Assembly: GCF_000955805.1 (NCBI RefSeq)
Contig: NZ_JYOA01000010.1
Coordinates: forward strand, 656,737-720,736
DNA from: Pseudomonas sp. 21
GTDB lineage: Bacteria; Pseudomonadota; Gammaproteobacteria; Pseudomonadales; Pseudomonadaceae
DNA: 64,000 nucleotides
Reading direction: 5' to 3'
Below, piece after piece: positions 1 through 64,000 of the stretch (position 1 is its first letter; each line of letters starts with the position of its first letter). A program made the position numbers and the translations under genes. The notes below the pieces were generated by a model. The model was given only the letters and a program-made list of their open reading frames with translations, was not told where the DNA came from and made no database searches.

Positions 1-11
1 ATCGCGCGCAT
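1..11 (-). CDS. Start of an unidentified minus-strand gene, cut by the window edge
   Basis: On the minus strand an AGGAG Shine-Dalgarno (bases 18-22) sits six bases before an ATG at 11-9, reading M-R-A before the window ends. The neighbouring hydrolase gene also has an MRA start option, and the bases just upstream (36-59) encode a hydrolase C-terminal motif. I infer that a tandem hydrolase paralogue begins here, but only three codons are visible. Confidence 0.35.
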
Positions 12-62
12 GGCGCGCTCCTGCAGGTGTGTGTTCAGCCACTGGGCAATGCGCGGCCAGTC
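12..62 (-). pseudogene. Relic of an alpha/beta hydrolase C-terminus
   Basis: Bases 36-59 (minus strand) encode WPRIAQWL, the same eight residues that end the intact hydrolase at 230-253; over 25 aligned bases 22 are identical. No hydrolase body lies upstream, because the sequence runs straight into intergenic repeats at about 63-193. This looks like the leftover 3' end of a duplicated hydrolase gene after rearrangement near repeats. Confidence 0.45.
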
Positions 63-193
63 GCAGGGCGAATAACGCGCCAGCGTTATCCGCCGAGCAG
101 ATGCCGGCGGATAACCTGTCCCAGGTTATGCGCCCTACGGTGCTACAGGTATGCAAGGGCGCGCTCTGTGTAGGAGCGAGCTTGCTCGCGAAC
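63..193. repeat. Intergenic repeat cluster including a single REP copy
   Basis: The stretch holds two short imperfect palindromes of a GCGGATAAC...GTTATCCGCC type followed by GCGCCCTACG (about 67-140), then one REP unit GTAGGAGCGAGCTTGCTCGC at 170-193. The REP unit recurs eight more times in this window. A GCGGAT...ATCCGCCCTACG element of the first type also recurs near 18803-18838. No gene is visible here. Confidence 0.7.
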
Positions 194-217
194 CCCGGCA
201 GCGCCGAACTTGCGGTT

Positions 218-1081
218 TCAGCGCTGTTCCAGCCACTGCGCGATACGCGGCCAGATTTCCTGACTGGCATTGCGCGACAGCAGCAGGCGGTTATGGCTGT
301 AATCCTCTCGCGCGCCGGTCGCCAGCCCGAACAGCTCCAGCTTCGCGTCGTTGCCACCAAACGCTTTAACCAGCGCCTCGCACCCGGCAACCGGAGCGAT
401 GAAGGTATCGCCGCTACCCGCCACGCCCAGCACCGCTAGATCGACGTTCGCCAGTCCGGCCAGATAGTCGAACCCCGCCAGCGAATCGAAGCGCCGCCGC
501 AGGTTCCACTGGCACCACTGGCGCATCAGCCGTGCGCTCTCCGCTTCCGGCCCCACACTCTTCGCCCGGCTGGGCGCGACGCGTCGCCAGCGCAGCAGCC
601 AGTCGTAGCCGAGCACGGCGAGCCGATGAGAAAGACTGGCCCCGGCCGCCGTGGCCTGGGAGCCGATCAGCACCATCGAGCGCAGCCGCCGCTGCGCCAG
701 TTCGGGATGGCGCGCCGCCCACATGGCGACGATCAGTCCGCCGCCGGAATGGCCGATCCAGTGCAGCGCCGTTTGCCCGCTGCGCTGGCTCACCGCATCG
801 AGAATCGCCGGCACATCCTGCTCGGCGACATCATCGAAGCTGTGGATAAAACCGTTGCGCTCACTGTCGCCATGTCCACGCCAGTCGAACAGCCAGCAGG
901 CGAACCCTTGCCCGGCAAGGTAGTCGGCCAGCCCCAGGCAGCTTCGATGGTTGGAAAAGGTGCCGTGGGTCAGCACGACGGGCACGCCGTCCGCCGGGCC
1001 CACGCGGCGCAGTGCCAGGTTGACGCCATCGGCGGTGCGGATCAGTTCCGGTGAGAGTGGGGCGGCTTCTTGTGCGGTCAT
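218..1081 (-). CDS. Alpha/beta fold hydrolase, 287 aa
   Basis: A soluble alpha/beta hydrolase of unknown substrate, probably an esterase or lipase-like enzyme. The oxyanion region is HGTFSNHRS, the nucleophile elbow is GHSGGG, the acidic residue is likely in GSGDTFIAP, and the catalytic histidine in EDYSHNRL close to the C-terminus. There is no signal peptide. I start at the ATG giving MTAQEAAP (1081); an in-frame ATG nine bases upstream (1090) is equally possible, and neither has a clear Shine-Dalgarno. The gene follows rlmG on the same strand 65 bases downstream. A remnant of a second copy of its 3' end lies at the window edge. Confidence 0.85.
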   Translation of the reverse strand: MTAQEAAPLSPELIRTADGVNLALRRVGPADGVPVVLTHGTFSNHRSCLGLADYLAGQGFACWLFDWRGHGDSERNGFIHSFDDVAEQDVPAILDAVSQRSGQTALHWIGHSGGGLIVAMWAARHPELAQRRLRSMVLIGSQATAAGASLSHRLAVLGYDWLLRWRRVAPSRAKSVGPEAESARLMRQWCQWNLRRRFDSLAGFDYLAGLANVDLAVLGVAGSGDTFIAPVAGCEALVKAFGGNDAKLELFGLATGAREDYSHNRLLLSRNASQEIWPRIAQWLEQR

Positions 1082-1146
1082 GGCGCGCATCCGGGTGGGG
1101 GCGATCCATGCTGCTCCGGCGCGCCGGCCGGAGCAATCCCGGCCGC

Positions 1147-2271
1147 TTATTTGGTCGCTTTCAGCACCACGAATTTCGGATTTGCCGCCACCTGCTCCAC
1201 GCCGCGGAACAGGCGCTTGAGCTTGGCGTGGTAGCCCAGGTGGCGATTGCCCACGATCCACAACTCGCCGCCGGTGACCAGCGCGGCGCGGGCCTGCTGG
1301 AACATGCGCCAGGCGAGGAAGTCGCCGACTACCTGCTGCTGGTGGAACGGCGGGTTGCACAGGACCAGGTCCAGGGAGTCGGCGGCCTGGCTGGCGAGAC
1401 CGTCGTCGGGATGGATATCCACAGGCCGGTCGCCGAGGGCCGCCTGCCAGTTCTCCTGTGCGGACTGCACGGCCATGTACGACTCGTCCACCAGCGTCAG
1501 CTTGGCCTGCGGATTGAGCAGGGCGAAGGCGATACCCAGCACGCCGTTGCCGCAGCCCAGGTCCGCTGCGCGCACAGCGTGATGGATCTGCGGCAGGTGC
1601 GGGAGGAAGGCGCGGGTACCGATGTCCAGGCCGTCGCGGCAGAACACGTTGGCGTGGTTGACCAGGGTGAGTGCCGGTTTCTCCAGGCGGTAGCGCGTGG
1701 GGTAGGGCGACGCGGGGGCGGGGCGTTGTTCGGCGGTCGCGACCAGCAGGCGGGCCTTCTTCACCGCCAGCGAGGCCTGCATCGGGCCAATGTACTTGTC
1801 CAGCAGGTCACCGGCGGCGCGCGGCAGGTGCTTGATCATGCCGGCGGCGACGACTTTCGCGCCCGGCGCGAGCTGGCCGTGCAGGCGGATCAGTTGTTCT
1901 TCCAGCAGCGCGAGGGTTTTGGGCACACGGATCAGCACGTGGTCGAACGGGCCCTGCGGGGTTTCGCTGGCGGGGACGAAGGTCAGCGGCGCTTCGGCGA
2001 GGCCGTTGCGTTCGAGGTTGCGCTCAAGGGCGATGAAGCCCAGGTGCGAATCGCCGCTGCTGGTCAGGCGCACGTGGGGCGCGAGGCTGGCGGCGAGTGC
2101 GCCGAAGCTGTCGTTGAGCACCAGCACCCGACTGTCCGCGCCGACACCTTGTTCGTGAAGGTGCGCAAGCAGGTATTCGTCCGCCGCATCGAAGGCCTGC
2201 AGCGGGTCTTCGCGCTGTTCGGGGTGACGGACCAGATCGAGCTGGGCGAAGGGGCTGGCGAGGACGGGCAT
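1147..2271 (-). CDS. rlmG: 23S rRNA (guanine(1835)-N(2))-methyltransferase RlmG
   Basis: An S-adenosylmethionine-dependent methyltransferase that modifies G1835 of 23S rRNA in the large subunit. The 374-residue protein has the two-lobed layout of RsmC/RlmG enzymes: a degenerate N-terminal half and a C-terminal catalytic half with the SAM motif DLGCGNGVLGI and the N2-guanine catalytic motif NPPFHQQ. Start chosen at MPVLASPF, preceded by GAGAG at proper spacing; an upstream in-frame ATG would add 17 unlikely residues. It lies alone on the minus strand just before the hydrolase gene. Confidence 0.93.
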   Translation of the reverse strand: MPVLASPFAQLDLVRHPEQREDPLQAFDAADEYLLAHLHEQGVGADSRVLVLNDSFGALAASLAPHVRLTSSGDSHLGFIALERNLERNGLAEAPLTFVPASETPQGPFDHVLIRVPKTLALLEEQLIRLHGQLAPGAKVVAAGMIKHLPRAAGDLLDKYIGPMQASLAVKKARLLVATAEQRPAPASPYPTRYRLEKPALTLVNHANVFCRDGLDIGTRAFLPHLPQIHHAVRAADLGCGNGVLGIAFALLNPQAKLTLVDESYMAVQSAQENWQAALGDRPVDIHPDDGLASQAADSLDLVLCNPPFHQQQVVGDFLAWRMFQQARAALVTGGELWIVGNRHLGYHAKLKRLFRGVEQVAANPKFVVLKATK

Positions 2272-3607
<1,336 letters not shown>

Positions 3608-3629
3608 TCCCCTGGCAGTGATCTGGAGC

Positions 3630-3665
3630 AGGCTTGTGGCGATCTGCGTGGATAGCCACAAGCCT
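3630..3665 (+). terminator. Inverted repeat downstream of the dctP-like gene
   Basis: A perfect 11-bp inverted repeat, AGGCTTGTGGC (3630-3640) and GCCACAAGCCT (3655-3665), 22 bases after the stop codon. It lacks a proper T run, so it may be a weak terminator or an mRNA-stabilising hairpin rather than a strong intrinsic terminator. Confidence 0.5.
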
Positions 3666-3727
3666 TGCGGGTGTTTCTATCGCCCTGAATACGGGAAAAT
3701 GGGCCGTTGCCTGCAAAGGAGCGGACG

Positions 3728-4504
3728 ATGACCGCCAGCGAAGAGAAGTTCACCCGCCAGACCCTGGTGGAGGTGCAGACGCTCACCCCGAGCCTGTTCA
3801 CCCTGCGCACCACCCGCGACAGCGGCTACCGCTTCCGCGCCGGGCAGTTCGCCCGCCTGGGCGTGTACAAGCCCAGCGGCAGCATCGTCTGGCGCGCCTA
3901 CTCGATGGTCTCGGCGCCCCACGACGACTTCCTCGAGTTCTTCTCCATCGTCGTTCCCGGCGGCGAATTCACCAGCGAACTCAGCCGCCTGCGCGTCGGC
4001 GACCAGTTGCTGGTGGATCGCCAGGCTTTCGGTTTCCTCACCCTTGATCGCTTCCCCGATGGCCGCGACCTGTGGCTGCTGTCCACCGGCACGGGCCTGG
4101 CGCCTTTCCTGTCGATCCTGCAGGACTTCGAGGTGTGGGAACGCTTCGAGACCATCAAGCTGGTCTACAGCGCCCGCGAGGAAAAGGAACTGGCCTACCG
4201 CGACCTGATCGCCAGCTTCGGCGCGATGGAACACCTGGCTGAACATATCCACAAGCTGCAGTTCATCCCGGTGGTCACCCGCGAGCAGGTGCCCGGTTGC
4301 CTGAACGCGCGGATCACCACGCTGATCGAGAACGGCGAGCTGGAACGCGCCGCCGGTCTGGAACTCACCCCGGAACATTCGCGGGTGATGCTCTGCGGCA
4401 ACCCGCAGATGATCGAGGACACCCGCGCCGTGCTGAAGGCCCGTGGCATGAGCCTTGCGCTGACGCGCAAGCCCGGCCAGATCGCCGTGGAAAACTATTG
4501 GTAA
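3728..4504 (+). CDS. fpr: Ferredoxin/flavodoxin-NADP(+) reductase
   Basis: FAD enzyme moving electrons between NADPH and ferredoxin or flavodoxin. The 258-residue length is exact for the bacterial subclass. The FAD motif is RAYSMVS, the NADP-binding start is STGTGLAPFLS, and the chain ends in the aromatic ENYW. Pseudomonas usually has two such enzymes; this one, next to mscL and radA and lacking a divergent LysR gene, resembles the second type rather than the FinR-controlled one as I remember them. Start fixed by AAAGGAG six bases before ATG. Confidence 0.9.
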   Translation: MTASEEKFTRQTLVEVQTLTPSLFTLRTTRDSGYRFRAGQFARLGVYKPSGSIVWRAYSMVSAPHDDFLEFFSIVVPGGEFTSELSRLRVGDQLLVDRQAFGFLTLDRFPDGRDLWLLSTGTGLAPFLSILQDFEVWERFETIKLVYSAREEKELAYRDLIASFGAMEHLAEHIHKLQFIPVVTREQVPGCLNARITTLIENGELERAAGLELTPEHSRVMLCGNPQMIEDTRAVLKARGMSLALTRKPGQIAVENYW

Positions 4505-4597
4505 GTATCGCTCGATAGATTTTGAAAAGATTGTCCGCTGAGGACTGGCCGCCTTTGCCCTTAGGATAAGCGTCCGTTTCCTCTTTTTCGGACCTCG

Positions 4598-4747
4598 ATG
4601 GACAGTCAAAGTACGAAGCCGACCCCGGTGCCTACCCCCGTAGAGCCCGTGATCGGCGAACCTCCCCCGGCACCCGCGTTCGCGGATGCCGCTTCCCGGC
4701 CTGCCATGGCGCGCACCCAGCGAGGTGAGTCGGCATGGAATGGCTGA
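4598..4747 (+). CDS. Possible 49-aa proline-rich leader ORF before the TerC gene
   Basis: An open frame of 49 codons beginning [17 protein letters not shown] and ending SAWNG, rich in proline and alanine. Its stop codon lies 10 bases inside the TerC/CBS gene, which starts at 4735 in another frame, so ribosomes finishing this ORF would be placed at the downstream start. Its own Shine-Dalgarno is weak (GGAC). I recognise no family. It could be a translationally coupled leader, or merely an open stretch in GC-rich DNA. Confidence 0.3.
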
Positions 4748-6285
4748 TGGACCCCACGGCCTGGCTCGGCCTGCTCACCCTGATCCTGCTCGAGCTGGTG
4801 CTCGGCATCGATAACCTGGTCTTCATCGCGATCCTTGCGGACAAGCTGCCGCCGCACCTGCGCGACCGCGCGCGGCTGATCGGCCTGTCGCTGGCGCTGC
4901 TGATGCGCCTGGGCCTGCTGGCGAGCATTTCCTGGCTGGTCACGCTCACCGAACCCTTGATCGAGGTGCTCGGCAAGAGCTTCTCCGGCCGCGACCTGAT
5001 CATGCTGTTCGGTGGTCTGTTCCTGTTGTTCAAGGCGACCCTGGAGCTGCACGAGCGCCTGGAAGGCCGCGTGCACACTTCCAACGGCAAGCGTGTCTAT
5101 GCGGCCTTCTGGCCGGTGGTCGCGCAGATCGTGGTGCTGGACGCGGTGTTCTCCCTCGACGCGGTGATCACTGCCGTGGGCATGGTCGAGCAGCTGGAGG
5201 TGATGATGATCGCAGTCATCTTCTCCATCGGCCTGATGATGGTCGCCAGCAAGCCGCTGACGCGCTTCGTCAACGAACACCCGACAGTGATCATGCTGTG
5301 CCTGGGCTTCCTGCTGATGATCGGTTTCAGCCTGACTGCCGAAGGCCTGGGCTTCCACATCCCGAAAGGCTACCTGTACGCCGCCATCGGCTTCAGCCTG
5401 CTGATCGAGATGGCCAACCAGCTGGTGCGTTGGAAGCGGCAGAAGAGCCAGCGCGGCCAGCGTGGCCTGCGCCAGCGCACCGCCCACGCCGTGCTGCGCC
5501 TGATGGGCGGCAAGGTCGACGCCGACGAGGTGGGCGAAGACATCGCCGACCTGGTGGGGCCGGACGACGGCGGAGACGCGCCGTTCCACCGCCGCGAACG
5601 GGTGATGATCAGTGGTGTGCTGGGCCTGGCCGAGCGCCCGGTGAAGGCCGTGATGATCGACCGTCAGCGCGTGCATCGCGTTGACGTGGCCGACAGCCCG
5701 GAGAACATCCGCCGTGCGCTGCTGGAGTCGCCGTACTCGCGTCTGCTGGTGATCCGCGAAGGCAACATCGATGAGCCGCTGGGCTATGTGCACAAGAAGG
5801 AGCTGTTCTCCGCCCTGTTGCAGGGCCGCGAGCTGGACATCCTGCCGCTGCTGCGCGAGCCGCTGAGCCTGCCGGACAGCAGCACGGTGCTGGGCGCGCT
5901 GGAGCTGATGCGCGAGGCCTCGACCCACCTGGCCTTCGTGGTCAACGAGTTCGGTGGTTTCGAGGGCATGCTGAGCATGACCGACGTGCTGGAAGCCATC
6001 GCCGGTGAGCTGCCGGACGCCAGCGAGGTGTCCGGTACGGACATCGAGGTGGAGGCGGGTGCCTACCGGGTGGACGGTGCAGTGACGCTGTCGGCGCTGG
6101 CCGAACGGGTCGGCTTCCACGCCCGCCCGACGGCGGAGTACCAGACCCTCGGGGGGCTGGCACTCAAGCACCTTGGCCGCTTGCCGGCCAAGGGTGACAC
6201 GCTGGAGCTGGGCGGCTGGCGCCTGGAGGTGACAGACGTCAGCGAACGGCGCATCGGCCGTGTGCTGCTGACGCCGCCGGCCTGA
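4735..6285 (+). CDS. TerC family integral membrane protein with CBS and CorC domains
   Basis: A 516-residue inner membrane protein. Residues about 1-230 form a TerC domain with seven to eight hydrophobic helices, including conserved acidic stretches [12 protein letters not shown] and [15 protein letters not shown] that are thought to handle metal ions. After it come a CBS pair (about 300-430) and a C-terminal transporter-associated domain (about 435-516). This is the YoaE/YegH-type architecture. TerC proteins are linked to metal export, including manganese, but the substrate here is not shown. GAGGTGAG precedes the ATG. Confidence 0.88.
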
Positions 6286-6309
6286 CGCCGGGCCCGATCA
6301 GCGATCGGC

Positions 6310-6726
6310 TCAGGGAGCGCGGTTGTTCTGCTGCTTGAGCAGGTCGCGGATCTCGGTCAGCAGGGTTTCTTCGGCGCTCGGCACCGGCGGGGCGCTGGGC
6401 TCCACTGCTTCTTCGCGCTTGAGCTTGTTGATTGCCTTCACGCCCATGAAGATGGCGAAGGCTACGATGATGAAGTCCAGGCAGGTCTGAATGAATTTGC
6501 CGTAGGCCAGCATCACCGCCGGTGTCTGGCCCTCGGCGGCCTTGAGCGTGATCGCCAGGTCGGAGAAGTCCATGCCACCGATCAGCAGGCCAATGGGCGG
6601 CATGATCACGTCACCGACGAAGGACGAAACAATCTTGCCGAAGGCGGCGCCGATGATGATACCGACGGCCATGTCGACCACGTTGCCCTTGACCGCGAAG
6701 GCCTTGAATTCGTTGAGCAGACTCAT
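6310..6726 (-). CDS. mscL: Large-conductance mechanosensitive channel MscL
   Basis: Homopentameric inner membrane channel that opens under strong membrane tension and releases solutes after osmotic downshock. The 138-residue protein has the amphipathic N-terminus [18 protein letters not shown], first membrane helix with [18 protein letters not shown] (gating glycines), a periplasmic loop, the second helix and a charged cytoplasmic tail with LLTEIRDLL. It is convergent with the TerC gene, 24 bases away; no clear terminator is visible in that gap. Confidence 0.97.
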
Positions 6727-6911
6727 GCACAGACTCCTTGTTACGCAAGATAGAGGGGGACAGGCGCAGTTTAGCGGCCCGTCGCCGTCTGAACACCCCG
6801 TCCGCGGTCAATTCCAACGGCATGACCGGCGGCGGTGGGCGGCATCGCGCCGTGGTCTAGGCTTACCGGGCAAGCCATAAACTCCCATTCATCCCAACAA
6901 GGAGGCCCGCC

Positions 6912-7154
6912 ATGCCGCTCGAGCATCATCCCCTGTCCCGCGAATTCCCAGACCAGAAGGCCCTGATGACCCGGTTGCATGGGAAGGACGCGAACTTCAC
7001 CCGCATGGCCGCCAGCTACGAAGAGCTGGACAAGAGGATCTACGACATCGAGGACGGCCGACAGGCGATGGACGACCTCGCCCTCAACTCCCTCAAGCTG
7101 CAGCGCGTGGCGCTGAAGGACGAGATTTCCGACCTGCTCAAGCGATCCGGTTGA
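6912..7154 (+). CDS. YdcH-like (DUF465) small protein, first copy
   Basis: An 80-residue, highly charged, mostly helical protein with the DUF465 pattern: FTRMAASYEELDKRIYDIEDG followed by LKLQRVALKDEISDLLKR. It should form a short antiparallel coiled coil. Function is unknown for the family. It has a strong Shine-Dalgarno (AAGGAGG). A second protein of the same type follows 76 bases downstream, in the same direction. Confidence 0.8.
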   Translation: MPLEHHPLSREFPDQKALMTRLHGKDANFTRMAASYEELDKRIYDIEDGRQAMDDLALNSLKLQRVALKDEISDLLKRSG

Positions 7155-7230
7155 GCTTGACCAGAGTCAAGGGTGTTGGGCGGAGCGAGGCGTAGGCTCC
7201 TGTCATCCTTTTCCAACCGGTGCCACCGCC

Positions 7231-7473
7231 ATGCGTAAAGCCATTTCGTCCTCTGGCAAGTCCGTCACCAAGCCCTCCAAGCGTAACGTCGAAGTCCTGC
7301 GCGCCCAGGAACGTCTGGTTCGCATGAAGTTGCAGTACGAATTGCTGGACCAGCGCATCGGGCGTGTGGAGGAGGGCATCGAGCGTCCCGACTGCACCCT
7401 GGCCTCGCTGCTGATGCGCCGCGAAAGCCTCAAGCACGATATGGAAAGCCAGTACCGCCGCCTGGCGGGCTGA
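7231..7473 (+). CDS. YdcH-like (DUF465) small protein, second copy
   Basis: An 80-residue basic helical protein with LVRMKLQYELLDQRIGRVEEG and LLMRRESLKHDMES, the two helices of the DUF465 hairpin, behind a lysine and serine-rich N-terminus. It shares length and layout with the gene before it but little exact sequence, which suggests an old duplication. It ends 54 bases before radA. Confidence 0.75.
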   Translation: MRKAISSSGKSVTKPSKRNVEVLRAQERLVRMKLQYELLDQRIGRVEEGIERPDCTLASLLMRRESLKHDMESQYRRLAG

Positions 7474-7527
7474 AGCGCTTGGCCTGATTGGCTATGATGC
7501 GGACTTTGTATTCGACGGAAGTCCCTC

Positions 7528-8910
<1,383 letters not shown>

Positions 8911-8936
8911 ATTCGCTTCAGCGTGGCTGATGAGCA

Positions 8937-9004
8937 ATCGCGGACGAAGTCCGCTCCCACGAAAATGCTGAGCCGAGCGTGGGAGCGGACTCTGTCCGCG
9001 ATCG
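8937..9004. repeat. Inverted pair of a second REP family
   Basis: Two arms of about 25 bases, ATCGCGGACGAAGTCCGCTC... (8937-8961) and its imperfect inverse ending GTCCGCGAT (from 8978), separated by 16 bases. Each arm has its own small palindrome (GCGGAC...GTCCGC). It fills the gap between convergent radA and the PilZ gene and may also act as a bidirectional barrier to transcription. Its sequence is unrelated to the GTAGGAGCGAGC family. Confidence 0.8.
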
Positions 9005-9025
9005 TCTGCCCGCAGGCACGGCCGC

Positions 9026-9394
9026 TCAATGCTCGCTGAGCAGCGTCAGCTCCCGCTCCAGCAGCGATTCGTCCCCCAGGTTCAGCTCCACCAGGCGGCG
9101 CAGGTGGCTGATGGAATCCAGGTCGATGTGCCGGCAATTGAAGCCCAGCAGGCCTTCGCGCTCCCAGGCAAGGTCGGCCTCCATATAGACGTTGACGTCG
9201 AAGCCCAGGTAGATGCGCACCTGCACCGGTTCCTGGGCGACGATGCTCCAGTGTTCCGGCCGCTGCACCAGCAGGCCCTGGAGGGACAGGTCGAGCAGCG
9301 TCACCTTCCAGCGCAGGTCGCCCTGGCTGATCTCGGTGCCGGCGTCGAAGGCGATGCGCTGGAAGCGCCGGCGCTCGTCGTGATCGTCAGTCAT
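9026..9394 (-). CDS. PilZ domain protein, likely c-di-GMP receptor of the MapZ type
   Basis: A 122-residue single PilZ domain. The c-di-GMP-binding signature is intact: the arginine-rich loop ERRRFQR near the N-terminus and DLSLQG about 25 residues later. In P. aeruginosa the PilZ protein encoded beside radA (MapZ, PA4608) binds c-di-GMP and restrains the chemotaxis methyltransferase CheR1; the same position and size here suggest an orthologue, which is inference from synteny. The gene is convergent with radA. Confidence 0.87.
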
Positions 9395-9573
9395 GTCGTG
9401 GCTCTCCGGCCGTTTCTGCTTCGCCTCACTATAGACGTAAGCAATCGCCGACGTGTCGTACGCCGATTGCTGACGTTTCGTCCGTCAGACGCAGCCCCCG
9501 CGGGTTTGACAGCCTGCGGACCCTCGCCAAAGCTCCATGTGCGTTTAACCACTACAACTGCGGAGTGCAGAGC

Positions 9574-10083
9574 ATGGACAAGAAACTCATCAAGGGTCTG
9601 ATTTTTGGGGTTATCAGCGTTGCCAGCCTGGCAGCGCACGCAGATGAAGCCGGGCAGAGCGGCAAGGGCTGCGGTTGGGGCAACATGGTCTTCGACGGTC
9701 AGCGCGGCCTGTTCCCGCACCTGCTGGCCACCACTACCAACGGCACCTCGGGCAACGCCACCTTCGGCCTGACCTCCGGCACCAACGGCTGCGATGCCAG
9801 CCAGCGCATTTCATACGGTGGCCGTTCGATCTTCGCCATGAACGGCATGCTCGACAACATCGCCGAGAACATGGCCCAGGGCCACGGCGAGGCGCTGGAC
9901 GCCTACGCGGTCCTGCTCGGCATCCCGACCCAGGACCGCGCGCACTTCGCCCAGGTCACCCAGCAGCACTTCGGTGAGATCTTCACTTCCAAGGACGCCA
10001 CTGGCGAACAGGTGCTGAACAACACCCTGGCCGTGATGAGCCGTGACCAGACGCTGGCGCAGTACGCCAAGCAGCCGGCCTGA
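9574..10083 (+). CDS. DUF3015 family secreted protein
   Basis: A 169-residue protein with a signal peptide (MDKKLIKGLIFGVISVASLAAHA) and a mature part containing GCGWGNMVFDGQRGLFPHL and a conserved GTNGCD, typical of DUF3015. Function unknown; probably periplasmic. GGAG lies eight bases before the ATG chosen here. A good terminator follows. Confidence 0.85.
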   Translation: MDKKLIKGLIFGVISVASLAAHADEAGQSGKGCGWGNMVFDGQRGLFPHLLATTTNGTSGNATFGLTSGTNGCDASQRISYGGRSIFAMNGMLDNIAENMAQGHGEALDAYAVLLGIPTQDRAHFAQVTQQHFGEIFTSKDATGEQVLNNTLAVMSRDQTLAQYAKQPA

Positions 10084-10099
10084 CCGACCGTTGTGCCGC

Positions 10100-10127
10100 A
10101 AAGGCCCGCCTCAGGCGGGCCTTTTCA
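10100..10127 (+). terminator. Intrinsic terminator after the DUF3015 gene
   Basis: Hairpin AAGGCCCGCC-TCA-GGCGGGCCTT followed by TTCATTT, 17 bases after the stop codon. Confidence 0.85.
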
Positions 10128-10268
10128 TTTCCTGACCCTGCGGTCGAGCGCGTTGACCTCCGGCAATAAGCGCGTAATCGCCCTAGACTAAGGTCGTATG
10201 AATGGGTCGCTGGAAAAGACTAGAATTTTTCTGCGAATTCTCGCCTTCAAACTGTCGGAAGCCTCGCT

Positions 10269-12335
10269 ATGAACAATAACAACAGCCTGCTACGTCACCT
10301 CGCCTGGCTGGCGGTGGCGATAGTCGGTGCATTTGCCTTGGGAGTCGTGGCACTACGTCGCGGCGAAGCCATCAACGCACTGTGGATCGTCGTCGCGGCG
10401 GTTGCCATCTACCTGGTCGCCTACCGCTACTACAGCCTGTTCATCGCCACCAAGGTGATGCAGCTGGACGCCAACCGAGCGACCCCTGCGGTCCTCAACA
10501 ACGACGGTCTGGACTACGTCCCGACCAACAAGCACATCCTCTTCGGTCACCACTTCGCTGCCATTGCCGGCGCCGGCCCGCTGGTCGGTCCCGTACTGGC
10601 TGCGCAGATGGGTTACCTGCCCGGCACGCTCTGGCTGATCGCCGGCGTGGTGCTGGCCGGTGCCGTACAGGATTTCATGGTTCTGTTCATCTCCAGCCGC
10701 CGCAACGGGCGCTCCCTGGGTGAACTGGTCCGCGAGGAAATGGGGCAGGTGGCGGGGACCATCGCTCTGTTCGGCGCGTTCCTGATCATGATCATCATCC
10801 TCGCGGTGCTCGCGCTGATCGTGGTGAAGGCCCTGGCCGAAAGCCCGTGGGGCATGTTCACCGTGCTGGCGACCATTCCGATCGCGCTGTTCATGGGCGT
10901 GTACATGCGCTACATCCGACCGGGCCGCATCGGCGAGATTTCCGTGGTCGGCATCATCCTGCTGCTGGGCTCCATCTGGCTCGGTGGCCAGATTGCCGCC
11001 AGCCCCGAGTGGGCCCCGGTGTTCACCTTCCATGGCGTGCAGATCGTCTGGATGCTGATCGCCTACGGCGCCATCGCCTCGGTGCTGCCGGTCTGGCTGC
11101 TGCTGGCGCCGCGTGACTACCTGTCGACCTTCCTCAAGATCGGCACCATCATCGCCCTGGCCATCGGCATCGTGATCGTCTCGCCGGAGCTGAAGATGCC
11201 GGCCCTGACCCAGTTCACCGACGGCACCGGCCCGGTGTGGAAGGGCGGCCTGTTCCCGTTCCTGTTCATCACCATCGCCTGTGGCGCCGTCTCCGGCTTC
11301 CACGCGCTGATCTCCTCGGGCACCACGCCCAAGCTGCTCAACCGCGAGCCCGACGCCCGCTACATCGGCTACGGCGGCATGCTGATGGAGTCCTTCGTGG
11401 CCATCATGGCGATGGTCGCCGCCTCGGTCATCGAGCCGGGCATCTACTTCGCCATGAACAGCCCGCCGGCTGTCGTCGGTACCGACGTCACCGCCGTGGC
11501 CGCGACCGTCAGCAGCTGGGGCTTCACCATCACCCCGGAAGTGCTGGCCCAGACCGCCAAGGACATCGGCGAGACCACCATCCTGGCCCGCGCCGGTGGT
11601 GCGCCGACGCTCGCCGTGGGTATCGCGCACATCCTTCACCAGGTGCTGCCGGGTGAGAACACCATGGCCTTCTGGTACCACTTCGCGATCCTCTTCGAAG
11701 CGCTGTTCATCCTCACCGCGGTGGACGCCGGCACCCGTGCCGGGCGCTTCATGCTGCAGGACCTGCTGGGCAACTTCGTCCCGGCGCTGAAGAAGACCGA
11801 ATCCTGGACCGCCAACATCATCGGTACCGGCGGCTGCGTCGCGCTGTGGGGCTGGCTGCTGTACCAGGGCGTGGTCGATCCGCTGGGTGGCATCAACACG
11901 CTGTGGCCGCTGTTCGGCATCTCCAACCAGATGCTCGCCGGCATCGCGCTGATGCTCTCCACCGTCGTGCTGATCAAGATGAAGCGCCAGCAATACGTCT
12001 GGGTGACCGCCCTGCCGGCCGCCTGGTTGCTGATCTGCACCACCACCGCCGGCCTGATCAAGCTGTTCGACAGCAACCCGGCCGTGGGCTTCATCGCCCT
12101 GGGCAAGAAGTACTCCGCCGGCCTGGACGCCGGGCAGATCATCGCCCCGGCCAAGGACATCGGCCAGATGCAGCACGTGATGATGAACGCCTACATCAAC
12201 GCCGGCCTCACCGTGCTGTTCCTGCTGGTGGTGTTCAGCGTGCTGGTGTACGCGATCAAGGTAGGCGCGAGCGCCTGGACCAAGAAGGAGCGCACCGACA
12301 AGGAAGCTCCGTTCCAGCCGATCCCGGACGCCTGA
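10269..12335 (+). CDS. cstA: Carbon starvation protein CstA, pyruvate/peptide transporter family
   Basis: A 688-residue inner membrane protein with many transmembrane helices. The CstA signature is clear: VPTNKHILFGHHFAAIAGAGPLVGP near residue 85 and FLFITIACGAVSGFHALISSGTTPK in the middle. E. coli relatives (CstA, BtsT) take up pyruvate, and CstA is also linked to peptide use in starvation. It is followed 12 bases later by a YbdD-type gene, the usual pairing. Upstream, AGAATT (10222) and AATTCT (10236) form a short inverted repeat in the promoter region that could be an operator. Confidence 0.95.
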   Translation: MNNNNSLLRHLAWLAVAIVGAFALGVVALRRGEAINALWIVVAAVAIYLVAYRYYSLFIATKVMQLDANRATPAVLNNDGLDYVPTNKHILFGHHFAAIAGAGPLVGPVLAAQMGYLPGTLWLIAGVVLAGAVQDFMVLFISSRRNGRSLGELVREEMGQVAGTIALFGAFLIMIIILAVLALIVVKALAESPWGMFTVLATIPIALFMGVYMRYIRPGRIGEISVVGIILLLGSIWLGGQIAASPEWAPVFTFHGVQIVWMLIAYGAIASVLPVWLLLAPRDYLSTFLKIGTIIALAIGIVIVSPELKMPALTQFTDGTGPVWKGGLFPFLFITIACGAVSGFHALISSGTTPKLLNREPDARYIGYGGMLMESFVAIMAMVAASVIEPGIYFAMNSPPAVVGTDVTAVAATVSSWGFTITPEVLAQTAKDIGETTILARAGGAPTLAVGIAHILHQVLPGENTMAFWYHFAILFEALFILTAVDAGTRAGRFMLQDLLGNFVPALKKTESWTANIIGTGGCVALWGWLLYQGVVDPLGGINTLWPLFGISNQMLAGIALMLSTVVLIKMKRQQYVWVTALPAAWLLICTTTAGLIKLFDSNPAVGFIALGKKYSAGLDAGQIIAPAKDIGQMQHVMMNAYINAGLTVLFLLVVFSVLVYAIKVGASAWTKKERTDKEAPFQPIPDA

Positions 12336-12347
12336 CGGAGGAACATC

Positions 12348-12551
12348 ATGTTCAACGACCTCAGCCGCATGGGTAAGTACCTCGGGCAGGCCGCGCGCAT
12401 GCTGGTCGGCATGCCCGATTACGACACCTACGTTCAGCACATGCAGAACAAGCACCCGGACAAGACTCCGATGACCTACGAAGAGTTCTTCCGCGAGCGC
12501 CAGGAGGCGCGTTACGGTGGCGGCAAGGGAAGGCCGATCCGCTGCTGCTGA
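12348..12551 (+). CDS. YbdD/YjiX family small protein
   Basis: A 67-residue protein with the family pattern [17 protein letters not shown] and [18 protein letters not shown] near the C-terminus. It almost always follows cstA or btsT; its role is not settled, although a link to transporter function is assumed. GGAGGA precedes the ATG, and the gene is plainly in one operon with cstA. Confidence 0.93.
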
Positions 12552-12586
12552 TGCGATGAAACTGGCTGCGTGGCCGATGCTGCGTT

Positions 12587-12646
12587 GCCAGTGGCCGGAA
12601 AAATGCTCATTTACTGAAGTAGACTCCGCTTTTTCCGGCCACTGGC
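12587..12646. repeat. Large perfect inverted repeat with conserved GCGGAG/TGAGCAT core, copy A
   Basis: Arms GCCAGTGGCCGGAAAAA (12587-12603) and its exact inverse (12630-12646), 17 bp each, enclose 26 bases. Read on the minus strand the core is GCGGAG-TCTAC-TTCA-GTAAA-TGAGCAT, matching the core of a second element at 53013-53070. It lies between ybdD and yjiA, and is followed by an intrinsic terminator. Confidence 0.85.
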
Positions 12647-12689
12647 GCCTTGCCTCGCCTGCCTCGCCGACGTTTCATTAGTAGAAATG

Positions 12690-12722
12690 CGGGCCGCGAG
12701 CGATCGCGGCCCGTTTTCTTTT
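12690..12722 (+). terminator. Strong intrinsic terminator just upstream of yjiA
   Basis: Perfect stem CGGGCCGCGA (12690-12699) and TCGCGGCCCG (12704-12713) with loop GCGA and a following TTTTCTTTT. It ends only about 20 bases before the yjiA start, so it either ends the cstA-ybdD transcript or acts as an attenuator in a yjiA leader. Confidence 0.85.
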
Positions 12723-12742
12723 CCGATTGCCTGGATGTTCCC

Positions 12743-13741
12743 ATGACCGATTCCGCAAGCGTGCCGCAGATTCCGGTGACTGTTCTCACCGGTTTCCTCG
12801 GGGCCGGCAAGACCACCCTGCTCAAGTACATCCTCAAGGCCGAGCATGGCCTGAAGATCGCCGTGATCGAGAACGAATTCAGCGAGACGCCCATCGACGC
12901 TCAATTGCTCGGCGACGACGCGGTGCAGGTGACTACGCTGTCCAACGGCTGCGTCTGCTGCACCATCAATAGCGACCTCGAGCGTGCGCTCTATGTCCTG
13001 CTGGAGCGACGCGACAACGGCGAGCTGGATTTCGACCGCCTGGTGATCGAGTGCACCGGCCTGGCCGACCCGGCCCCGGTGGCGCAGACCTTCTTCGTCG
13101 ACGAGACCCTGCGCGAGCGCTACCTGCTCGACGGCATCATCACCCTGGTGGATGCCGCCAACGCCGACCGTCACCTGCAGGAAGCCATCGCCCAGGCCCA
13201 GGTCGGCTTCGGTGACCGCATCCTGGTGAGCAAGCGCGACCTGGTGTCGCCGGAGCAATACGAAGCATTGGTCGAGCGCCTGCAGCGCATCAATCGGCGC
13301 GCCGAAATCCACGCGGTGGAGCATGGCGCCATCGAACTGGAACGCCTGCTCGACGTGCGCGGCTTCAACCTCAATGCCGACGTTGGCCTGCGCCCGTTGC
13401 TGCGCCCGGTGCGCCCGGCGGCGGATACCACCGACCGCATCACGACCCTGGTGCTGCGCAGCGACAACCCGCTGGATATCGAACGCCTGAGCGAGTTCAT
13501 GGATGACCTGCTGCAATGGCACGGCAACTCGCTGCTGCGCTACAAGGGCGTGCTGAACATCGCCGGCGAGGAGCGCCGCCTGGTGTTCCAGGGCGTGCTG
13601 CGGCTTTATGGCTTCGACTGGGACACCGAGTGGAAGGGCAACGAGCAGCGCGAGAGCGTGATCGTCTTCATCGGTGACAACCTGCCTGAAGAAGAGATTC
13701 GCCGGGGCTTCGATCGCATCACGGGCGGCCCGACCGCCTGA
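12743..13741 (+). CDS. yjiA: CobW/YjiA-family GTPase, metal chaperone type
   Basis: A G3E-class GTPase of 332 residues. It shows Walker A GFLGAGKTTLL, the metal-binding CVCC motif in NGCVCCTINSDL (CxCC), Walker B-like LVIECTGLADPAPV and the SKRDLV base-recognition motif, then a CobW C-terminal domain. Relatives deliver zinc or other metals to client proteins; E. coli yjiA also sits after btsT-yjiX, matching the cstA-ybdD-yjiA order here. Start at MTDSASVP; the ATG is just 20 bases after a terminator, leaving little room for a promoter of its own. Confidence 0.9.
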   Translation: MTDSASVPQIPVTVLTGFLGAGKTTLLKYILKAEHGLKIAVIENEFSETPIDAQLLGDDAVQVTTLSNGCVCCTINSDLERALYVLLERRDNGELDFDRLVIECTGLADPAPVAQTFFVDETLRERYLLDGIITLVDAANADRHLQEAIAQAQVGFGDRILVSKRDLVSPEQYEALVERLQRINRRAEIHAVEHGAIELERLLDVRGFNLNADVGLRPLLRPVRPAADTTDRITTLVLRSDNPLDIERLSEFMDDLLQWHGNSLLRYKGVLNIAGEERRLVFQGVLRLYGFDWDTEWKGNEQRESVIVFIGDNLPEEEIRRGFDRITGGPTA

Positions 13742-13747
13742 ATGCAT

Positions 13748-13776
13748 ACGCCCGGCCAATGCCGGGCGTTTTGTTT
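13748..13776 (+). terminator. Intrinsic terminator after yjiA
   Basis: Stem ACGCCCGGC-CAAT-GCCGGGCGT followed by TTTGTTT, a few bases past the stop codon. Confidence 0.85.
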
Positions 13777-13784
13777 GGCGCTTC

Positions 13785-13945
13785 GTAGGAGCGAGCTTGC
13801 TCGCGAACCAGCGCTCTCGTTTAACGCCAGTTTTCAACGCTCGCGCCGTACAGTCCCCTCTCCCTGAAGGGAGAGGGCCGCCCGGTGCGGTGGCGAGCTT
13901 CGGCGTCAGCTGGGGGCTTCTGTTCGCGAGCAAGCTCGCTCCTAC
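13785..13945. repeat. REP inverted pair around a second palindrome
   Basis: REP units at 13785-13808 and, inverted, at 13922-13945. Between them lies a perfect 10-bp palindrome CCCTCTCCCT-GA-AGGGAGAGGG (13856-13877). The insertion sits between convergent yjiA and the GntR gene. It is the widest of the four REP pairs in this window because of the extra element inside. Confidence 0.85.
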
Positions 13946-13966
13946 ACAAAAGCGGCGTGGCGTTAC

Positions 13967-14653
13967 TCAGCCGCCAATCAGATGCTTGAGCGGGTGGTAA
14001 TCCGCCTTCAGGTTCCCCGCCGCCTTGATGATCGCCTGTTCGATGGCGTTCAGGTGCATGCAGGTCAGCTCGATGGCTGCCGCCTGGTTGCCCGCTTCGA
14101 TGTACTCGATCAACTTCTGGTGTTCGTTGCCGCGGCAGGTCTCGTGCTGGTCGTCGTCCAGGGTGGTGGCGTAGAGCGAGGCGCGTTCGATCAGCTTGCG
14201 GAAGAAATCCAACAGCACCGGATTGTTCAGCGCTGCCGCGAGCTTGAGATGGAACTCGCCGAGCAGGTGGACGAATCGCGCATGGTCGTGGTCATGGGTC
14301 GCCTCTTCCAGCGCCACGTGGTCACGCAGGTCCTGGATGATCGCGCTGTCCGCGCGCCGGCAGAGTTCGCTGACGATGCCGATCTCGATCAGCCGCCGCG
14401 TTTCGAACAGCGAGCGGATCTCCTCGTCGCTGGGTAATGACACCCACGCACCTTTGTTGAGCGCGCTGGATACCAGCCCATCCGCTTCCAGATGTTTCAG
14501 CGCCGCGCGCACCGAAGTGCGGCTGACCTTGAACAAATCCGCCAATGCCGCCTCGCCGAGCTTCATGCCCGGGCGCAGGCTGCGCTTGCTGATCGCCTCG
14601 TAAACCCCTTGGTAGACGCGTTCCACCGTGGATTCGGGGTGCTTCTCCGTCAT
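13967..14653 (-). CDS. GntR family regulator, FCD (FadR-like) subgroup
   Basis: A 228-residue repressor-type regulator: winged helix N-terminus (GVYEAISKRSLRPGMKLGEAALADLFKVSRTSVRAALKHLEADGL) and an all-helical FCD domain whose ligand and metal residues include the histidines in LLGEFHLKLA and the final LTCMHLNAIE. It is divergent from the ABC transporter operon at 14794 and almost surely controls it. Two matching decamers at 14750-14772 are candidate operators. The effector is probably the transported nitrogen compound. Confidence 0.88.
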   Translation of the reverse strand: MTEKHPESTVERVYQGVYEAISKRSLRPGMKLGEAALADLFKVSRTSVRAALKHLEADGLVSSALNKGAWVSLPSDEEIRSLFETRRLIEIGIVSELCRRADSAIIQDLRDHVALEEATHDHDHARFVHLLGEFHLKLAAALNNPVLLDFFRKLIERASLYATTLDDDQHETCRGNEHQKLIEYIEAGNQAAAIELTCMHLNAIEQAIIKAAGNLKADYHPLKHLIGG

Positions 14654-14749
14654 GAGCGACTCCGCCTCTTGCTTGACCCTTCAAAGGATGCCGCAAAACC
14701 GTCCGTGCAAAACCAGTTGCAGAAGAAAAATACATCAGCTATTTCTAGA

Positions 14750-14772
14750 TTGCATTCAAATATTGCATACAA
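14750..14772 (+). promoter_or_regulatory. Tandem candidate GntR operators
   Basis: Two near-identical decamers TTGCATTCAA (14750-14759) and TTGCATACAA (14763-14772). The second is one base off the TTGTATACAA palindrome bound by many FCD-type GntR regulators. They lie 22-44 bases before the ATP-binding gene and next to its Shine-Dalgarno, so binding would block transcription. Confidence 0.45.
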
Positions 14773-14793
14773 AAACAAGAGGAATGCACCAAA

Positions 14794-15864
14794 ATGAATC
14801 ACTCGTCGTCAGTCGAGGTGCGTCGGGTCAGCAAGCGCTACACCGATGATCCCAATGTCGCTCCCGCCCTCAATGAAGTGTCGGTCGACATCGCCCATAA
14901 CGAATTCTTCACCCTGCTGGGGCCGTCCGGCTGCGGCAAGACCACGCTGCTGCGCAGCATCGCCGGGTTCGAGAACGTCACCTCCGGCGACATCCTCGTC
15001 GGCGGCGAGCGGGTCAACGACCTGCCGCCGTACCGCCGCCGCATCAACACCGTGTTCCAGAGTTACGCCCTGTTCCCGCATATGTCGGTGAGCGAGAACA
15101 TCGCTTTCGGCCTGGAGATGCAGGGGCTGCAGCGCTCGGAGATTCCGAAACGGGTGAAGGAAATGCTCGCGCTGGTGCAGATGGAACACCTCGCTCGGCG
15201 CAAGCCGGCGGAACTCTCCGGCGGCCAGCAGCAACGCGTCGCCCTGGCCCGAGCGCTGGCGCCCAAGCCCTCGGTCCTGCTGCTCGACGAACCGCTGTCC
15301 GCGCTGGACCTGAAGCTGCGCAAGGAAATGCAGGTCGAGCTCAAGCGCGTGCAGGAAGAGGCGGGCATCACCTTCATCTTCGTCACCCACGACCAGGAAG
15401 AAGCGCTGACCCTGTCCGACCGCATCGCCGTGATGTCCCACGGCAACATCATGCAGATCGGCACGCCCAACGAGATCTACGAACGCCCGACGCATCGCTT
15501 CGTCGCGCAGTTCATCGGCGACATCAACTTCCTCCCCGGGCAGATGCGCCAGGGCGGCTTCCACCCCAACGCCATGGCCGCGGAGATCCCCTGCGAGCTG
15601 CCGGCCGGCCTGAGCAGCGCCAGCGTGCAACTGGCCTTCCGCCCGGAACGCTCGAAGCTGGTCGACCCCTCGCAGCCGCACCACCTGCGCGCGGTGATCG
15701 AGACGGTGATGTACGTCGGCACCGCCACGTTGTATCGCTGCCGCCTGCCCGACGCTTCGCAGATCACCCTGCGCGAGAGCAACGAGGGCGGCCGCGCCCG
15801 CGACGTCGGCGAGGCCGTGGCGGTGCATCTGCCGCCCCAGGCCTGCCTGCTGATGGAGGCCTGA
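14794..15864 (+). CDS. Polyamine-type ABC transporter, ATP-binding protein
   Basis: Cytoplasmic ATPase (356 aa) of an importer. It shows Walker [11 protein letters not shown] loop [11 protein letters not shown], signature [15 protein letters not shown], Walker [13 protein letters not shown] and switch histidine VTHDQEEAL, then a C-terminal TOBE-type domain as in PotA. It is the first gene of an operon with two permeases, a binding protein, two amidohydrolases and a flavin reductase-like protein. AAGAGGA lies before the ATG. Confidence 0.92.
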
Positions 15865-15866
15865 GC

Positions 15867-16775
15867 ATGAAGGAGTCGCCCACTACTCGACGCCTGTTGC
15901 TGCTCAGCCCGGTGGCGCTGACGCTGCTGGGGCTGATCGCCATCCCGCTGGCGATCATGGGCTACATCAGCCTGCTGCCGCGCAACCTCTACGGCGGCGT
16001 CGACTGGCACGCCGACTGGCAGATCCAGAGCTACGTGCAGCTGTTCTTCCAGGAGGATTTCGACGGCAACCTGGAGCTCAACTGGGTCTATGCCCAGGCG
16101 TTGTTGCGCTCGCTGTTCCAGGCCGGCGGCACCACGCTGCTGTGCTTCCTCTTCGGCTTCCCGGTGGCGCTGTGGATGACCAGCCTGAGCGAGCGCTCGC
16201 GCAACCTCATGGTGCTGCTGATCACCATCCCGTTCTGGACCAACCTGTTGATCCGCAACTACGCCTGGCTGATCATCCTCCGCGAGCATGGCTGGATCGC
16301 CCAGACGGTCAACGCGCTGTTCCCCCAGGCCGGCGGCATCACCCTGCTGTACAACGACTTCGCGGTCTGCGTCGGCCTGGTCTACAGCTTCCTGCCGTTC
16401 ATGATCCTGCCGATCTACTCGACCCTGGAGAAGCTCGACTGGCGTCTCGTCGAGGCCGCCTACGACCTCGGCGCCAACCGCTGGAAGGCGCTGCGCCGGG
16501 TGATCCTGCCGCTGTCCATGCCCGGTGTGATCGCCGGCTCGCTGCTGGTGTTCGTGCCGAGCCTGGGCGCTTTCATCACCCCGGCGATCCTCGGCGGCGG
16601 CAAGACGCTGATGATCGGCAACCTGATCCAGCAGCAGTTCGGCACTGCGCGCAACTGGCCGCTGGGCGGTTCGCTGTCGTTCCTGCTGCTGGCGATCATG
16701 CTGCTCGCGCTGATCGCGTTCGCCCTCTATAGCCGCCGCGCCGCCAAGGCCGTCCACCTGGGAGCTTCCGCATGA
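15867..16775 (+). CDS. ABC transporter permease, PotB-like
   Basis: A 302-residue inner membrane subunit with six predicted helices and the EAA loop (EAAYDLGANRWKALRRVILPLSMPGVIAG) that docks onto the ATPase. It starts two bases after the ATPase stop codon and overlaps the next permease gene by four bases, so translation is coupled. Confidence 0.92.
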   Translation: MKESPTTRRLLLLSPVALTLLGLIAIPLAIMGYISLLPRNLYGGVDWHADWQIQSYVQLFFQEDFDGNLELNWVYAQALLRSLFQAGGTTLLCFLFGFPVALWMTSLSERSRNLMVLLITIPFWTNLLIRNYAWLIILREHGWIAQTVNALFPQAGGITLLYNDFAVCVGLVYSFLPFMILPIYSTLEKLDWRLVEAAYDLGANRWKALRRVILPLSMPGVIAGSLLVFVPSLGAFITPAILGGGKTLMIGNLIQQQFGTARNWPLGGSLSFLLLAIMLLALIAFALYSRRAAKAVHLGASA

Positions 16776-17563
16776 TTGCCCAGCACCTGAAGAAACTCCC
16801 CGGCACCCGCGAGACCAGCCTGCTGGTGCTGGCGTACCTGTACCTGCCGATCTTCGTGTTGATCGCCTACAGCTTCAACGCCAACCGCTCGGCCACGGTG
16901 TGGACCGAATTCTCCTTCGCTTGGTACGGCAAGATCGTCGCCAACCCTTCGATCCAGGCCGCCGCGTTCAACTCGCTGGTGGTCGCTGGCTTCGCCACCG
17001 TGCTGTCCACGGCGATCGCCCTGGCGGCGGCGCTGGCGACCTCGCGGCCGTTCTACGGGCGGCGGATGGTGGAGGGCGGGATCAACCTGCCGCTGATCCT
17101 GCCGGAGATCGTCATCGCGGTTGCCACGCTGCTGCTGTTCATGTCGCTGGGCATCAAGCTCGGCCTGATGACGGTGATCGTCGCCCACGTCGGCTTCTGC
17201 ATTCCGTTCGCCTACCTGCCGATCCGCGCGCGCCTGAACGACCTGGACAAGAGCCTGCTGGAAGCCGCCGGCGACCTCTACGCCAGCCCGTACCAGGTGT
17301 TTCGCCGGGTGACGCTGCCGCTGCTATGGCCGGCGGTGCTGTCCGGCGCGGTACTGGCGTTCGTGGTCAGCCTCGACGATTTCATCATGACCTTCTTCGT
17401 CGCCGGCCCCGGCTCGACGACGCTGCCGGTCTACATCTTCTCGGCCATCAAGGCCGGGGTGACGCCCGAGATCAATGCCATCTCGACCCTCATGCTGGTG
17501 ATTTCCATCGTCCTCGTGGTGCTGTCGTACTGGCTCGGCCAGCGCGGCAAACCGGACGCCTGA
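16772..17563 (+). CDS. ABC transporter permease, PotC-like
   Basis: The second membrane subunit, 263 residues, with helices and an EAA loop (EAAGDLYASPYQVFRRVTLPLLWPAVLSG). FVVSLDDFIMTFFVAGPGSTTLPVYIFS is typical of PotC-type permeases. It overlaps the preceding permease by an ATGA junction. Together with the other three genes it makes a full importer. Confidence 0.92.
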   Translation: MIAQHLKKLPGTRETSLLVLAYLYLPIFVLIAYSFNANRSATVWTEFSFAWYGKIVANPSIQAAAFNSLVVAGFATVLSTAIALAAALATSRPFYGRRMVEGGINLPLILPEIVIAVATLLLFMSLGIKLGLMTVIVAHVGFCIPFAYLPIRARLNDLDKSLLEAAGDLYASPYQVFRRVTLPLLWPAVLSGAVLAFVVSLDDFIMTFFVAGPGSTTLPVYIFSAIKAGVTPEINAISTLMLVISIVLVVLSYWLGQRGKPDA

Positions 17564-17605
17564 TAACGACTGCCGACCCTGACCTTTAGCTTTTCGGAGA
17601 GCCCT

Positions 17606-18658
17606 ATGAAGTTGAATGCCCTGCGTCACGGCCTTGCCGGTTTGTCCCTCGCCCTGCTGACCGCGGGCGTTGCCCAGGCCGAGGAGCCCAAGCAGCTGTT
17701 CTTCTACAACTGGACCGACTACTACCCGGTGGAACTGCTGGCCAAGTTCGAGAAGGAGACCGGCATCAAGGTCACCATGGACGGCTACGACAGTAACGAA
17801 ACCCTGCTGGCGAAACTGCAGGCCGGCGGTGCGGCATACGACGTGATCGTGCCGTCGCATTCGATCATGCAGACACTGATCAACCAGGACCTGCTGCTGG
17901 AAATCGATACGCCCAAGCTGGCTAACTTCCAGTTCGTCAAACCGGCGTTCCGCGACCCGGGCTTCGACCCCGGCCGCAAGTACTCGGCGCCTTACCTGTG
18001 GGGCACCACCGGTTTCTCCTACGACAGCGCGCGGGTGCCGGGTGGCAAGCTGGACGATTCGTGGAAGGAGTTCTTCGAACCGCGTCCGGAGTTGCAGGGC
18101 CAGGTCGCCGCGCTGGATACCCCGAGCAGCCTGATCAATGCCGCCGCGCATTACCTCAATGTCGACGAGTGCACCGAGAACCCGCAGGACGCCAAGAAGA
18201 TCCTCGAGCTGCTGCAGAAGCAGAAGCCCTTCCTGAAGATGTACAGCTCGGACAACACCGTGGACCGCATGGCCTCCGGCGAAGTCGTGCTGATGCAGAA
18301 CTGGAACGGCTCCACCGCCCGCGCCACGCTGCAGAAAAGCACCATCAAGTACGTCTACCCGCGCGAGGGCGTGGCCTCCTTCCAGGACAACTTCGCCGTG
18401 CCGAAAAGCGCACCACACCCGGAGAACGCCAAGGTCTTCATCAACTGGATGATGAAACCGGAAAACGCCGCCGCGGTGACCAACGCCATCGCCTATTCCA
18501 ATGGCATCCAGACCGACCAGTTGCTTGACGCCAAGTGGAAGGTCATGGACGCGATCAACATGCCCGAGGACTACGCACAGCGCCTGCGCCTGGAAAAGGA
18601 ATGCAGCAACAAATCCCGCGAGCTGCAGGACCGCATCTGGTCCAAGCTCAAGGGCTGA
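17606..18658 (+). CDS. Periplasmic binding protein, PotD/PotF family
   Basis: Substrate receptor of the importer, 350 residues, with a signal peptide cleaved after VAQA. The family signature follows at once: LFFYNWTDYYPVELLAKFEKETG. Late in the chain FINWMMKPENAAAVTNAIAYSNG matches the PotD fold. The amidohydrolases downstream suggest a ligand with amide or amino-heterocycle groups rather than a simple polyamine; that is inference. Confidence 0.9.
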   Translation: MKLNALRHGLAGLSLALLTAGVAQAEEPKQLFFYNWTDYYPVELLAKFEKETGIKVTMDGYDSNETLLAKLQAGGAAYDVIVPSHSIMQTLINQDLLLEIDTPKLANFQFVKPAFRDPGFDPGRKYSAPYLWGTTGFSYDSARVPGGKLDDSWKEFFEPRPELQGQVAALDTPSSLINAAAHYLNVDECTENPQDAKKILELLQKQKPFLKMYSSDNTVDRMASGEVVLMQNWNGSTARATLQKSTIKYVYPREGVASFQDNFAVPKSAPHPENAKVFINWMMKPENAAAVTNAIAYSNGIQTDQLLDAKWKVMDAINMPEDYAQRLRLEKECSNKSRELQDRIWSKLKG

Positions 18659-18692
18659 TGGTTTGACCCGGCTGCGCGCCGGACTGCTCTTC

Positions 18693-18769
18693 GTAGGAGC
18701 GAGCTTGCTCGCGAACAGACTCCGGAATGGCACTGATGTTGTGCGGTTCGCGAGCAAGCTCGCTCCTAC
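18693..18769. repeat. REP inverted pair
   Basis: REP units at 18693-18716 and inverted at 18746-18769, 29 bases apart, inside the gap between the binding-protein gene and the first amidohydrolase. A second small palindromic repeat, GCGGAT...ATCCGCCCTACG, follows at about 18803-18838. The pair may limit read-through or stabilise the upstream mRNA. Confidence 0.85.
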
Positions 18770-18861
18770 CAGTTTGAGCCCGGAGCACGCGTCGACGAGC
18801 TCATCGGCGGATCACCGCAAGCGGGTATCCGCCCTACGTTTTCAACAAGATCGAGGTCCCC

Positions 18862-20061
18862 ATGACCGACAGCTACTGGCTGCGCAATATCCGTCCGTTG
18901 GGCAACGCCGCGGAAGACTTCCTCATTCGTGATGGCCGTATCGCCGAGCGCCGCCCGGCAAGCGGTGCCGACATCCAGCCAGGCGACATCGACGGCGCCG
19001 GCCAATTGCTCGTGCCGCCGCTGGTGGAAAGCCACTGCCACCTGGACAAGACCCTCTGGGGCCAGCCCTGGCGCCCCAACAGCGCCGGTCCCACGCTCAA
19101 GGACTACATCGCCAACGAGCGCCGCGTGCTGCGCGAGATCGAAGCACCGATCTCCGAGCGTGCCGGCGCGCTGCTGGAGCAATGCATCGCCCGCGGCTCG
19201 CTGACCTTCCGCTGCCACGTCGACATCGATCCCGAGCTGGGCCTGCGCCACGTCGTCGCCATGCAGGCGCTGCGCGAGCGCTACGCCGACCTGATCGACA
19301 TGCAGTTCGTGGTCTTTCCGCAGACTGGCCTGGTCAGCCGCCCCGGCACCGCCGAACTGATGCGCGAAGCCATGCAACTGGGCGTGGAGAACGTCGGCGG
19401 CCTTGACCCCTGCGGCATCGATGACGACCCCATCGCCCAGCTGGACATCGTTTTCGGCCTCGCTGTGGAATTCGGTCGCGGCGTGGACATCCACCTGCAC
19501 GACAAGGGCGAGCTGGGTCTCTGGCAGATCGCCCGTATCGCCGATTACACCGAGCGCCACGGTCTGCAAGGCAAGGTCATGATCAGCCACGCCTACTGCC
19601 TGGGCATGGCGCCCTGGGAGCAGGTCGAGCCGCTGGCCGAGCGACTCTCCGAACTGGGCATTTCCCTGATGAGCTCCGCGCCCGCCGATACCCCGGTCCC
19701 GCCGTTCCTCGCCCTGCGCGAAGCCGGCGTCAACCTGTGCCTGGGCAGCGACGGCATCCGCGATGCCTGGTCGCCCATGGGCAACGGAGACATGCTCGAA
19801 CGCGCCATGTTCCTAGCCTTCCGCTTCGACCTGTGCAAGGACGACGACCTTGCTGCCGCGTTCGCTGCCGCCACCGCCAATGGCGCTCGCGCACTGGGGC
19901 GCGAGCCGGCGCGCATTGAAGTCGGCGCGCCGGCAGACTTCCTCCTGTTGCCGGTCCAGACCCTCGGCGAAGCCGTGGTTGCACGCCCGGCGCAGCGCCA
20001 GGTATTCAAGGCCGGCAGGCTGGTCGCCGAGCAGGGTCGCCTCGTGGAGTCGCGTTTGTGA
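18862..20061 (+). CDS. Amidohydrolase, cytosine deaminase-like
   Basis: A 399-residue metal-dependent amidohydrolase of the cytosine deaminase/AtzC type. Metal and catalytic residues are all present: HCHLDK at the first strand, HLHDKGE in the middle, SHAY, and the aspartate in GSDGIRDAW. It probably hydrolyses a C-N bond in a heterocyclic or amidine substrate brought in by the adjacent importer. GAGG precedes the ATG. Its stop overlaps the GTG start of the next gene. Confidence 0.85.
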   Translation: MTDSYWLRNIRPLGNAAEDFLIRDGRIAERRPASGADIQPGDIDGAGQLLVPPLVESHCHLDKTLWGQPWRPNSAGPTLKDYIANERRVLREIEAPISERAGALLEQCIARGSLTFRCHVDIDPELGLRHVVAMQALRERYADLIDMQFVVFPQTGLVSRPGTAELMREAMQLGVENVGGLDPCGIDDDPIAQLDIVFGLAVEFGRGVDIHLHDKGELGLWQIARIADYTERHGLQGKVMISHAYCLGMAPWEQVEPLAERLSELGISLMSSAPADTPVPPFLALREAGVNLCLGSDGIRDAWSPMGNGDMLERAMFLAFRFDLCKDDDLAAAFAAATANGARALGREPARIEVGAPADFLLLPVQTLGEAVVARPAQRQVFKAGRLVAEQGRLVESRL

Positions 20062-21557
20062 GTGCTCCACACATCGGCCTGAAAGCCAGCTTCGTGGTCG
20101 GCTTCGATGGCCGCCAGCATGTGCTGTGGCGCCACGGCGAAGTGGTGTTCGAGGGCGGGAAGATCGTCTTCGTCGGCCGCGGCTTTCCCGGCGAAGTCAG
20201 CCAGTGGATCGACTACGGTCACGCGCTGATCGGCCCCGGCTTCATCGACCTCGATGCCCTCGGCGACCTCGACTCCACCGTGCTCACCCTGGACAACGGC
20301 GCGGAGTGGAACATGGGCCGCGTCTGGTCAGAGGACTACCTGCGCGCCGGGCCGAGCGAGTGCTACAGCCCGGACGAAGAGCTGTTCAAGTACCGCTACG
20401 CCTTCACCCAGCTGATTCGCAACGGCATCACCACCGCCATGCCGATCACCTCGATGTACTACCGGCGCTGGGCCGAGCACTACGACGAATTCGCCGGGGT
20501 CGCTGCGCTTTCCGGCGAGCTCGGTCTGCGCACCTACCTCGGCCCCTGCTACATGAGCGGCATGACCTATGCCCGCGCCGACGGCAGCTCCGCACAGCAC
20601 TGGGACGAAGCTGCCGGCCTTGCCGGGCTGCAGGAAGCCGAGCGCTTCTTCCGCGATTTCGACGGTGCCCACGACGGTCTGGTGCGCGGTGCGCTGTTGC
20701 CGGACCGCATCGAAACCTGCACACCCGCGCTGCTGGAACGCACCGCCGCCGTGCAGCGCGAACTGAACGCACCCCTGCGCCTGCACTGCTGCCAGTCGCG
20801 CTACGAAGTGGAGCTGGTGCGCCGCCTGCGCGACACGTCCTCGCTGCAGTGGCTCGACCGCTATGGCCTGCTCAACCCGCGCAGCGTGCTGCCGCACGGC
20901 ATCCTGCACAGCGGCGAACACGAGTTGCAGCGCCTCGCGGATACCGGTGCCAGCCTGGTGCATTGCCCGGTGGTGTTTGCCCGCGAAGGCGATGCGCTGG
21001 ATTCCTTCGGCGCCTATCGCGCGCGCGGTATCAACCTCGCCATGGGCACCGACACCTTCCCGGCGGACATGCTCGACAACCTGCGCCAGGGCCTGAACAT
21101 CGCGCGGGTGAAGGAGGGCGATGCCGAGCACACGCGCATGCTTGATCTGTACAACGCTGCCACCCTCGGCGGCGCCCAGGCGCTGGGCCGCGATGACCTT
21201 GGCCGCCTCGCCGTCGGCGCTCGCGCGGACATCACCGTGTTCCGCCTCGGCGACTTCCATCAGGGGCCGTTCTTCGACCCGTTGAAGAACCTGTTCACCG
21301 CCGGCCGCGGCGACGACTGCATCGCCAGCTTCATCGACGGCCGCAGCGTGATGCAGGGTGGCCAGGTGATCGGTGTCGATTACGCCGACCTGCAACGCCG
21401 CGCCGACGCGCTGTTCCAGAAGCAGATGCAGCACCACGCCGACCGCGCTTTCGGCAACCCGCCATGGCGCACGCTGTTCCGTTCCGCGATTCCCTTTGCC
21501 GACTCGTACAGCGCCGACGCACCGCTGCTCGACGCGCACGCGCCAACTGCCCCGTGA
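20058..21557 (+). CDS. Amidohydrolase family protein lacking the HxH metal motif
   Basis: A 499-residue protein with overall chlorohydrolase/aminohydrolase layout. Starts with GTG inside the stop codon of the previous gene (GTGA overlap). Where active relatives carry NxHxH after PG, this one reads PGFIDLDALGDLDS, so both histidines are replaced. Later residues are kept in part: LHCCQ, LPHGILHSGEHE and GTDTFPADML. It may use another metal arrangement, or be a non-catalytic partner of the complete amidohydrolase next to it. I am sure of the superfamily, not of activity. Confidence 0.78.
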   Translation: MSAPHIGLKASFVVGFDGRQHVLWRHGEVVFEGGKIVFVGRGFPGEVSQWIDYGHALIGPGFIDLDALGDLDSTVLTLDNGAEWNMGRVWSEDYLRAGPSECYSPDEELFKYRYAFTQLIRNGITTAMPITSMYYRRWAEHYDEFAGVAALSGELGLRTYLGPCYMSGMTYARADGSSAQHWDEAAGLAGLQEAERFFRDFDGAHDGLVRGALLPDRIETCTPALLERTAAVQRELNAPLRLHCCQSRYEVELVRRLRDTSSLQWLDRYGLLNPRSVLPHGILHSGEHELQRLADTGASLVHCPVVFAREGDALDSFGAYRARGINLAMGTDTFPADMLDNLRQGLNIARVKEGDAEHTRMLDLYNAATLGGAQALGRDDLGRLAVGARADITVFRLGDFHQGPFFDPLKNLFTAGRGDDCIASFIDGRSVMQGGQVIGVDYADLQRRADALFQKQMQHHADRAFGNPPWRTLFRSAIPFADSYSADAPLLDAHAPTAP

Positions 21558-21568
21558 AGGATCACCCC

Positions 21569-22240
21569 ATGCTCAGCTTCGACTTCCAGCAGCTCTCCGC
21601 CCGCGAGAAATACAAGATCCTCATCGGCAGCGTGGTGCCCCGGCCCATTGCCCTGGTCACCACCATCGACGCCGAGGGGCGTGCCAACGCGGCGCCCTTC
21701 AGCTTTTTCAACGCCCTCTCGGCCGACCCGCCGATCCTCGCCCTGGGCGTGGAGAACTACAGCGACCTGAGCCCCAAGGACACCACGCTGAATATCCGGC
21801 AGAACCAGGAATTCACCGTGAACATCGTCTCCGACGCGCTGGTGGAAGCCATGAACGTCTGCGCCGTGCCGTTCGAGCCGGGCTTCGACGAACTGGTCGC
21901 CGCCGGCCTCACCGCCATCCCCGGCACCCGCGTCGGCTGCCCGCGCATCGGCGAGGCGCCGGTGGCGCTGGAGTGCCGGCGGATGATGGCGCTGTCCATC
22001 GGCCAGTCGCGGGAGATCATCCTCGGCGAAGTGCTGATGGCCCACGTACGCGACGACCTGATCGACCCGGCCACCCTCTACATCGACCAGCTCGGCCTCG
22101 ACGCCATCGGCCGTATGGGCGGGCATGGCTACGCCCGTACGCGGGAGTATTTTGACCTGCCGACGCGTTCGCTGAAGCAATGGATGGAGCAGAAAGGCGG
22201 TGGTGAGCGCCAATGGTCGGGAGGAAAAGTTCCGGCCTGA
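21569..22240 (+). CDS. Flavin reductase family protein (FMN-binding split barrel)
   Basis: A 223-residue protein of the DIM6/NTAB flavin reductase-like family: VVPRPIALVTTIDAEGRANAAPFSFFNALSADPPILALG is the FMN-binding strand set. Such proteins either supply reduced flavin or are stand-alone flavin enzymes. It ends the catabolic operon, starting 11 bases after the amidohydrolase stop, with GAAGGA before its ATG. No flavin-dependent monooxygenase is nearby, so its partner or reaction is unclear. Confidence 0.85.
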   Translation: MLSFDFQQLSAREKYKILIGSVVPRPIALVTTIDAEGRANAAPFSFFNALSADPPILALGVENYSDLSPKDTTLNIRQNQEFTVNIVSDALVEAMNVCAVPFEPGFDELVAAGLTAIPGTRVGCPRIGEAPVALECRRMMALSIGQSREIILGEVLMAHVRDDLIDPATLYIDQLGLDAIGRMGGHGYARTREYFDLPTRSLKQWMEQKGGGERQWSGGKVPA

Positions 22241-22994
22241 GAATTCCTTGCGGGCACGCTGGGAATTTAGGGGTGTGGCTGGATGCCGCACAGATTCGAC
22301 GAGGTAACTGAACCTTAAGGTTTCATTAAATTTCAGTAACTTCGTCGATATGTGTCTTATCCTGCTGGTTTTCTGGGGATCATCGGTGAACGACAGATTC
22401 TCCGAAAACGTGCTTCCCAGGCTGAATTTTGCGCTTCATGAAATATTTGCCGACGAACGCACAGTAATTTTCCCTACCTGTGAGCGTTTTCCGCAGCTTA
22501 TCATTGTGCCATCAATGGGAATTTTCCTACTTTTCCATTGTTGTTTTGATGTTTCACGAAATTGTCACATTGATGTGGCGCGCTTCGCTGTTTTCGGGAC
22601 GTAAGGGACTGCTTGACTGAAAACCCCTCCGTCTACGCCTGGTCGTCAACACCTGGGCGCCTCTCGAATCGGTTTAGCAGAATGGTGATCGGCAGCCTTG
22701 TTGCGGATCGTCATGCACGAGCTTTTGCCACCTTGTTCCTGTCTTGTCCGTCCGGCCTCCCGGGCGGCACCCGCAAGCTCGGGTACAGGCCAGGGCAACC
22801 AGCAGAGGTACATCTGCTTTGGCATTTGCAGAAGGATTTCGGCGCGTTTTGCGCTGAGGAATATGGGGTATCTCCGCCGGCCTGCTGAGGTCGTGCGGGA
22901 AACTTTGCCTTGAGTTCGACAACTCCGGAGCGCGCGAAATGCGCTTTCTACTGGAGCGGGATCGCTCGGCCTTGAAAAAGTGTGAGGGTGTGTT
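22241..22994. other. Long AT-richer leader upstream of the glycan export cluster
   Basis: About 754 bases with no convincing gene. The region 22260-22600 is clearly AT-richer than the flanks. It holds an imperfect 16-bp inverted repeat, CGACGAGGTAACTGAA (22297-22312) against TTCAGTAACTTCGTCG (22332-22347), around the palindrome CCTTAAGG. I expect promoter and control elements for the cluster. Open frames here (22350-22604 and 22613-22888) have no family resemblance and no good ribosome site. I see no JUMPstart/ops element. Confidence 0.55.
22297..22347. promoter_or_regulatory. Imperfect inverted repeat, possible operator
   Basis: Two 16-base arms pair at 14 of 16 positions, with CCTTAAGG as part of the loop. 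It lies about 650 bases before the first exporter gene and 57 bases after the flavin reductase stop. Without a T run it is not a standard terminator; a regulator site is the better guess. Confidence 0.35.
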
Positions 22995-23786
22995 GTGCGT
23001 TTGCAGCTAGGGGGAGGAAACGATATCTGGTCCGCTATCCAGATATCGGTAGAGCGAGCGCGCCTCGGACTGAAGTCCGAGTCGACGAGGACGCGCCTGG
23101 GCTTCGCCTGGTGGCTGATCGAGCCGCTGATCCTTCTCGTGATCTATTACACCGTGTTCGGCCATCTGCTGCGTATCCAGGTGGAGAACTTCGCCGTGTT
23201 CCTGATCATCGGCGTCACGTTCTGGACCTGGTTCAACAAGAGCGTGATGAACTGCACCGATGCCATCTACGAGAAGAAACACATTCTCGAGCATTGCAGG
23301 GTCGACCCGCTGATATTCCCGCTGACCTCGATCTTCAAGGACCTGGTCAAGGAGTCGCTGGTGGTCGCTCTGCTCCTGGGGCTGCTGTGCGTCATCGGCT
23401 TTACGCCGTCCTGGTTGTGGTTGTACCTGCCGCTGATCATGTTCGTGCAGATGATCATCACGGCCGGCTGCGGCGTCTTCGTCGCGGGCCTGACGCCATT
23501 CCTGCCGGATGTGCGCATCCTGATTTCCTCCGGGCTGCAGTTCCTGATGTTCGGATCGGGTGTGTTCTATTCCAAGGACAACATCCCGCCGCAGTTCCAT
23601 CTCCTGCTGGATCTCAATCCGCTGGCGCTGCTGCTTTCGCAGTATCGCGAGGTGCTGATGTACGGTCGCGCGCCCGTCCTCGGGGATCTCTTCGCTCTCT
23701 TCTGCGGCGCGCTGGCGCTGTTCGTGCTGGCCGTCCTGTTCGTTGCCGGCAACCGCAATTCCTATGCCATGGCGTTGAGCAAATGA
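22995..23786 (+). CDS. wzm: ABC-2 type polysaccharide export permease (Wzm/KpsM-like)
   Basis: Inner membrane channel subunit, 263 residues with six hydrophobic helices, of an ABC-2 exporter that moves a finished glycan across the inner membrane. TRLGFAWWLIEPLILLVIYYTVFGHLLRI near the N-terminus and GLQFLMFGSGVFYSKDNIP are family hallmarks. It starts with GTG behind GAGG; an in-frame stop lies just upstream. It overlaps the ATPase gene by four bases. The gene name is by family, not by orthology. Confidence 0.85.
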   Translation: MRLQLGGGNDIWSAIQISVERARLGLKSESTRTRLGFAWWLIEPLILLVIYYTVFGHLLRIQVENFAVFLIIGVTFWTWFNKSVMNCTDAIYEKKHILEHCRVDPLIFPLTSIFKDLVKESLVVALLLGLLCVIGFTPSWLWLYLPLIMFVQMIITAGCGVFVAGLTPFLPDVRILISSGLQFLMFGSGVFYSKDNIPPQFHLLLDLNPLALLLSQYREVLMYGRAPVLGDLFALFCGALALFVLAVLFVAGNRNSYAMALSK

Positions 23787-24484
23787 CCGAGGTTGCCGCA
23801 CTGACAGTCGACGGCCTGTCGCTGAACTTCCGCAACGGCCTGCGCCTGTTTTCCCGTCGCCAGACCATGGTGCTGCAGGACATCTCCTTCTCGGTCGCGC
23901 GTGGCGAGACCTTTGGCGTGGTGGGCGGCAATGGCGCCGGCAAGAGCACCCTGCTGCGCGTACTGGCGGGAATCTACCAGCCGACGCGTGGGCGCCTGGT
24001 TTCCTCGGTTGCGAGCGTCTCGCTGCTCAACCTGCAGCTGGGTTTCGACGACAACCTGGACGCGCGCGACAACATCGTGCTCAGCGGCATGCTGATGGGC
24101 ATGAGCCGCAGACGCATGCGCGAGCTGACCGCCGAGATTCTCGACTACGCCGAACTGGGCGGCTCGGCCGGGCTGCCGGTGCGCAGTTATTCCACGGGAA
24201 TGCGTGCCCGCCTGGGCTTCGCCATTTCCAAGTATTCGCGTCCCGACGTGATCCTGCTGGACGAGGTCCTGAGCGTCGGTGACGGGCATTTCCGCGAAAA
24301 GGCCGAGGCCACCATGCGCGAAATGCTTCAGGGCAATCAGACCGTGGTGTTCGTATCCCACGATTCAGGCCGTATCAGAGAGATGTGTAGTCGAGTGTGC
24401 TGGTTGAAGGACGGGCGCGTGCAGATGCTCGGCCCGGCCAACGAAGTCATGGACGCATACGACGAATTCATCCTGCGCAAGTGA
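23783..24484 (+). CDS. wzt: Polysaccharide export ABC ATPase (Wzt/KpsT-like, short form)
   Basis: ATPase partner of the Wzm-like permease, 233 residues. Walker A GGNGAGKST, signature YSTGMRARLGFA, Walker B VILLDEVLSVGD and switch histidine FVSHDSGRI are intact. The chain ends soon after the nucleotide-binding domain (YDEFILRK), so it lacks the C-terminal carbohydrate-binding domain of O9a-type Wzt, implying export without recognition of a terminal cap. ATGA overlap with wzm. Confidence 0.87.
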   Translation: MTEVAALTVDGLSLNFRNGLRLFSRRQTMVLQDISFSVARGETFGVVGGNGAGKSTLLRVLAGIYQPTRGRLVSSVASVSLLNLQLGFDDNLDARDNIVLSGMLMGMSRRRMRELTAEILDYAELGGSAGLPVRSYSTGMRARLGFAISKYSRPDVILLDEVLSVGDGHFREKAEATMREMLQGNQTVVFVSHDSGRIREMCSRVCWLKDGRVQMLGPANEVMDAYDEFILRK

Positions 24485-24495
24485 AGGAAAAGCAG

Positions 24496-25251
24496 ATGCT
24501 CAACATAGTAGTTCCCATGGCCGGCGCCGGTAGCCGTTTCGCGGTCGCAGGATACAAGTACCCCAAGCCGCTGATTCCGGTGCATGGCGTGCCGATGATC
24601 AAGGTGGTGATCGACAACCTCACGCCGGCTTGCGAGCACCGCTTCATCTTCATCTGCCAGGCGGCACACGTAGAAGCCTATGGTCTGCAGGAGAAGCTGC
24701 AGGCCTGGGCGCCGGGCTGCGCCATCGTCGAGCTCGACGGTCTCACCGAAGGCGCCGCCTGCACGGTGTACGCCGCCAGGGAACTGATCAACGCCGATGA
24801 CCCGGTGATGATCGCCAACAGCGACCAGTACGTGGACATCGACATCAATGACTACCTGCGCTCCATGGAAGAGCAGCAGGCGGACGGCCTGATCATGACC
24901 ATGAAGGCGGATGACCCGAAATGGTCCTTCGTCGGCTTCGACGATGCAGGTCGCATCGACCGTGTCATCGAGAAGGAAGTGATTTCCGACGAAGCCACCG
25001 TGGGCATCTACAACTTCCGCAGCGGCCGCGAGCTGATCGCCGCGATCGAGTCCATGTTCGACAAGAACCTGCGGGTGAACGGCGAATTCTACGTAGCACC
25101 GGCCTACAACGAGATGATCGGCGACGACGCCCGCATCGTGCACTACAGCATCGGTTCCGAAGGCGCTGGCATGTATGGCCTGGGCATTCCCGCGGACCTC
25201 GACCTGTTCCTCGGCCTGCCGGTCAGCCAGGCAGCCACGGCGGGTCGCTGA
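24496..25251 (+). CDS. Sugar-phosphate or alcohol-phosphate nucleotidyltransferase
   Basis: A 251-residue NTP transferase of Rossmann type. The active site is complete: nucleotide loop PMAGAGSRF, the lysine of YPKPLI, and the metal aspartate in ANSDQYVDID. It should activate a small phosphorylated molecule as an NDP or CMP derivative for the glycan cluster. Short length and closeness to a HAD and a GDPD-like gene suggest a non-sugar or modified substrate; not proven. Start has AAGGA before ATG. Confidence 0.82.
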   Translation: MLNIVVPMAGAGSRFAVAGYKYPKPLIPVHGVPMIKVVIDNLTPACEHRFIFICQAAHVEAYGLQEKLQAWAPGCAIVELDGLTEGAACTVYAARELINADDPVMIANSDQYVDIDINDYLRSMEEQQADGLIMTMKADDPKWSFVGFDDAGRIDRVIEKEVISDEATVGIYNFRSGRELIAAIESMFDKNLRVNGEFYVAPAYNEMIGDDARIVHYSIGSEGAGMYGLGIPADLDLFLGLPVSQAATAGR

Positions 25252-25253
25252 TC

Positions 25254-25871
25254 ATGCAGATCATCAGTCATCGCGGTTACTGGCTGGAGCGGTCCGAGCG
25301 CAACCTCAAGGTCGCCTTCGATCGCTCCTTCGACCTGGGATTCGGCACCGAGACCGACGTGCGCGACGTCGCTGGCCGGCTCGTCATTTCCCATGACATG
25401 CCCAACGGCGAAGAGATGTCCCTGGACGATCTGCTGCGGATCATGGCCGGGCGCAACCTGCCGCTGGCGATGAACATCAAGGCCGATGGCCTCTGCGAGC
25501 CGCTCAAGGCGACGTTCGAGGCCCACGGCCATAGCAACTGGTTCGTCTTCGACATGGCGGTGCCGGACATGCGCAGCTACCTCGCCAGCGGCGTCTGCAC
25601 CTATACGCGTCTGAGCGAGGTCGAGCCGGTCCCCGCGTGGCTGAAAGAATCCGATGGCATCTGGCTGGATAGCTTCGGCCGCGAGTGGTACTCGCGAGAC
25701 CAGCTGGCCGAGCTGCTGGCCGGTGGCAAGCAAGTCTGCGTCGTCTCCTCCGAGTTGCATGGTCGCGAGCAACTGCCGCTGTGGCAGCTGCTGGCCGAAT
25801 TCCAGGGTGCTGCGAATCTGACGCTGTGCACCGACCTGCCCGAATCCGCTCGCTCTTTCTTCAAGGAATGA
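25254..25871 (+). CDS. Glycerophosphodiester phosphodiesterase-like protein
   Basis: A 205-residue TIM-barrel protein starting MQIISHRGYW. It keeps the catalytic histidine-arginine (SHRG), the metal pair in GTETDVRD and the second histidine in ISHDMPNG, the pattern of GDPD/PLC-type phosphodiesterases. It is shorter than most and has no signal peptide, so it acts in the cytoplasm. In this operon it may trim or release a phosphodiester intermediate. It starts two bases after the nucleotidyltransferase stop. Confidence 0.75.
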   Translation: MQIISHRGYWLERSERNLKVAFDRSFDLGFGTETDVRDVAGRLVISHDMPNGEEMSLDDLLRIMAGRNLPLAMNIKADGLCEPLKATFEAHGHSNWFVFDMAVPDMRSYLASGVCTYTRLSEVEPVPAWLKESDGIWLDSFGREWYSRDQLAELLAGGKQVCVVSSELHGREQLPLWQLLAEFQGAANLTLCTDLPESARSFFKE

Positions 25872-25875
25872 TCTC

Positions 25876-26520
25876 ATGATCAAAGCTGTGATTTTCGACA
25901 TGGACGGTGTGCTGATCGAAGCGAAGGATTGGCACTACGAGGCTTTGAACAAGGCGCTCAACCTGTTTGGCCACACCATCAGCCGCCATGACCACCTGAC
26001 CACCTACGACGGGCTGCCGACCTCGCGCAAGCTCAACATGCTCAGCGTCGAGCATGACCTGCCGGTGGAACTGCACAACTTCATCAACGAGATGAAGCAG
26101 GCGTACACGATGGAAATCGTCTACTCGCAGTGCAAGCCCACCTTCAACCACCAGTACGCCCTGTCCTCGCTGAAGAACCGTGGCTACAAGCTGGCCGTGG
26201 CTTCCAACTCCATCCGCAACACCGTCGAGGTGATGATGGACAAGGCCCGCCTGGACCAGTACCTGGACCTGAAGCTGTCCAACGAGGACGTCAAGAGTCC
26301 CAAGCCCGCACCGGACATCTACACCAAGGCTATCCAGTCCTTCGGTCTGTCGCCCGATGAGTGCCTGATCGTCGAGGACAACGAGAACGGCATTCGTGCC
26401 GCCCGCGCTTCGGGAGCCCATGTGCTGGTCGTCGAGGACGTGGCCGACGTCAACCTGGACAACATCACCCGCCGCATCGAGCAGATCGAAGCACAGCGGC
26501 AAGAGCGGCTGGAGGCCTGA
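25876..26520 (+). CDS. HAD superfamily phosphatase (beta-phosphoglucomutase-like)
   Basis: A 214-residue haloacid dehalogenase-type hydrolase. Motif I is FDMDGVLIEA, motif II is VASNSIRNTV, the lysine is in SPKPAPDIY and the acidic motif is VEDNENGI. The cap is helical as in phosphoglycolate phosphatase and beta-phosphoglucomutase. It probably dephosphorylates or isomerises the precursor handled by the adjacent nucleotidyltransferases. It begins four bases after the preceding stop and ends two bases before the next start. Confidence 0.87.
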   Translation: MIKAVIFDMDGVLIEAKDWHYEALNKALNLFGHTISRHDHLTTYDGLPTSRKLNMLSVEHDLPVELHNFINEMKQAYTMEIVYSQCKPTFNHQYALSSLKNRGYKLAVASNSIRNTVEVMMDKARLDQYLDLKLSNEDVKSPKPAPDIYTKAIQSFGLSPDECLIVEDNENGIRAARASGAHVLVVEDVADVNLDNITRRIEQIEAQRQERLEA

Positions 26521-26522
26521 TC

Positions 26523-27254
26523 ATGCGCAAACTGAACATCGTACTGCTCGCCGGTGGCGAAGGTGCCTCGGTGAAGGCCGAAAGCAGCTACCCCGATTAC
26601 CTCTCCGAGCGTGACGGCATTCCTCTGATCCAGCACCTGGTGGAGAACTGTCTCGCCCTTGAGCCCGCGCGCATCATCTGCATGCTGCCCAAGGACGACG
26701 TCAGCAAGTACCACCTGCGCAACATGCTGCAGCAGATGACCCCGGTCGCCTCCGTACAGGCTGTCCAGGCACTGACCATGGGCGCTGCCTGCACCGCGCT
26801 GCTGGCAGCGGAAAGCATCGACAACGATGACGAGCTGCTGATCATCAACTGCAACGAGCTGCTCGACGGTTCGCTTCGCGACATCATCGGCGGCTTCCGC
26901 AACGACCAGTGCGACGCTGGCGTGGTGGTCTTCAAGTCCCTGCACCCGCGTTATTCCTTCGTGCGCATGAATGCCGAGGGCTACGTCACCGAGGCAGCCG
27001 AGAAGAACCCGATCAGCAACCACGCGGTGGCGGGTCTGTACTGGTTCGATCGTGGCGCGGTGTTCGTCGAGGCGGTGAAGGAAATGATCCGCAAGGACGC
27101 CAAGGTGAATGATGCCTTCTACATCGCTCCGGCGCTCAATGAGCTGGTGCTGCTGCACAAGAAGATCGGCACCTTCCGTGTCGAGCCCAGCCAGTACCAT
27201 CCGCTGAAGAACACCCATCAGCTGCACGCGTTCGAAACAGTAGGTGCCCGATGA
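26523..27254 (+). CDS. Degenerate nucleotidyltransferase-like protein
   Basis: A 243-residue protein that follows the fold of the nucleotidyltransferase at 24496 but lacks its active site. The loop reads LLAGGEGASVKAESSYPDYL, so the arginine and the PKPL lysine are gone, and the metal position reads INCNELLDGS in place of NSDQ. Fold-level matches persist, for example NPISNHAVAGLYWF and VNDAFYIAPALNELV. It may be a regulatory or scaffold subunit of the active enzyme, or bind a nucleotide sugar. It overlaps the cupin gene by four bases. Confidence 0.7.
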   Translation: MRKLNIVLLAGGEGASVKAESSYPDYLSERDGIPLIQHLVENCLALEPARIICMLPKDDVSKYHLRNMLQQMTPVASVQAVQALTMGAACTALLAAESIDNDDELLIINCNELLDGSLRDIIGGFRNDQCDAGVVVFKSLHPRYSFVRMNAEGYVTEAAEKNPISNHAVAGLYWFDRGAVFVEAVKEMIRKDAKVNDAFYIAPALNELVLLHKKIGTFRVEPSQYHPLKNTHQLHAFETVGAR

Positions 27255-27577
27255 ATTCCGCCAACCTGAAGGACATGGTCAAGGGCTGGTTCGTCGGTGG
27301 TTTCACCCCCACGGCATTCAGTACCCAGGCCTGCGAAGTCGCGGTCAAGCCCTATCAGGAAGGTGATGCCGAGGCCGCGCATTACCACAAGATCGCCACC
27401 GAGGTGACCCTGGTGCTCTCCGGCGAAGTCGAGATGTGCGGCAAGACCTGGGGCGCCGGCGAGATCATCGTGCTTGAGCCGGGGGACATCACGGCCTTCA
27501 AGGCGCTTTCCGATGCCGTCACCGTTGTGGTGAAGATTCCTGGTGCACTGAACGACAAGTATCTCGTAGAAGCATGA
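27251..27577 (+). CDS. Cupin domain protein
   Basis: A 108-residue single cupin barrel with motif 1 remnant AAHYHKIATEVTLVLSGEVEMCG and motif 2 LEPGDITAFKAL. Metal histidines are partly present (HYH). Family members in glycan clusters can be isomerases, epimerases or sugar-binding proteins; I cannot tell which. Tight coupling on both sides (ATGA overlaps with both neighbours). Confidence 0.8.
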   Translation: MNSANLKDMVKGWFVGGFTPTAFSTQACEVAVKPYQEGDAEAAHYHKIATEVTLVLSGEVEMCGKTWGAGEIIVLEPGDITAFKALSDAVTVVVKIPGALNDKYLVEA

Positions 27578-29349
27578 AGACGATTCAGCTCCAACATGAT
27601 GCGAAGCTGGGCTATCTGCTGCCCAAGCAGCTTCGCGCCATTCCCGCCGATCTGGACGTTACGCAAGACTGCGAGCAGTTGATCTCCTTCCGGGCTTTCA
27701 AGGACCGCAGTCCGAACGTCACGGTCAAGAAGGTGCATGCCGCGAAACGGCCGCTGGATATCTATGGGGCTGGCTCGTATTGCTTCTATGGGCTGCAGAG
27801 CGACTCGCCACTGGCGCCTTTGCTGTTATGGGATGCGGCGCATTTCCTGGAGGTCGGGAAGACCCTGACGCTGGTCGAGGATGTGCCGCAGGAAAGCTAT
27901 CTGGATCGCGATTACTTCACTGGGGCGCTGACCTGCGTCGAGCGCAGCCCGACCCGTGTCACCTACCGGAAAGTGGCCCGGTTGCCGGCAGAGGCCGATG
28001 ATGACCTCGATAGCTGGACCTTTGGCCTGCCGGTCGGCCCGGAAGATGCCACCGTGCTCAACGCCGTCGTGCAGCGCATTCTCGAACTGGATATCCCTAA
28101 CAAGGAAATCCTGCTCTGCGGTACACCCGGCAAGAACTTCCGTTACTTCGATCAAGTGCGCATCGTCGGTGAGGACATTACCGCGCCTCCCGTGCAGATC
28201 TGCAAAAAGAAGAATCGCCTGGCCCAGGAGGCTCGCTACAACAACCTGGTGATCCTGCACGACCGCGTGTTCCTGCCCAGTCATTTCGGCGAGATGGTTC
28301 GTCGCTTCGGCCCCCGTTATCCGCTGATGACGCTGCAGAGCCTGTTCTTCGATAACCGCGTCTGCCTGTACCCGCGTCGCTATTCCGATCTGGGCATGTC
28401 AGTGAGTGAAATGGGCGGCGGCATCAAAGGTCTGCATCGCACCAGTCAGAGTGCCGTCACTGTCGCACCGTCCACCTTCACCGAACTCGAGCGCTCGGGC
28501 TTCTGCTTCGCCAATCCGATCCGCTACAACAACGATATTTCCTACCCTACCGGCAGCCTCTATATCTGTCGCAAGGAGGTTTGGGAGTGTTGCCCGCTCG
28601 ATGAGTCGCTGTTGTGGGTCGAGTACGAAGATATCGAGCACGGCATCCGCAGTTCGAAACTCGGTGTTCCCACTCGCGTGAATCCGTATGGCATCACGCA
28701 GACGGTGACCTCGAGAGCAGTACTGGGATCCACGGCTTTCATCGAGACTGCCAATGGTTCGATCAAGTCTGCATCGCCCAACAATCTTTCGCTGTTGCCG
28801 AAGAAGCCCCTGCTGCGGATGACCACCGCCGCCGCACTGGCCAGGCTCCAGCAATTCGCCAGCAAGTACGTTACTGACGAAACGGCTGCCGCTATTCCCA
28901 CCGGGCTGAAGGAAATCAAAGCGCGGCGCTGGGTCGGACTGATCAGTACGCTGATACGGCATTCGTCGTTCCGTAATGACTTGGCTTCGGTCAGGCAGTT
29001 CATCAGTGATTTCGAAAAGCTGGTGCTGCTCGATCAGTTACCGGACGGCCTGCGCTTGGAGTATGAACAGCGGTTCCTCAAGGACCCTGCCGATGCCAAG
29101 CACAACTTCATCGTCGATTGCTGGCCTATCCGCAGCATGATCAAGCAACGCACGGTGCAGACCTGGTTCTTCGAGAGCCCGCAGGAATACTTCCACAATC
29201 GCTCCCTGTCTCTGCCGGGGGTGTTGTTGTCCGCCTTGTCGCTGTACCGGAACAACGGGAAGTTCTTCTACTTCACCAGCTTCAGGGAGTGCTTGCGCAG
29301 CATCCACAACTCGACGCCCTTTGATCGTTATGCCAGGACCGAACCGTGA
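27574..29349 (+). CDS. Large protein with a GT-A-like glycosyltransferase region
   Basis: 591 residues, no membrane segment or signal peptide. Residues about 1-165 form an N-terminal domain I do not recognise (KRPLDIYGAGSYCFYG, LDRDYFTGALTCVE). Residues about 190-390 look like a GT-A transferase: RYNNLVILHDRVFLPSHF resembles a metal-binding centre and LLWVEYEDIEHGIR resembles the ED acceptor motif of GT2 enzymes. The last 200 residues are helical and unknown. I would call it a probable glycosyltransferase of an unusual type. Confidence 0.55.
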   Translation: MKTIQLQHDAKLGYLLPKQLRAIPADLDVTQDCEQLISFRAFKDRSPNVTVKKVHAAKRPLDIYGAGSYCFYGLQSDSPLAPLLLWDAAHFLEVGKTLTLVEDVPQESYLDRDYFTGALTCVERSPTRVTYRKVARLPAEADDDLDSWTFGLPVGPEDATVLNAVVQRILELDIPNKEILLCGTPGKNFRYFDQVRIVGEDITAPPVQICKKKNRLAQEARYNNLVILHDRVFLPSHFGEMVRRFGPRYPLMTLQSLFFDNRVCLYPRRYSDLGMSVSEMGGGIKGLHRTSQSAVTVAPSTFTELERSGFCFANPIRYNNDISYPTGSLYICRKEVWECCPLDESLLWVEYEDIEHGIRSSKLGVPTRVNPYGITQTVTSRAVLGSTAFIETANGSIKSASPNNLSLLPKKPLLRMTTAAALARLQQFASKYVTDETAAAIPTGLKEIKARRWVGLISTLIRHSSFRNDLASVRQFISDFEKLVLLDQLPDGLRLEYEQRFLKDPADAKHNFIVDCWPIRSMIKQRTVQTWFFESPQEYFHNRSLSLPGVLLSALSLYRNNGKFFYFTSFRECLRSIHNSTPFDRYARTEP

Positions 29350-29966
29350 ACGTATTTGTAGTCGCTCGTGACGCTGGTCCGACGAATACCCGTGAGCTGG
29401 TGCAGATGCTGGACGCCATCCAGACGCAGAGTGCAGCCAGAAGCAGCATCGTTGCCGTGGACAGCTTCTACAACCTGCCGGTTGCCTCGGGGAGCGAGGG
29501 CGAATGCAGGGCCTTCCAGCTGGATGACTTCGTGCATGCGAAGGGCAGCATCACCGATGGCAAGGTCATTCTCGACACCAACCGAATTGCCGAACAGGTC
29601 GGTTCTGCCGATCAGGGCTGGCTGGTTGTCGACTTCGGTCAGCACCGACTTGAGACCGGCCAGGACTTCATTGCCAAGCTGGCGGCCTGCTTCTACATGT
29701 TGCCGCCAGCGCAGCAGCGGAAGCTGGCCTTCAGGGTCGCGCGCGTGCAGCTGCCGCTTTATCTGCGCGCCAGCAACGCGGCGTTTAATGTCCTGCCCGA
29801 AACACGAGGGGAGTCGTCTGGTTCGCTGCAGACCAACATGCTGTTCCTTTCTGCGGGCACCGAGAAATTCGTCGAGCGCCTTCCGCTGTTCAAGTTGCCC
29901 TTCGCGATGGTGCGTGCACTGGCAAGATTCGCCATGCGTCGACTCAGCAGGCGAAACGGGATTTAA
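29346..29966 (+). CDS. Unknown protein of the glycan cluster, 206 aa
   Basis: I do not recognise this family. The first 110 residues look alpha/beta (MNVFVVARDAGPTNTRELVQML; GWLVVDFGQH), suggesting a Rossmann-like or nucleoside-binding fold. The C-terminus is basic and has a hydrophobic stretch (LPLFKLPFAMVRALARFAMRRLSRR) that could sit at the membrane surface. It overlaps the preceding gene by four bases and precedes the Tat small subunit by 12. Confidence 0.55.
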   Translation: MNVFVVARDAGPTNTRELVQMLDAIQTQSAARSSIVAVDSFYNLPVASGSEGECRAFQLDDFVHAKGSITDGKVILDTNRIAEQVGSADQGWLVVDFGQHRLETGQDFIAKLAACFYMLPPAQQRKLAFRVARVQLPLYLRASNAAFNVLPETRGESSGSLQTNMLFLSAGTEKFVERLPLFKLPFAMVRALARFAMRRLSRRNGI

Positions 29967-29978
29967 GCGAGTACCGAA

Positions 29979-30299
29979 ATGGAAAATATAGGACGCAGAT
30001 CATTCGTTTCCGGGCTGTTGATTCTTTCCGGCGGACTTGCGGGCCACGCGATCACCAAGGTCGTGAGCAATGCCGATGCCCGTCGCTTCGATCCGCATAA
30101 TTTCGTCCTGAAAAACAAGCATCTGAATCTTCAGCTTGTTTCCCAGGAGATGCTGCTCAAGATCCTTTCGCGAAAAGTCACCGAGGCCGATCGCATGGCG
30201 CTGATGGGGCAGCTGATCAACCCCAACCGTCATCTCTTCGTTGCTGACGCCGCATCTCGCCAGCACGGTGTCCCCGGCTTCTTCCGAGTTTCAGAATAA
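29979..30299 (+). CDS. Small Tat-signal protein, likely subunit of the GMC oxidoreductase
   Basis: A 106-residue protein opening with a twin-arginine motif GRRSFVSG and a hydrophobic run LLILSGGLAGHAI. The mature part is short and helical (FVLKNKHLNLQLVSQEMLLKILSRKV). Small Tat subunits are known to carry a signal-less GMC dehydrogenase into the periplasm, as in gluconate and fructose dehydrogenases. The next gene, two bases on, is a GMC enzyme without a signal. The pairing is inference from position and architecture. Confidence 0.65.
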   Translation: MENIGRRSFVSGLLILSGGLAGHAITKVVSNADARRFDPHNFVLKNKHLNLQLVSQEMLLKILSRKVTEADRMALMGQLINPNRHLFVADAASRQHGVPGFFRVSE

Positions 30300-30301
30300 A
30301 C

Positions 30302-31789
30302 ATGTTTGTCGATACCCTGATCATCGGTAATGGTTTCGCTGGCCGCGCAGTTGCCAGCGAACTGGATGGCGACGTGCTGATTGTCGAGCGCGGCGAGAAG
30401 TTCAATATTTTCGAACGGCGCCAGGCCTTCGACCAGCGTTTGAAGAAGGAGGGGTTTGATCGCCATTTCGCCAAGATTCGCGATGCGTATGCCTCGGCCC
30501 TTCCGTTCAACAAGCCCGAAAAGATCGGCAAGGACTGTTGGTCGGAGTACATCCTGGTCGATGGGGGCTGCTCGAATCACTGGGGGGGCTTGAGCTTCCG
30601 GCTCAGCGAGAATGTCTTTGCCGACCGCGCAGGGGCTTTCGCCTGGCCGTTCAGCATGGCTGAGATGAAACCCTTCTATGACAAGGCCGAAGGACTGCTG
30701 CGCATCTGCGCCGACCCGCAGGACCCCGACGGGCGTAATGCACGTGCGGCCATCAAGGGCGTCAGCAAATGGCGGAAGGAACTCGAACCGTACTTCCCCG
30801 CCGCCTACATCGGCGCTCAGTCGCACAACCTCACCGGAGATAACTCCAATGGCCAGGGCTCCTGCATGGGGGCCGGGGATTGCGAGCTTTGTCCGATGGA
30901 CGCCAAGACTCGGTCCCTGCATCTGCGCACCGATACCCGTGTACTCAATGGGGTAATGGTCGACTCCCTGCGCTTCGAGAATGGCAAGGCTGTGGAGGCG
31001 TTGTGCACGACGGAGTCGGGGCCGCTCAGCATCGGCTTCAATCGCGTGGTCGTGGCTGCCCATGGTGTCGAATCGATGAAGCTGCTGCTGCGCAGCAATT
31101 TACCGGAGAGTACCCCGGCGCATCTGATGGGGCACCACTATCAGGATCACGCGATTGCCCAGGTCACCTGCATCCTGCCGGGATCGACATTGCCTTACCA
31201 CGAGCTCAGCACGGCTGCGCAGATCGTCATTCCGGAGTTGTCGGGCGAGCTTGAGGGTGTCGAGTACACCACCTTGGGGTTGATGACACCGGTAGGTGAT
31301 TGGGCTCTGAGCAATGCGATTGATCTGGAAAAGATCAACCAATGGGAGCTGGAAGGGGCCATTCGTGGTGTCGGATCGACGCTGGCGCTCTTCATCCTGC
31401 TGGAAATTCCGCCGGAGTGGGATGTCGCCATTGGTTACAAGGACGGCAAGATCTCGCTCGATAGCTCGGCCTATCACCGCAAGAAGGGTGTGTATGACCG
31501 GGTCGTGGAGGAGATCTATACCAAGATCGCGGCCGCCGGAGCCATCCCGCTCAAGTCGGGGGAGACAAGGCATTACAACAACTGGTTTGGCACCCACCAT
31601 CTGGTCGGGACGCTCGGCATGGGCAACGGGCCGCGTACCGTGGTCGATCCCGAGTTCAAGTTGCGCGGTGCGGACAATGTGTATGTCGTCGGCTCGGCGG
31701 TGTTCCCCCGTTGCGGTTCGCGCAACCCCACGGTCACTGTCGTTGCGCTGAGCTTGATGCTGGCTGACAAGCTCAACGGAAAAGTATGA
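30302..31789 (+). CDS. GMC family FAD-dependent oxidoreductase
   Basis: A 495-residue flavin oxidoreductase. The FAD Rossmann motif is IIGNGFAGRAVASEL near the N-terminus, a GGCSNHWGG flavin-contact segment follows, and the C-terminus carries the catalytic pair region THHLVGTLGMG and SRNPTVTVVAL. CMGAGDCELCPMDAK contains three closely spaced cysteines. It likely oxidises an alcohol group on the glycan, its precursor or a pendant group. It overlaps the WavE-like gene by four bases. Confidence 0.85.
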   Translation: MFVDTLIIGNGFAGRAVASELDGDVLIVERGEKFNIFERRQAFDQRLKKEGFDRHFAKIRDAYASALPFNKPEKIGKDCWSEYILVDGGCSNHWGGLSFRLSENVFADRAGAFAWPFSMAEMKPFYDKAEGLLRICADPQDPDGRNARAAIKGVSKWRKELEPYFPAAYIGAQSHNLTGDNSNGQGSCMGAGDCELCPMDAKTRSLHLRTDTRVLNGVMVDSLRFENGKAVEALCTTESGPLSIGFNRVVVAAHGVESMKLLLRSNLPESTPAHLMGHHYQDHAIAQVTCILPGSTLPYHELSTAAQIVIPELSGELEGVEYTTLGLMTPVGDWALSNAIDLEKINQWELEGAIRGVGSTLALFILLEIPPEWDVAIGYKDGKISLDSSAYHRKKGVYDRVVEEIYTKIAAAGAIPLKSGETRHYNNWFGTHHLVGTLGMGNGPRTVVDPEFKLRGADNVYVVGSAVFPRCGSRNPTVTVVALSLMLADKLNGKV

Positions 31790-32790
31790 GTATCACCTCC
31801 CGGCAACTGACCGTTCTGCTCCAGGGGCCGTTGTCCGACCGTGGGGTGGATATTGCCGGGCGCGCCATCGAGTCGGTGCGCCGTTGCCTGCCCGAAGCAC
31901 AGATCGTGTTGTCGACGACCGATCTGGGCCGTCGGCCGGCCTACGACGGCGTTGTGTTCGTTGCTGATGGCTCTGCTTCGCACTTCGATGACGTCAATGG
32001 CAACGTCAATAACGTCAACAAGCTGATCTCGACCATGACCAATGGTCTGAAGCTGGTCGAGCGCGACTATTGCCTGAAGTTGCGAACGGACCATGTGATG
32101 CATAGCGACGCTGTGCTGTCGCGCATGGGGAATGGAGCCGACGCTGAGTTGTTCGACGAGCGCATCGGGGTTTCCAACCTTTTCCTGCGCAACCCCTGCA
32201 AGGTTCCCTACCTGTTCCATCTGACCGACACCGTACAGTTCGGGCGCACGCAAGATCTTCGCAAACTCTGGGATGTCAGCCAGCTGTCGGAGAGTTTCGT
32301 TCTCAGAGCGGCGGGGCCGCGGACCAACCCGCTAGGGACATTCCAGGGCTACACCTCTTTCCGACTCTTGCCGGAACAGGCGCTGTTTCTGCACTTTGCC
32401 CAGCGCAATGGCCTCGATCTCGATCTGGAGCATATCTCCCATACCAGCTTCCGGTTGTTCAGCGCCTGGGAAGATCTGCTGGTGGACAACTTCGAGCTCC
32501 ACGACTGGCAGAACCTCGGCATCGAACCACCTGGCCGCTTTCTCAGCGCCCCCTACATTCCAGGCTCGGTGATGACTGAAGAGGACCAGCAGGTGCTGCG
32601 CACGCAACGCTCCTCGCTGCAGAAGGCGCTTCGTTACTCGGACCTGCTGATCAACAAGTATCTTCTGTGCTGGTTTCGTCCGCGCTGGCTGGTATCGGTT
32701 GCGTCGCTCCTGCTTTTTTCGCTTTCGTCCGGAGCGGCACTGGCGGTCAGGGGCTTCTATCGCCGCGTGAATGGTGCGGGGCGGGCGTGA
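31786..32790 (+). CDS. WavE-family lipopolysaccharide synthesis protein
   Basis: A 334-residue putative glycosyltransferase of the WavE type, first seen in Vibrio LPS core clusters. The pattern LTVLLQGPL, then NNVNKLISTMTNGLKLVERDYCLKLRTDHVM (with the RTD acid), fits the family. The C-terminal 40 residues contain a hydrophobic segment (LVSVASLLLFSLSSGAALAV) that may anchor it to the inner membrane. GC content looks a little lower than in flanking core genes. Confidence 0.75.
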   Translation: MSITSRQLTVLLQGPLSDRGVDIAGRAIESVRRCLPEAQIVLSTTDLGRRPAYDGVVFVADGSASHFDDVNGNVNNVNKLISTMTNGLKLVERDYCLKLRTDHVMHSDAVLSRMGNGADAELFDERIGVSNLFLRNPCKVPYLFHLTDTVQFGRTQDLRKLWDVSQLSESFVLRAAGPRTNPLGTFQGYTSFRLLPEQALFLHFAQRNGLDLDLEHISHTSFRLFSAWEDLLVDNFELHDWQNLGIEPPGRFLSAPYIPGSVMTEEDQQVLRTQRSSLQKALRYSDLLINKYLLCWFRPRWLVSVASLLLFSLSSGAALAVRGFYRRVNGAGRA

Positions 32791-32875
32791 TGTTCTTCGG
32801 TTCGGGAAGCGCTCATCCCCCTTGCGCGTCGGCAGTCGGGCAGCAGCCATCCTGTGCAAGCGGGATGGGATCGCG

Positions 32876-33982
32876 ATGAAGGTCCTGCACTTCTACAAGA
32901 CCTTCGGTCTGGAACAATACGGCGGTGTCGAAATGTTCATTCGACACCTGACCCACGCCACCGCGATCCAGGGCTGCCAGAACACTGTGCTGTCGCTCGC
33001 GAAGGAGCCGATGAAGCCGGTTACAACGTCCAGCTTCCGGCTGGTCCAGGCCAGGCAGGATCTGCATATCGCGTCGACTGGGTTTTCCTGGTCCTCGCTG
33101 GGCGCGTTTGCGCGCCTGGCTGAGCAGGCCGATGTCATTCACTACCATTTCCCATGGCCTTTCATGGATCTCGTCCATCTCCTCAAGGGGCTGGGCAAGC
33201 CGAGTGTGGTGACCTACCACTCCGACATCGTCCGGCAGAAGGTGCTGCTGCAACTCTATCGCCCGCTGATGCGGGCGTTCCTGGGGCGGGTGGATTCGAT
33301 TGCGGCCACCAGCCCCAATTACCTGGAGAGCTCCTCCGTTCTGAAGCGCTACGAGGACAAGGCCTGTGCGATTCCCATCGGCCTGGAGCAGGACCTTTAT
33401 CCACGCCCGGATGTCACCGAGGTCGCTCGATTGCACCGTCAGTTCGGCGAGCGCTTTTTCCTCTTCGTGGGCGTGCTGCGCTACTACAAGGGCCTGCACT
33501 ACCTGCTCGAAGCGATGAAGTCAGCTCCCTGGCCACTGCTGATCGTCGGTGCCGGACCGATGGAGCAGGAGCTCATGCAGATGGCCAAAGAGCAAGGTCT
33601 GCAAAACGTGCATTTCCTGGGGCAGGTCAGCGAGCAGGCGAAGATCGACCTAATGTGGGCTTGCTACGGCGTGATCTTCCCCTCGCACCTGCGCTCCGAA
33701 GCCTTCGGCATCGGCCTGCTGGAAGGGGCGATGCTGGGCAAGCCGCTGATCTGCAGCGAGATCGGCACCGGCACCAGTTTCATCAACCAGCATGAGGAGA
33801 CTGGCATCGTCGTACCGCCAGCGGATGCCGCCGCGTTACGCCATGCCATGCAGACGCTGTGGGACGACACGGCCCTGGCGGAGCGTTATGGACGCGCCGC
33901 GCGGGAGCGGTTCCTGAGCACCTTCACCGCCAGGGGGATGGGGGAGGCTTATAGCCAGCTCTATGCCCGGGTGGCTGGCTGA
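32876..33982 (+). CDS. Glycosyltransferase family 4
   Basis: A 368-residue GT-B enzyme, the last gene of the glycan cluster. N-terminal acceptor domain starts MKVLHFYKTFGLEQYGGVEMFI; the donor domain has FVGVLRYYKGLHYLLEA and the E-x7-E motif in SEAFGIGLLEGAMLGKP. It resembles mannosyl- and rhamnosyltransferases of Pseudomonas polysaccharide clusters, but the donor sugar cannot be set from sequence. An 85-base gap separates it from the WavE-like gene, the largest inside the cluster. A terminator follows directly. Confidence 0.87.
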   Translation: MKVLHFYKTFGLEQYGGVEMFIRHLTHATAIQGCQNTVLSLAKEPMKPVTTSSFRLVQARQDLHIASTGFSWSSLGAFARLAEQADVIHYHFPWPFMDLVHLLKGLGKPSVVTYHSDIVRQKVLLQLYRPLMRAFLGRVDSIAATSPNYLESSSVLKRYEDKACAIPIGLEQDLYPRPDVTEVARLHRQFGERFFLFVGVLRYYKGLHYLLEAMKSAPWPLLIVGAGPMEQELMQMAKEQGLQNVHFLGQVSEQAKIDLMWACYGVIFPSHLRSEAFGIGLLEGAMLGKPLICSEIGTGTSFINQHEETGIVVPPADAAALRHAMQTLWDDTALAERYGRAARERFLSTFTARGMGEAYSQLYARVAG

Positions 33983-33997
33983 CAGGCTGACCGAAAG

Positions 33998-34028
33998 AAA
34001 AACGCCCGGCTTCCTGCCGGGCGTTTTC
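33998..34028. terminator. Bidirectional intrinsic terminator
   Basis: Stem AACGCCCGGC-TTCCT-GCCGGGCGTT flanked by A and T runs, between the convergent GT4 and APC permease genes; it can end both transcripts. Confidence 0.88.
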
Positions 34029-34044
34029 GTTTCGCTTCGAACGC

Positions 34045-35529
34045 TTACTGCTGATGCAGCTTCCAAGCATCCCCGTGGGGAGCGGTGCCTTTGTCGTACG
34101 GGCGGAACAGGGTCATGTAGGCCAGGCCCAGGACGATCACGATGCCGCCCACCAGGATGATCCCGTAGTTCAGGTACCAGGGTGCATCCGGCGTGCGCGG
34201 CCAGGACATGTTGATGATCGCCAGCACGCCGTAGGTCAGCGCCAGGATGTTCACGATCCAGCCCCAGTTGCCCAGGGTGAAGGCGCCGCTCGGCTTCCAG
34301 CCGCGCAGGCGGGCGAACAGGGCGCCGCCGACGATCATCTGGAACGACAGGTAGATGCCAATGGCGGCGAAGCTCACCACCATGGCGATGGCGTTCTGCA
34401 GGTAGAAGCCGGCGCAGACAATCACGGACGGGATCACGCCGCAGGCGATCAGCGCGGCCACTGGCACGTGGGTGTTGGGCGACAGGCGCTTGAGCAGGCC
34501 GCTGCCCATCACCATTTCGTCGCGGGCGTAGGAGTACAGCAGGCGGCTGGCGGCGGCCTGCAGGCTGAGCACGCAGGAAACGAAGGAGACGATGATCACC
34601 GCCATCACCAGGCGCGCGCCGGTCACGCCGAAGGCGTTGTCGAGGATGGTGGTCATCGGGTCTTTATCTGTGCCGGAGATCACCGCCGCCATGTCCGGTA
34701 CCGCGAGGATCAGCGCCAGGGCGGCGAAGATGGCTGCGCCACCGCCGATCCAGATGGTCATGCGCATGGCCTTCGGAATACGCCGGCTGGGGTTCGGGGT
34801 TTCCTCGGCGACGTCACCGCAGGCCTCGAAGCCGTAGTAGAGGAACATCCCCGCCAGCGAGGCGGTGAGGAAGGCCGGCCAGTAGCTGCCGTCGATGCGG
34901 ATGTCGAAGGTGTTGAACAGCACCGAGAACGGCTGGTGACGCTCGAAGATCAGCAGGTAGGTGCCGATCACCAGCGCGCCGAGCAGCTCGCAGATGAAGC
35001 CGAACATCGCCACGCGGGCCAGCAGCTTGGTGCCAGACAGGTTGAGCAGGGTGGCGATCACCGTCAGCGCCAGGGCCACGAAGGTGTTGGTCACCGGCGT
35101 GGACTCGAAGCCGAGCAGGGTGGCGATGTACGGGCCGGCGCCGAGGGCCACGGCGGCGATGGTCACGCACAGCGACACCGAGTAGATCCAGCCGACCATC
35201 CAGGCCCAGCGCTTGCCCACCAGGCGTCGCGCCCAGGGATACACGCCGCCGGAGATGGGGAACTGCGAGACGACCTCGCAGAAGATCAGGCACACCAGCA
35301 TCTGGCCGATGCCCACCAGCAGGTAGGACCAGAACATCGGCGGGCCGCCGGCGGCCAGGCACAGGCCGAACAGGGTGTACACGCCGACCACCGGCGAGAG
35401 GTAGGTGAAGCCCAGGGCGAAGTTCTGCCAGAGGGTCATGCTGCGTTCGAAATTGGAGGTGTAGCCCAGCGCGCGGAGTTGCTCCGCGTCGCGGTCCAGG
35501 GCGGCGCCTGGCTGGATCGAGCTGTTCAT
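34045..35529 (-). CDS. APC superfamily amino acid/amine permease
   Basis: A 494-residue inner membrane transporter with twelve hydrophobic segments. The APC signature FPISGGVYPWARRLVGKRWAWMVGW lies in the first third and GFEACGDVAEETPNPSRRIPKAM in the middle. Similar permeases carry GABA, choline or putrescine-like amines. It lies downstream of a KauB/PuuC-like aldehyde dehydrogenase on the same strand, which fits uptake of an amine that is then oxidised to an acid. Start at MNSSIQPG with AGGA before it; an upstream ATG would add 13 residues. Confidence 0.87.
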   Translation of the reverse strand: MNSSIQPGAALDRDAEQLRALGYTSNFERSMTLWQNFALGFTYLSPVVGVYTLFGLCLAAGGPPMFWSYLLVGIGQMLVCLIFCEVVSQFPISGGVYPWARRLVGKRWAWMVGWIYSVSLCVTIAAVALGAGPYIATLLGFESTPVTNTFVALALTVIATLLNLSGTKLLARVAMFGFICELLGALVIGTYLLIFERHQPFSVLFNTFDIRIDGSYWPAFLTASLAGMFLYYGFEACGDVAEETPNPSRRIPKAMRMTIWIGGGAAIFAALALILAVPDMAAVISGTDKDPMTTILDNAFGVTGARLVMAVIIVSFVSCVLSLQAAASRLLYSYARDEMVMGSGLLKRLSPNTHVPVAALIACGVIPSVIVCAGFYLQNAIAMVVSFAAIGIYLSFQMIVGGALFARLRGWKPSGAFTLGNWGWIVNILALTYGVLAIINMSWPRTPDAPWYLNYGIILVGGIVIVLGLAYMTLFRPYDKGTAPHGDAWKLHQQ

Positions 35530-35660
35530 CGTGGATGTCCTGTCTGAGGTTTTCGCGTCGGCAGCCAATCGGGTGCAACGGAAAGCGTTGTTGTTATTGT
35601 TCGGCGCGCGGCATCAGCCGCGCGCCGTCTTGCTCCAAACCTCTCGTGTTCCGGATCGCG

Positions 35661-37154
35661 TTACAGCTTGATCCAGGTCGCCTTCAGCTCGGTGTACTTG
35701 TCGAAGGCGTGCAGCGACTTGTCGCGGCCGTTGCCCGACTGCTTGAAGCCGCCGAAGGGAGCGGTCATGTCACCGCCGTCGTACATGTTCACCCACACGC
35801 TGCCGGCACGCAGGGCGCGCGCGGTGAGGTGAGCCTTGGAGATGTCGCGGGTCCAGACTGCCGCCGCCAGCCCGTACGGGGTGTCGTTGGCGATGCGGAT
35901 CGCTTCCTCGGCGTCCTCGAACTCGATGACCGAGAGCACCGGGCCGAAGATTTCCTCGCGGGCGATCTTCATCGCGTTGCTCACGCCGTCGAACAGGGTC
36001 GGCTCGACGTAGGTGCCACCGGTTTCCTCCAGCACGCGCTTGCCGCCGGTGAGGATCTTCGCGCCTTCGTCCTGGCCGGCCTGGATGTAGCCCAGCACCT
36101 GCTCCAGCTGGCGAGCGTCGACCAGGGCGCCGACGTTGGTTTCCGGGGCCAGCGGGTGGCCGGCTTTCCAACCTTTGAGCGCCTCGACCACCAGCGGCAG
36201 GAATTTCGCCTTGATCGACTTCTGCACCAGCAGGCGCGAGCCGGCGGTGCACACTTCGCCCTGGTTGAAGGCGATGGCGGCGGCAGCGGACTCAGCGGCG
36301 GCCTGCAGGTCAGGCGCGTCCTCGAAGACGATGTTCGGGCTCTTGCCGCCGGCTTCCAGCCAGACGCGCTTCATGTTCGACTCGCCGGCATAGACCATCA
36401 GCTGCTTGGCGATCTTGGTGGAGCCGGTGAACACCGCGGTATCCACATCCATGTGCAGCGCCAGGGCCTTGCCGACGGTGTGGCCGTAGCCCGGCAGCAC
36501 GTTCAGCACGCCAGCGGGAATGCCCGCTTCGATGGCCAGCTGGGCGATGCGGATGGCGGTCAGCGGCGAGCGCTCGGACGGCTTGAGGATCACCGAGTTG
36601 CCGGTGGCCAGCGCCGGGCCGAGTTTCCAGGCGGCCATCATCAGCGGGAAGTTCCACGGCACGATGGCGGCAACCACGCCTACCGGCTCACGGGTGACCA
36701 GGCCGAGCTGATCGTGGGAGGTGGCGGCCACTTCGTCGTAGACCTTGTCGATGGCCTCGCCGCTCCAGCGCAGGGAGTCGGCGGCGCCCGGCAGATCGAC
36801 GTTCAGCGAATCGCCGATGGGCTTGCCCATGTCCAGGGTTTCCAGCAGCGCCAGTTCCTCGGCGTGCTCTTCCAGCAAGGCGGCGAAGCGGATCATCACG
36901 GCCTTGCGGATTGCCGGTGCTTCGCGCGACCAGACGCCGGAGTCGAAGGTAGCGCGGGCGCTCTGCACGGCGCGCTCGGCATCGGCGGCGTCACAGCTGG
37001 CGACCTTGGCCAGCAGACGGCCGTCCACCGGGCTGATGCAATCGAAAGTGTCGCCGGAGGCGGCGGCAAGGTATTCGCCCTGGATGAAGGCGCGGCCTTC
37101 GATCTTCAGGGTCTTGGCGCGGGCTTCCCATTCGGCGCGGGTTGGCTGGCTCAT
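35661..37154 (-). CDS. Aldehyde dehydrogenase, KauB/PuuC-like
   Basis: A 497-residue NAD(P)-dependent aldehyde dehydrogenase. VPWNFPLMMAAWKLGPALATGN, the general base region LEAGGKSPNIVF and the nucleophile region FNQGEVCTAGSRL are intact. Sequence style matches KauB and gamma-glutamyl-gamma-aminobutyraldehyde dehydrogenases that work on omega-amino aldehydes from polyamines or agmatine. It is divergent from a GntR gene and 131 bases upstream of the APC permease. Confidence 0.9.
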   Translation of the reverse strand: MSQPTRAEWEARAKTLKIEGRAFIQGEYLAAASGDTFDCISPVDGRLLAKVASCDAADAERAVQSARATFDSGVWSREAPAIRKAVMIRFAALLEEHAEELALLETLDMGKPIGDSLNVDLPGAADSLRWSGEAIDKVYDEVAATSHDQLGLVTREPVGVVAAIVPWNFPLMMAAWKLGPALATGNSVILKPSERSPLTAIRIAQLAIEAGIPAGVLNVLPGYGHTVGKALALHMDVDTAVFTGSTKIAKQLMVYAGESNMKRVWLEAGGKSPNIVFEDAPDLQAAAESAAAAIAFNQGEVCTAGSRLLVQKSIKAKFLPLVVEALKGWKAGHPLAPETNVGALVDARQLEQVLGYIQAGQDEGAKILTGGKRVLEETGGTYVEPTLFDGVSNAMKIAREEIFGPVLSVIEFEDAEEAIRIANDTPYGLAAAVWTRDISKAHLTARALRAGSVWVNMYDGGDMTAPFGGFKQSGNGRDKSLHAFDKYTELKATWIKL

Positions 37155-37224
37155 GCGTATCGCTCCTCGTTCTTGCTGTTGTTGGCGGAGACGGCCTGCG
37201 GACCGTCGCTGACAAATACATTTG

Positions 37225-37347
37225 AAACCATATCTTATGTTTTTTCGGTTGCCAATACAGGTCGAAAAACGAGCGCTTGAAAGGGGTTTTCGTGGCAAAA
37301 GACCTTGCTGAAAGTCCGGAAAGCGATTTAAAACTATGGAGACATAG
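37225..37347. promoter_or_regulatory. Two candidate operators between aldehyde dehydrogenase and GntR genes
   Basis: Site one: AAACCATA-TCT-TATGTTTT (37225-37243), 7 of 8 pairs. Site two: CTATG-GAGA-CATAG (37334-37347), perfect. Both lie in the 295-base gap between the divergent genes and are AT-rich against the background. Either could bind the GntR protein encoded alongside. Confidence 0.35.
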
Positions 37348-37449
37348 CTTTGCGCGAAGCCGCAGCCGGTCTGCCGGTAGACTTCGCCCTCGACGCCAGA
37401 ACAGGAATATTCCGCGCAGGACGCTTCCGCGCCCCTCGCACTGCTGCCT

Positions 37450-38196
37450 ATGAACGAATTCAGGAAAGTCCGCCCCGCCAGTTTCATGCGCCTGCGCCAG
37501 GAAGGGCGCACCGAGGAAGTCGCGCGTCGGCTGGTGGAAATGATCGACCTCGGCCTCTACGCCGAAGGCGAGCAACTGCCCAGCGAAAGCGAGCTGGCGA
37601 TGCAGTTCGGCGTCGCCACCGTGACCCTGCGCGATGCATTGGCGGAGCTGCGCGAACGCGGCGTGATCGAGACGCGCCGCGGGCGCAACGGCGGCAGCTT
37701 CGTCTGCTCGCCACAGCACACTTCGGAGGAGGCATTGCTGGGGCAGCTGCGCCAGATGAGTGCGCTGGAGCTGCGCGACCTGGGCGACGAACATGTCGCC
37801 ATCGCCGGTGCTGCCGCACGCCTGGCCGCCCAGCGCTCGACGTCCGATGAGCAGGCGCGCATCGCCCAGTACCTCGAGGCGTTGGCCAGCGCCACCACCC
37901 GGCAGGAACAGCGCCGCGCCGATGCGCGCTTCCATATCGAGATTGCCGTCGCCGCCCAGTCCGTGCGCCTGACCCACGCGGAGACACGCCTGCAGGCGGA
38001 AATCGGCGAATGGCTGTGGCTGCCGGTGGAAGGATTTCCCGGTACGGCGACCATCGAACAGGAACACCGCGCCATTCTCGAAGCGATCAGCGCCGGCGAC
38101 TCGAACCTGGCCGGCGCGCTGGCTGAAGCCCACGTCACCCGAGGCATCAAGCGGCTGATCAACCTGCGCCTCAGCCTACTGGCCGACGATGGCTGA
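37450..38196 (+). CDS. GntR family regulator, FCD subgroup
   Basis: A 248-residue regulator: winged helix (VEMIDLGLYAEGEQLPSESELAMQFGVATVTLRDALAELRERGVI) and FCD helical domain with DARFHIEIAVAAQ and IEQEHRAILEAI as probable metal or ligand residues. Divergent from the aldehyde dehydrogenase and permease genes, which it likely controls, and followed by a Cache-domain protein 119 bases on. Confidence 0.87.
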   Translation: MNEFRKVRPASFMRLRQEGRTEEVARRLVEMIDLGLYAEGEQLPSESELAMQFGVATVTLRDALAELRERGVIETRRGRNGGSFVCSPQHTSEEALLGQLRQMSALELRDLGDEHVAIAGAAARLAAQRSTSDEQARIAQYLEALASATTRQEQRRADARFHIEIAVAAQSVRLTHAETRLQAEIGEWLWLPVEGFPGTATIEQEHRAILEAISAGDSNLAGALAEAHVTRGIKRLINLRLSLLADDG

Positions 38197-38315
38197 CTGG
38201 CACAGCGCTTGCTGCCTTCCGGGCGGACGAATTCAAGCGTGCGAAGTGATTCACCAGGCAGATACAGCGGGCCGCTCTGGCCCGAGTGAAAACAAGAACA
38301 GCGAGGCCACCGGTC

Positions 38316-39071
38316 ATGTCCAGCGAGCAACCCACGGATGAACTCCAGTGCTGCGCCCAGCGCATCGACGCTTCCATCCGTAACGTTTTCCAGCGCCTCG
38401 ACGAGCTGGCGGGCGAAGTCGTGGCGATCTGGCGCGAGCTGGCCGAGGAGGGCAAGCGTCCGTCCTCGAAGGACCTGGGCGCGCTGCGCCCACGCATCCA
38501 GCACGACCTCACCGACGATGGCACTCGCCTGCACGGTACCGGCGTGGTGATCGAGCCGGGCGAGCTGGTCGACCAGGAGATGTACCTGGAGTGGTGGTAC
38601 CACGGCCGCGGCGACAAGGTCGTGCCCATGAGCCTGAACTTCAACCGGCGTAGCGAGAGCTTCTACAACTACCTCAACATGCCGTGGTTCTCCCGCCCGC
38701 GTGCCAGCGGCCAGCCCTCGGTAGTCGGACCCTTCGTCGACCTCTACGGCACCGACCTGTACATCCTCGCCTTCTCCGTGCCGATCCAGGTGGATGGTCG
38801 CTTCATCGGTGTCGCCGCTGCCGACATCGCCCTGCACGAGTTCGAGGGGGTGCTGCTGGGCAGCCTGATGCAGATGGGCCACGAAGCCCTGGTGGTGAAT
38901 GGCGAAGGGCGCGTTGTCGCAGCCAATACCGCCAACTGGTTCACCGGTGACCTCGCCCGGCGCACGCTGGGGCGTGATGCGCAGGGGCGCGAGCAGGAGC
39001 TGGCGGCATCGTTCTCGCACTGGGCGGTCATTGAACGACCGTTGAACCGTCGTCTTGCCGGTGCCGCCTGA
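38316..39071 (+). CDS. Cache-domain sensor-like protein without an output domain
   Basis: A 251-residue soluble protein. Residues about 65-190 resemble a dCache/PAS-like sensory fold (MYLEWWYHGRGDKVVPMSLNFNR, FSVPIQVDGRFIGVAAADIAL), normally the outer part of chemoreceptors. Here there is no signal peptide, membrane helix or signalling domain. It may bind the amine or acid handled by the adjacent catabolic genes and act with the GntR regulator. Start at MSSEQPTD with GAGG before it; another ATG 30 bases upstream is less likely. Confidence 0.7.
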   Translation: MSSEQPTDELQCCAQRIDASIRNVFQRLDELAGEVVAIWRELAEEGKRPSSKDLGALRPRIQHDLTDDGTRLHGTGVVIEPGELVDQEMYLEWWYHGRGDKVVPMSLNFNRRSESFYNYLNMPWFSRPRASGQPSVVGPFVDLYGTDLYILAFSVPIQVDGRFIGVAAADIALHEFEGVLLGSLMQMGHEALVVNGEGRVVAANTANWFTGDLARRTLGRDAQGREQELAASFSHWAVIERPLNRRLAGAA

Positions 39072-39130
39072 GGCTGCCAAACGCTGCGTAAACGGCTAGG
39101 CTAGGGCGGTTCCCTCCGACGGATACCGCC

Positions 39131-39802
39131 ATGAGCCAGTCGCTCGACACCCTCACAGACTTCGAACCCCTGAGTGCAACGGATGCCCGCGTTATCGGGT
39201 GCCTGATCGAAAAACAGCTCACCACCCCCGAAGCCTACCCGCTGACCCTCAACGCACTGGTTACCGCATGCAACCAGAAGACCAGCCGCGACCCGGTGAT
39301 GAACCTCACGCCTGGCCAGGTCGGCCAGTCCTTGCGTCATCTGGAAGGGCGCGAAATGACCCGCCTGGTCATGGGCAGCCGTGCCGACCGCTGGGAGCAG
39401 CGTCTGGACAAGGCACTGGAGCTGGTCAAACCACAGGTCATCCTGCTCGGCCTGCTGTTCCTGCGCGGCCCGCAGACCCTCAACGAACTGCTCACTCGTA
39501 GCCAGCGCATGCACGACTTCGACGATACCGAAGAAGTCCGTCACCAGCTCGAACGCCTCGCCGGCCGAGGCATGGCCTTGCAACTGGAGCGTCTGAGCGG
39601 CCAGCGTGAAGACCGCTACATGCATTTGCTGGGTACCGAGGAAGACCGCGAGGCCGCCATTGCTGCCAGCGGCACTCGCGCCTCCAGCGAGCGCAGCGAC
39701 GGCGGTGGTCATGACGAGGGCCGTCTGGTCGAACTGGAAGGCCGTATTGCGGCTCTCGAAGAGCGTCTCGCGTTGCTGGAAATGGGCATCTCCCGAGACT
39801 GA
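39131..39802 (+). CDS. yceH: YceH family protein (DUF480)
   Basis: A 223-residue two-winged-helix protein. [44 protein letters not shown] is the DUF480 hallmark, and the second wing contains [22 protein letters not shown]. The C-terminus is a short coiled coil ([19 protein letters not shown]). Function unknown; DNA binding is likely by fold. Confidence 0.92.
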
Positions 39803-39915
39803 TTCGGAAGACTCTTCCGACGGGCCGACCAAAGTCGGCCTGCTCGCCTGCTAATACAGCGTTAACATTTGCCCCCGATAGTCATGCTTGCCCCCGCTTC
39901 ATCCCGGAGTACCCC

Positions 39916-40218
39916 ATGAGTCGCAAACCCTCCCAGGCCCAGCTGAGCGCCGTGCTCAGCCAGCTCACGGAAACCGACTTCAAATCCATCGGCGATCTTG
40001 CCGGCCCCCGCGAAGCCAATCTCTTCACCATCCGCGAACTGTTCCGTCAGGGGCTGATCAAGGGCGTGCTGATCGACGACCCCTTCGGTGCCGCAGACGA
40101 GGATGGCCCTTTGCTCTGCAGCGCCGAACGCCTGCGCCTGCGCAAACCGTGCGTGGAAAGAGTAGCGGAGGAGCGCGCCGAACCGCTGACGCCGCGGCTG
40201 GGTTTCCTGACGCTCTAG
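39916..40218 (+). CDS. Hypothetical protein, 100 aa
   Basis: I do not recognise a family. The protein is hydrophilic, has no signal or membrane segment, and contains one helix-turn-helix-like stretch (LVGPRE-type, residues about 20-50: DFKSIGDLAGPREANLFTIRELFRQGL). A short C-terminal part is arginine-rich. Codon use fits the surrounding core genes, and it is followed by a clear terminator, so it is probably a real gene. Confidence 0.6.
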   Translation: MSRKPSQAQLSAVLSQLTETDFKSIGDLAGPREANLFTIRELFRQGLIKGVLIDDPFGAADEDGPLLCSAERLRLRKPCVERVAEERAEPLTPRLGFLTL

Positions 40219-40233
40219 GCTAATCGCGGGCAA

Positions 40234-40271
40234 GAAAAAAGGCGCTGGGCTTGAGGCTCAGCGCCTTTTTC
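40234..40271. terminator. Bidirectional intrinsic terminator before tmRNA 3' end
   Basis: Stem GGCGCTGGGC-TTGAG-GCTCAGCGCC (one mismatch) with A run on one side and T run on the other. It ends both the 100-aa gene on the plus strand and the tmRNA on the minus strand. Confidence 0.88.
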
Positions 40272-40279
40272 TTTGGATT

Positions 40280-40637
40280 TGGTGGAGCCGGGGGGATTTG
40301 AACCCCCGTCCGCCAGTTCTCCGCTGTCGGTTCTACATGCTTAGCCATCTCTATTAGGTTAACTCCTCGCGGCCCGAGTGGCAGGGCGCTTGGAGCGAGC
40401 TGTATGAGTTTTAGCCGTTACGTCTACAGCGAACTTGGCGGCGATCCTGTTCTATATGACAGACCTAATCTTCGGGTTTACAGGCATCCCCTAGGGTCTG
40501 CTAGCGGCACTTAGGCTGCTAGGGCGTAGTTGTCGTCGTTGGCAACTATAAAGTTGTGGCAGCTGATTTACGAGAACTGTCACCTACTCGGCATGCCCCT
40601 CGAGTTTTGTTACCGGCGTCGAATCCTAATCGGCCCC
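40280..40637 (-). ncRNA. ssrA: Transfer-messenger RNA (tmRNA)
   Basis: The gene is about 358 bases. Its 5' end reads GGGGCCGATTAGGATTCGAC and its 3' end CCCCCGGCTCCACCA, the tRNA-Ala-like acceptor with encoded CCA. The resume codon region on the minus strand (40543-40511) encodes ANDDNYALAA then TAA, the Pseudomonas degradation tag. tmRNA with SmpB frees stalled ribosomes. SmpB is encoded 15 kb downstream in this window. A TACAAT box at 40666-40661 could start a precursor with a short 5' leader. Confidence 0.97.
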
Positions 40638-40673
40638 AAAACCTTGAAAGGTCGTTGGCGATTGTACGGGAAA

Positions 40674-40700
40674 GCCGCCCCGATAGCCACCCGGGGCGGC
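40674..40700 (-). terminator. Hairpin after the DJ-1/PfpI gene
   Basis: Stem GCCGCCCCG and CGGGGCGGC around an 8-9 base loop; on the minus strand TTT follows. Probably ends the PfpI-like gene before the tmRNA promoter. Confidence 0.6.
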
Positions 40701-40711
40701 GCAAGGTGTTG

Positions 40712-41389
40712 TCAGCTCAGGAATTTCAGCACGGCTTCGGCAACGGCCTCGGAGGACGCGGGGTTCTGCCCGGTGATCAGACCGCGGTCGACCTCGACGT
40801 GGCTCTGCCAGTCCGGGCCTTTGCTGTAGCGGGCGCCGTTGGCCTTGAGCATGTCCTGGACGAGGAAGGGCACCACGTCGGTGAGGCCCACGGCGTCCTC
40901 TTCGCTGTTGGAGAAGCCGGTGACGTGCCGGCCCTGGACCAGCGGGCGGCCGTCGAGCCCGCGCGGGTGGCGGAACACGGCCGGGGCGTGGCAGACGGCG
41001 GAGACAGTCTTGCCGCTGGAGTGGAAGGCTTCGATCAGCGCCACCGAGGTGCGGTCCTCGGCCAGGTCCCAGAGCGGCCCGTGGCCGCCGGGATAGAACA
41101 CGGCGTCGTAGTCGTCGGCCTTCACTTCGCTGAGCTTCACGGTACTGGCCAGCGCGGCCTGGGCGTCGCTGTCCTGGCGGAAGCGCAGGGTGGACGGGGT
41201 TTGCGCGCCTTCCTCGTCGCTCTTGGGGTCGAGCGGCGGCTGGCCGCCCTTGGGTGAGGCCAGGGTCAGGCTGGCGCCGGCATCCTTGAACACGTAGTAG
41301 GGCGCGGCGAACTCCTCGAGCCAGAAGCCGGTTTTCTTGCCGGTGCTGCCGAGCTGGTCGTGGGAGGTCAGGACTACCAGGATTTTCAT
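40712..41389 (-). CDS. DJ-1/PfpI family protein (Hsp31-like glutamine amidotransferase fold)
   Basis: A 225-residue cytoplasmic protein. The nucleophile elbow is AVCHAPAVF with its cysteine-histidine pair, and an acidic residue in WLEEFAAPYYVF completes the usual site; YPGGHGPLWDL is the family loop. Relatives act as glyoxalase III, deglycase or chaperone; I would not choose among these. AAGGAG sits six bases before the chosen ATG; a GTG six bases upstream is too close to the Shine-Dalgarno. Confidence 0.9.
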   Translation of the reverse strand: MKILVVLTSHDQLGSTGKKTGFWLEEFAAPYYVFKDAGASLTLASPKGGQPPLDPKSDEEGAQTPSTLRFRQDSDAQAALASTVKLSEVKADDYDAVFYPGGHGPLWDLAEDRTSVALIEAFHSSGKTVSAVCHAPAVFRHPRGLDGRPLVQGRHVTGFSNSEEDAVGLTDVVPFLVQDMLKANGARYSKGPDWQSHVEVDRGLITGQNPASSEAVAEAVLKFLS

Positions 41390-41475
41390 GCTCACTCCTT
41401 CGGCGTATCGCTAGTCGTGCGGCTGCCGCCGAAACGGCAGCCCGGACTGTCAGTGTAGGCAATGAGCCGTCTGCG

Positions 41476-42486
41476 TCAGCGTGACAAGGTGATACCCAGA
41501 TAGGCGGCATACAGCACGCCGTTGAGCATCAGTGCCCAGATCGGCAGGCCGCCGCGCTGGGCGTTGATCCGCAGCCAGAGCGCAGCCCCGAGGGTCACCA
41601 GTACGCCAGTGAGCACTTCGATGCGCGGCTGCCAGGGCGTGAGCAGGATGCCGATGGCGGGCAGCAGGGTGCCCTGGAAGACCATGGCGCCGCTGATGTT
41701 GCCGAAGGCCAGGGTGTCCTTGCCGCGGCGTACCCAGAGGATGCTGTTGATCTTCTCCGGCAGTTCGGTGGCGATGGGAATGATCAGCAGCGACAGCAGC
41801 AGCGCGGAAATACCCAGGATGTGCGACAGACCTTCCACACCATGGATGAAGCCCTTGGCGCCCAGCACCAGCAGCGCCAGGCCCAGCAGCAACTGCAGCA
41901 GGATGGTGGCGAGGTTGGTCGGCAGGCCGATGCGCGACAGGTACATGTGGTGGTCGGCCTCGGTACCGTGGCCGTCTTCCACCAGGCTTTGCGAGGCGCG
42001 GATGGTCAGCGTGATGTAGCCGATATAGGTGAGCACCAGCAGTACGCTGAGGGCGACGCGCGCGGAGCGCAGTTCAGCCGGGACGAACATGGCGATGGTG
42101 GCGAAGCTGAAGGCGACCAGGAAGAAGTTCAGGTCACGCTGCATTCCCGTGCGCTCGGGGCGGATGCGTCCGAACAGGCCGCGAGCGCGCCAGGCGGCGA
42201 GCGCCATCAGGCAGGTCGACAAGGTGGAGAGCATCAGCGGTGCACCGAGGATGGCGCCGACGCCGACTTCCTCGTTGAGGTTGACGTCGCTGGTGCCGGC
42301 GAACAGGGCCAGCAGCGGGATCAGGGTCTCCGGCAGGGCGGTGCCGATAGCCGCGAACAGCGAGCCGGTGACGCCTTCGGAGATGCCCAGGCGCTCGCCA
42401 AAGTGTTCCAGCGCGTTGGTGAAGAGTTCTGCGGCGATCAGGATCACCAGCAGCATGCCGAGCAGTTCGAGGATGAAGGTCAGCAT
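41476..42486 (-). CDS. CaCA-family cation exchanger under a manganese riboswitch
   Basis: A 336-residue inner membrane protein with about ten helices and two inverted alpha repeats, GTALPETLIPLLAL and IATELPEKINSILW, the ion-binding hallmarks of Ca2+/cation antiporters. RBS GGAG precedes the ATG. The 5' leader is a yybP-ykoY riboswitch (42601-42703), which turns on genes when manganese is high, so manganese export is the most likely job. That assignment is from the riboswitch, not from the protein itself. Confidence 0.85.
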   Translation of the reverse strand: MLTFILELLGMLLVILIAAELFTNALEHFGERLGISEGVTGSLFAAIGTALPETLIPLLALFAGTSDVNLNEEVGVGAILGAPLMLSTLSTCLMALAAWRARGLFGRIRPERTGMQRDLNFFLVAFSFATIAMFVPAELRSARVALSVLLVLTYIGYITLTIRASQSLVEDGHGTEADHHMYLSRIGLPTNLATILLQLLLGLALLVLGAKGFIHGVEGLSHILGISALLLSLLIIPIATELPEKINSILWVRRGKDTLAFGNISGAMVFQGTLLPAIGILLTPWQPRIEVLTGVLVTLGAALWLRINAQRGGLPIWALMLNGVLYAAYLGITLSR

Positions 42487-42559
42487 GCGCGCAGCTCCAG
42501 AGGGATGGAGCGAAGAGAGGGGGGGGGCATCACGGTGAAGCTCCCGGCCGGTGTAAGTA

Positions 42560-42612
42560 CCCATGACCACGCATCTCCCCGGCCGTTGCGGAGATCACGT
42601 GGTCAAAGGTCT
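42560..42612 (-). promoter_or_regulatory. Expression platform of the yybP-ykoY riboswitch
   Basis: On the minus strand GACCACG-TG-ATCTCC and GGAGAT-G-CGTGGTC can pair into a long hairpin that begins within the conserved 3' end of the riboswitch core (GACCTTTGACC). Its formation would compete with closing of the aptamer. Further downstream, CGGCCGGGAG lies about 50 bases before the exchanger start. Confidence 0.5.
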
Positions 42613-42703
42613 TGCCAGGCAAAGCTGCTGACGACGCCATGGCCTGTGGGCCAAGTGTGTTGACGTCGCCCCCGTTCGTCGAACGGTCGGCTACTCCCCA
42701 ATG
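42597..42703 (-). promoter_or_regulatory. yybP-ykoY manganese riboswitch
   Basis: Read on the minus strand from 42703: GGGGAGTAGCC, then CGTCAACACACTTGGCC, GGCCATGGCGTCGTC, and GGCAAGACCTTTGACC. These are the conserved blocks of the yybP-ykoY (Mn2+) aptamer, in the right order and with the right spacing, and the element stands directly upstream of a cation exchanger. The outer P1 helix is imperfect as I fold it by eye. Confidence 0.9.
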
Positions 42704-42748
42704 ACGCCGCGCATTCTAGCGGATCGGGCGAGCAGCTCAACCCATGTG

Positions 42749-45700
42749 CTACCAGGTATCGATCAGTGGACGCTTTTTCCCCTGGCGCGGTGCGGGCTTG
42801 GGCGTCGATGCCAGGCCGCGCAGCAACCAGCGGCGGGTGTCGGCCGGGTCGATGACGTCGTCGATCTCCAGGTAGCTCGCCATGTTCAGCCCCTTGCCGT
42901 TGCGGTAGGCGGCGGCGACCAGCTTGTCGAACAGCTTCTGCCGCTCCTGCGCGTCCTCGATGGCGCCCAGTTCCTTGGCGTAGCCCAGGCGGATCGCCCC
43001 TTCCAGCCCCATGGCGCCGAACTCGCCGCTGGGCCAGGCGACGGTGAACAGCGCGGAGTGGAAGCTGCCAGCGGCCATGGCTTGTGCGCCAAGGCCGTAG
43101 CCCTTGCGCAGCACCACGGTGAAGAACGGCACGCTGAGACTGGCGGCGGTGACGAACATGCGTGAGACGTGGCGCACGGTGCCGGTCTTCTCCGCTTCCG
43201 GGCCGACCATGAAGCCGGGGGTGTCGCACAGCGAGATGATCGGCAGGTCGAAGGCGTCGCACAGCTGCATGAAGCGCGCGGCCTTGTCGCCGGCCTCGGC
43301 ATCGATGGCGCCGCCCAGGTGCATAGGGTTGTTGGCGATCAGGCCGAAGGGTTTGCCTTCGATGCGCACCAGCGCGGTGATCATGCCGGCGGCGAAGTGG
43401 CGGCGCAGCTCCAGCACCGAGCCATTGTCGGCCAGTTGCTCGATGACCTGGCGGATGTCGTAGACGCGCAAGCGGTTCTCCGGCACGGCGTGGCGCAGCA
43501 GGCGCTGGTCGGCGCACTGCCAGTCGGCGCTGTCGCCCTGGAAGTAGGCGAGGTATTGGCGCGCGATGCGCGTGGCTTCGGCTTCGTCTTCCACCAGTAC
43601 GTCGATCACGCCGTTGGCGCTCTGCACGTCGCTGGGGCCGACTTCCTCGGGGGCGAACCTGCCCAGGCCGCCGCCTTCGATCATCGCCGGGCCGGCCATG
43701 CCCAGGCTGGTATCGCGGGTGGCGATGATCACGTCGCAACAGCCCAGCAGGGCAGCGTTGCCGGCGAAGCAGCGGCCGGAGACCACGCCCACCAGCGGCA
43801 CCAGCCCGGAGAGCCGCGCCAGGCCGACGAAGCTCATGTTGTCCAGCCCGGCCACGCCGACGAAGTCGGTGTCGCCCGGACGCCCGCCGCCGCCTTCCGC
43901 GTAGAGCACCAGCGGGATGCGCCATTGTTCGGCGAGGTGCAGCATGCGGTCGGTCTTCTTGTGGTTCATCACGCCCTGGGTGCCGGCAAACACCGTGTAG
44001 TCGTAGGCCAGCACCAGGCAGCGAGCCTTTTCGTCGCCGAACTGCGCGGCGTTGATGCTGCCCAGGCCGCTGACCAGGCCGTCGGCAGGGCTACTGGCGA
44101 TCAGGTCGTCGACGCTGCGACGCCGGCGCTGGGCAGCGATTGCCAGGGCGCCATACTCGATGAAGCTGCCGTCATCGAGCAGGTCGGCCAGGTTCTCGCG
44201 GGTGGTGCGCTTGCCGATCCGATGGCGCTTGGCGACGGCGTCCGGGCGGCGTTCGTCGAGGCCGATGGCGTGGCGCTCGAGGACTTCGGCGAGGTCGGCG
44301 CGGATGGCGTCGAGATCGATGGCAGCGCTGCTTTCATGGTCCTGCGCCTGGATGTCCGCTGGCTCGACGAACAGCAGCGGGTCGCCCTCGCCGAGGCTGT
44401 CGCCGGGCGTGGCGGCGAGGCTGTGGACGATTCCGCTGGCGCTGGCTTTCACCTCGAATTCCATCTTCATCGCCTCGACGACGGCGATGGTCTGGCCCTG
44501 GGCAACGCCGTCGCCCGTGGCCACGCTCAGGCTGACCAGCACGCCCGCGCCGGGTGCGGCGAGCGGGATGCAGCCGGCTGGCGCTTCGCTGCTGCGCTGG
44601 GCTTGCGCGGATACGCCAGCGTGGCTGAAGAAGCGATGCGGGTGCGCGTGCTCCTGAGCGCCCAGCAGCGTGGGCAGGTGTTCTTCGATGTAGCGGGTGG
44701 TGACCTGGTTGTCCGCTACCGCGCGCTGGCGCAGCAGATTGAGCAGCAGCGGGATGTTGCTCGCCACGCCCTCGAGGCGGAATTCGCAGAGCGCGCGGTA
44801 GGCGCGCTGTACCAGCTGCGGATAACCGCCGTTGCCGTGGACGATCAGCTTGGCCAGCAGCGAGTCGTAGCCGGCGCTGTTGCGGTAGCCGGCGTATCCG
44901 TAGCCATCCACGCGCAGGCCGGGGCCGCTGGGCGGCTCGTAGGCGCTGAGGGTACCGCAGGCGAGGTGGGGTGTGCCGTCGCTGGCCAGGCTTTCCAGGT
45001 TGATCCGCAGTTGCAGGGCATGGCCGCGCGGCGCGGGAATCTCGGCCTGGGTCAGGTTCAGCTCGGCAAGGCTGGCGCCGGCGGCAATACGCAGTTGCGC
45101 CTGCACCAGGTCGATGCCGGTCACCGCTTCGGTGATGGTGTGCTCCACCTGCAGGCGCGGGTTGGCTTCCATGAACACGAAGTCGCCGCTGTCTTCGTCC
45201 AGCAGGAACTCGAAGGTGCCCAGGCCGCGATAGTCCACGGCTTCGGCCAGCCGCACCGCGGCGGCGAGGATGGCACCGCGCAGGCGTGGATGCAGGTTGG
45301 GGCTGGGGGCTATCTCCAGCAGCTTCTGGTTGCGCCGCTGCAGGGTGCAGTCGCGCTCCCCCAGGTGGCTGACGACGCGGCCGTCGCCGATCACCTGCAC
45401 CTCGATGTGGCGGGCGCGCTGGATCAGGCGCTCGACGTAGAGACGGTCATCGCCGAAGGCCGCGCGGGCTTCGGCCTGGCAACGGGCGTAGGCGTCGGTG
45501 ATTTCCTCGATGCTGCGCACCGCGCGCATACCGCGTCCACCGCCGCCGGCGAGGGCCTTGATCATCATGCCGGCGCCGGCGGGCAGCTCGCGGAAGAAGC
45601 GTTCGGCGTCTTCCAGCAAGGTGGCGCTGTTGCTGCCGGCGGCCAGCGCCACGCCGTGATCACGGGCGAGGTCGCGGGCGCGGGCCTTGTCGCCAAACAC

Positions 45701-46033
45701 GTCGAGCACGTCCGCCGAAGGGCCGACGAAAGTGAGCCCGGCGTCTTCGCAGTGGCGGGCGAAGCCGGCGTTCTCGGAAAGGAAGCCATAGCCCGGATGC
45801 ACCGCATCGCAGCCTTGGGTCCGGGCGATGTCGATGATCTGCTGCTGGTCGAGATAGGCGCTGGCGCCGCGCCCTTTCAGGGCGGCGGCCTGGTCGGCCT
45901 GGCGCGTGTGCAGCGAGGTGGCGTCGTCCTCGGCGAAGATTGCCAGCGTCTGGATGCCCAGCTCGGCGGCGGCACGGGCAATGCGGATGGCGATCTCGCC
46001 ACGGTTGGCGATGAGCAGGCGGGTGACGGGCAT
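42749..46033 (-). CDS. Single-chain biotin-dependent acyl-CoA carboxylase
   Basis: A 1094-residue multidomain enzyme. Residues about 1-445 are biotin carboxylase (ATP-grasp loop KALAGGGGRGMRAV; EANPRLQVEHTITEA). A biotinyl domain with VVEAMKMEFEV lies near residue 520. Residues about 580-1094 form a fused beta-alpha carboxyltransferase (GDTDFVGVAGLDNMSF; CDTPGFMVGPEAE). This is the layout of long-chain-type acyl-CoA carboxylases; old annotations call such genes pyruvate carboxylase, but there is no pyruvate domain. An 8-bp inverted repeat covers its weak GGAA ribosome site. Confidence 0.88.
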   Translation of the reverse strand: MPVTRLLIANRGEIAIRIARAAAELGIQTLAIFAEDDATSLHTRQADQAAALKGRGASAYLDQQQIIDIARTQGCDAVHPGYGFLSENAGFARHCEDAGLTFVGPSADVLDVFGDKARARDLARDHGVALAAGSNSATLLEDAERFFRELPAGAGMMIKALAGGGGRGMRAVRSIEEITDAYARCQAEARAAFGDDRLYVERLIQRARHIEVQVIGDGRVVSHLGERDCTLQRRNQKLLEIAPSPNLHPRLRGAILAAAVRLAEAVDYRGLGTFEFLLDEDSGDFVFMEANPRLQVEHTITEAVTGIDLVQAQLRIAAGASLAELNLTQAEIPAPRGHALQLRINLESLASDGTPHLACGTLSAYEPPSGPGLRVDGYGYAGYRNSAGYDSLLAKLIVHGNGGYPQLVQRAYRALCEFRLEGVASNIPLLLNLLRQRAVADNQVTTRYIEEHLPTLLGAQEHAHPHRFFSHAGVSAQAQRSSEAPAGCIPLAAPGAGVLVSLSVATGDGVAQGQTIAVVEAMKMEFEVKASASGIVHSLAATPGDSLGEGDPLLFVEPADIQAQDHESSAAIDLDAIRADLAEVLERHAIGLDERRPDAVAKRHRIGKRTTRENLADLLDDGSFIEYGALAIAAQRRRRSVDDLIASSPADGLVSGLGSINAAQFGDEKARCLVLAYDYTVFAGTQGVMNHKKTDRMLHLAEQWRIPLVLYAEGGGGRPGDTDFVGVAGLDNMSFVGLARLSGLVPLVGVVSGRCFAGNAALLGCCDVIIATRDTSLGMAGPAMIEGGGLGRFAPEEVGPSDVQSANGVIDVLVEDEAEATRIARQYLAYFQGDSADWQCADQRLLRHAVPENRLRVYDIRQVIEQLADNGSVLELRRHFAAGMITALVRIEGKPFGLIANNPMHLGGAIDAEAGDKAARFMQLCDAFDLPIISLCDTPGFMVGPEAEKTGTVRHVSRMFVTAASLSVPFFTVVLRKGYGLGAQAMAAGSFHSALFTVAWPSGEFGAMGLEGAIRLGYAKELGAIEDAQERQKLFDKLVAAAYRNGKGLNMASYLEIDDVIDPADTRRWLLRGLASTPKPAPRQGKKRPLIDTW

Positions 46034-46034
46034 G

Positions 46035-46070
46035 GCGATTCCGGTTGTGGTTCTTGTGGTCGGGAATCGC
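46035..46070 (-). promoter_or_regulatory. Inverted repeat covering the carboxylase ribosome-binding site
   Basis: GCGATTCC (46035-46042) and GGAATCGC (46063-46070) are exact inverses and lie right before the start codon at 46033. The only Shine-Dalgarno-like bases, GGAA, are inside the stem, so the hairpin could limit translation, or the site could be an operator. Confidence 0.35.
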
Positions 46071-46183
46071 TACATCTTAGGGAGCGGGCAGGGCGGGGGA
46101 ACGAACTGCGGCCTCGCGAATGCCAAAGGCTTCGCCGGCTTTATGGGTGGCGGCCGGCCAACGACCGACCGCCACGAGGGCGG

Positions 46184-46450
46184 TCAACCGTTGGCTCCAC
46201 CGTCACCGCTGTGTTTCTTCAGCAGTTGCAGGGCCTTTTCGGTCTGCGCGATGCAGGCTTTGGTGTTGCCGTCGGCCTGGGCCTGCGCGGCTTTTTCCTG
46301 CAGGCGCATGGCCTGCTCCTGGGCCTGGGTGTTGTTGGTGGCGGTTTTCACCGCATCGTCGACTTTCTGGAGATTGTCGCTGCACAGGTCGGCGGCAAAA
46401 GCCGGCGACGCCAGCAGGGCGGCTGTAATGAGCAGGGCGGCACGTTTCAT
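46184..46450 (-). CDS. Small periplasmic protein of unknown function
   Basis: An 88-residue protein with a clear signal peptide (MKRAALLITAALLASPAFA) and a mature helical part of about 70 residues with one cysteine near the start (LCSDNLQKV) and another in TKACIAQT, a possible disulfide. The rest is glutamine- and alanine-rich. Start at MKRAALL. It lies between the two-component kinase and the carboxylase. Confidence 0.72.
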   Translation of the reverse strand: MKRAALLITAALLASPAFAADLCSDNLQKVDDAVKTATNNTQAQEQAMRLQEKAAQAQADGNTKACIAQTEKALQLLKKHSGDGGANG

Positions 46451-46533
46451 GGCAGTACTCCTGTCAACTTGACCGTTGTCGCGGACCGAACGGGCGGGCC
46501 GTACAGGGTGGACTGCCACGATTCACGCGGGGT

Positions 46534-47937
46534 TCAGAGAATCGGCCCGGCGGTTGTTGGAAGTTCGACGCAGACGCCCAGGCCGCGGCCGTCCAGCCCT
46601 TCGTGCAGGGAAATGCGTCCGTGGTGGATTTCCACGATGCGCTTGACGATGGGCAGGCCCAGCCCACTGCCGCTGCTGCTGGCGACGCTGGGGCTGCGGT
46701 AGAAGCGGGTGAAGATCGCCGCCTGTTCGGCCGGCGCCACGCCGGGGCCGTTGTCGCGCACCCAGAGGGTCAGTCGGTCGCTCGCGCTCTCCAGGCTGAC
46801 GGCCACGCGGCCGCCATCGGGGGTGTAGCGCAGGGCGTTGCCGACCAGGTTGGTGAGCATCAGCCCGAGCCACGCCGCTACGCCCCGCAGCGTGACCTCC
46901 TGGCTATCGAGGGTCAGCTCGATCTGCTTGTCGATGGCCTGCGGCGCGAGATCGGCGATGGTGTCTTCGGCCAGCAGGCGCAGGTCCACCGGGGCGAAGA
47001 TTTCGTGCAGCTCTTCGGCATCGAGCCGCGCCAGCAGGAGAATCTGCTCCATCAGCGCGCTGATCCGTTCGACGCTGCGACTGACCTGCTGCAGTCCGTG
47101 GGCGTGGGCGGCCGGGTCGGACGAGCGTAGCGCCACCTGGGCGTGGGTGCGCAGGCTGGCCAGCGGCGTACGGATTTCGTGGGCGGCGTCGCTGGTCAGC
47201 CGGCGCTCGGCTTCCATCGCCGAATGCAGGCGCTCCAGCAGCAGGTTCAGTTCGTTGACCAGGCTGTGCACCTCCACCGGTGCGCGGCTCAGGGCCAGCG
47301 GGTGGAGGCTGTGGGCGCCGCGCTGGTGCACCTGTTCGATCAGGCCGCGCAGCGGCGCCAGGCCCTGGCGAACGCCGAACCAGACCAGCACGCCGAACAG
47401 CGGCAGGGCCAGCAGCAACGGGAAAAGGGCGCTGAACAGCAGCAGGTGCAGGGTCTTGTGGCGGTAGTGCAGGTCCTCGAAGACCCAGATGCGCACTTCG
47501 TCGGTGCCTGTCGTGGCCATTTGCAGCACGCGCCAGTTGACCCCGCCGCTGAGCAGGTCGGAGAAGCCTGGCGGCTGCGCCTCGATCCCCTTGGGCGGCT
47601 TGTGGGTGGCCAGCAGCGGCTGACCGCGGTACCAGATGGCATAGCCCAGCGTGGCCTCGCGGCGGATCAGCGGCAGCCCTTCGATGGCCTTGCGGCTGCG
47701 TGCGAGGATTTCCATGGCGTCGCTGGACTGCGGATCTATCGCGTCGGCGACATCGATCAGGCTCAGGGCGGCCTGGCCGAAGTCGATCATGTCCTGGTCG
47801 TAGAGGCGGTTCACCTGCTCGCGGGTCAGGTGGTAGGTGAACAGGCCGGCGACCAGCCACAGCACGGAAACACCGCCAATCAGCGTCAGCAGCAGGCGTC
47901 GGCTGATGGAGCCGGCGCGGCGCGGCCCGCTGCTCAA
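46534..47937 (-). CDS. Sensor histidine kinase, PmrB/QseC-like
   Basis: A 467-residue membrane kinase. A transmembrane helix near residue 15-33, a periplasmic sensor of about 130 residues, a second helix (LLLFSALFPLLLALPLFGVLVWFG), then HAMP, DHp with H in SDAAHEIRTPLASLR (about residue 250), and ATPase boxes NLVGNALRYTPDGG, DNGPGVA and GSGLGLPIV. It overlaps the response regulator gene by four bases. The signal is unknown; PmrB relatives sense cationic peptides or metals, QseC relatives sense other cues. Confidence 0.9.
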   Translation of the reverse strand: MSSGPRRAGSISRRLLLTLIGGVSVLWLVAGLFTYHLTREQVNRLYDQDMIDFGQAALSLIDVADAIDPQSSDAMEILARSRKAIEGLPLIRREATLGYAIWYRGQPLLATHKPPKGIEAQPPGFSDLLSGGVNWRVLQMATTGTDEVRIWVFEDLHYRHKTLHLLLFSALFPLLLALPLFGVLVWFGVRQGLAPLRGLIEQVHQRGAHSLHPLALSRAPVEVHSLVNELNLLLERLHSAMEAERRLTSDAAHEIRTPLASLRTHAQVALRSSDPAAHAHGLQQVSRSVERISALMEQILLLARLDAEELHEIFAPVDLRLLAEDTIADLAPQAIDKQIELTLDSQEVTLRGVAAWLGLMLTNLVGNALRYTPDGGRVAVSLESASDRLTLWVRDNGPGVAPAEQAAIFTRFYRSPSVASSSGSGLGLPIVKRIVEIHHGRISLHEGLDGRGLGVCVELPTTAGPIL

Positions 47938-48611
47938 GCTCGTGCGGCGCCGTCGGGGCGGTCGATGCCGTAGCCGATGCCGCGCACAGTGCGGATCAGG
48001 CTGTTGCCCAGCTTGCGCCGCAGGTGGTGGATATGGACTTCGATGGCATTGCTTTCCAGGTCGCCGTCCCAGCCGTAGAGAGCTTCCACCAGGCGGGCAC
48101 GGGACAGCACCTTGCCGCGTTGCTCCAGGAGCAGGCGCAGCAGCGCGTATTCGCGCGGAGCCAGGTCCACTGGTGAGCCAGACAGGCTGACCTGGTGGGT
48201 GGCCGGGTCCAGCGCCAGTTCGCCGTGTTGCAGCAGGGGCGCGGCGCGGCCGGTGTGGCGGCGGGTCAGGGCGCGGACGCGGGCGAGCAGTTCGTCGAGG
48301 TCGAAGGGTTTGGTCAGGTAGTCGTCGGCGCCAGCGTCCAGACCGGCCACGCGATCGGCCACCTTGTCGCGAGCGGTGAGGATCAGCACGGGCGTCAGGT
48401 CGCCGCGGCGGCGCAGCCCGCGCAGCACTTCCAGGCCGTCCTTGCGCGGCAGCCCGAGGTCGAGGACCAACAGGTCGAACTCATCGGTGGCCAGCGCCTG
48501 GTCGGCGGCCACGCCATCGCTCACCCAGTCCACGGTGTCGCCTTCCAGACCGAGCCCTGCGCGAATGCCATCGCCCAGCAACTGGTCGTCTTCTGCCAAC
48601 AGGATTCTCAT
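47934..48611 (-). CDS. Response regulator, OmpR/PhoB family, PmrA/QseB-like
   Basis: A 225-residue transcription factor. Receiver: acidic pair AEDD, phosphoacceptor in LLVLDLGLP, and lysine in YLTKPFDLDELLARV. Effector: winged helix ending AIEVHIHHLRRKLG and RTVRGIGYG. It resembles P. aeruginosa PmrA, which in that species also lies close to the lactate genes. A PmrA-box-like motif sits 75 bases upstream (48686-48702). Start at MRILLAED, with GGAGGGG before it. Confidence 0.9.
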   Translation of the reverse strand: MRILLAEDDQLLGDGIRAGLGLEGDTVDWVSDGVAADQALATDEFDLLVLDLGLPRKDGLEVLRGLRRRGDLTPVLILTARDKVADRVAGLDAGADDYLTKPFDLDELLARVRALTRRHTGRAAPLLQHGELALDPATHQVSLSGSPVDLAPREYALLRLLLEQRGKVLSRARLVEALYGWDGDLESNAIEVHIHHLRRKLGNSLIRTVRGIGYGIDRPDGAARA

Positions 48612-48685
48612 CTTGGTCCCCTCCACCGGCCTGTGCAGCAGGATAGCTGGCGTGATCCGGTTAGGGCAGAGGGTGACAGCGCTCG

Positions 48686-48702
48686 CTTAACGAGGTGTTA
48701 AG
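48686..48702 (-). promoter_or_regulatory. PmrA/QseB-box-like site before the response regulator
   Basis: CTTAAC-N5-GTTAAG, a TTAA-N7-TTAA pattern identical in spacing to the PmrA box (YTTAAK-N5-YTTAAK). It lies 75 bases before the regulator start, where autoregulation would be expected. Confidence 0.5.
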
Positions 48703-48762
48703 GCCGTGAGACTGGAGCGGCCCGTGGAAACGGGCCGGAAAGCCGGGGATGAGCGGGGAGAA

Positions 48763-48794
48763 GGTGTCCGCCGCCTGGAGGGGCGGCGGACACC
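48763..48794 (-). terminator. Stem-loop after the lactate operon
   Basis: Perfect 13-bp stem GGTGTCCGCCGCC and GGCGGCGGACACC with a six-base loop, directly downstream of the dld stop on the minus strand. The T run is short (TT), so it may be an imperfect terminator or 3' stabiliser. Confidence 0.7.
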
Positions 48795-48803
48795 AGCGGA
48801 ACG

Positions 48804-51635
<2,832 letters not shown>

Positions 51636-51726
51636 GGCGGCTCCAGTCATCATCGGTGAGCGTGGACCGCTGGACGGCCCATCGGTGTTCTTTTGGATTC
51701 GAACGCACCAAGGTGTGCGTTCACTT

Positions 51727-51796
51727 GTAGGAGCGAGCTTGCTCGCGAACCGGGTGGGCACGGGGCTGGCAGGTTCGCGAGCAAGCTCGCTCCTAC
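51727..51796. repeat. REP inverted pair between lldD and dld
   Basis: REP units at 51727-51750 and inverted at 51773-51796, 22 bases apart, ending 12 bases from the lldD stop. As it lies inside the lactate operon it may set different mRNA levels for lldD and dld. Confidence 0.85.
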
Positions 51797-51807
51797 AGGA
51801 AAAGCTG

Positions 51808-52953
51808 TTATCGACCGAATTCGCGCACCAGCGAATCACGGCTGATTTCGCCGATGGTCTTGGCGCCGGTGAGCACCATGGCCACGCGCATTTCCTTCTC
51901 GAACAGGTCCAGCAGGTTCTTCACGCCGGCTTCGCCGTGGGTTGCCAGGGCGTAGAGGAAGGCGCGACCGATGAGCACGGTGTCCGCGCCCAGGGCAATC
52001 ATGCGCACCACGTCCAGGCCGTTGCGGATGCCGGAATCGGCAAGGATCTTCAGGTCGCCTTTCACGGCATCGGCGATGGCCGGCAGGGCGCGGGCGCTGG
52101 AGAGCACGCCGTCGAGCTGGCGGCCGCCGTGGTTGGACACGACGATGCCGTCGGCGCCGAATTTCACCGCGTCCTTGGCATCTTCCGGATCGAGAATGCC
52201 CTTGATGATCATCGGGCCGTCCCAGAACTCACGGATCCACTCCAGGTCCTTCCAGGAGATGGACGGGTCGAAGTTGGCACCCAGCCAGCCGATGTAGTCG
52301 GCCAGGCCCGTGGGGTTGCCGCGGTACTTGGAGATGTTGCCCAGGTCGTGGGGCTTGCCCAGCAGGCCGACGTCAAGCGCCCACTGTGGGTGGGTCATGG
52401 CCTGCCAGACGCGACGCAGCGGCGCGTTCGGGCCGCTCATGCCGGAGTGGGCGTCACGGTAGCGGGCGCCGGGCACCGGCATGTCGACGGTGAATACCAG
52501 GGTCTTCACGCCGGCGGCCTTGGCGCGCTCCAGGGCGTTGCGCATGAAGCCGCGATCCTTCAGCACATAGAGCTGGAACCACATGGGCCGGTCGATGGCC
52601 GGGGCGACTTCCTCGATGGGGCAGACCGACACCGTCGACATCGTGAACGGAATGCCTTTCGCAGCCGCCGCGCGGGCTGCCTGCACCTCGCCGCGGCGGG
52701 CATACATGCCGGTCAGGCCGACAGGGGCCAGGGCGATGGGCATGCTCAACGCTTCGTCGAACAGCTTCGTCTCCAGGCTCAGTTCAGACATGTTCTTCAG
52801 CACGCGCTGGCGCAGGGCGATGTTGGCCAGGTCGTCGACGTTGTTGCGCAGGGTACGCTCGGCGTAGGCGCCGCCGTCGGCGTAGTGGAAGAGGAACGGC
52901 GGCAGCTTGCGTTGGGCCGCGGCGCGGTAGTCGGTAGAGGCAGAGATGATCAT
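51808..52953 (-). CDS. lldD: L-lactate dehydrogenase (cytochrome/quinone), FMN-dependent
   Basis: A 381-residue FMN enzyme of the alpha-hydroxy acid oxidase family oxidising L-lactate to pyruvate at the inner membrane. [26 protein letters not shown], the FMN and substrate motif [15 protein letters not shown] (with the catalytic histidine) and the phosphate site [15 protein letters not shown] are intact. The length equals E. coli LldD. It is downstream of lldP on the same strand. Confidence 0.96.
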
Positions 52954-53012
52954 TGGGCTCTTCCGTTTTGAGAGAAAAGTGTTGGATCGAGCGAGCTAGA
53001 GCGAGACAAGGC

Positions 53013-53070
53013 GGAAATGGCCGAGGGAGCGGAGCCTACAACTGTAGGTGAGCATCCCGAGGCCATTTCC
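53013..53070. repeat. Structured repeat with conserved GCGGAG/TGAGCAT core, copy B
   Basis: Outer arms GGAAATGGCC (53013-53022) and its exact inverse (53061-53070); inner hairpin CCTAC-AACT-GTAGG between GCGGAG and TGAGCAT. The core matches the element before yjiA (12587-12646), with paired changes in the inner stem (TC..AA there, CC..GG here). It fills the lldP-lldD gap. Confidence 0.8.
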
Positions 53071-53108
53071 AACGCAGTATCGCCGACGCGCAGCCGATCA
53101 GCGCACGG

Positions 53109-54785
53109 TCAGTGAACCAGCATGCCGGTGAAGATATAGGCCTGGGCCAGGGTGATCAGACCCACCAGGGCGGCGAACATCAGGCTGTGCTTGAGGGTGA
53201 AGCGGAACAGGTCGGATTCCTTGCCGACCATGCCGGTCGCGGCGCAGGCCACGGCGATGGACTGCGGCGAGATCATCTTGCCGGTCACGCCGCCGCTGGT
53301 ATTGGCGGCCACCAGCAGGGTGTCGTTGACCCCGATCTGGTGCGCGGTGGTGGACTGCAGCGAGCTGAACAGGGCGTTGGAGGAGGTGTCCGAGCCGGTC
53401 AGGAACACACCCAGCCAGCCGAGGAACGGCGAGAAGAACGGGAACGCCGCGCCGGTGCCGGCCAGCACCAGCGCCAGGGTGGTGGACATGCCCGAGTAGT
53501 TGGTGACGAAGGCGAAGGCCAGCACCATGCCGATGGAGAGGATCGGCCACTTCAGCTCGACCAGGGTCTCCTTGAAGGTGGTCAGACCAGTTTTCGCGCT
53601 GATACGCAGGACGAACATCGAGATCACGGCGGAGAGGAAGATCGCGGTGCCGGTGGCCGAGACCGGGTCCAGTTTGAACACGGCGGCAATCGGCGTCGGG
53701 TTGGCGACGATGGGCGCGGTCTTCACCACCAGCTGGTCCAGGTGCGGGATGGCGAAGTTGAACACCAGGTTGTACAGCGCGCCGCCCGGAGCGAAGAGCG
53801 CCTTGAAAGGCTTCAGGGTCCAGATGGTGACCAGCACGGTGAGCACCAGGAAGGGCGACCAGGCCTTGAGGATTTCGCCGAAGTTGTAGGGCGTCGGCTC
53901 GGCGCTGCGCGGGCCGTTGCCGCCCAGGACAGCGGCGCCGCCGGCGGCGGCGACCACTTCACGCTCGCTGGCGGGTTGCCAGACCTTCAGGAACAGGGTC
54001 AGGGAAATCAGGCTGACCAGGGCGGAGGTGATGTCCGGCAGTTCCGGGCCGATGAAGTTGGAGGTGAAGTACTGGGTGATGGCGAAGCTGCCGCCGGCGA
54101 CCAGGGCGGCCGGCCAGGTTTCCTTCACGCCCTTGAGGCCGTCCATCATGAACACCAGCCAGAACGGCACGAGGATCGACAGGAAGGGCAGTTGGCGGCC
54201 GGTCATGGCGCCGATCTTGAAGGCGTCGATGCCGGTGACCTGGCCCGCGACGATGATCGGGATACCCAGGGCGCCGAAGGCGACCGGCGCGGTGTTGGCG
54301 ATCAGGCACAGGCCCGCGGCGTAAAGCGGGTTGAAGCCCAGGCCGACGAGCAGGGCGGCGGTGATCGCCACCGGCGCGCCGAAGCCGGCCGCACCTTCGA
54401 GGAACGCGCCGAAGGAGAAGCCGATCAGCAGCACCTGCAGGCGCTGGTCGCCGGTGATCGACAGCACCGAGCTGCGGATCACCTCGAACTGGCCACTCTT
54501 GACCGTGAGCTTGTAGAGGAACACCGCCGCGACGATGATCCAGGCGATCGGCCACAGGCCGTAGGCGAAGCCATAGCCGGCAGCGGCGATGGCCATGTCG
54601 GCGGGCATGCCGAACGCGGCGATGGCGATGATGATCGAGAGGGCGAGGGTGATGCTGCCGGCGACGTGGCCCTTGAGGCGGAACACGGCGAGGGCGAGGA
54701 AGAAGAACACGATCGGGATGACGGCGACCAGCGCGGACAGGCCGAGGCTGCCGAGCGGGGTATAGATCTGCTGCCAGGTTTGCAT
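53109..54785 (-). CDS. lldP: L-lactate permease
   Basis: A 558-residue inner membrane transporter of the LctP family with about 13 helices. [56 protein letters not shown] is the unmistakable family signature near residue 130; [19 protein letters not shown] is conserved near the end. It imports lactate for lldD and dld downstream. GGGAG precedes the ATG. Divergent from lldR, with the operator in between. Confidence 0.97.
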
Positions 54786-55140
54786 CTGTGTTGGCTCCCT
54801 AATTGTTTTTGGGTGGAGGGCCTGGTTGCCGGTCGGGCGATTCCGGTGCGCTTGTGGCGCATGGGCAGACGGTCGACTGATCGCGGCTTAAGTTTTTGTG
54901 AACCTGTTGTCGTGCAATCCGACTTCCGGTAAATTGGTAAGACCAATTTACAAAGCCGAGCGCTCAGGGTAAAAGCCCTGCTGGCGGCGTGTCAATTTGC
55001 TGCTCTGCGACTTTTGTCGAGGGCGCTCGGGAGCGTGCGTTGGTCTTGTTGCCGGCGGCGCCACTGGGTAGGCTGCCGCGCGCTGTGCTGGGCGCGCCTG
55101 GAGCGCGGCTCAGGGTGAGAGGGCGAGGGAGTTCACGAAG
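54786..55140. other. lldP-lldR divergent promoter region
   Basis: These 355 bases separate the divergent lldP and lldR genes. They contain the perfect LldR-type palindrome at 54930-54950, about 145 bases from the lldP start and 190 from lldR. The rest, including 54980-55130, shows no gene or clear repeat. Confidence 0.7.
54930..54950. promoter_or_regulatory. LldR operator
   Basis: A perfect palindrome of two 9-bp arms, TAAATTGGT and ACCAATTTA, with AAG between. It fits the FadR-subfamily LldR consensus AATTGGT-N3-ACCAATT. LldR should repress lldP here and let go when lactate binds. Confidence 0.85.
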
Positions 55141-55917
55141 ATGAGTTTTGGTCAGGTCAAGCAGCGCCGTTTGTCGGACGACATCGTCGAGCGGCTGGAG
55201 GCGATGATCCTCGAGGGCACTCTCAAGGCCGGCGAGCGGCTGCCAGCCGAGCGCGTGCTGGCCGAGCAGTTCGGCGTATCGCGGCCCTCACTGCGCGAGG
55301 CGATCCAGAAGCTCGGCGCCAAAGGGTTGCTGGTCAGTCGCCAGGGTGGTGGCAACTATGTCAGCGAGGGGTTGGGCTCGATGTTCAGCGATCCATTGCT
55401 GCACCTGCTGGAAAGCAACCCGGAGGCGCAGCGCGATCTGCTGGAATTTCGCCACACCCTGGAAGGCTCCTGTGCCTACTACGCGGCGCAGCGCGCGACC
55501 GAGGTGGATCATCAGCGCCTGAAGCAGGCCTTCGATGCGCTGCAGGATTGCTACCAGCGTGTTGGAAAGGTGAGCCGTGCGGAAGAGGGCGCGGCAGACG
55601 CAGCCTTCCACCTGGCCATCGCCGAGGCCAGCCACAACGCTGTGCTGCTGCACACCATCCGCGGGCTGTTCGACCTGCTCAAGCGCAACGTGGTGACCAA
55701 TATCGGCGGGATGTACGCGCAGCGCGACGAAACCCGCGAGCAGCTGATGCGCCAGCACCGAGAGTTGTACGAAGCGATTATCGGCGGGCACGCGGAAGCG
55801 GCGCGGGAGATTTCCCAGCGACACATCGACTACGTGCAGGAAGTGCTGGCCGAGGTGCAGGCGAAGGAACTGCGCCTGCAACGGGCACAGCGGCGCCAGG
55901 GCGCGGTGGACGCTTGA
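55141..55917 (+). CDS. lldR: Lactate-responsive GntR/FadR-type repressor LldR
   Basis: A 258-residue regulator: winged helix (RLEAMILEGTLKAGERLPAERVLAEQFGVSRPSLREAIQKLGAKGLL) and FCD domain with AAFHLAIAEASHN and QLMRQHRELYEAI as metal and lactate-binding candidates. Divergent from lldP, with a matching operator palindrome. GGGAG precedes the ATG at nine bases. Confidence 0.93.
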   Translation: MSFGQVKQRRLSDDIVERLEAMILEGTLKAGERLPAERVLAEQFGVSRPSLREAIQKLGAKGLLVSRQGGGNYVSEGLGSMFSDPLLHLLESNPEAQRDLLEFRHTLEGSCAYYAAQRATEVDHQRLKQAFDALQDCYQRVGKVSRAEEGAADAAFHLAIAEASHNAVLLHTIRGLFDLLKRNVVTNIGGMYAQRDETREQLMRQHRELYEAIIGGHAEAAREISQRHIDYVQEVLAEVQAKELRLQRAQRRQGAVDA

Positions 55918-55953
55918 CCGGCAACGCGCCCTCGCAGGAGGGCGCGTAGGGGC

Positions 55954-56433
55954 TCAGTCGTCCTTGCCGTGACGGATGGCGCGCTGGATTTCCCGGTCGG
56001 AGTCACGCTCCTTCTCGGTGCCGCGCTTGTCGTACTCTTTCTTGCCCTTGGCCAGTGCGATCTCGCACTTGATCAGGTGCTTCTTCCAGTACATCGACAG
56101 CGCGACGCAGGCGTAGCCTTTTTGCTGCACGGCACCGAACAGCTTGCCCAGCTCGCGCTTGTGCAGCAGCAGTTTGCGCGTGCGCACCGGGTCGGCGATG
56201 ACGTGGGTGCTGGCAGTGGTCAGCGGCGTGATGTGGCTGCCCAGCAGCCAGGCTTCGCCATCCTTGAGCAGCACGTAGCTGTCCACCAGCTGCGCCTTGC
56301 CGGCGCGCAGGCTTTTCACTTCCCAGCCGGCCAGGGCGACGCCCGCCTCGAAGCGCTGCTCGATGAAGTAGTCGTGCAGAGCCTTCTTGTTCTGCGCGAT
56401 GGTCCCCGAAGGGTGTTTCTTCTGTTTAGCCAT
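55954..56433 (-). CDS. smpB: SsrA-binding protein SmpB
   Basis: A 159-residue RNA-binding protein that carries tmRNA to stalled ribosomes. [27 protein letters not shown] and [18 protein letters not shown] are family marks, and the basic tail ([31 protein letters not shown]) is the part that reads the empty mRNA channel. Start at MAKQKKHP. Convergent with lldR and divergent from ratA. Confidence 0.97.
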
Positions 56434-56587
56434 AGGCCGCGCATTATAGGGAGTCGCTCGCCGCGCCGCTATCGGGACAGCATGCGACGGCATGCAAGCT
56501 TGAGGGTGTGTGGCTAATCTCGGACAATGCGCGCTGTTTTTTTGAGCAGCGGGCGTATGAAACGCCCTACAACCAAGCGAGACGTCT

Positions 56588-57022
56588 ATGAGCACGCATA
56601 TCCAGCGTTCGGCGCTGCTGCCCTATCCGGCGAAGGCGCTGTACGACCTGGTCAACGATGTGGCGCGCTACCCGGAGTTCCTGCCCTGGTGTTCCGCCTC
56701 CACCGTGCTGGAGGAAAGCGATACCGCCATGCGCGCCGAGCTGACCGTGGCCAAGGGCAGCATCACCCAGCGCTTCACCACCCGTAACGTGCTGGTGCCG
56801 GGGCAGAGTATCGAGATGAACCTTGAGGAAGGCCCGTTCACCCAGCTGCATGGCGTGTGGACTTTCAAGGCGCTGGGCGACAAGGCCTGCAAGATTTCCC
56901 TCGACCTGACCTTCGACTATGCCGGCGCCCTGGTGAAAGCCACCCTCGGCCCGCTGTTCACCCAGGCGGCGAACACCATGGTCGATGCCTTCTGCCAACG
57001 CGCCAAGCAGTTGCATGGCTGA
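56588..57022 (+). CDS. ratA: RatA/COQ10 family START-like protein
   Basis: A 144-residue START-fold protein ([47 protein letters not shown]). E. coli RatA was described as a toxin blocking 70S assembly, while eukaryotic COQ10 relatives bind ubiquinone; the ubiquinone role is now also favoured in bacteria. A small hairpin GGGCGT-N5-ACGCCC (56551-56567) lies just upstream. It overlaps ratB. Confidence 0.92.
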
Positions 57023-57323
57023 ATCCGCGAGCATCGCCATCGAGGTCGTCTACGCGTTGCCGGAGAAGCAGGTGCTGCTGCGCCTGAGTGTTCCGCGCGG
57101 CACGCGGATGCGCGAGGCGGTGTTGCTGTCGGGCATCGTCGCGCAATTTCCCGGCCTGGATGTGCAGGGCTGCCCGCTGGGTATCTTCGGCAAGGCGGTG
57201 GCCACGCCCGAGGAGCGTGTGCTGGAGGAGGGCGAGCGGGTGGAAATCTACCGTCCGCTGATCGTCGATCCCAAGGAAGTGCGCAAGCAGCGGGCCGCAC
57301 GGGCCAAGGCGGCGCGCGGCTGA
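57015..57323 (+). CDS. ratB: RnfH family protein (RatB)
   Basis: A 102-residue ubiquitin-like-fold protein (IEVVYALPEKQVLLRLSVPRGTRMREAVLLSGI; GIFGKAVATPEERVLEEGERVEIYRPL) with a basic tail. Usually encoded with ratA; the role is unclear. The start ATG lies eight bases inside the ratA end, so the pair is translationally coupled. Confidence 0.92.
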   Translation: MAESASIAIEVVYALPEKQVLLRLSVPRGTRMREAVLLSGIVAQFPGLDVQGCPLGIFGKAVATPEERVLEEGERVEIYRPLIVDPKEVRKQRAARAKAARG

Positions 57324-57367
57324 CCCCTGTGCGATGCTGATTGCCGTGCGATGAAATCGCAGGCAAC

Positions 57368-57396
57368 AAAAAGCCCGGCACTGGCCGGGCTTTTTC
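57368..57396. terminator. Bidirectional terminator between ratB and bamE
   Basis: AAAAAGCCCGGC-ACTG-GCCGGGCTTTTT, an ideal intrinsic terminator for both converging genes. Confidence 0.92.
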
Positions 57397-57411
57397 GTTG
57401 GAGCGAATCCC

Positions 57412-57948
57412 TTACTGCGGATTCTTGTCCAGCGGTTCCGGAGTCGGGATCGGCACGGTTTCCACCTGGTCGACTTCCTTCTGGATCTGCTCTTCCACGG
57501 AGCCGGGCTTGGCCGGTTCTTCCTTGGGCTGTTCGGGCTGCTGCTGGGTCGGCTGCGACGGCGTGGTAGCCGGGGTGCCTTCCTTGCCGAGGATCGACTC
57601 GTCGCGGCTGACGCCGGGCATGAAGTCGCCATTCAGGCCGACCAACTGGTCGTTTTCGCCGAAGTACAGGCTCATGCGCTCCTGCTGGCGCTGACCGCCG
57701 CCGGGTTGGATGCTGTAGAGGTAGTCCCAGCGATTGGGGTGGAAGGTGTCCACGATCAGGGGGTTGCCCATGATAAACCGCACTTGGCGCCGGGTCATTC
57801 CGGGCTTCAACTGGTCTATCATATCCTGCGTTACAACGTTGCCCTGCTGGATGTCGATCTTGTAGACCCCCGGGAACGAGCAACCGGCGAGTGCGGCGAG
57901 TCCCAGCCCGAAAGCGAGACTGGTCAGCATGAGCTTGGCGTTTTGCAT
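57412..57948 (-). CDS. bamE: Outer membrane assembly lipoprotein BamE (OmlA/SmpA)
   Basis: A 178-residue outer membrane lipoprotein of the BAM complex. Signal peptide with lipobox LAGC (Cys23), then the BamE fold with [43 protein letters not shown]. The proline-, glutamine- and glutamate-rich tail (residues about 125-178) is longer than in enterobacteria, as is usual in Pseudomonas. Divergent from fur. Confidence 0.95.
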
Positions 57949-58044
57949 CAAGGGGTGACTTCCACTATCTTGGCTGAGCGACGAAATCCCGATCATACCT
58001 GTATTGAGAGATGCTGCGAAGCATTCCGCGCCGAGAAAGCACAC

Positions 58045-58449
58045 ATGGTTGAAAATAGCGAACTGCGCAAAGCCGGACTTAAGGTCACACTGCCGCGCGT
58101 CAAGATCCTCCAGATGCTCGATTCCGCCGAGCAGCGCCACATGAGCGCAGAGGATGTTTACAAAGCGCTGATGGAGGCGGGTGAAGACGTCGGTCTGGCC
58201 ACCGTCTACCGCGTCCTGACCCAGTTCGAAGCCGCCGGCCTGGTGGTGCGCCACAACTTCGATGGCGGTCATGCCGTCTTCGAACTGGCCGACAGCGGTC
58301 ACCATGACCACATGGTCTGCGTCGATACCGGCGAAGTCATCGAGTTCATGGACTCGGAAATCGAGAAACGCCAGAAGGAGATCGTCAAGGAGCGCGGCTT
58401 CGAGCTCGTCGATCACAACCTGGTGCTCTACGTGCGCAAGAAGAAATAA
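58045..58449 (+). CDS. fur: Ferric uptake regulator Fur
   Basis: A 134-residue iron-dependent repressor. Winged helix ([47 protein letters not shown]) and metal-binding dimer domain with HHDHMVC and the C-terminal [13 protein letters not shown] known from P. aeruginosa Fur. Full length. It is divergent from bamE, the usual order in Pseudomonas. Confidence 0.98.
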
Positions 58450-58465
58450 GCGCACGCGGATGCAG

Positions 58466-58495
58466 AAACGGCGACCTTCGGGTCGCCGTTTTCGT
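58466..58495 (+). terminator. Intrinsic terminator after fur
   Basis: ACGGCGACC-TTCG-GGTCGCCGT followed by TTTCGTTT. Confidence 0.9.
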
Positions 58496-58510
58496 TTGTG
58501 CGGTTCTTTT

Positions 58511-58587
58511 GTAGGAGCGAGCTTGCTCGCGAACAAGTTGCCCGGTTGCCTCAGTGCCAAGCGGTTCGCGAGCAAGCTCGCTCCTAC
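58511..58587. repeat. REP inverted pair between fur and recN
   Basis: REP units at 58511-58534 and inverted at 58564-58587, 29 bases apart, between the convergent fur and recN genes, just after the fur terminator. Confidence 0.85.
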
Positions 58588-58614
58588 AAGAGGGCCAAGG
58601 TGCTTGGGGGGGGA

Positions 58615-60291
58615 TCAGCCTTGTACGGCCGAATCCACCATCTTGCGGGCGTGGGCCAGGGATTCCTTGGTCAGGTCCACACCGCCAAGCATGCGGGCGA
58701 TTTCCTCGATGCGCTCGGCCTTCTTCAGGTTGGCCACGGCGGTGCGGGTTTCGCTGGTGTCGCGGTCCTTGTGCACGAACAGGTGCTGGTGGCCCTGGGC
58801 TGCAACCTGCGGCAGGTGGGTGACGGTGAGCACCTGGCCGCGATCACCGAGGCGGCGCAGCAACTGGCCGACCACTTCGGCGGTGGGTCCGCCGATGCCG
58901 ACGTCCACTTCGTCGAAGACCAGCGTGGGGATGCGCGAGGTCTGGGCGGTGATCACCTGGATCGCCAGGCTGATGCGTGACAATTCGCCGCCCGAAGCGA
59001 CCTTGGCCAGGCCTTTCATCGGCTGGCCGGGGTTGGCGCTGACCAGGAACTCCAGCTGCTCCAGCCCATTCATCTGCGGCTCGTCGGAGGCGGCGTCGCG
59101 CAACTCGATGGCGAAACGACCGCCGGGCATGCCCAGGCGCTGTATTTCAACTTCCACGGCCTTGGCCAGTTTCGGGGCTGCGTCGCGGCGAATCTGGCGG
59201 AGTTCGTCGGCCTTCTCCTGATAGTGGCGGGCGAAGGCGGCCAGTTCGTCGCCCAGGCGCTCCACGGCTTCGTCGTCGGCGTTCAGCGCCTCCAGTTCGT
59301 CCAGCAGGCGTTGCTGCAGATCCTGCAGCTCGTGGGGCTGCACGCGGTGCTTGCGCGCGAGGCTATAGATGGCGTCCATGCGCTCTTCCAGCTGCTGCAG
59401 GCGCAGAGGGTCGGCGTCGAAGTGGTCGACGAAGCGGTTCAGCTCGCCGATGGCTTCCTCCACCTGGATCTGCGCGCTGGACAGCAGGTTCACCGCTTCG
59501 CCCAATGCAGCCGGCTGGCTCGGGAAGGCGGTGAGGCGGTTGAGGCTGGAGGTCAGCGCGGACAGCACGTTGCCGGCATCGCTTTCACTGCACAATTCGA
59601 CGACCTGGCGGCAGGCGGCAATCAGGCTGCCGGCGTTGCTCTGGGTCTTGTGTTCGGCCTCCAGCGACTCCAGTTCGTTATCACCCAGGCCGAGGTTTTC
59701 CAGTTCCTCCAGCTGGTAGCTGAGCAACTGGTGGCGGGCGCGTTGTTCGTCGCCGTTGCGCGACAGGCGGTCCAGCTCCTGGCGGGTCTGCTTCCAGCGT
59801 TGCGCGGCGAGGTGCACCTGGCGCGCCAGGTCCTGGCTGCCGGCGAATTCGTCGAGCAGGCGGCGATGGGTGTCGGCCTTGAGCAGCGACTGGTGTTCGT
59901 GCTGGCTGTGGATGTCGATCAGCAGTTCGCCCAGGTGCTTGAGGTCGCCCAGCGGGCAGGGCGTGCCGTTGATATAGGCGCGGGAGCGGCCTTCGGCGGT
60001 GATCACCCGGCGCAGGATGCACGGGCCGTCCTGCTCCAGGTCGCGCTCGGCGAGCCAGTCGCGGGCCTCGGCAATCGCGCTGACATCGAAGCTGGCGAGA
60101 ATGTCTGCCTTGTCGGAGCCGGGGCGTACCACGCCGCTGTCGGCGCGGTCACCCAGGGCGAGGCCGAGGGCGTCGAGCATGATCGACTTGCCGGCGCCGG
60201 TTTCGCCGGTGATCACGGTCATGCCGGCGGCGAGCTCGAGATCGAGGTGCTCGACGATGGCGTAGTTGTGCACGGACAGATGAACCAGCAT
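58615..60291 (-). CDS. recN: DNA repair protein RecN
   Basis: An SMC-like ATPase (558 aa) that helps repair double-strand breaks. N-terminal Walker A ITGETGAGKSIMLDALGLALG, central coiled coils with the RecN hinge segment, C-terminal signature LAKVASGGELSRISLAIQ and Walker B TLVFDEVDVGIGG. Starts at MLVHLSVHNYAIVEHLDLEL. Divergent from grpE, and often SOS-controlled; I did not find a clear LexA box in the short upstream region. Confidence 0.97.
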   Translation of the reverse strand: MLVHLSVHNYAIVEHLDLELAAGMTVITGETGAGKSIMLDALGLALGDRADSGVVRPGSDKADILASFDVSAIAEARDWLAERDLEQDGPCILRRVITAEGRSRAYINGTPCPLGDLKHLGELLIDIHSQHEHQSLLKADTHRRLLDEFAGSQDLARQVHLAAQRWKQTRQELDRLSRNGDEQRARHQLLSYQLEELENLGLGDNELESLEAEHKTQSNAGSLIAACRQVVELCSESDAGNVLSALTSSLNRLTAFPSQPAALGEAVNLLSSAQIQVEEAIGELNRFVDHFDADPLRLQQLEERMDAIYSLARKHRVQPHELQDLQQRLLDELEALNADDEAVERLGDELAAFARHYQEKADELRQIRRDAAPKLAKAVEVEIQRLGMPGGRFAIELRDAASDEPQMNGLEQLEFLVSANPGQPMKGLAKVASGGELSRISLAIQVITAQTSRIPTLVFDEVDVGIGGPTAEVVGQLLRRLGDRGQVLTVTHLPQVAAQGHQHLFVHKDRDTSETRTAVANLKKAERIEEIARMLGGVDLTKESLAHARKMVDSAVQG

Positions 60292-60391
60292 GGGCGGCGG
60301 CTCCGCAGAAAGGTCTGTTTATTTATACAGTATTTTTTGCGGCTGGCAATTCTCCCTTGTCGCCTGCTGGTTGGTCCTTGGGGTCAAGGCC

Positions 60392-60420
60392 CTTGAAGTA
60401 AAAAAAACGCACCCCATATA
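60392..60420 (+). promoter_or_regulatory. Sigma-32 heat shock promoter of grpE-dnaK
   Basis: CTTGAAG (60392-60398), 13 bases, then CCCCATATA (60412-60420), almost exactly the RpoH consensus CTTGAAA and CCCCATNTA. It lies 70 bases before the grpE start. Confidence 0.92.
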
Positions 60421-60490
60421 CACGGCAGAGCCGCGGACCATAGGGTTCGCTTTGTTTTCAAAGGCTTATTTTCTTTTTTAGGAGAGTGGC

Positions 60491-61054
60491 ATGTCTGACG
60501 AACAACAGACTCAGGATTCCCAGTTCAACGAGCAGCCGGACATCGGCGCTACCGGGGACCTGAACGCCCGCGTGCTGGAACTGGAAGAACAGGTTGCCGC
60601 GGCGAAGGACCAGAGCCTGCGCGCCGTCGCCGAATTGCAGAACGTCCGCCGCCGTGCCGAGCAGGACGTGGAGAAGGCGCACAAGTTCGCCCTGGAGAAA
60701 TTCGCCGGCGACCTGCTGCCGATCGTCGATACCCTCGAGCGCGCGCTGGAGATGTCGAACCCGGAAGACGAAGTGATCAAGCCGATGCGCGAAGGCATCG
60801 AACTGACGCTGAAGATGTTCCACGACACCCTCAAGCGCTACAACCTCGAGCCGGTCGACCCGCACGGCGAGCCGTTCAACCCCGAACACCACCAGGCCAT
60901 GGCCATGGAAGAGAGCATCCGCCTCGAGCCGGGCAGCGTGGTCAAGGTGTTCCAGAAGGGTTACCTGCTCAATGGTCGCCTGCTGCGTCCGGCCATGGTC
61001 GTGGTCAGCAAGGCACCGGAACAAACTCCGCCTTCGATCGACGAGAAGGCTTGA
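60491..61054 (+). CDS. grpE: Nucleotide exchange factor GrpE
   Basis: A 187-residue homodimeric co-chaperone that releases ADP from DnaK. Long N-terminal coiled coil ([63 protein letters not shown]) and C-terminal beta domain with [28 protein letters not shown]. Driven by the sigma-32 promoter just upstream. Confidence 0.98.
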
Positions 61055-61144
61055 AATCCACCACCCGGTCCCCATCTGGGTAATCAACCGAGCCAAAGAC
61101 CCGCAACAGGGTCAGCGCGGAATCTAATTTCTGGAGAGTGAACT

Positions 61145-63061
<1,917 letters not shown>

Positions 63062-63084
63062 GCCGCGTGCTTGCTTCCGCTCCG

Positions 63085-63142
63085 GCGCACCGACCAGCGT
63101 GTCGGTGCGCATGAAACGTCACGCGGGGGCTTGCTCCCGCGT
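63085..63142 (+). other. Two tandem hairpins between dnaK and dnaJ
   Basis: GCGCACCGAC-CAGCGT-GTCGGTGCGC (63085-63110) and ACGCGGG-N8-CCCGCGT (63121-63142), both perfect. Neither has a T run, so they look like mRNA processing or stabilising structures, or partial attenuators, rather than full terminators. Confidence 0.65.
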
Positions 63143-63183
63143 TGGCGTGTCTGGGGGAACGGTTTTCAGAGTGCAGGAAAGTT

Positions 63184-64000
63184 ATGGCCAAACGTGATTT
63201 TTACGAGGTACTGGGTGTCGAGCGCGGCGCCAGCGAAGCGGACCTGAAAAAGGCCTATCGCCGGCTCGCCATGAAGTTCCACCCGGACCGCAATCCCGGC
63301 GACAAGGAGGCCGAGGATAAATTCAAGGAGGCCAACGAGGCGTACGAGGTCCTGTCCGACGCCAGCAAGCGCGCGGCCTACGATCAGTACGGCCATGCCG
63401 GTGTCGACCCGCAGATGGGTGGCGGCGGTGCGGGCTTTGGTGGGGCGAGCTTCTCGGACATCTTCGGTGATGTCTTCAGCGACTTCTTCGGTGGCGCTGG
63501 CGGCCGCGGTGGTTCCCGTGGCGGCCCGGCCCGTGGCGCCGACTTGCGCTACACCCTGGACCTGGACCTGGAAGACGCGGTTCGCGGCACTACCGTGACC
63601 ATCCGCGTTCCGACCCTGGTCGGCTGCAAGACCTGTAGCGGCAGCGGCGCCAAGCCCGGCACCACGCCGGTCACCTGTACCACTTGCGGTGGTATCGGCC
63701 AGGTGCGCATGCAGCAAGGCTTCTTCTCGGTGCAGCAGACCTGCCCGCGCTGCCATGGCAGCGGCAAGATGATCACCGACCCTTGTGGCTCCTGCCACGG
63801 CCAGGGTCGTGTGGAAGAGCACAAGACCCTGTCGGTGAAGGTACCCGCTGGTGTCGATACCGGCGACCGCATCCGCCTGACCGGCGAAGGCGAGGCCGGC
63901 GCCCATGGTGGTCCGGCGGGCGACCTGTACGTGGTGGTGAACGTGCGCGAGCACGACATCTTCCAGCGTGACGGCAAGCACCTGTACTGCGAAGTACCGA
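63184..64000 (+). CDS. dnaJ: Chaperone DnaJ, cut by the window end
   Basis: The first 272 residues of the Hsp40 partner of DnaK. J domain with HPD in [11 protein letters not shown] (residues about 32-42), Gly/Phe region ([20 protein letters not shown]), the four CxxCxGxG zinc repeats ([32 protein letters not shown]) and the start of the substrate-binding beta domain. The gene continues past the window; about 100 more residues are expected. Confidence 0.97.

Follow-up and report, generated by a model that had tools for sequence, protein, structure and literature searches.

A Wzm/Wzt-type locus of Pseudomonas sp. 21 with a conserved putative donor module and a slot shared by putative oxidation and sulfation cassettes

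Organization of the locus

What product would be made by a gene set that joins an ABC-type polysaccharide exporter to two nucleotidyltransferase homologues, a phosphodiesterase-like protein and a Tat-type oxidoreductase is the question raised by positions 22995–33982 of the window, i.e., the 64,000-nucleotide stretch of Pseudomonas sp. 21 DNA that was analyzed. The thirteen open reading frames of the original prediction, running from Wzm/Wzt to a GT4 enzyme, were all found on the plus strand with unchanged coordinates. They form a single compact operon, with a GC content (60.3%) below that of its surroundings (63.9–67.8% in 62 overlapping segments of equal length from the rest of the window). 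The tight junctions, previously counted as seven of the twelve, were eight on recount (five 4-base overlaps and three 2-base gaps), or nine if nt1 starts at the GTG at 24481. A codon-usage gene finder called 12 of the 13 genes and dropped the one for the 106-residue Tat protein; these calls are not independent evidence, because the training set included the same 12 genes.

The operon is preceded by a 754-base leader (22241–22994, plus strand) with a stretch of about 200 bases common to four loci of the same genus. The leader was 95% and 83% identical over its whole length to those of genomes G006 and G023, respectively, and 72–75% identical across 197 bases to those of G018 and G020. No sigma-70-type site was reported in it, and the ops element was absent from its 754 bases. 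A terminator-like hairpin of 12 pairs (33999–34027, plus strand) follows the operon, hairpins of this kind being no more frequent in the region than in shuffled sequences.

Pfam analysis of the 13 proteins confirmed ABC2_membrane, ABC_tran, NTP_transferase (twice), HAD_2, GMC_oxred_C, WavE and a GT4 family, and gave no match at E up to 1 for the window copies of the GDPD-like, 591-, 206- and 106-residue proteins. The locus consists of four layers: Wzm/Wzt export, a constant donor module, a more variable glycosyltransferase-like centre, and a tailoring slot before wavE.

The search for the same gene set in other genomes, proposed with the original prediction, yielded 22 Pseudomonas loci, on genome contigs and two plasmids. 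The order nt1-GDPD-HAD-nt2-cupin-591-206-wavE was identical in all of them, except that L028 had no detectable 206-residue gene, which means that the gene set is not due to chance. Of 25 genomes of the genus, five carry the locus in the same chromosomal slot, and two have other Wzm/Wzt polysaccharide clusters there. Outside the genus, a Scandinavium plasmid carries the core in a rearranged form; when its ATPase-GDPD-HAD region was searched as DNA against E. coli genomes, only ATPase fragments were returned (four records, 8% coverage). No published account of this gene set was found in the open-access literature searched.

The putative donor module

NT1 (24496–25251, alternative GTG start at 24481, plus strand; Pfam NTP_transferase, 5e-13) contains the motifs GAGSR, PKPL and NSDQ. 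Motifs of the GxGSR, PKP and NSDQ types, which are functional signatures of nucleotidyltransferases, were intact in the 22 homologues examined, that of Ruegeria reading NCDQ. In the 19 Pseudomonas copies examined, the conserved homologue NT2 (26523–27254, plus strand; NTP_transferase, 4.9e-10) lacked all three motifs without exception; that of Ruegeria has AKP and NADQ. The predicted presence of two nucleotidyltransferases, one of them degenerate, was so confirmed, while the statement that the locus holds no NDP-sugar pathway genes was too strong, since NT1 is an NDP-donor-type enzyme with intact motifs. Its only solved relative at E ≤ 1e-6 was the nucleoside-diphosphate-sugar pyrophosphorylase 4evw of Vibrio cholerae (1.3e-17, over nearly the whole protein). 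In locus L015, codon 3 of nt1 is an in-frame stop.

GMPPB and GMPPA form a pair of a catalytic and a non-catalytic nucleotidyltransferase. By description, NT1 and NT2 can be likened to them, with a presumably active member and a motif-less homologue that are fused in some relatives: NT2::NT1 fusions occurred in three of five cases examined (Azospirillum, Rhizobium and Tropicibacter), the genes being separate in Ruegeria and Acetobacter. On the grounds of synteny and fusion, NT1 and NT2 are probably partners.

The GDPD-like phosphodiesterase (205 aa; 25254–25871, plus strand) gave a profile match to the solved GDPD 3no3 (E 2.1e-4) and none of its 16 members matched Pfam GDPD at E up to 1. The HRG, ExD and H motifs, which constitute the GDPD catalytic core motif, were invariant in 16/16 (alignment A2), and the usual third acidic position is presumably Asn74. 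The HAD enzyme (214 aa; 25876–26520, plus strand; HAD_2, 4.2e-35) belongs to the beta-phosphoglucomutase/phosphatase superfamily and stayed under the NCBIfam beta-phosphoglucomutase cut-offs (TIGR02009, 115 of 153 bits; TIGR01990, 92 of 189). The cupin (108 aa; 27251–27577, plus strand) matched Cupin_2 under the cut-off (1e-4) and a PHROG family at 1.6e-35.

With these enzymes, the product could be conceived as a teichoic-acid-like chain or a glycan with phosphodiester-linked polyols, for which NT1 would form a CDP-alcohol, the HAD enzyme would dephosphorylate a precursor, the GDPD-like protein would recycle or trim phosphodiesters, and the GMC enzyme of the locus would oxidize the alcohol. 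It fits this proposal that the NCBIfam matches of NT1 to sugar-specific models were all far under the cut-off, that the core holds a phosphodiesterase-fold protein with invariant motifs, and that the GMC family, whose enzymes oxidize alcohols, is represented. However, no CDP-alcohol or glycerophosphotransferase family was matched by Pfam among the 13 proteins, and WavE, GT4 and the GT2-like protein suit ordinary glycosidic transfer, so a polyol chain seems unlikely. The preferred reading is that the constant cassette would provide one unusual activated building block for a polysaccharide, with NT1 performing the nucleotidyl transfer next to NT2, a partner without catalysis of its own, and a phosphorylated precursor being prepared by the HAD, GDPD-like and cupin proteins.

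The exporter and the class of polymer

Export is represented by wzm (ABC-2 permease, 263 aa; 22995–23786, plus strand; ABC2_membrane, 1.3e-15) and wzt (ABC ATPase, 233 aa; 23783–24484, plus strand; ABC_tran, 5.2e-20). Wzt comprises the nucleotide-binding domain only (match at residues 31–162) and lacks a C-terminal carbohydrate-binding extension, the Wzt of the G019 cluster being 462 aa long. The presence in the locus of a Wzm-type permease (PF01061) and a Wzt-type ATPase (PF00005) together with transferases (WavE, GT4), and the use of the slot by other Wzm/Wzt clusters, support the original view that the locus serves an ABC-exported surface glycan and has an unusual set of enzymes. Also as predicted, no Wzx flippase or Wzy polymerase was matched by Pfam above the cut-off among the 13 proteins. 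In the genome (G000), PF04932 (Wzy_C, ligase type) was matched once and PF00953 twice; by family, these proteins are candidates for the WaaL-type ligase and the C55-P initiating enzyme that an O-polysaccharide attached to lipid A-core would need. A KpsC/S-dependent capsule (group 2-type, Kdo-linked) was rejected, because PF05159 (KpsC/KpsS) had zero matches in the whole genome; 2 of 14 control genomes, including E. coli, were positive.

A Wzt-type ATPase, at least, was found inside the locus in 22/22 Pseudomonas loci. In the 14 loci without a detected GT4, Wzm and Wzt were only 22–29% and 34–40% identical, respectively, to those of the window, so that the exporter falls outside the strictly conserved set.

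Most genes of the donor module recur in alphaproteobacteria (rhizobia, roseobacters and acetic acid bacteria), and on five alphaproteobacterial plasmids, of incomplete annotation, no ABC exporter was annotated within about 9–10 kb of the module; its product thus need not be an ABC-exported polymer. This observation would agree with a short protein or pilus glycan, or a glycolipid, as the product, rather than an O-chain. The same can be said of the low number of transferase-like proteins in the locus (only two or three) and of the surroundings of the Scandinavium cluster, which lies next to a fimbrial operon and to a protein of the O-antigen-ligase family (Wzy_C and Wzy_C_2 domains). Nevertheless, the Pseudomonas slot also hosts ordinary Wzm/Wzt polysaccharide clusters, and this, together with the constant presence of the ATPase, leaves a short glycan with little probability compared to an exported polysaccharide.

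The variable centre

Concerning the genes that would assemble such a polysaccharide, the 591-residue GT2-like protein (27574–29349, plus strand) has a central, poorly modelled putative glycosyltransferase domain; of 298 genomes of the family, only five were found to encode the protein. Among 19 homologues, seven matched Glyco_tranf_2_3, at best with 1.9e-4; the window copy did not. The structure model was poor (pLDDT 62.8, pTM 0.36); its one Foldseek match at E ≤ 0.001 was RsmC (9e-4), and VIA-align matched methyltransferase folds with Z no higher than 7.0, over residues ~10–137 only. These RsmC and methyltransferase matches were treated as uninformative, and they barely probed the putative transferase domain. 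The 206-residue protein (29346–29966, plus strand) is the least conserved of the core (26–56% identity to 16 homologues); its model (pLDDT 75.9) had no match at E ≤ 0.001 and a best Z of 7.5, without a confident fold. The WavE-family glycosyltransferase-like protein (334 aa; 31786–32790, plus strand; WavE, 1.5e-36) is followed by the GT4 glycosyltransferase (368 aa; 32876–33982, plus strand; Glycos_transf_1, 7.9e-31), which was detected in 8 of the 22 loci.

Comparison of the window with G018, G020 and G023 gave identities of 87–99.5% from nt1 to the cupin, of 89, 70 and 39%, respectively, for the 591-residue protein, and of 63–69% for WavE. At the level of sequence identity, it is shown that constant putative donor genes stand against a more variable glycosyltransferase-like centre.

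The putative tailoring slot

The Tat hitchhiker-like small subunit (106 aa; 29979–30299, plus strand) has RR near its start in 8/8 homologues examined, and tblastn matches to it were obtained in the ten GMC-bearing loci, both of which support the gene despite its omission by the gene finder. No match between its sequence and that of a solved hitchhiker (gamma) subunit was detected. After a 2-base gap comes the GMC dehydrogenase (495 aa; 30302–31789, plus strand; GMC_oxred_C, 2.7e-15), which overlaps wavE by 4 bases. The 3Fe-4S-type cysteines C188, C194 and C197, as well as H433 and N475, were invariant in 8/8 GMC proteins and align with Cys212/218/222 and His476/Asn519 of BcGDH (8hdd), to which the overall similarity was only ~54 bits. 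The three cluster cysteines, the His/Asn pair and the Tat partner gene directly upstream are as in the gamma-alpha FAD-GDH of Burkholderia cepacia (8hdd, 6a2u) and lend inferential support to the oxidized residue originally predicted. Unlike that enzyme, the GMC protein is encoded in a glycan operon devoid of a cytochrome subunit gene: no cytochrome, such as the three-haem cytochrome c beta subunit, was found by Pfam among the 13 proteins.

The slot before wavE contained Tat plus GMC in ten of the 22 Pseudomonas loci, a sulfotransferase-like gene plus APS kinase in four, neither in eight, and both in none. By their distribution, the two gene pairs are, as judged from sequence, interchangeable cassettes of one slot. 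In the tree of the constant genes, at least four changes of the sulfotransferase label were forced by strongly supported branches, a count that assumes a single shared history for the five constant genes; the four sulfotransferase loci clustered no more than shuffled labels. Loci L010 and L014 were 91–98% identical across wzm-cupin, yet carry different cassettes. The sulfotransferase reading is based on a weak Pfam match (20.7 of 27 bits, under the cut-off, in L028; no family match in L026; two proteins scanned), a PRSGTT start seen by eye, and the adjoining APS kinase in 4/4 loci (L006, L010, L026 and L028).

That the Tat/GMC pair came to lie in the operon by chance, as a sugar or alcohol dehydrogenase with no relation to it, as might be thought from its absence in 12/22 loci and from the oxidation of free glucose by its FAD-GDH relative (available text of PMC6719666), is quite improbable in view of its constant position in 10/22 loci, the tight junctions of the GMC gene in this strain and its mutual exclusion with the sulfation cassette.

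Comparison with known polysaccharide loci

The pairing of Wzm/Wzt with transferases in one operon is like that of the common polysaccharide antigen (CPA) loci of P. aeruginosa and P. syringae. Unlike them, the locus lacks gmd/rmd/rml (none among the 13 proteins by Pfam, nor by NCBIfam on 10 of the 13) and the Wzt C-terminal extension, and adds the nucleotidyltransferase pair and the GDPD-like, cupin and GMC/Tat genes. According to the available text of PMC12608077, the P. syringae CPA operon of Wzm/Wzt and transferases is swapped between strains through recombination, and the CPA-region genes span Psyr_0915 to Psyr_0933. Identity with it was rejected on that text; the P. syringae-group loci found here have other neighbours, by comparison of flank names by eye.

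The available text of PMC11641403 describes, for the sulfated capsule of Vibrio sp. KMM 8419, PAPS synthesis and sulfotransferase genes inside an ABC-exported polysaccharide locus. Such marine clusters resemble the sister loci in having PAPS-forming and sulfotransferase-like genes within an ABC-type locus, but here sulfation would be one of two alternatives that occupy a fixed position, with a periplasmic-type oxidoreductase as the second.

Proposed function

It is rather probable that the locus is serotype-like and directs the synthesis of a surface polysaccharide exported by the ABC transporter, with a constant donor cassette and a slot that sets either oxidation or sulfation. Judging from the protein families, the chain would be built in the cytoplasm, on a lipid carrier, by the 591-residue protein and WavE (here also GT4), and Wzm/Wzt would transfer it to the periplasm. 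The observed contents of the slot would decide the decoration. In this strain, the Tat-exported GMC dehydrogenase would oxidize a hydroxyl of the exported glycan, the electrons leaving via the Fe-S cluster; in the sister loci, the sulfotransferase-like protein and the PAPS-forming kinase would add sulfate to the glycan before it leaves the cytoplasm.

More tentatively, the locus may represent an undescribed strategy of serotype diversification, whereby a periplasmic FAD/Fe-S oxidoreductase and a cytoplasmic sulfation cassette repeatedly replace each other at a fixed slot of one glycan backbone system, fed by a widespread donor module that makes an activated residue. If so, redox tailoring of a polysaccharide after export by a Tat-exported Fe-S dehydrogenase would be an unusual surface modification. 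The repeated exchange with the sulfation cassette suggests selection on the slot by phages, bacteriocins or hosts.

No assigned product was found for the donor module in the literature searched; knowing that of NT1/NT2 would help to annotate the module in Pseudomonas, rhizobia, roseobacters and acetic acid bacteria alike. Parts of the module also occur in cyanophages. PHROGs contains a family related to the GDPD-like protein (E 1.1e-31), although tblastn with this protein gave no phage matches at E ≤ 1e-3. As a separate observation, the A2 profile did not recover a 150-residue protein of cyanophage B23 that looks GDPD-like by eye only.

Organization of the cluster and protein families

The host genome (G000) measures 6.33 Mb, and the window belongs to its contig 2. 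The thirteen genes of the cluster lie on the forward strand (22995–33982) in the order wzm, wzt, NT1 (the nucleotidyltransferase with intact motifs), a glycerophosphodiester phosphodiesterase (GDPD)-like gene, HAD, NT2 (the homologue without those motifs), cupin, the genes for the 591- and 206-residue proteins, Tat small subunit, GMC oxidoreductase, WavE and GT4. According to the gene coordinates, 4-base overlaps or 2-base gaps occur at eight of the twelve junctions, or at nine with an alternative NT1 start; the count of seven in the original prediction was thus slightly low. The GC content of the cluster is 60.3%, versus 63.9–67.8% in 62 overlapping stretches of equal length taken from the rest of the window, and a terminator-like hairpin (33999–34027) lies 3′ of it. 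The sole Rfam match at gathering scores between 18000 and 42000 was a tmRNA gene (40280–40637, reverse strand; tag ANDDNYALAA), which lies some 6 kb beyond the 3′ end of the cluster.

Pfam matches back the permease, ATPase, both nucleotidyltransferases, HAD, GMC, WavE and GT4; the cupin match fell short of the cut-off, and no match at E values up to 1 was obtained for the GDPD-like, 591-, 206- and 106-residue proteins. The profile of the GDPD-like family reached a solved GDPD (E 2.1e-4), and HRG, E33/D35 and H47 are invariant in its 16 members, none of which matched the Pfam GDPD family. The third acidic metal position of GDPDs presumably corresponds to Asn74 of this protein. Concerning the 591-residue family, 7 of 19 members matched Glyco_tranf_2_3 (best E 1.9e-4); the window's own copy did not.

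Alternative genes at the proposed tailoring slot

The position from the 206-residue gene to wavE, referred to as the tailoring slot, was compared in 22 Pseudomonas loci. It is occupied by the Tat and GMC genes in ten (window, L029, L027, L007, L008, L011, L014, L017, L033 and L043) and by a sulfotransferase-like gene plus an APS kinase gene in four (L026, L028, L006 and L010); the other eight (L009, L012, L013, L015, L016, L018, L019 and L020) have neither, with 71–159 bases between the matches to the 206-residue protein and WavE. Both cassettes together were found in none of the 22, within the stretches examined. The APS kinase of L028 is a clear match (PF01583, E 3.2e-65); the sulfotransferase-like protein of the same locus gave a weak family match that did not reach the cut-off (E 5.4e-4), and that of L026 gave none.

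On a tree of the 22 loci built from NT1, GDPD, HAD, NT2 and cupin, with change counts that assume one history for the five genes, the sulfotransferase label requires four changes, all forced by strongly supported branches, the GMC label five and the label for neither cassette one. The sulfotransferase label was no more clustered than in shuffles (500/500 as low), which repeated exchange would predict, but scattered chance would give it too. Between L010 and L014, the genes from wzm to cupin are 91–98% identical, the 591-residue protein 81%, the 206-residue protein 73% and WavE 80%, and the cassettes differ.

The nearest solved relatives of the GMC protein are the catalytic subunits of FAD-glucose dehydrogenase 8hdd and 6a2u (E about 1e-13). 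For that enzyme, a published study (PMC6719666) assigns Cys212/218/222 to the 3Fe-4S cluster as ligands and regards His476/Asn519 as the probable catalytic pair; the small subunit is described there as a Tat hitchhiker required for secretion. Residues C188, C194, C197, H433 and N475 of the GMC protein align to those five positions and are invariant in 8/8 sequences, and a twin arginine occurs close to the start of the Tat small subunit, also in 8/8. In contrast to FAD-glucose dehydrogenase, the cytochrome subunit gene is missing from the glycan locus.

Constant and variable genes

The gene order from NT1 to WavE is fixed across the 22 loci, and the degree of conservation varies along it. Taking NT1, GDPD, HAD, NT2 and cupin in turn, identities to the window are 95, 87, 98, 94 and 96% in G018, 91, 88, 96, 92 and 95% in G020, and 97, 94, 99.5, 96 and 95% in G023, all three being carriers of the same genus. 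The corresponding values for the 591-residue protein, 206-residue protein, WavE and GT4 are 89, 55, 66 and 88% in G018 and 70, 33, 69 and 84% in G020; in G023 the 591-residue protein, WavE and GT4 reach 39, 63 and 92%, and the 206-residue gene was not detectable. G006, with the same cassette as the window, is 97.5–100% identical for all of these genes.

In eight of the 22 loci GT4 is present and Wzm/Wzt, where present, are 75–100% identical to those of the window; the other 14 have no GT4 match, with identities of 22–29% for Wzm and 34–40% for Wzt (the wzm of L006 is cut by a contig end). These two groups indicate that exchange extends to Wzm/Wzt and GT4. A lipoprotein-like protein of about 140 residues, named by eye, is encoded between wavE and gt4 in L027 (5351–5770, reverse strand), L006, L007, L017 and L028, and is missing from the 85-base gap of the window.

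The nucleotidyltransferase pair

NT1 has the GxGSR, PKP and NSDQ-type motifs in all 22 homologues examined, and all three are missing from the 19 Pseudomonas copies of NT2 examined; in 17 Pseudomonas copies compared, NT2 is nevertheless 58–96% identical to that of the window. In one of the 22 NT1 homologues, that of P. californiensis (L015:6930–7691), codon 3 is an in-frame stop. Five alphaproteobacterial plasmids were translated for comparison. The NT2-like and NT1-like halves form one fusion of 494–537 residues in Azospirillum, Rhizobium rhizoryzae and Tropicibacter, after which a third homologue, 226–240 residues long, is encoded; in Ruegeria the two are unfused and more of the motifs are retained in NT2; Acetobacter has an unfused NT1 and a weakly NT2-like protein of 231 residues. 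It seems reasonable to interpret NT2 as a non-catalytic partner of NT1.

Cyanophages S-CAM9, S-8S55 and B23 (L040–L042) carry a HAD::nucleotidyltransferase fusion among glycosyltransferase genes; in the two translated, S-CAM9 and B23, the nucleotidyltransferase part of the fusion is NT1-like. A cupin relative, about 35% identical, occurs in other cyanophages, SynMITS9220M01 and Bellamy.

Proposed pathway

The sequences directly show the gene order, the state of the motifs, the mutually exclusive cassettes, the changes on the tree and the sharing of the chromosomal slot; the following pathway is inferred. NT1 would make an activated sugar or alcohol from a precursor prepared by the HAD, GDPD-like and cupin proteins. 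Assembly of the chain would fall to the 591-residue protein, WavE and GT4, and its export to Wzm/Wzt. The sulfotransferase would act before export and the GMC protein after it. In the G000 genome, PF00953 matched two proteins, Wzy_C matched one and KpsC/S none, a combination that fits, rather than establishes, a route to lipid A-core.

No published description of the gene set was found in the open-access literature searched and, to that extent, the locus is a previously undescribed version of ABC-exported polysaccharide loci, distinguished by the oxidation/sulfation gene swap at one position and by a nucleotidyltransferase pair that is accompanied by GDPD-like, HAD and cupin proteins. A serotype-like, ABC-exported surface polysaccharide with swappable tailoring is somewhat favoured as the product; this reading is slightly weakened by an exporter pair that is not the same throughout the 22 loci.

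Chromosomal slot and distribution

The cluster occupies the same site in 5 of the 25 genomes of the genus, the window's counted, between flanking genes that start at 20058 and 21554 (left) and at 34045 (right). Other Wzm/Wzt clusters lie there in G016 (rml-type) and G019 (gmd-type), as named by eye and from their matches to wzm/wzt of the window. The flanks are 0.1–1.6 kb apart in nine genomes (G002, G005, G007, G008, G009, G010, G013, G021 and G022), so that the slot is empty in them. Among the remaining nine, the left flank was below threshold in eight and the flanks are widely separated in G024. The cluster of G019 ends (L031:13632–16656) with 533-residue aldolase-like, KdsB-like and HAD proteins, named by eye, perhaps a further donor pathway.

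The 591-residue protein was present in 5/25 genomes of the genus and 5/298 of the family (E <= 1e-20), and the GDPD-like profile matched 2/398 genomes of the phylum (E <= 1e-15; best few candidates per genome scored), the window's genome being counted each time. One genome-collection scan, for which short peptides from the 591-residue protein served as seeds, yielded 15 loci, all labelled Pseudomonas. Of 72,556 plasmid records, 27 match NT1 and 26 match the GDPD-like protein, 14 in each set being from Rhizobium, Sinorhizobium or Pseudorhizobium; P. aeruginosa PA83 and P. alcaligenes MRCP2, both from human sources, and Scandinavium are also included.

The PA83 plasmid (L033:7219–8945) has an annotated IS30 element where that of P. 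alcaligenes has the permease gene, and its wzm match, in the stretch examined, is limited to a 29% tblastn match. On the Scandinavium plasmid (L025:4139–13476; L044) the rearranged cluster has a fimbrial operon and a gene of the O-antigen-ligase family as neighbours, and a 141-residue protein in the expected place of NT2 (24% identity) looks like a shortened remnant. Pseudomonas sp. MF4836 has two divergent copies of the cluster, one with the sulfation cassette (L006, contig032) and one with Tat/GMC (L011, contig009).
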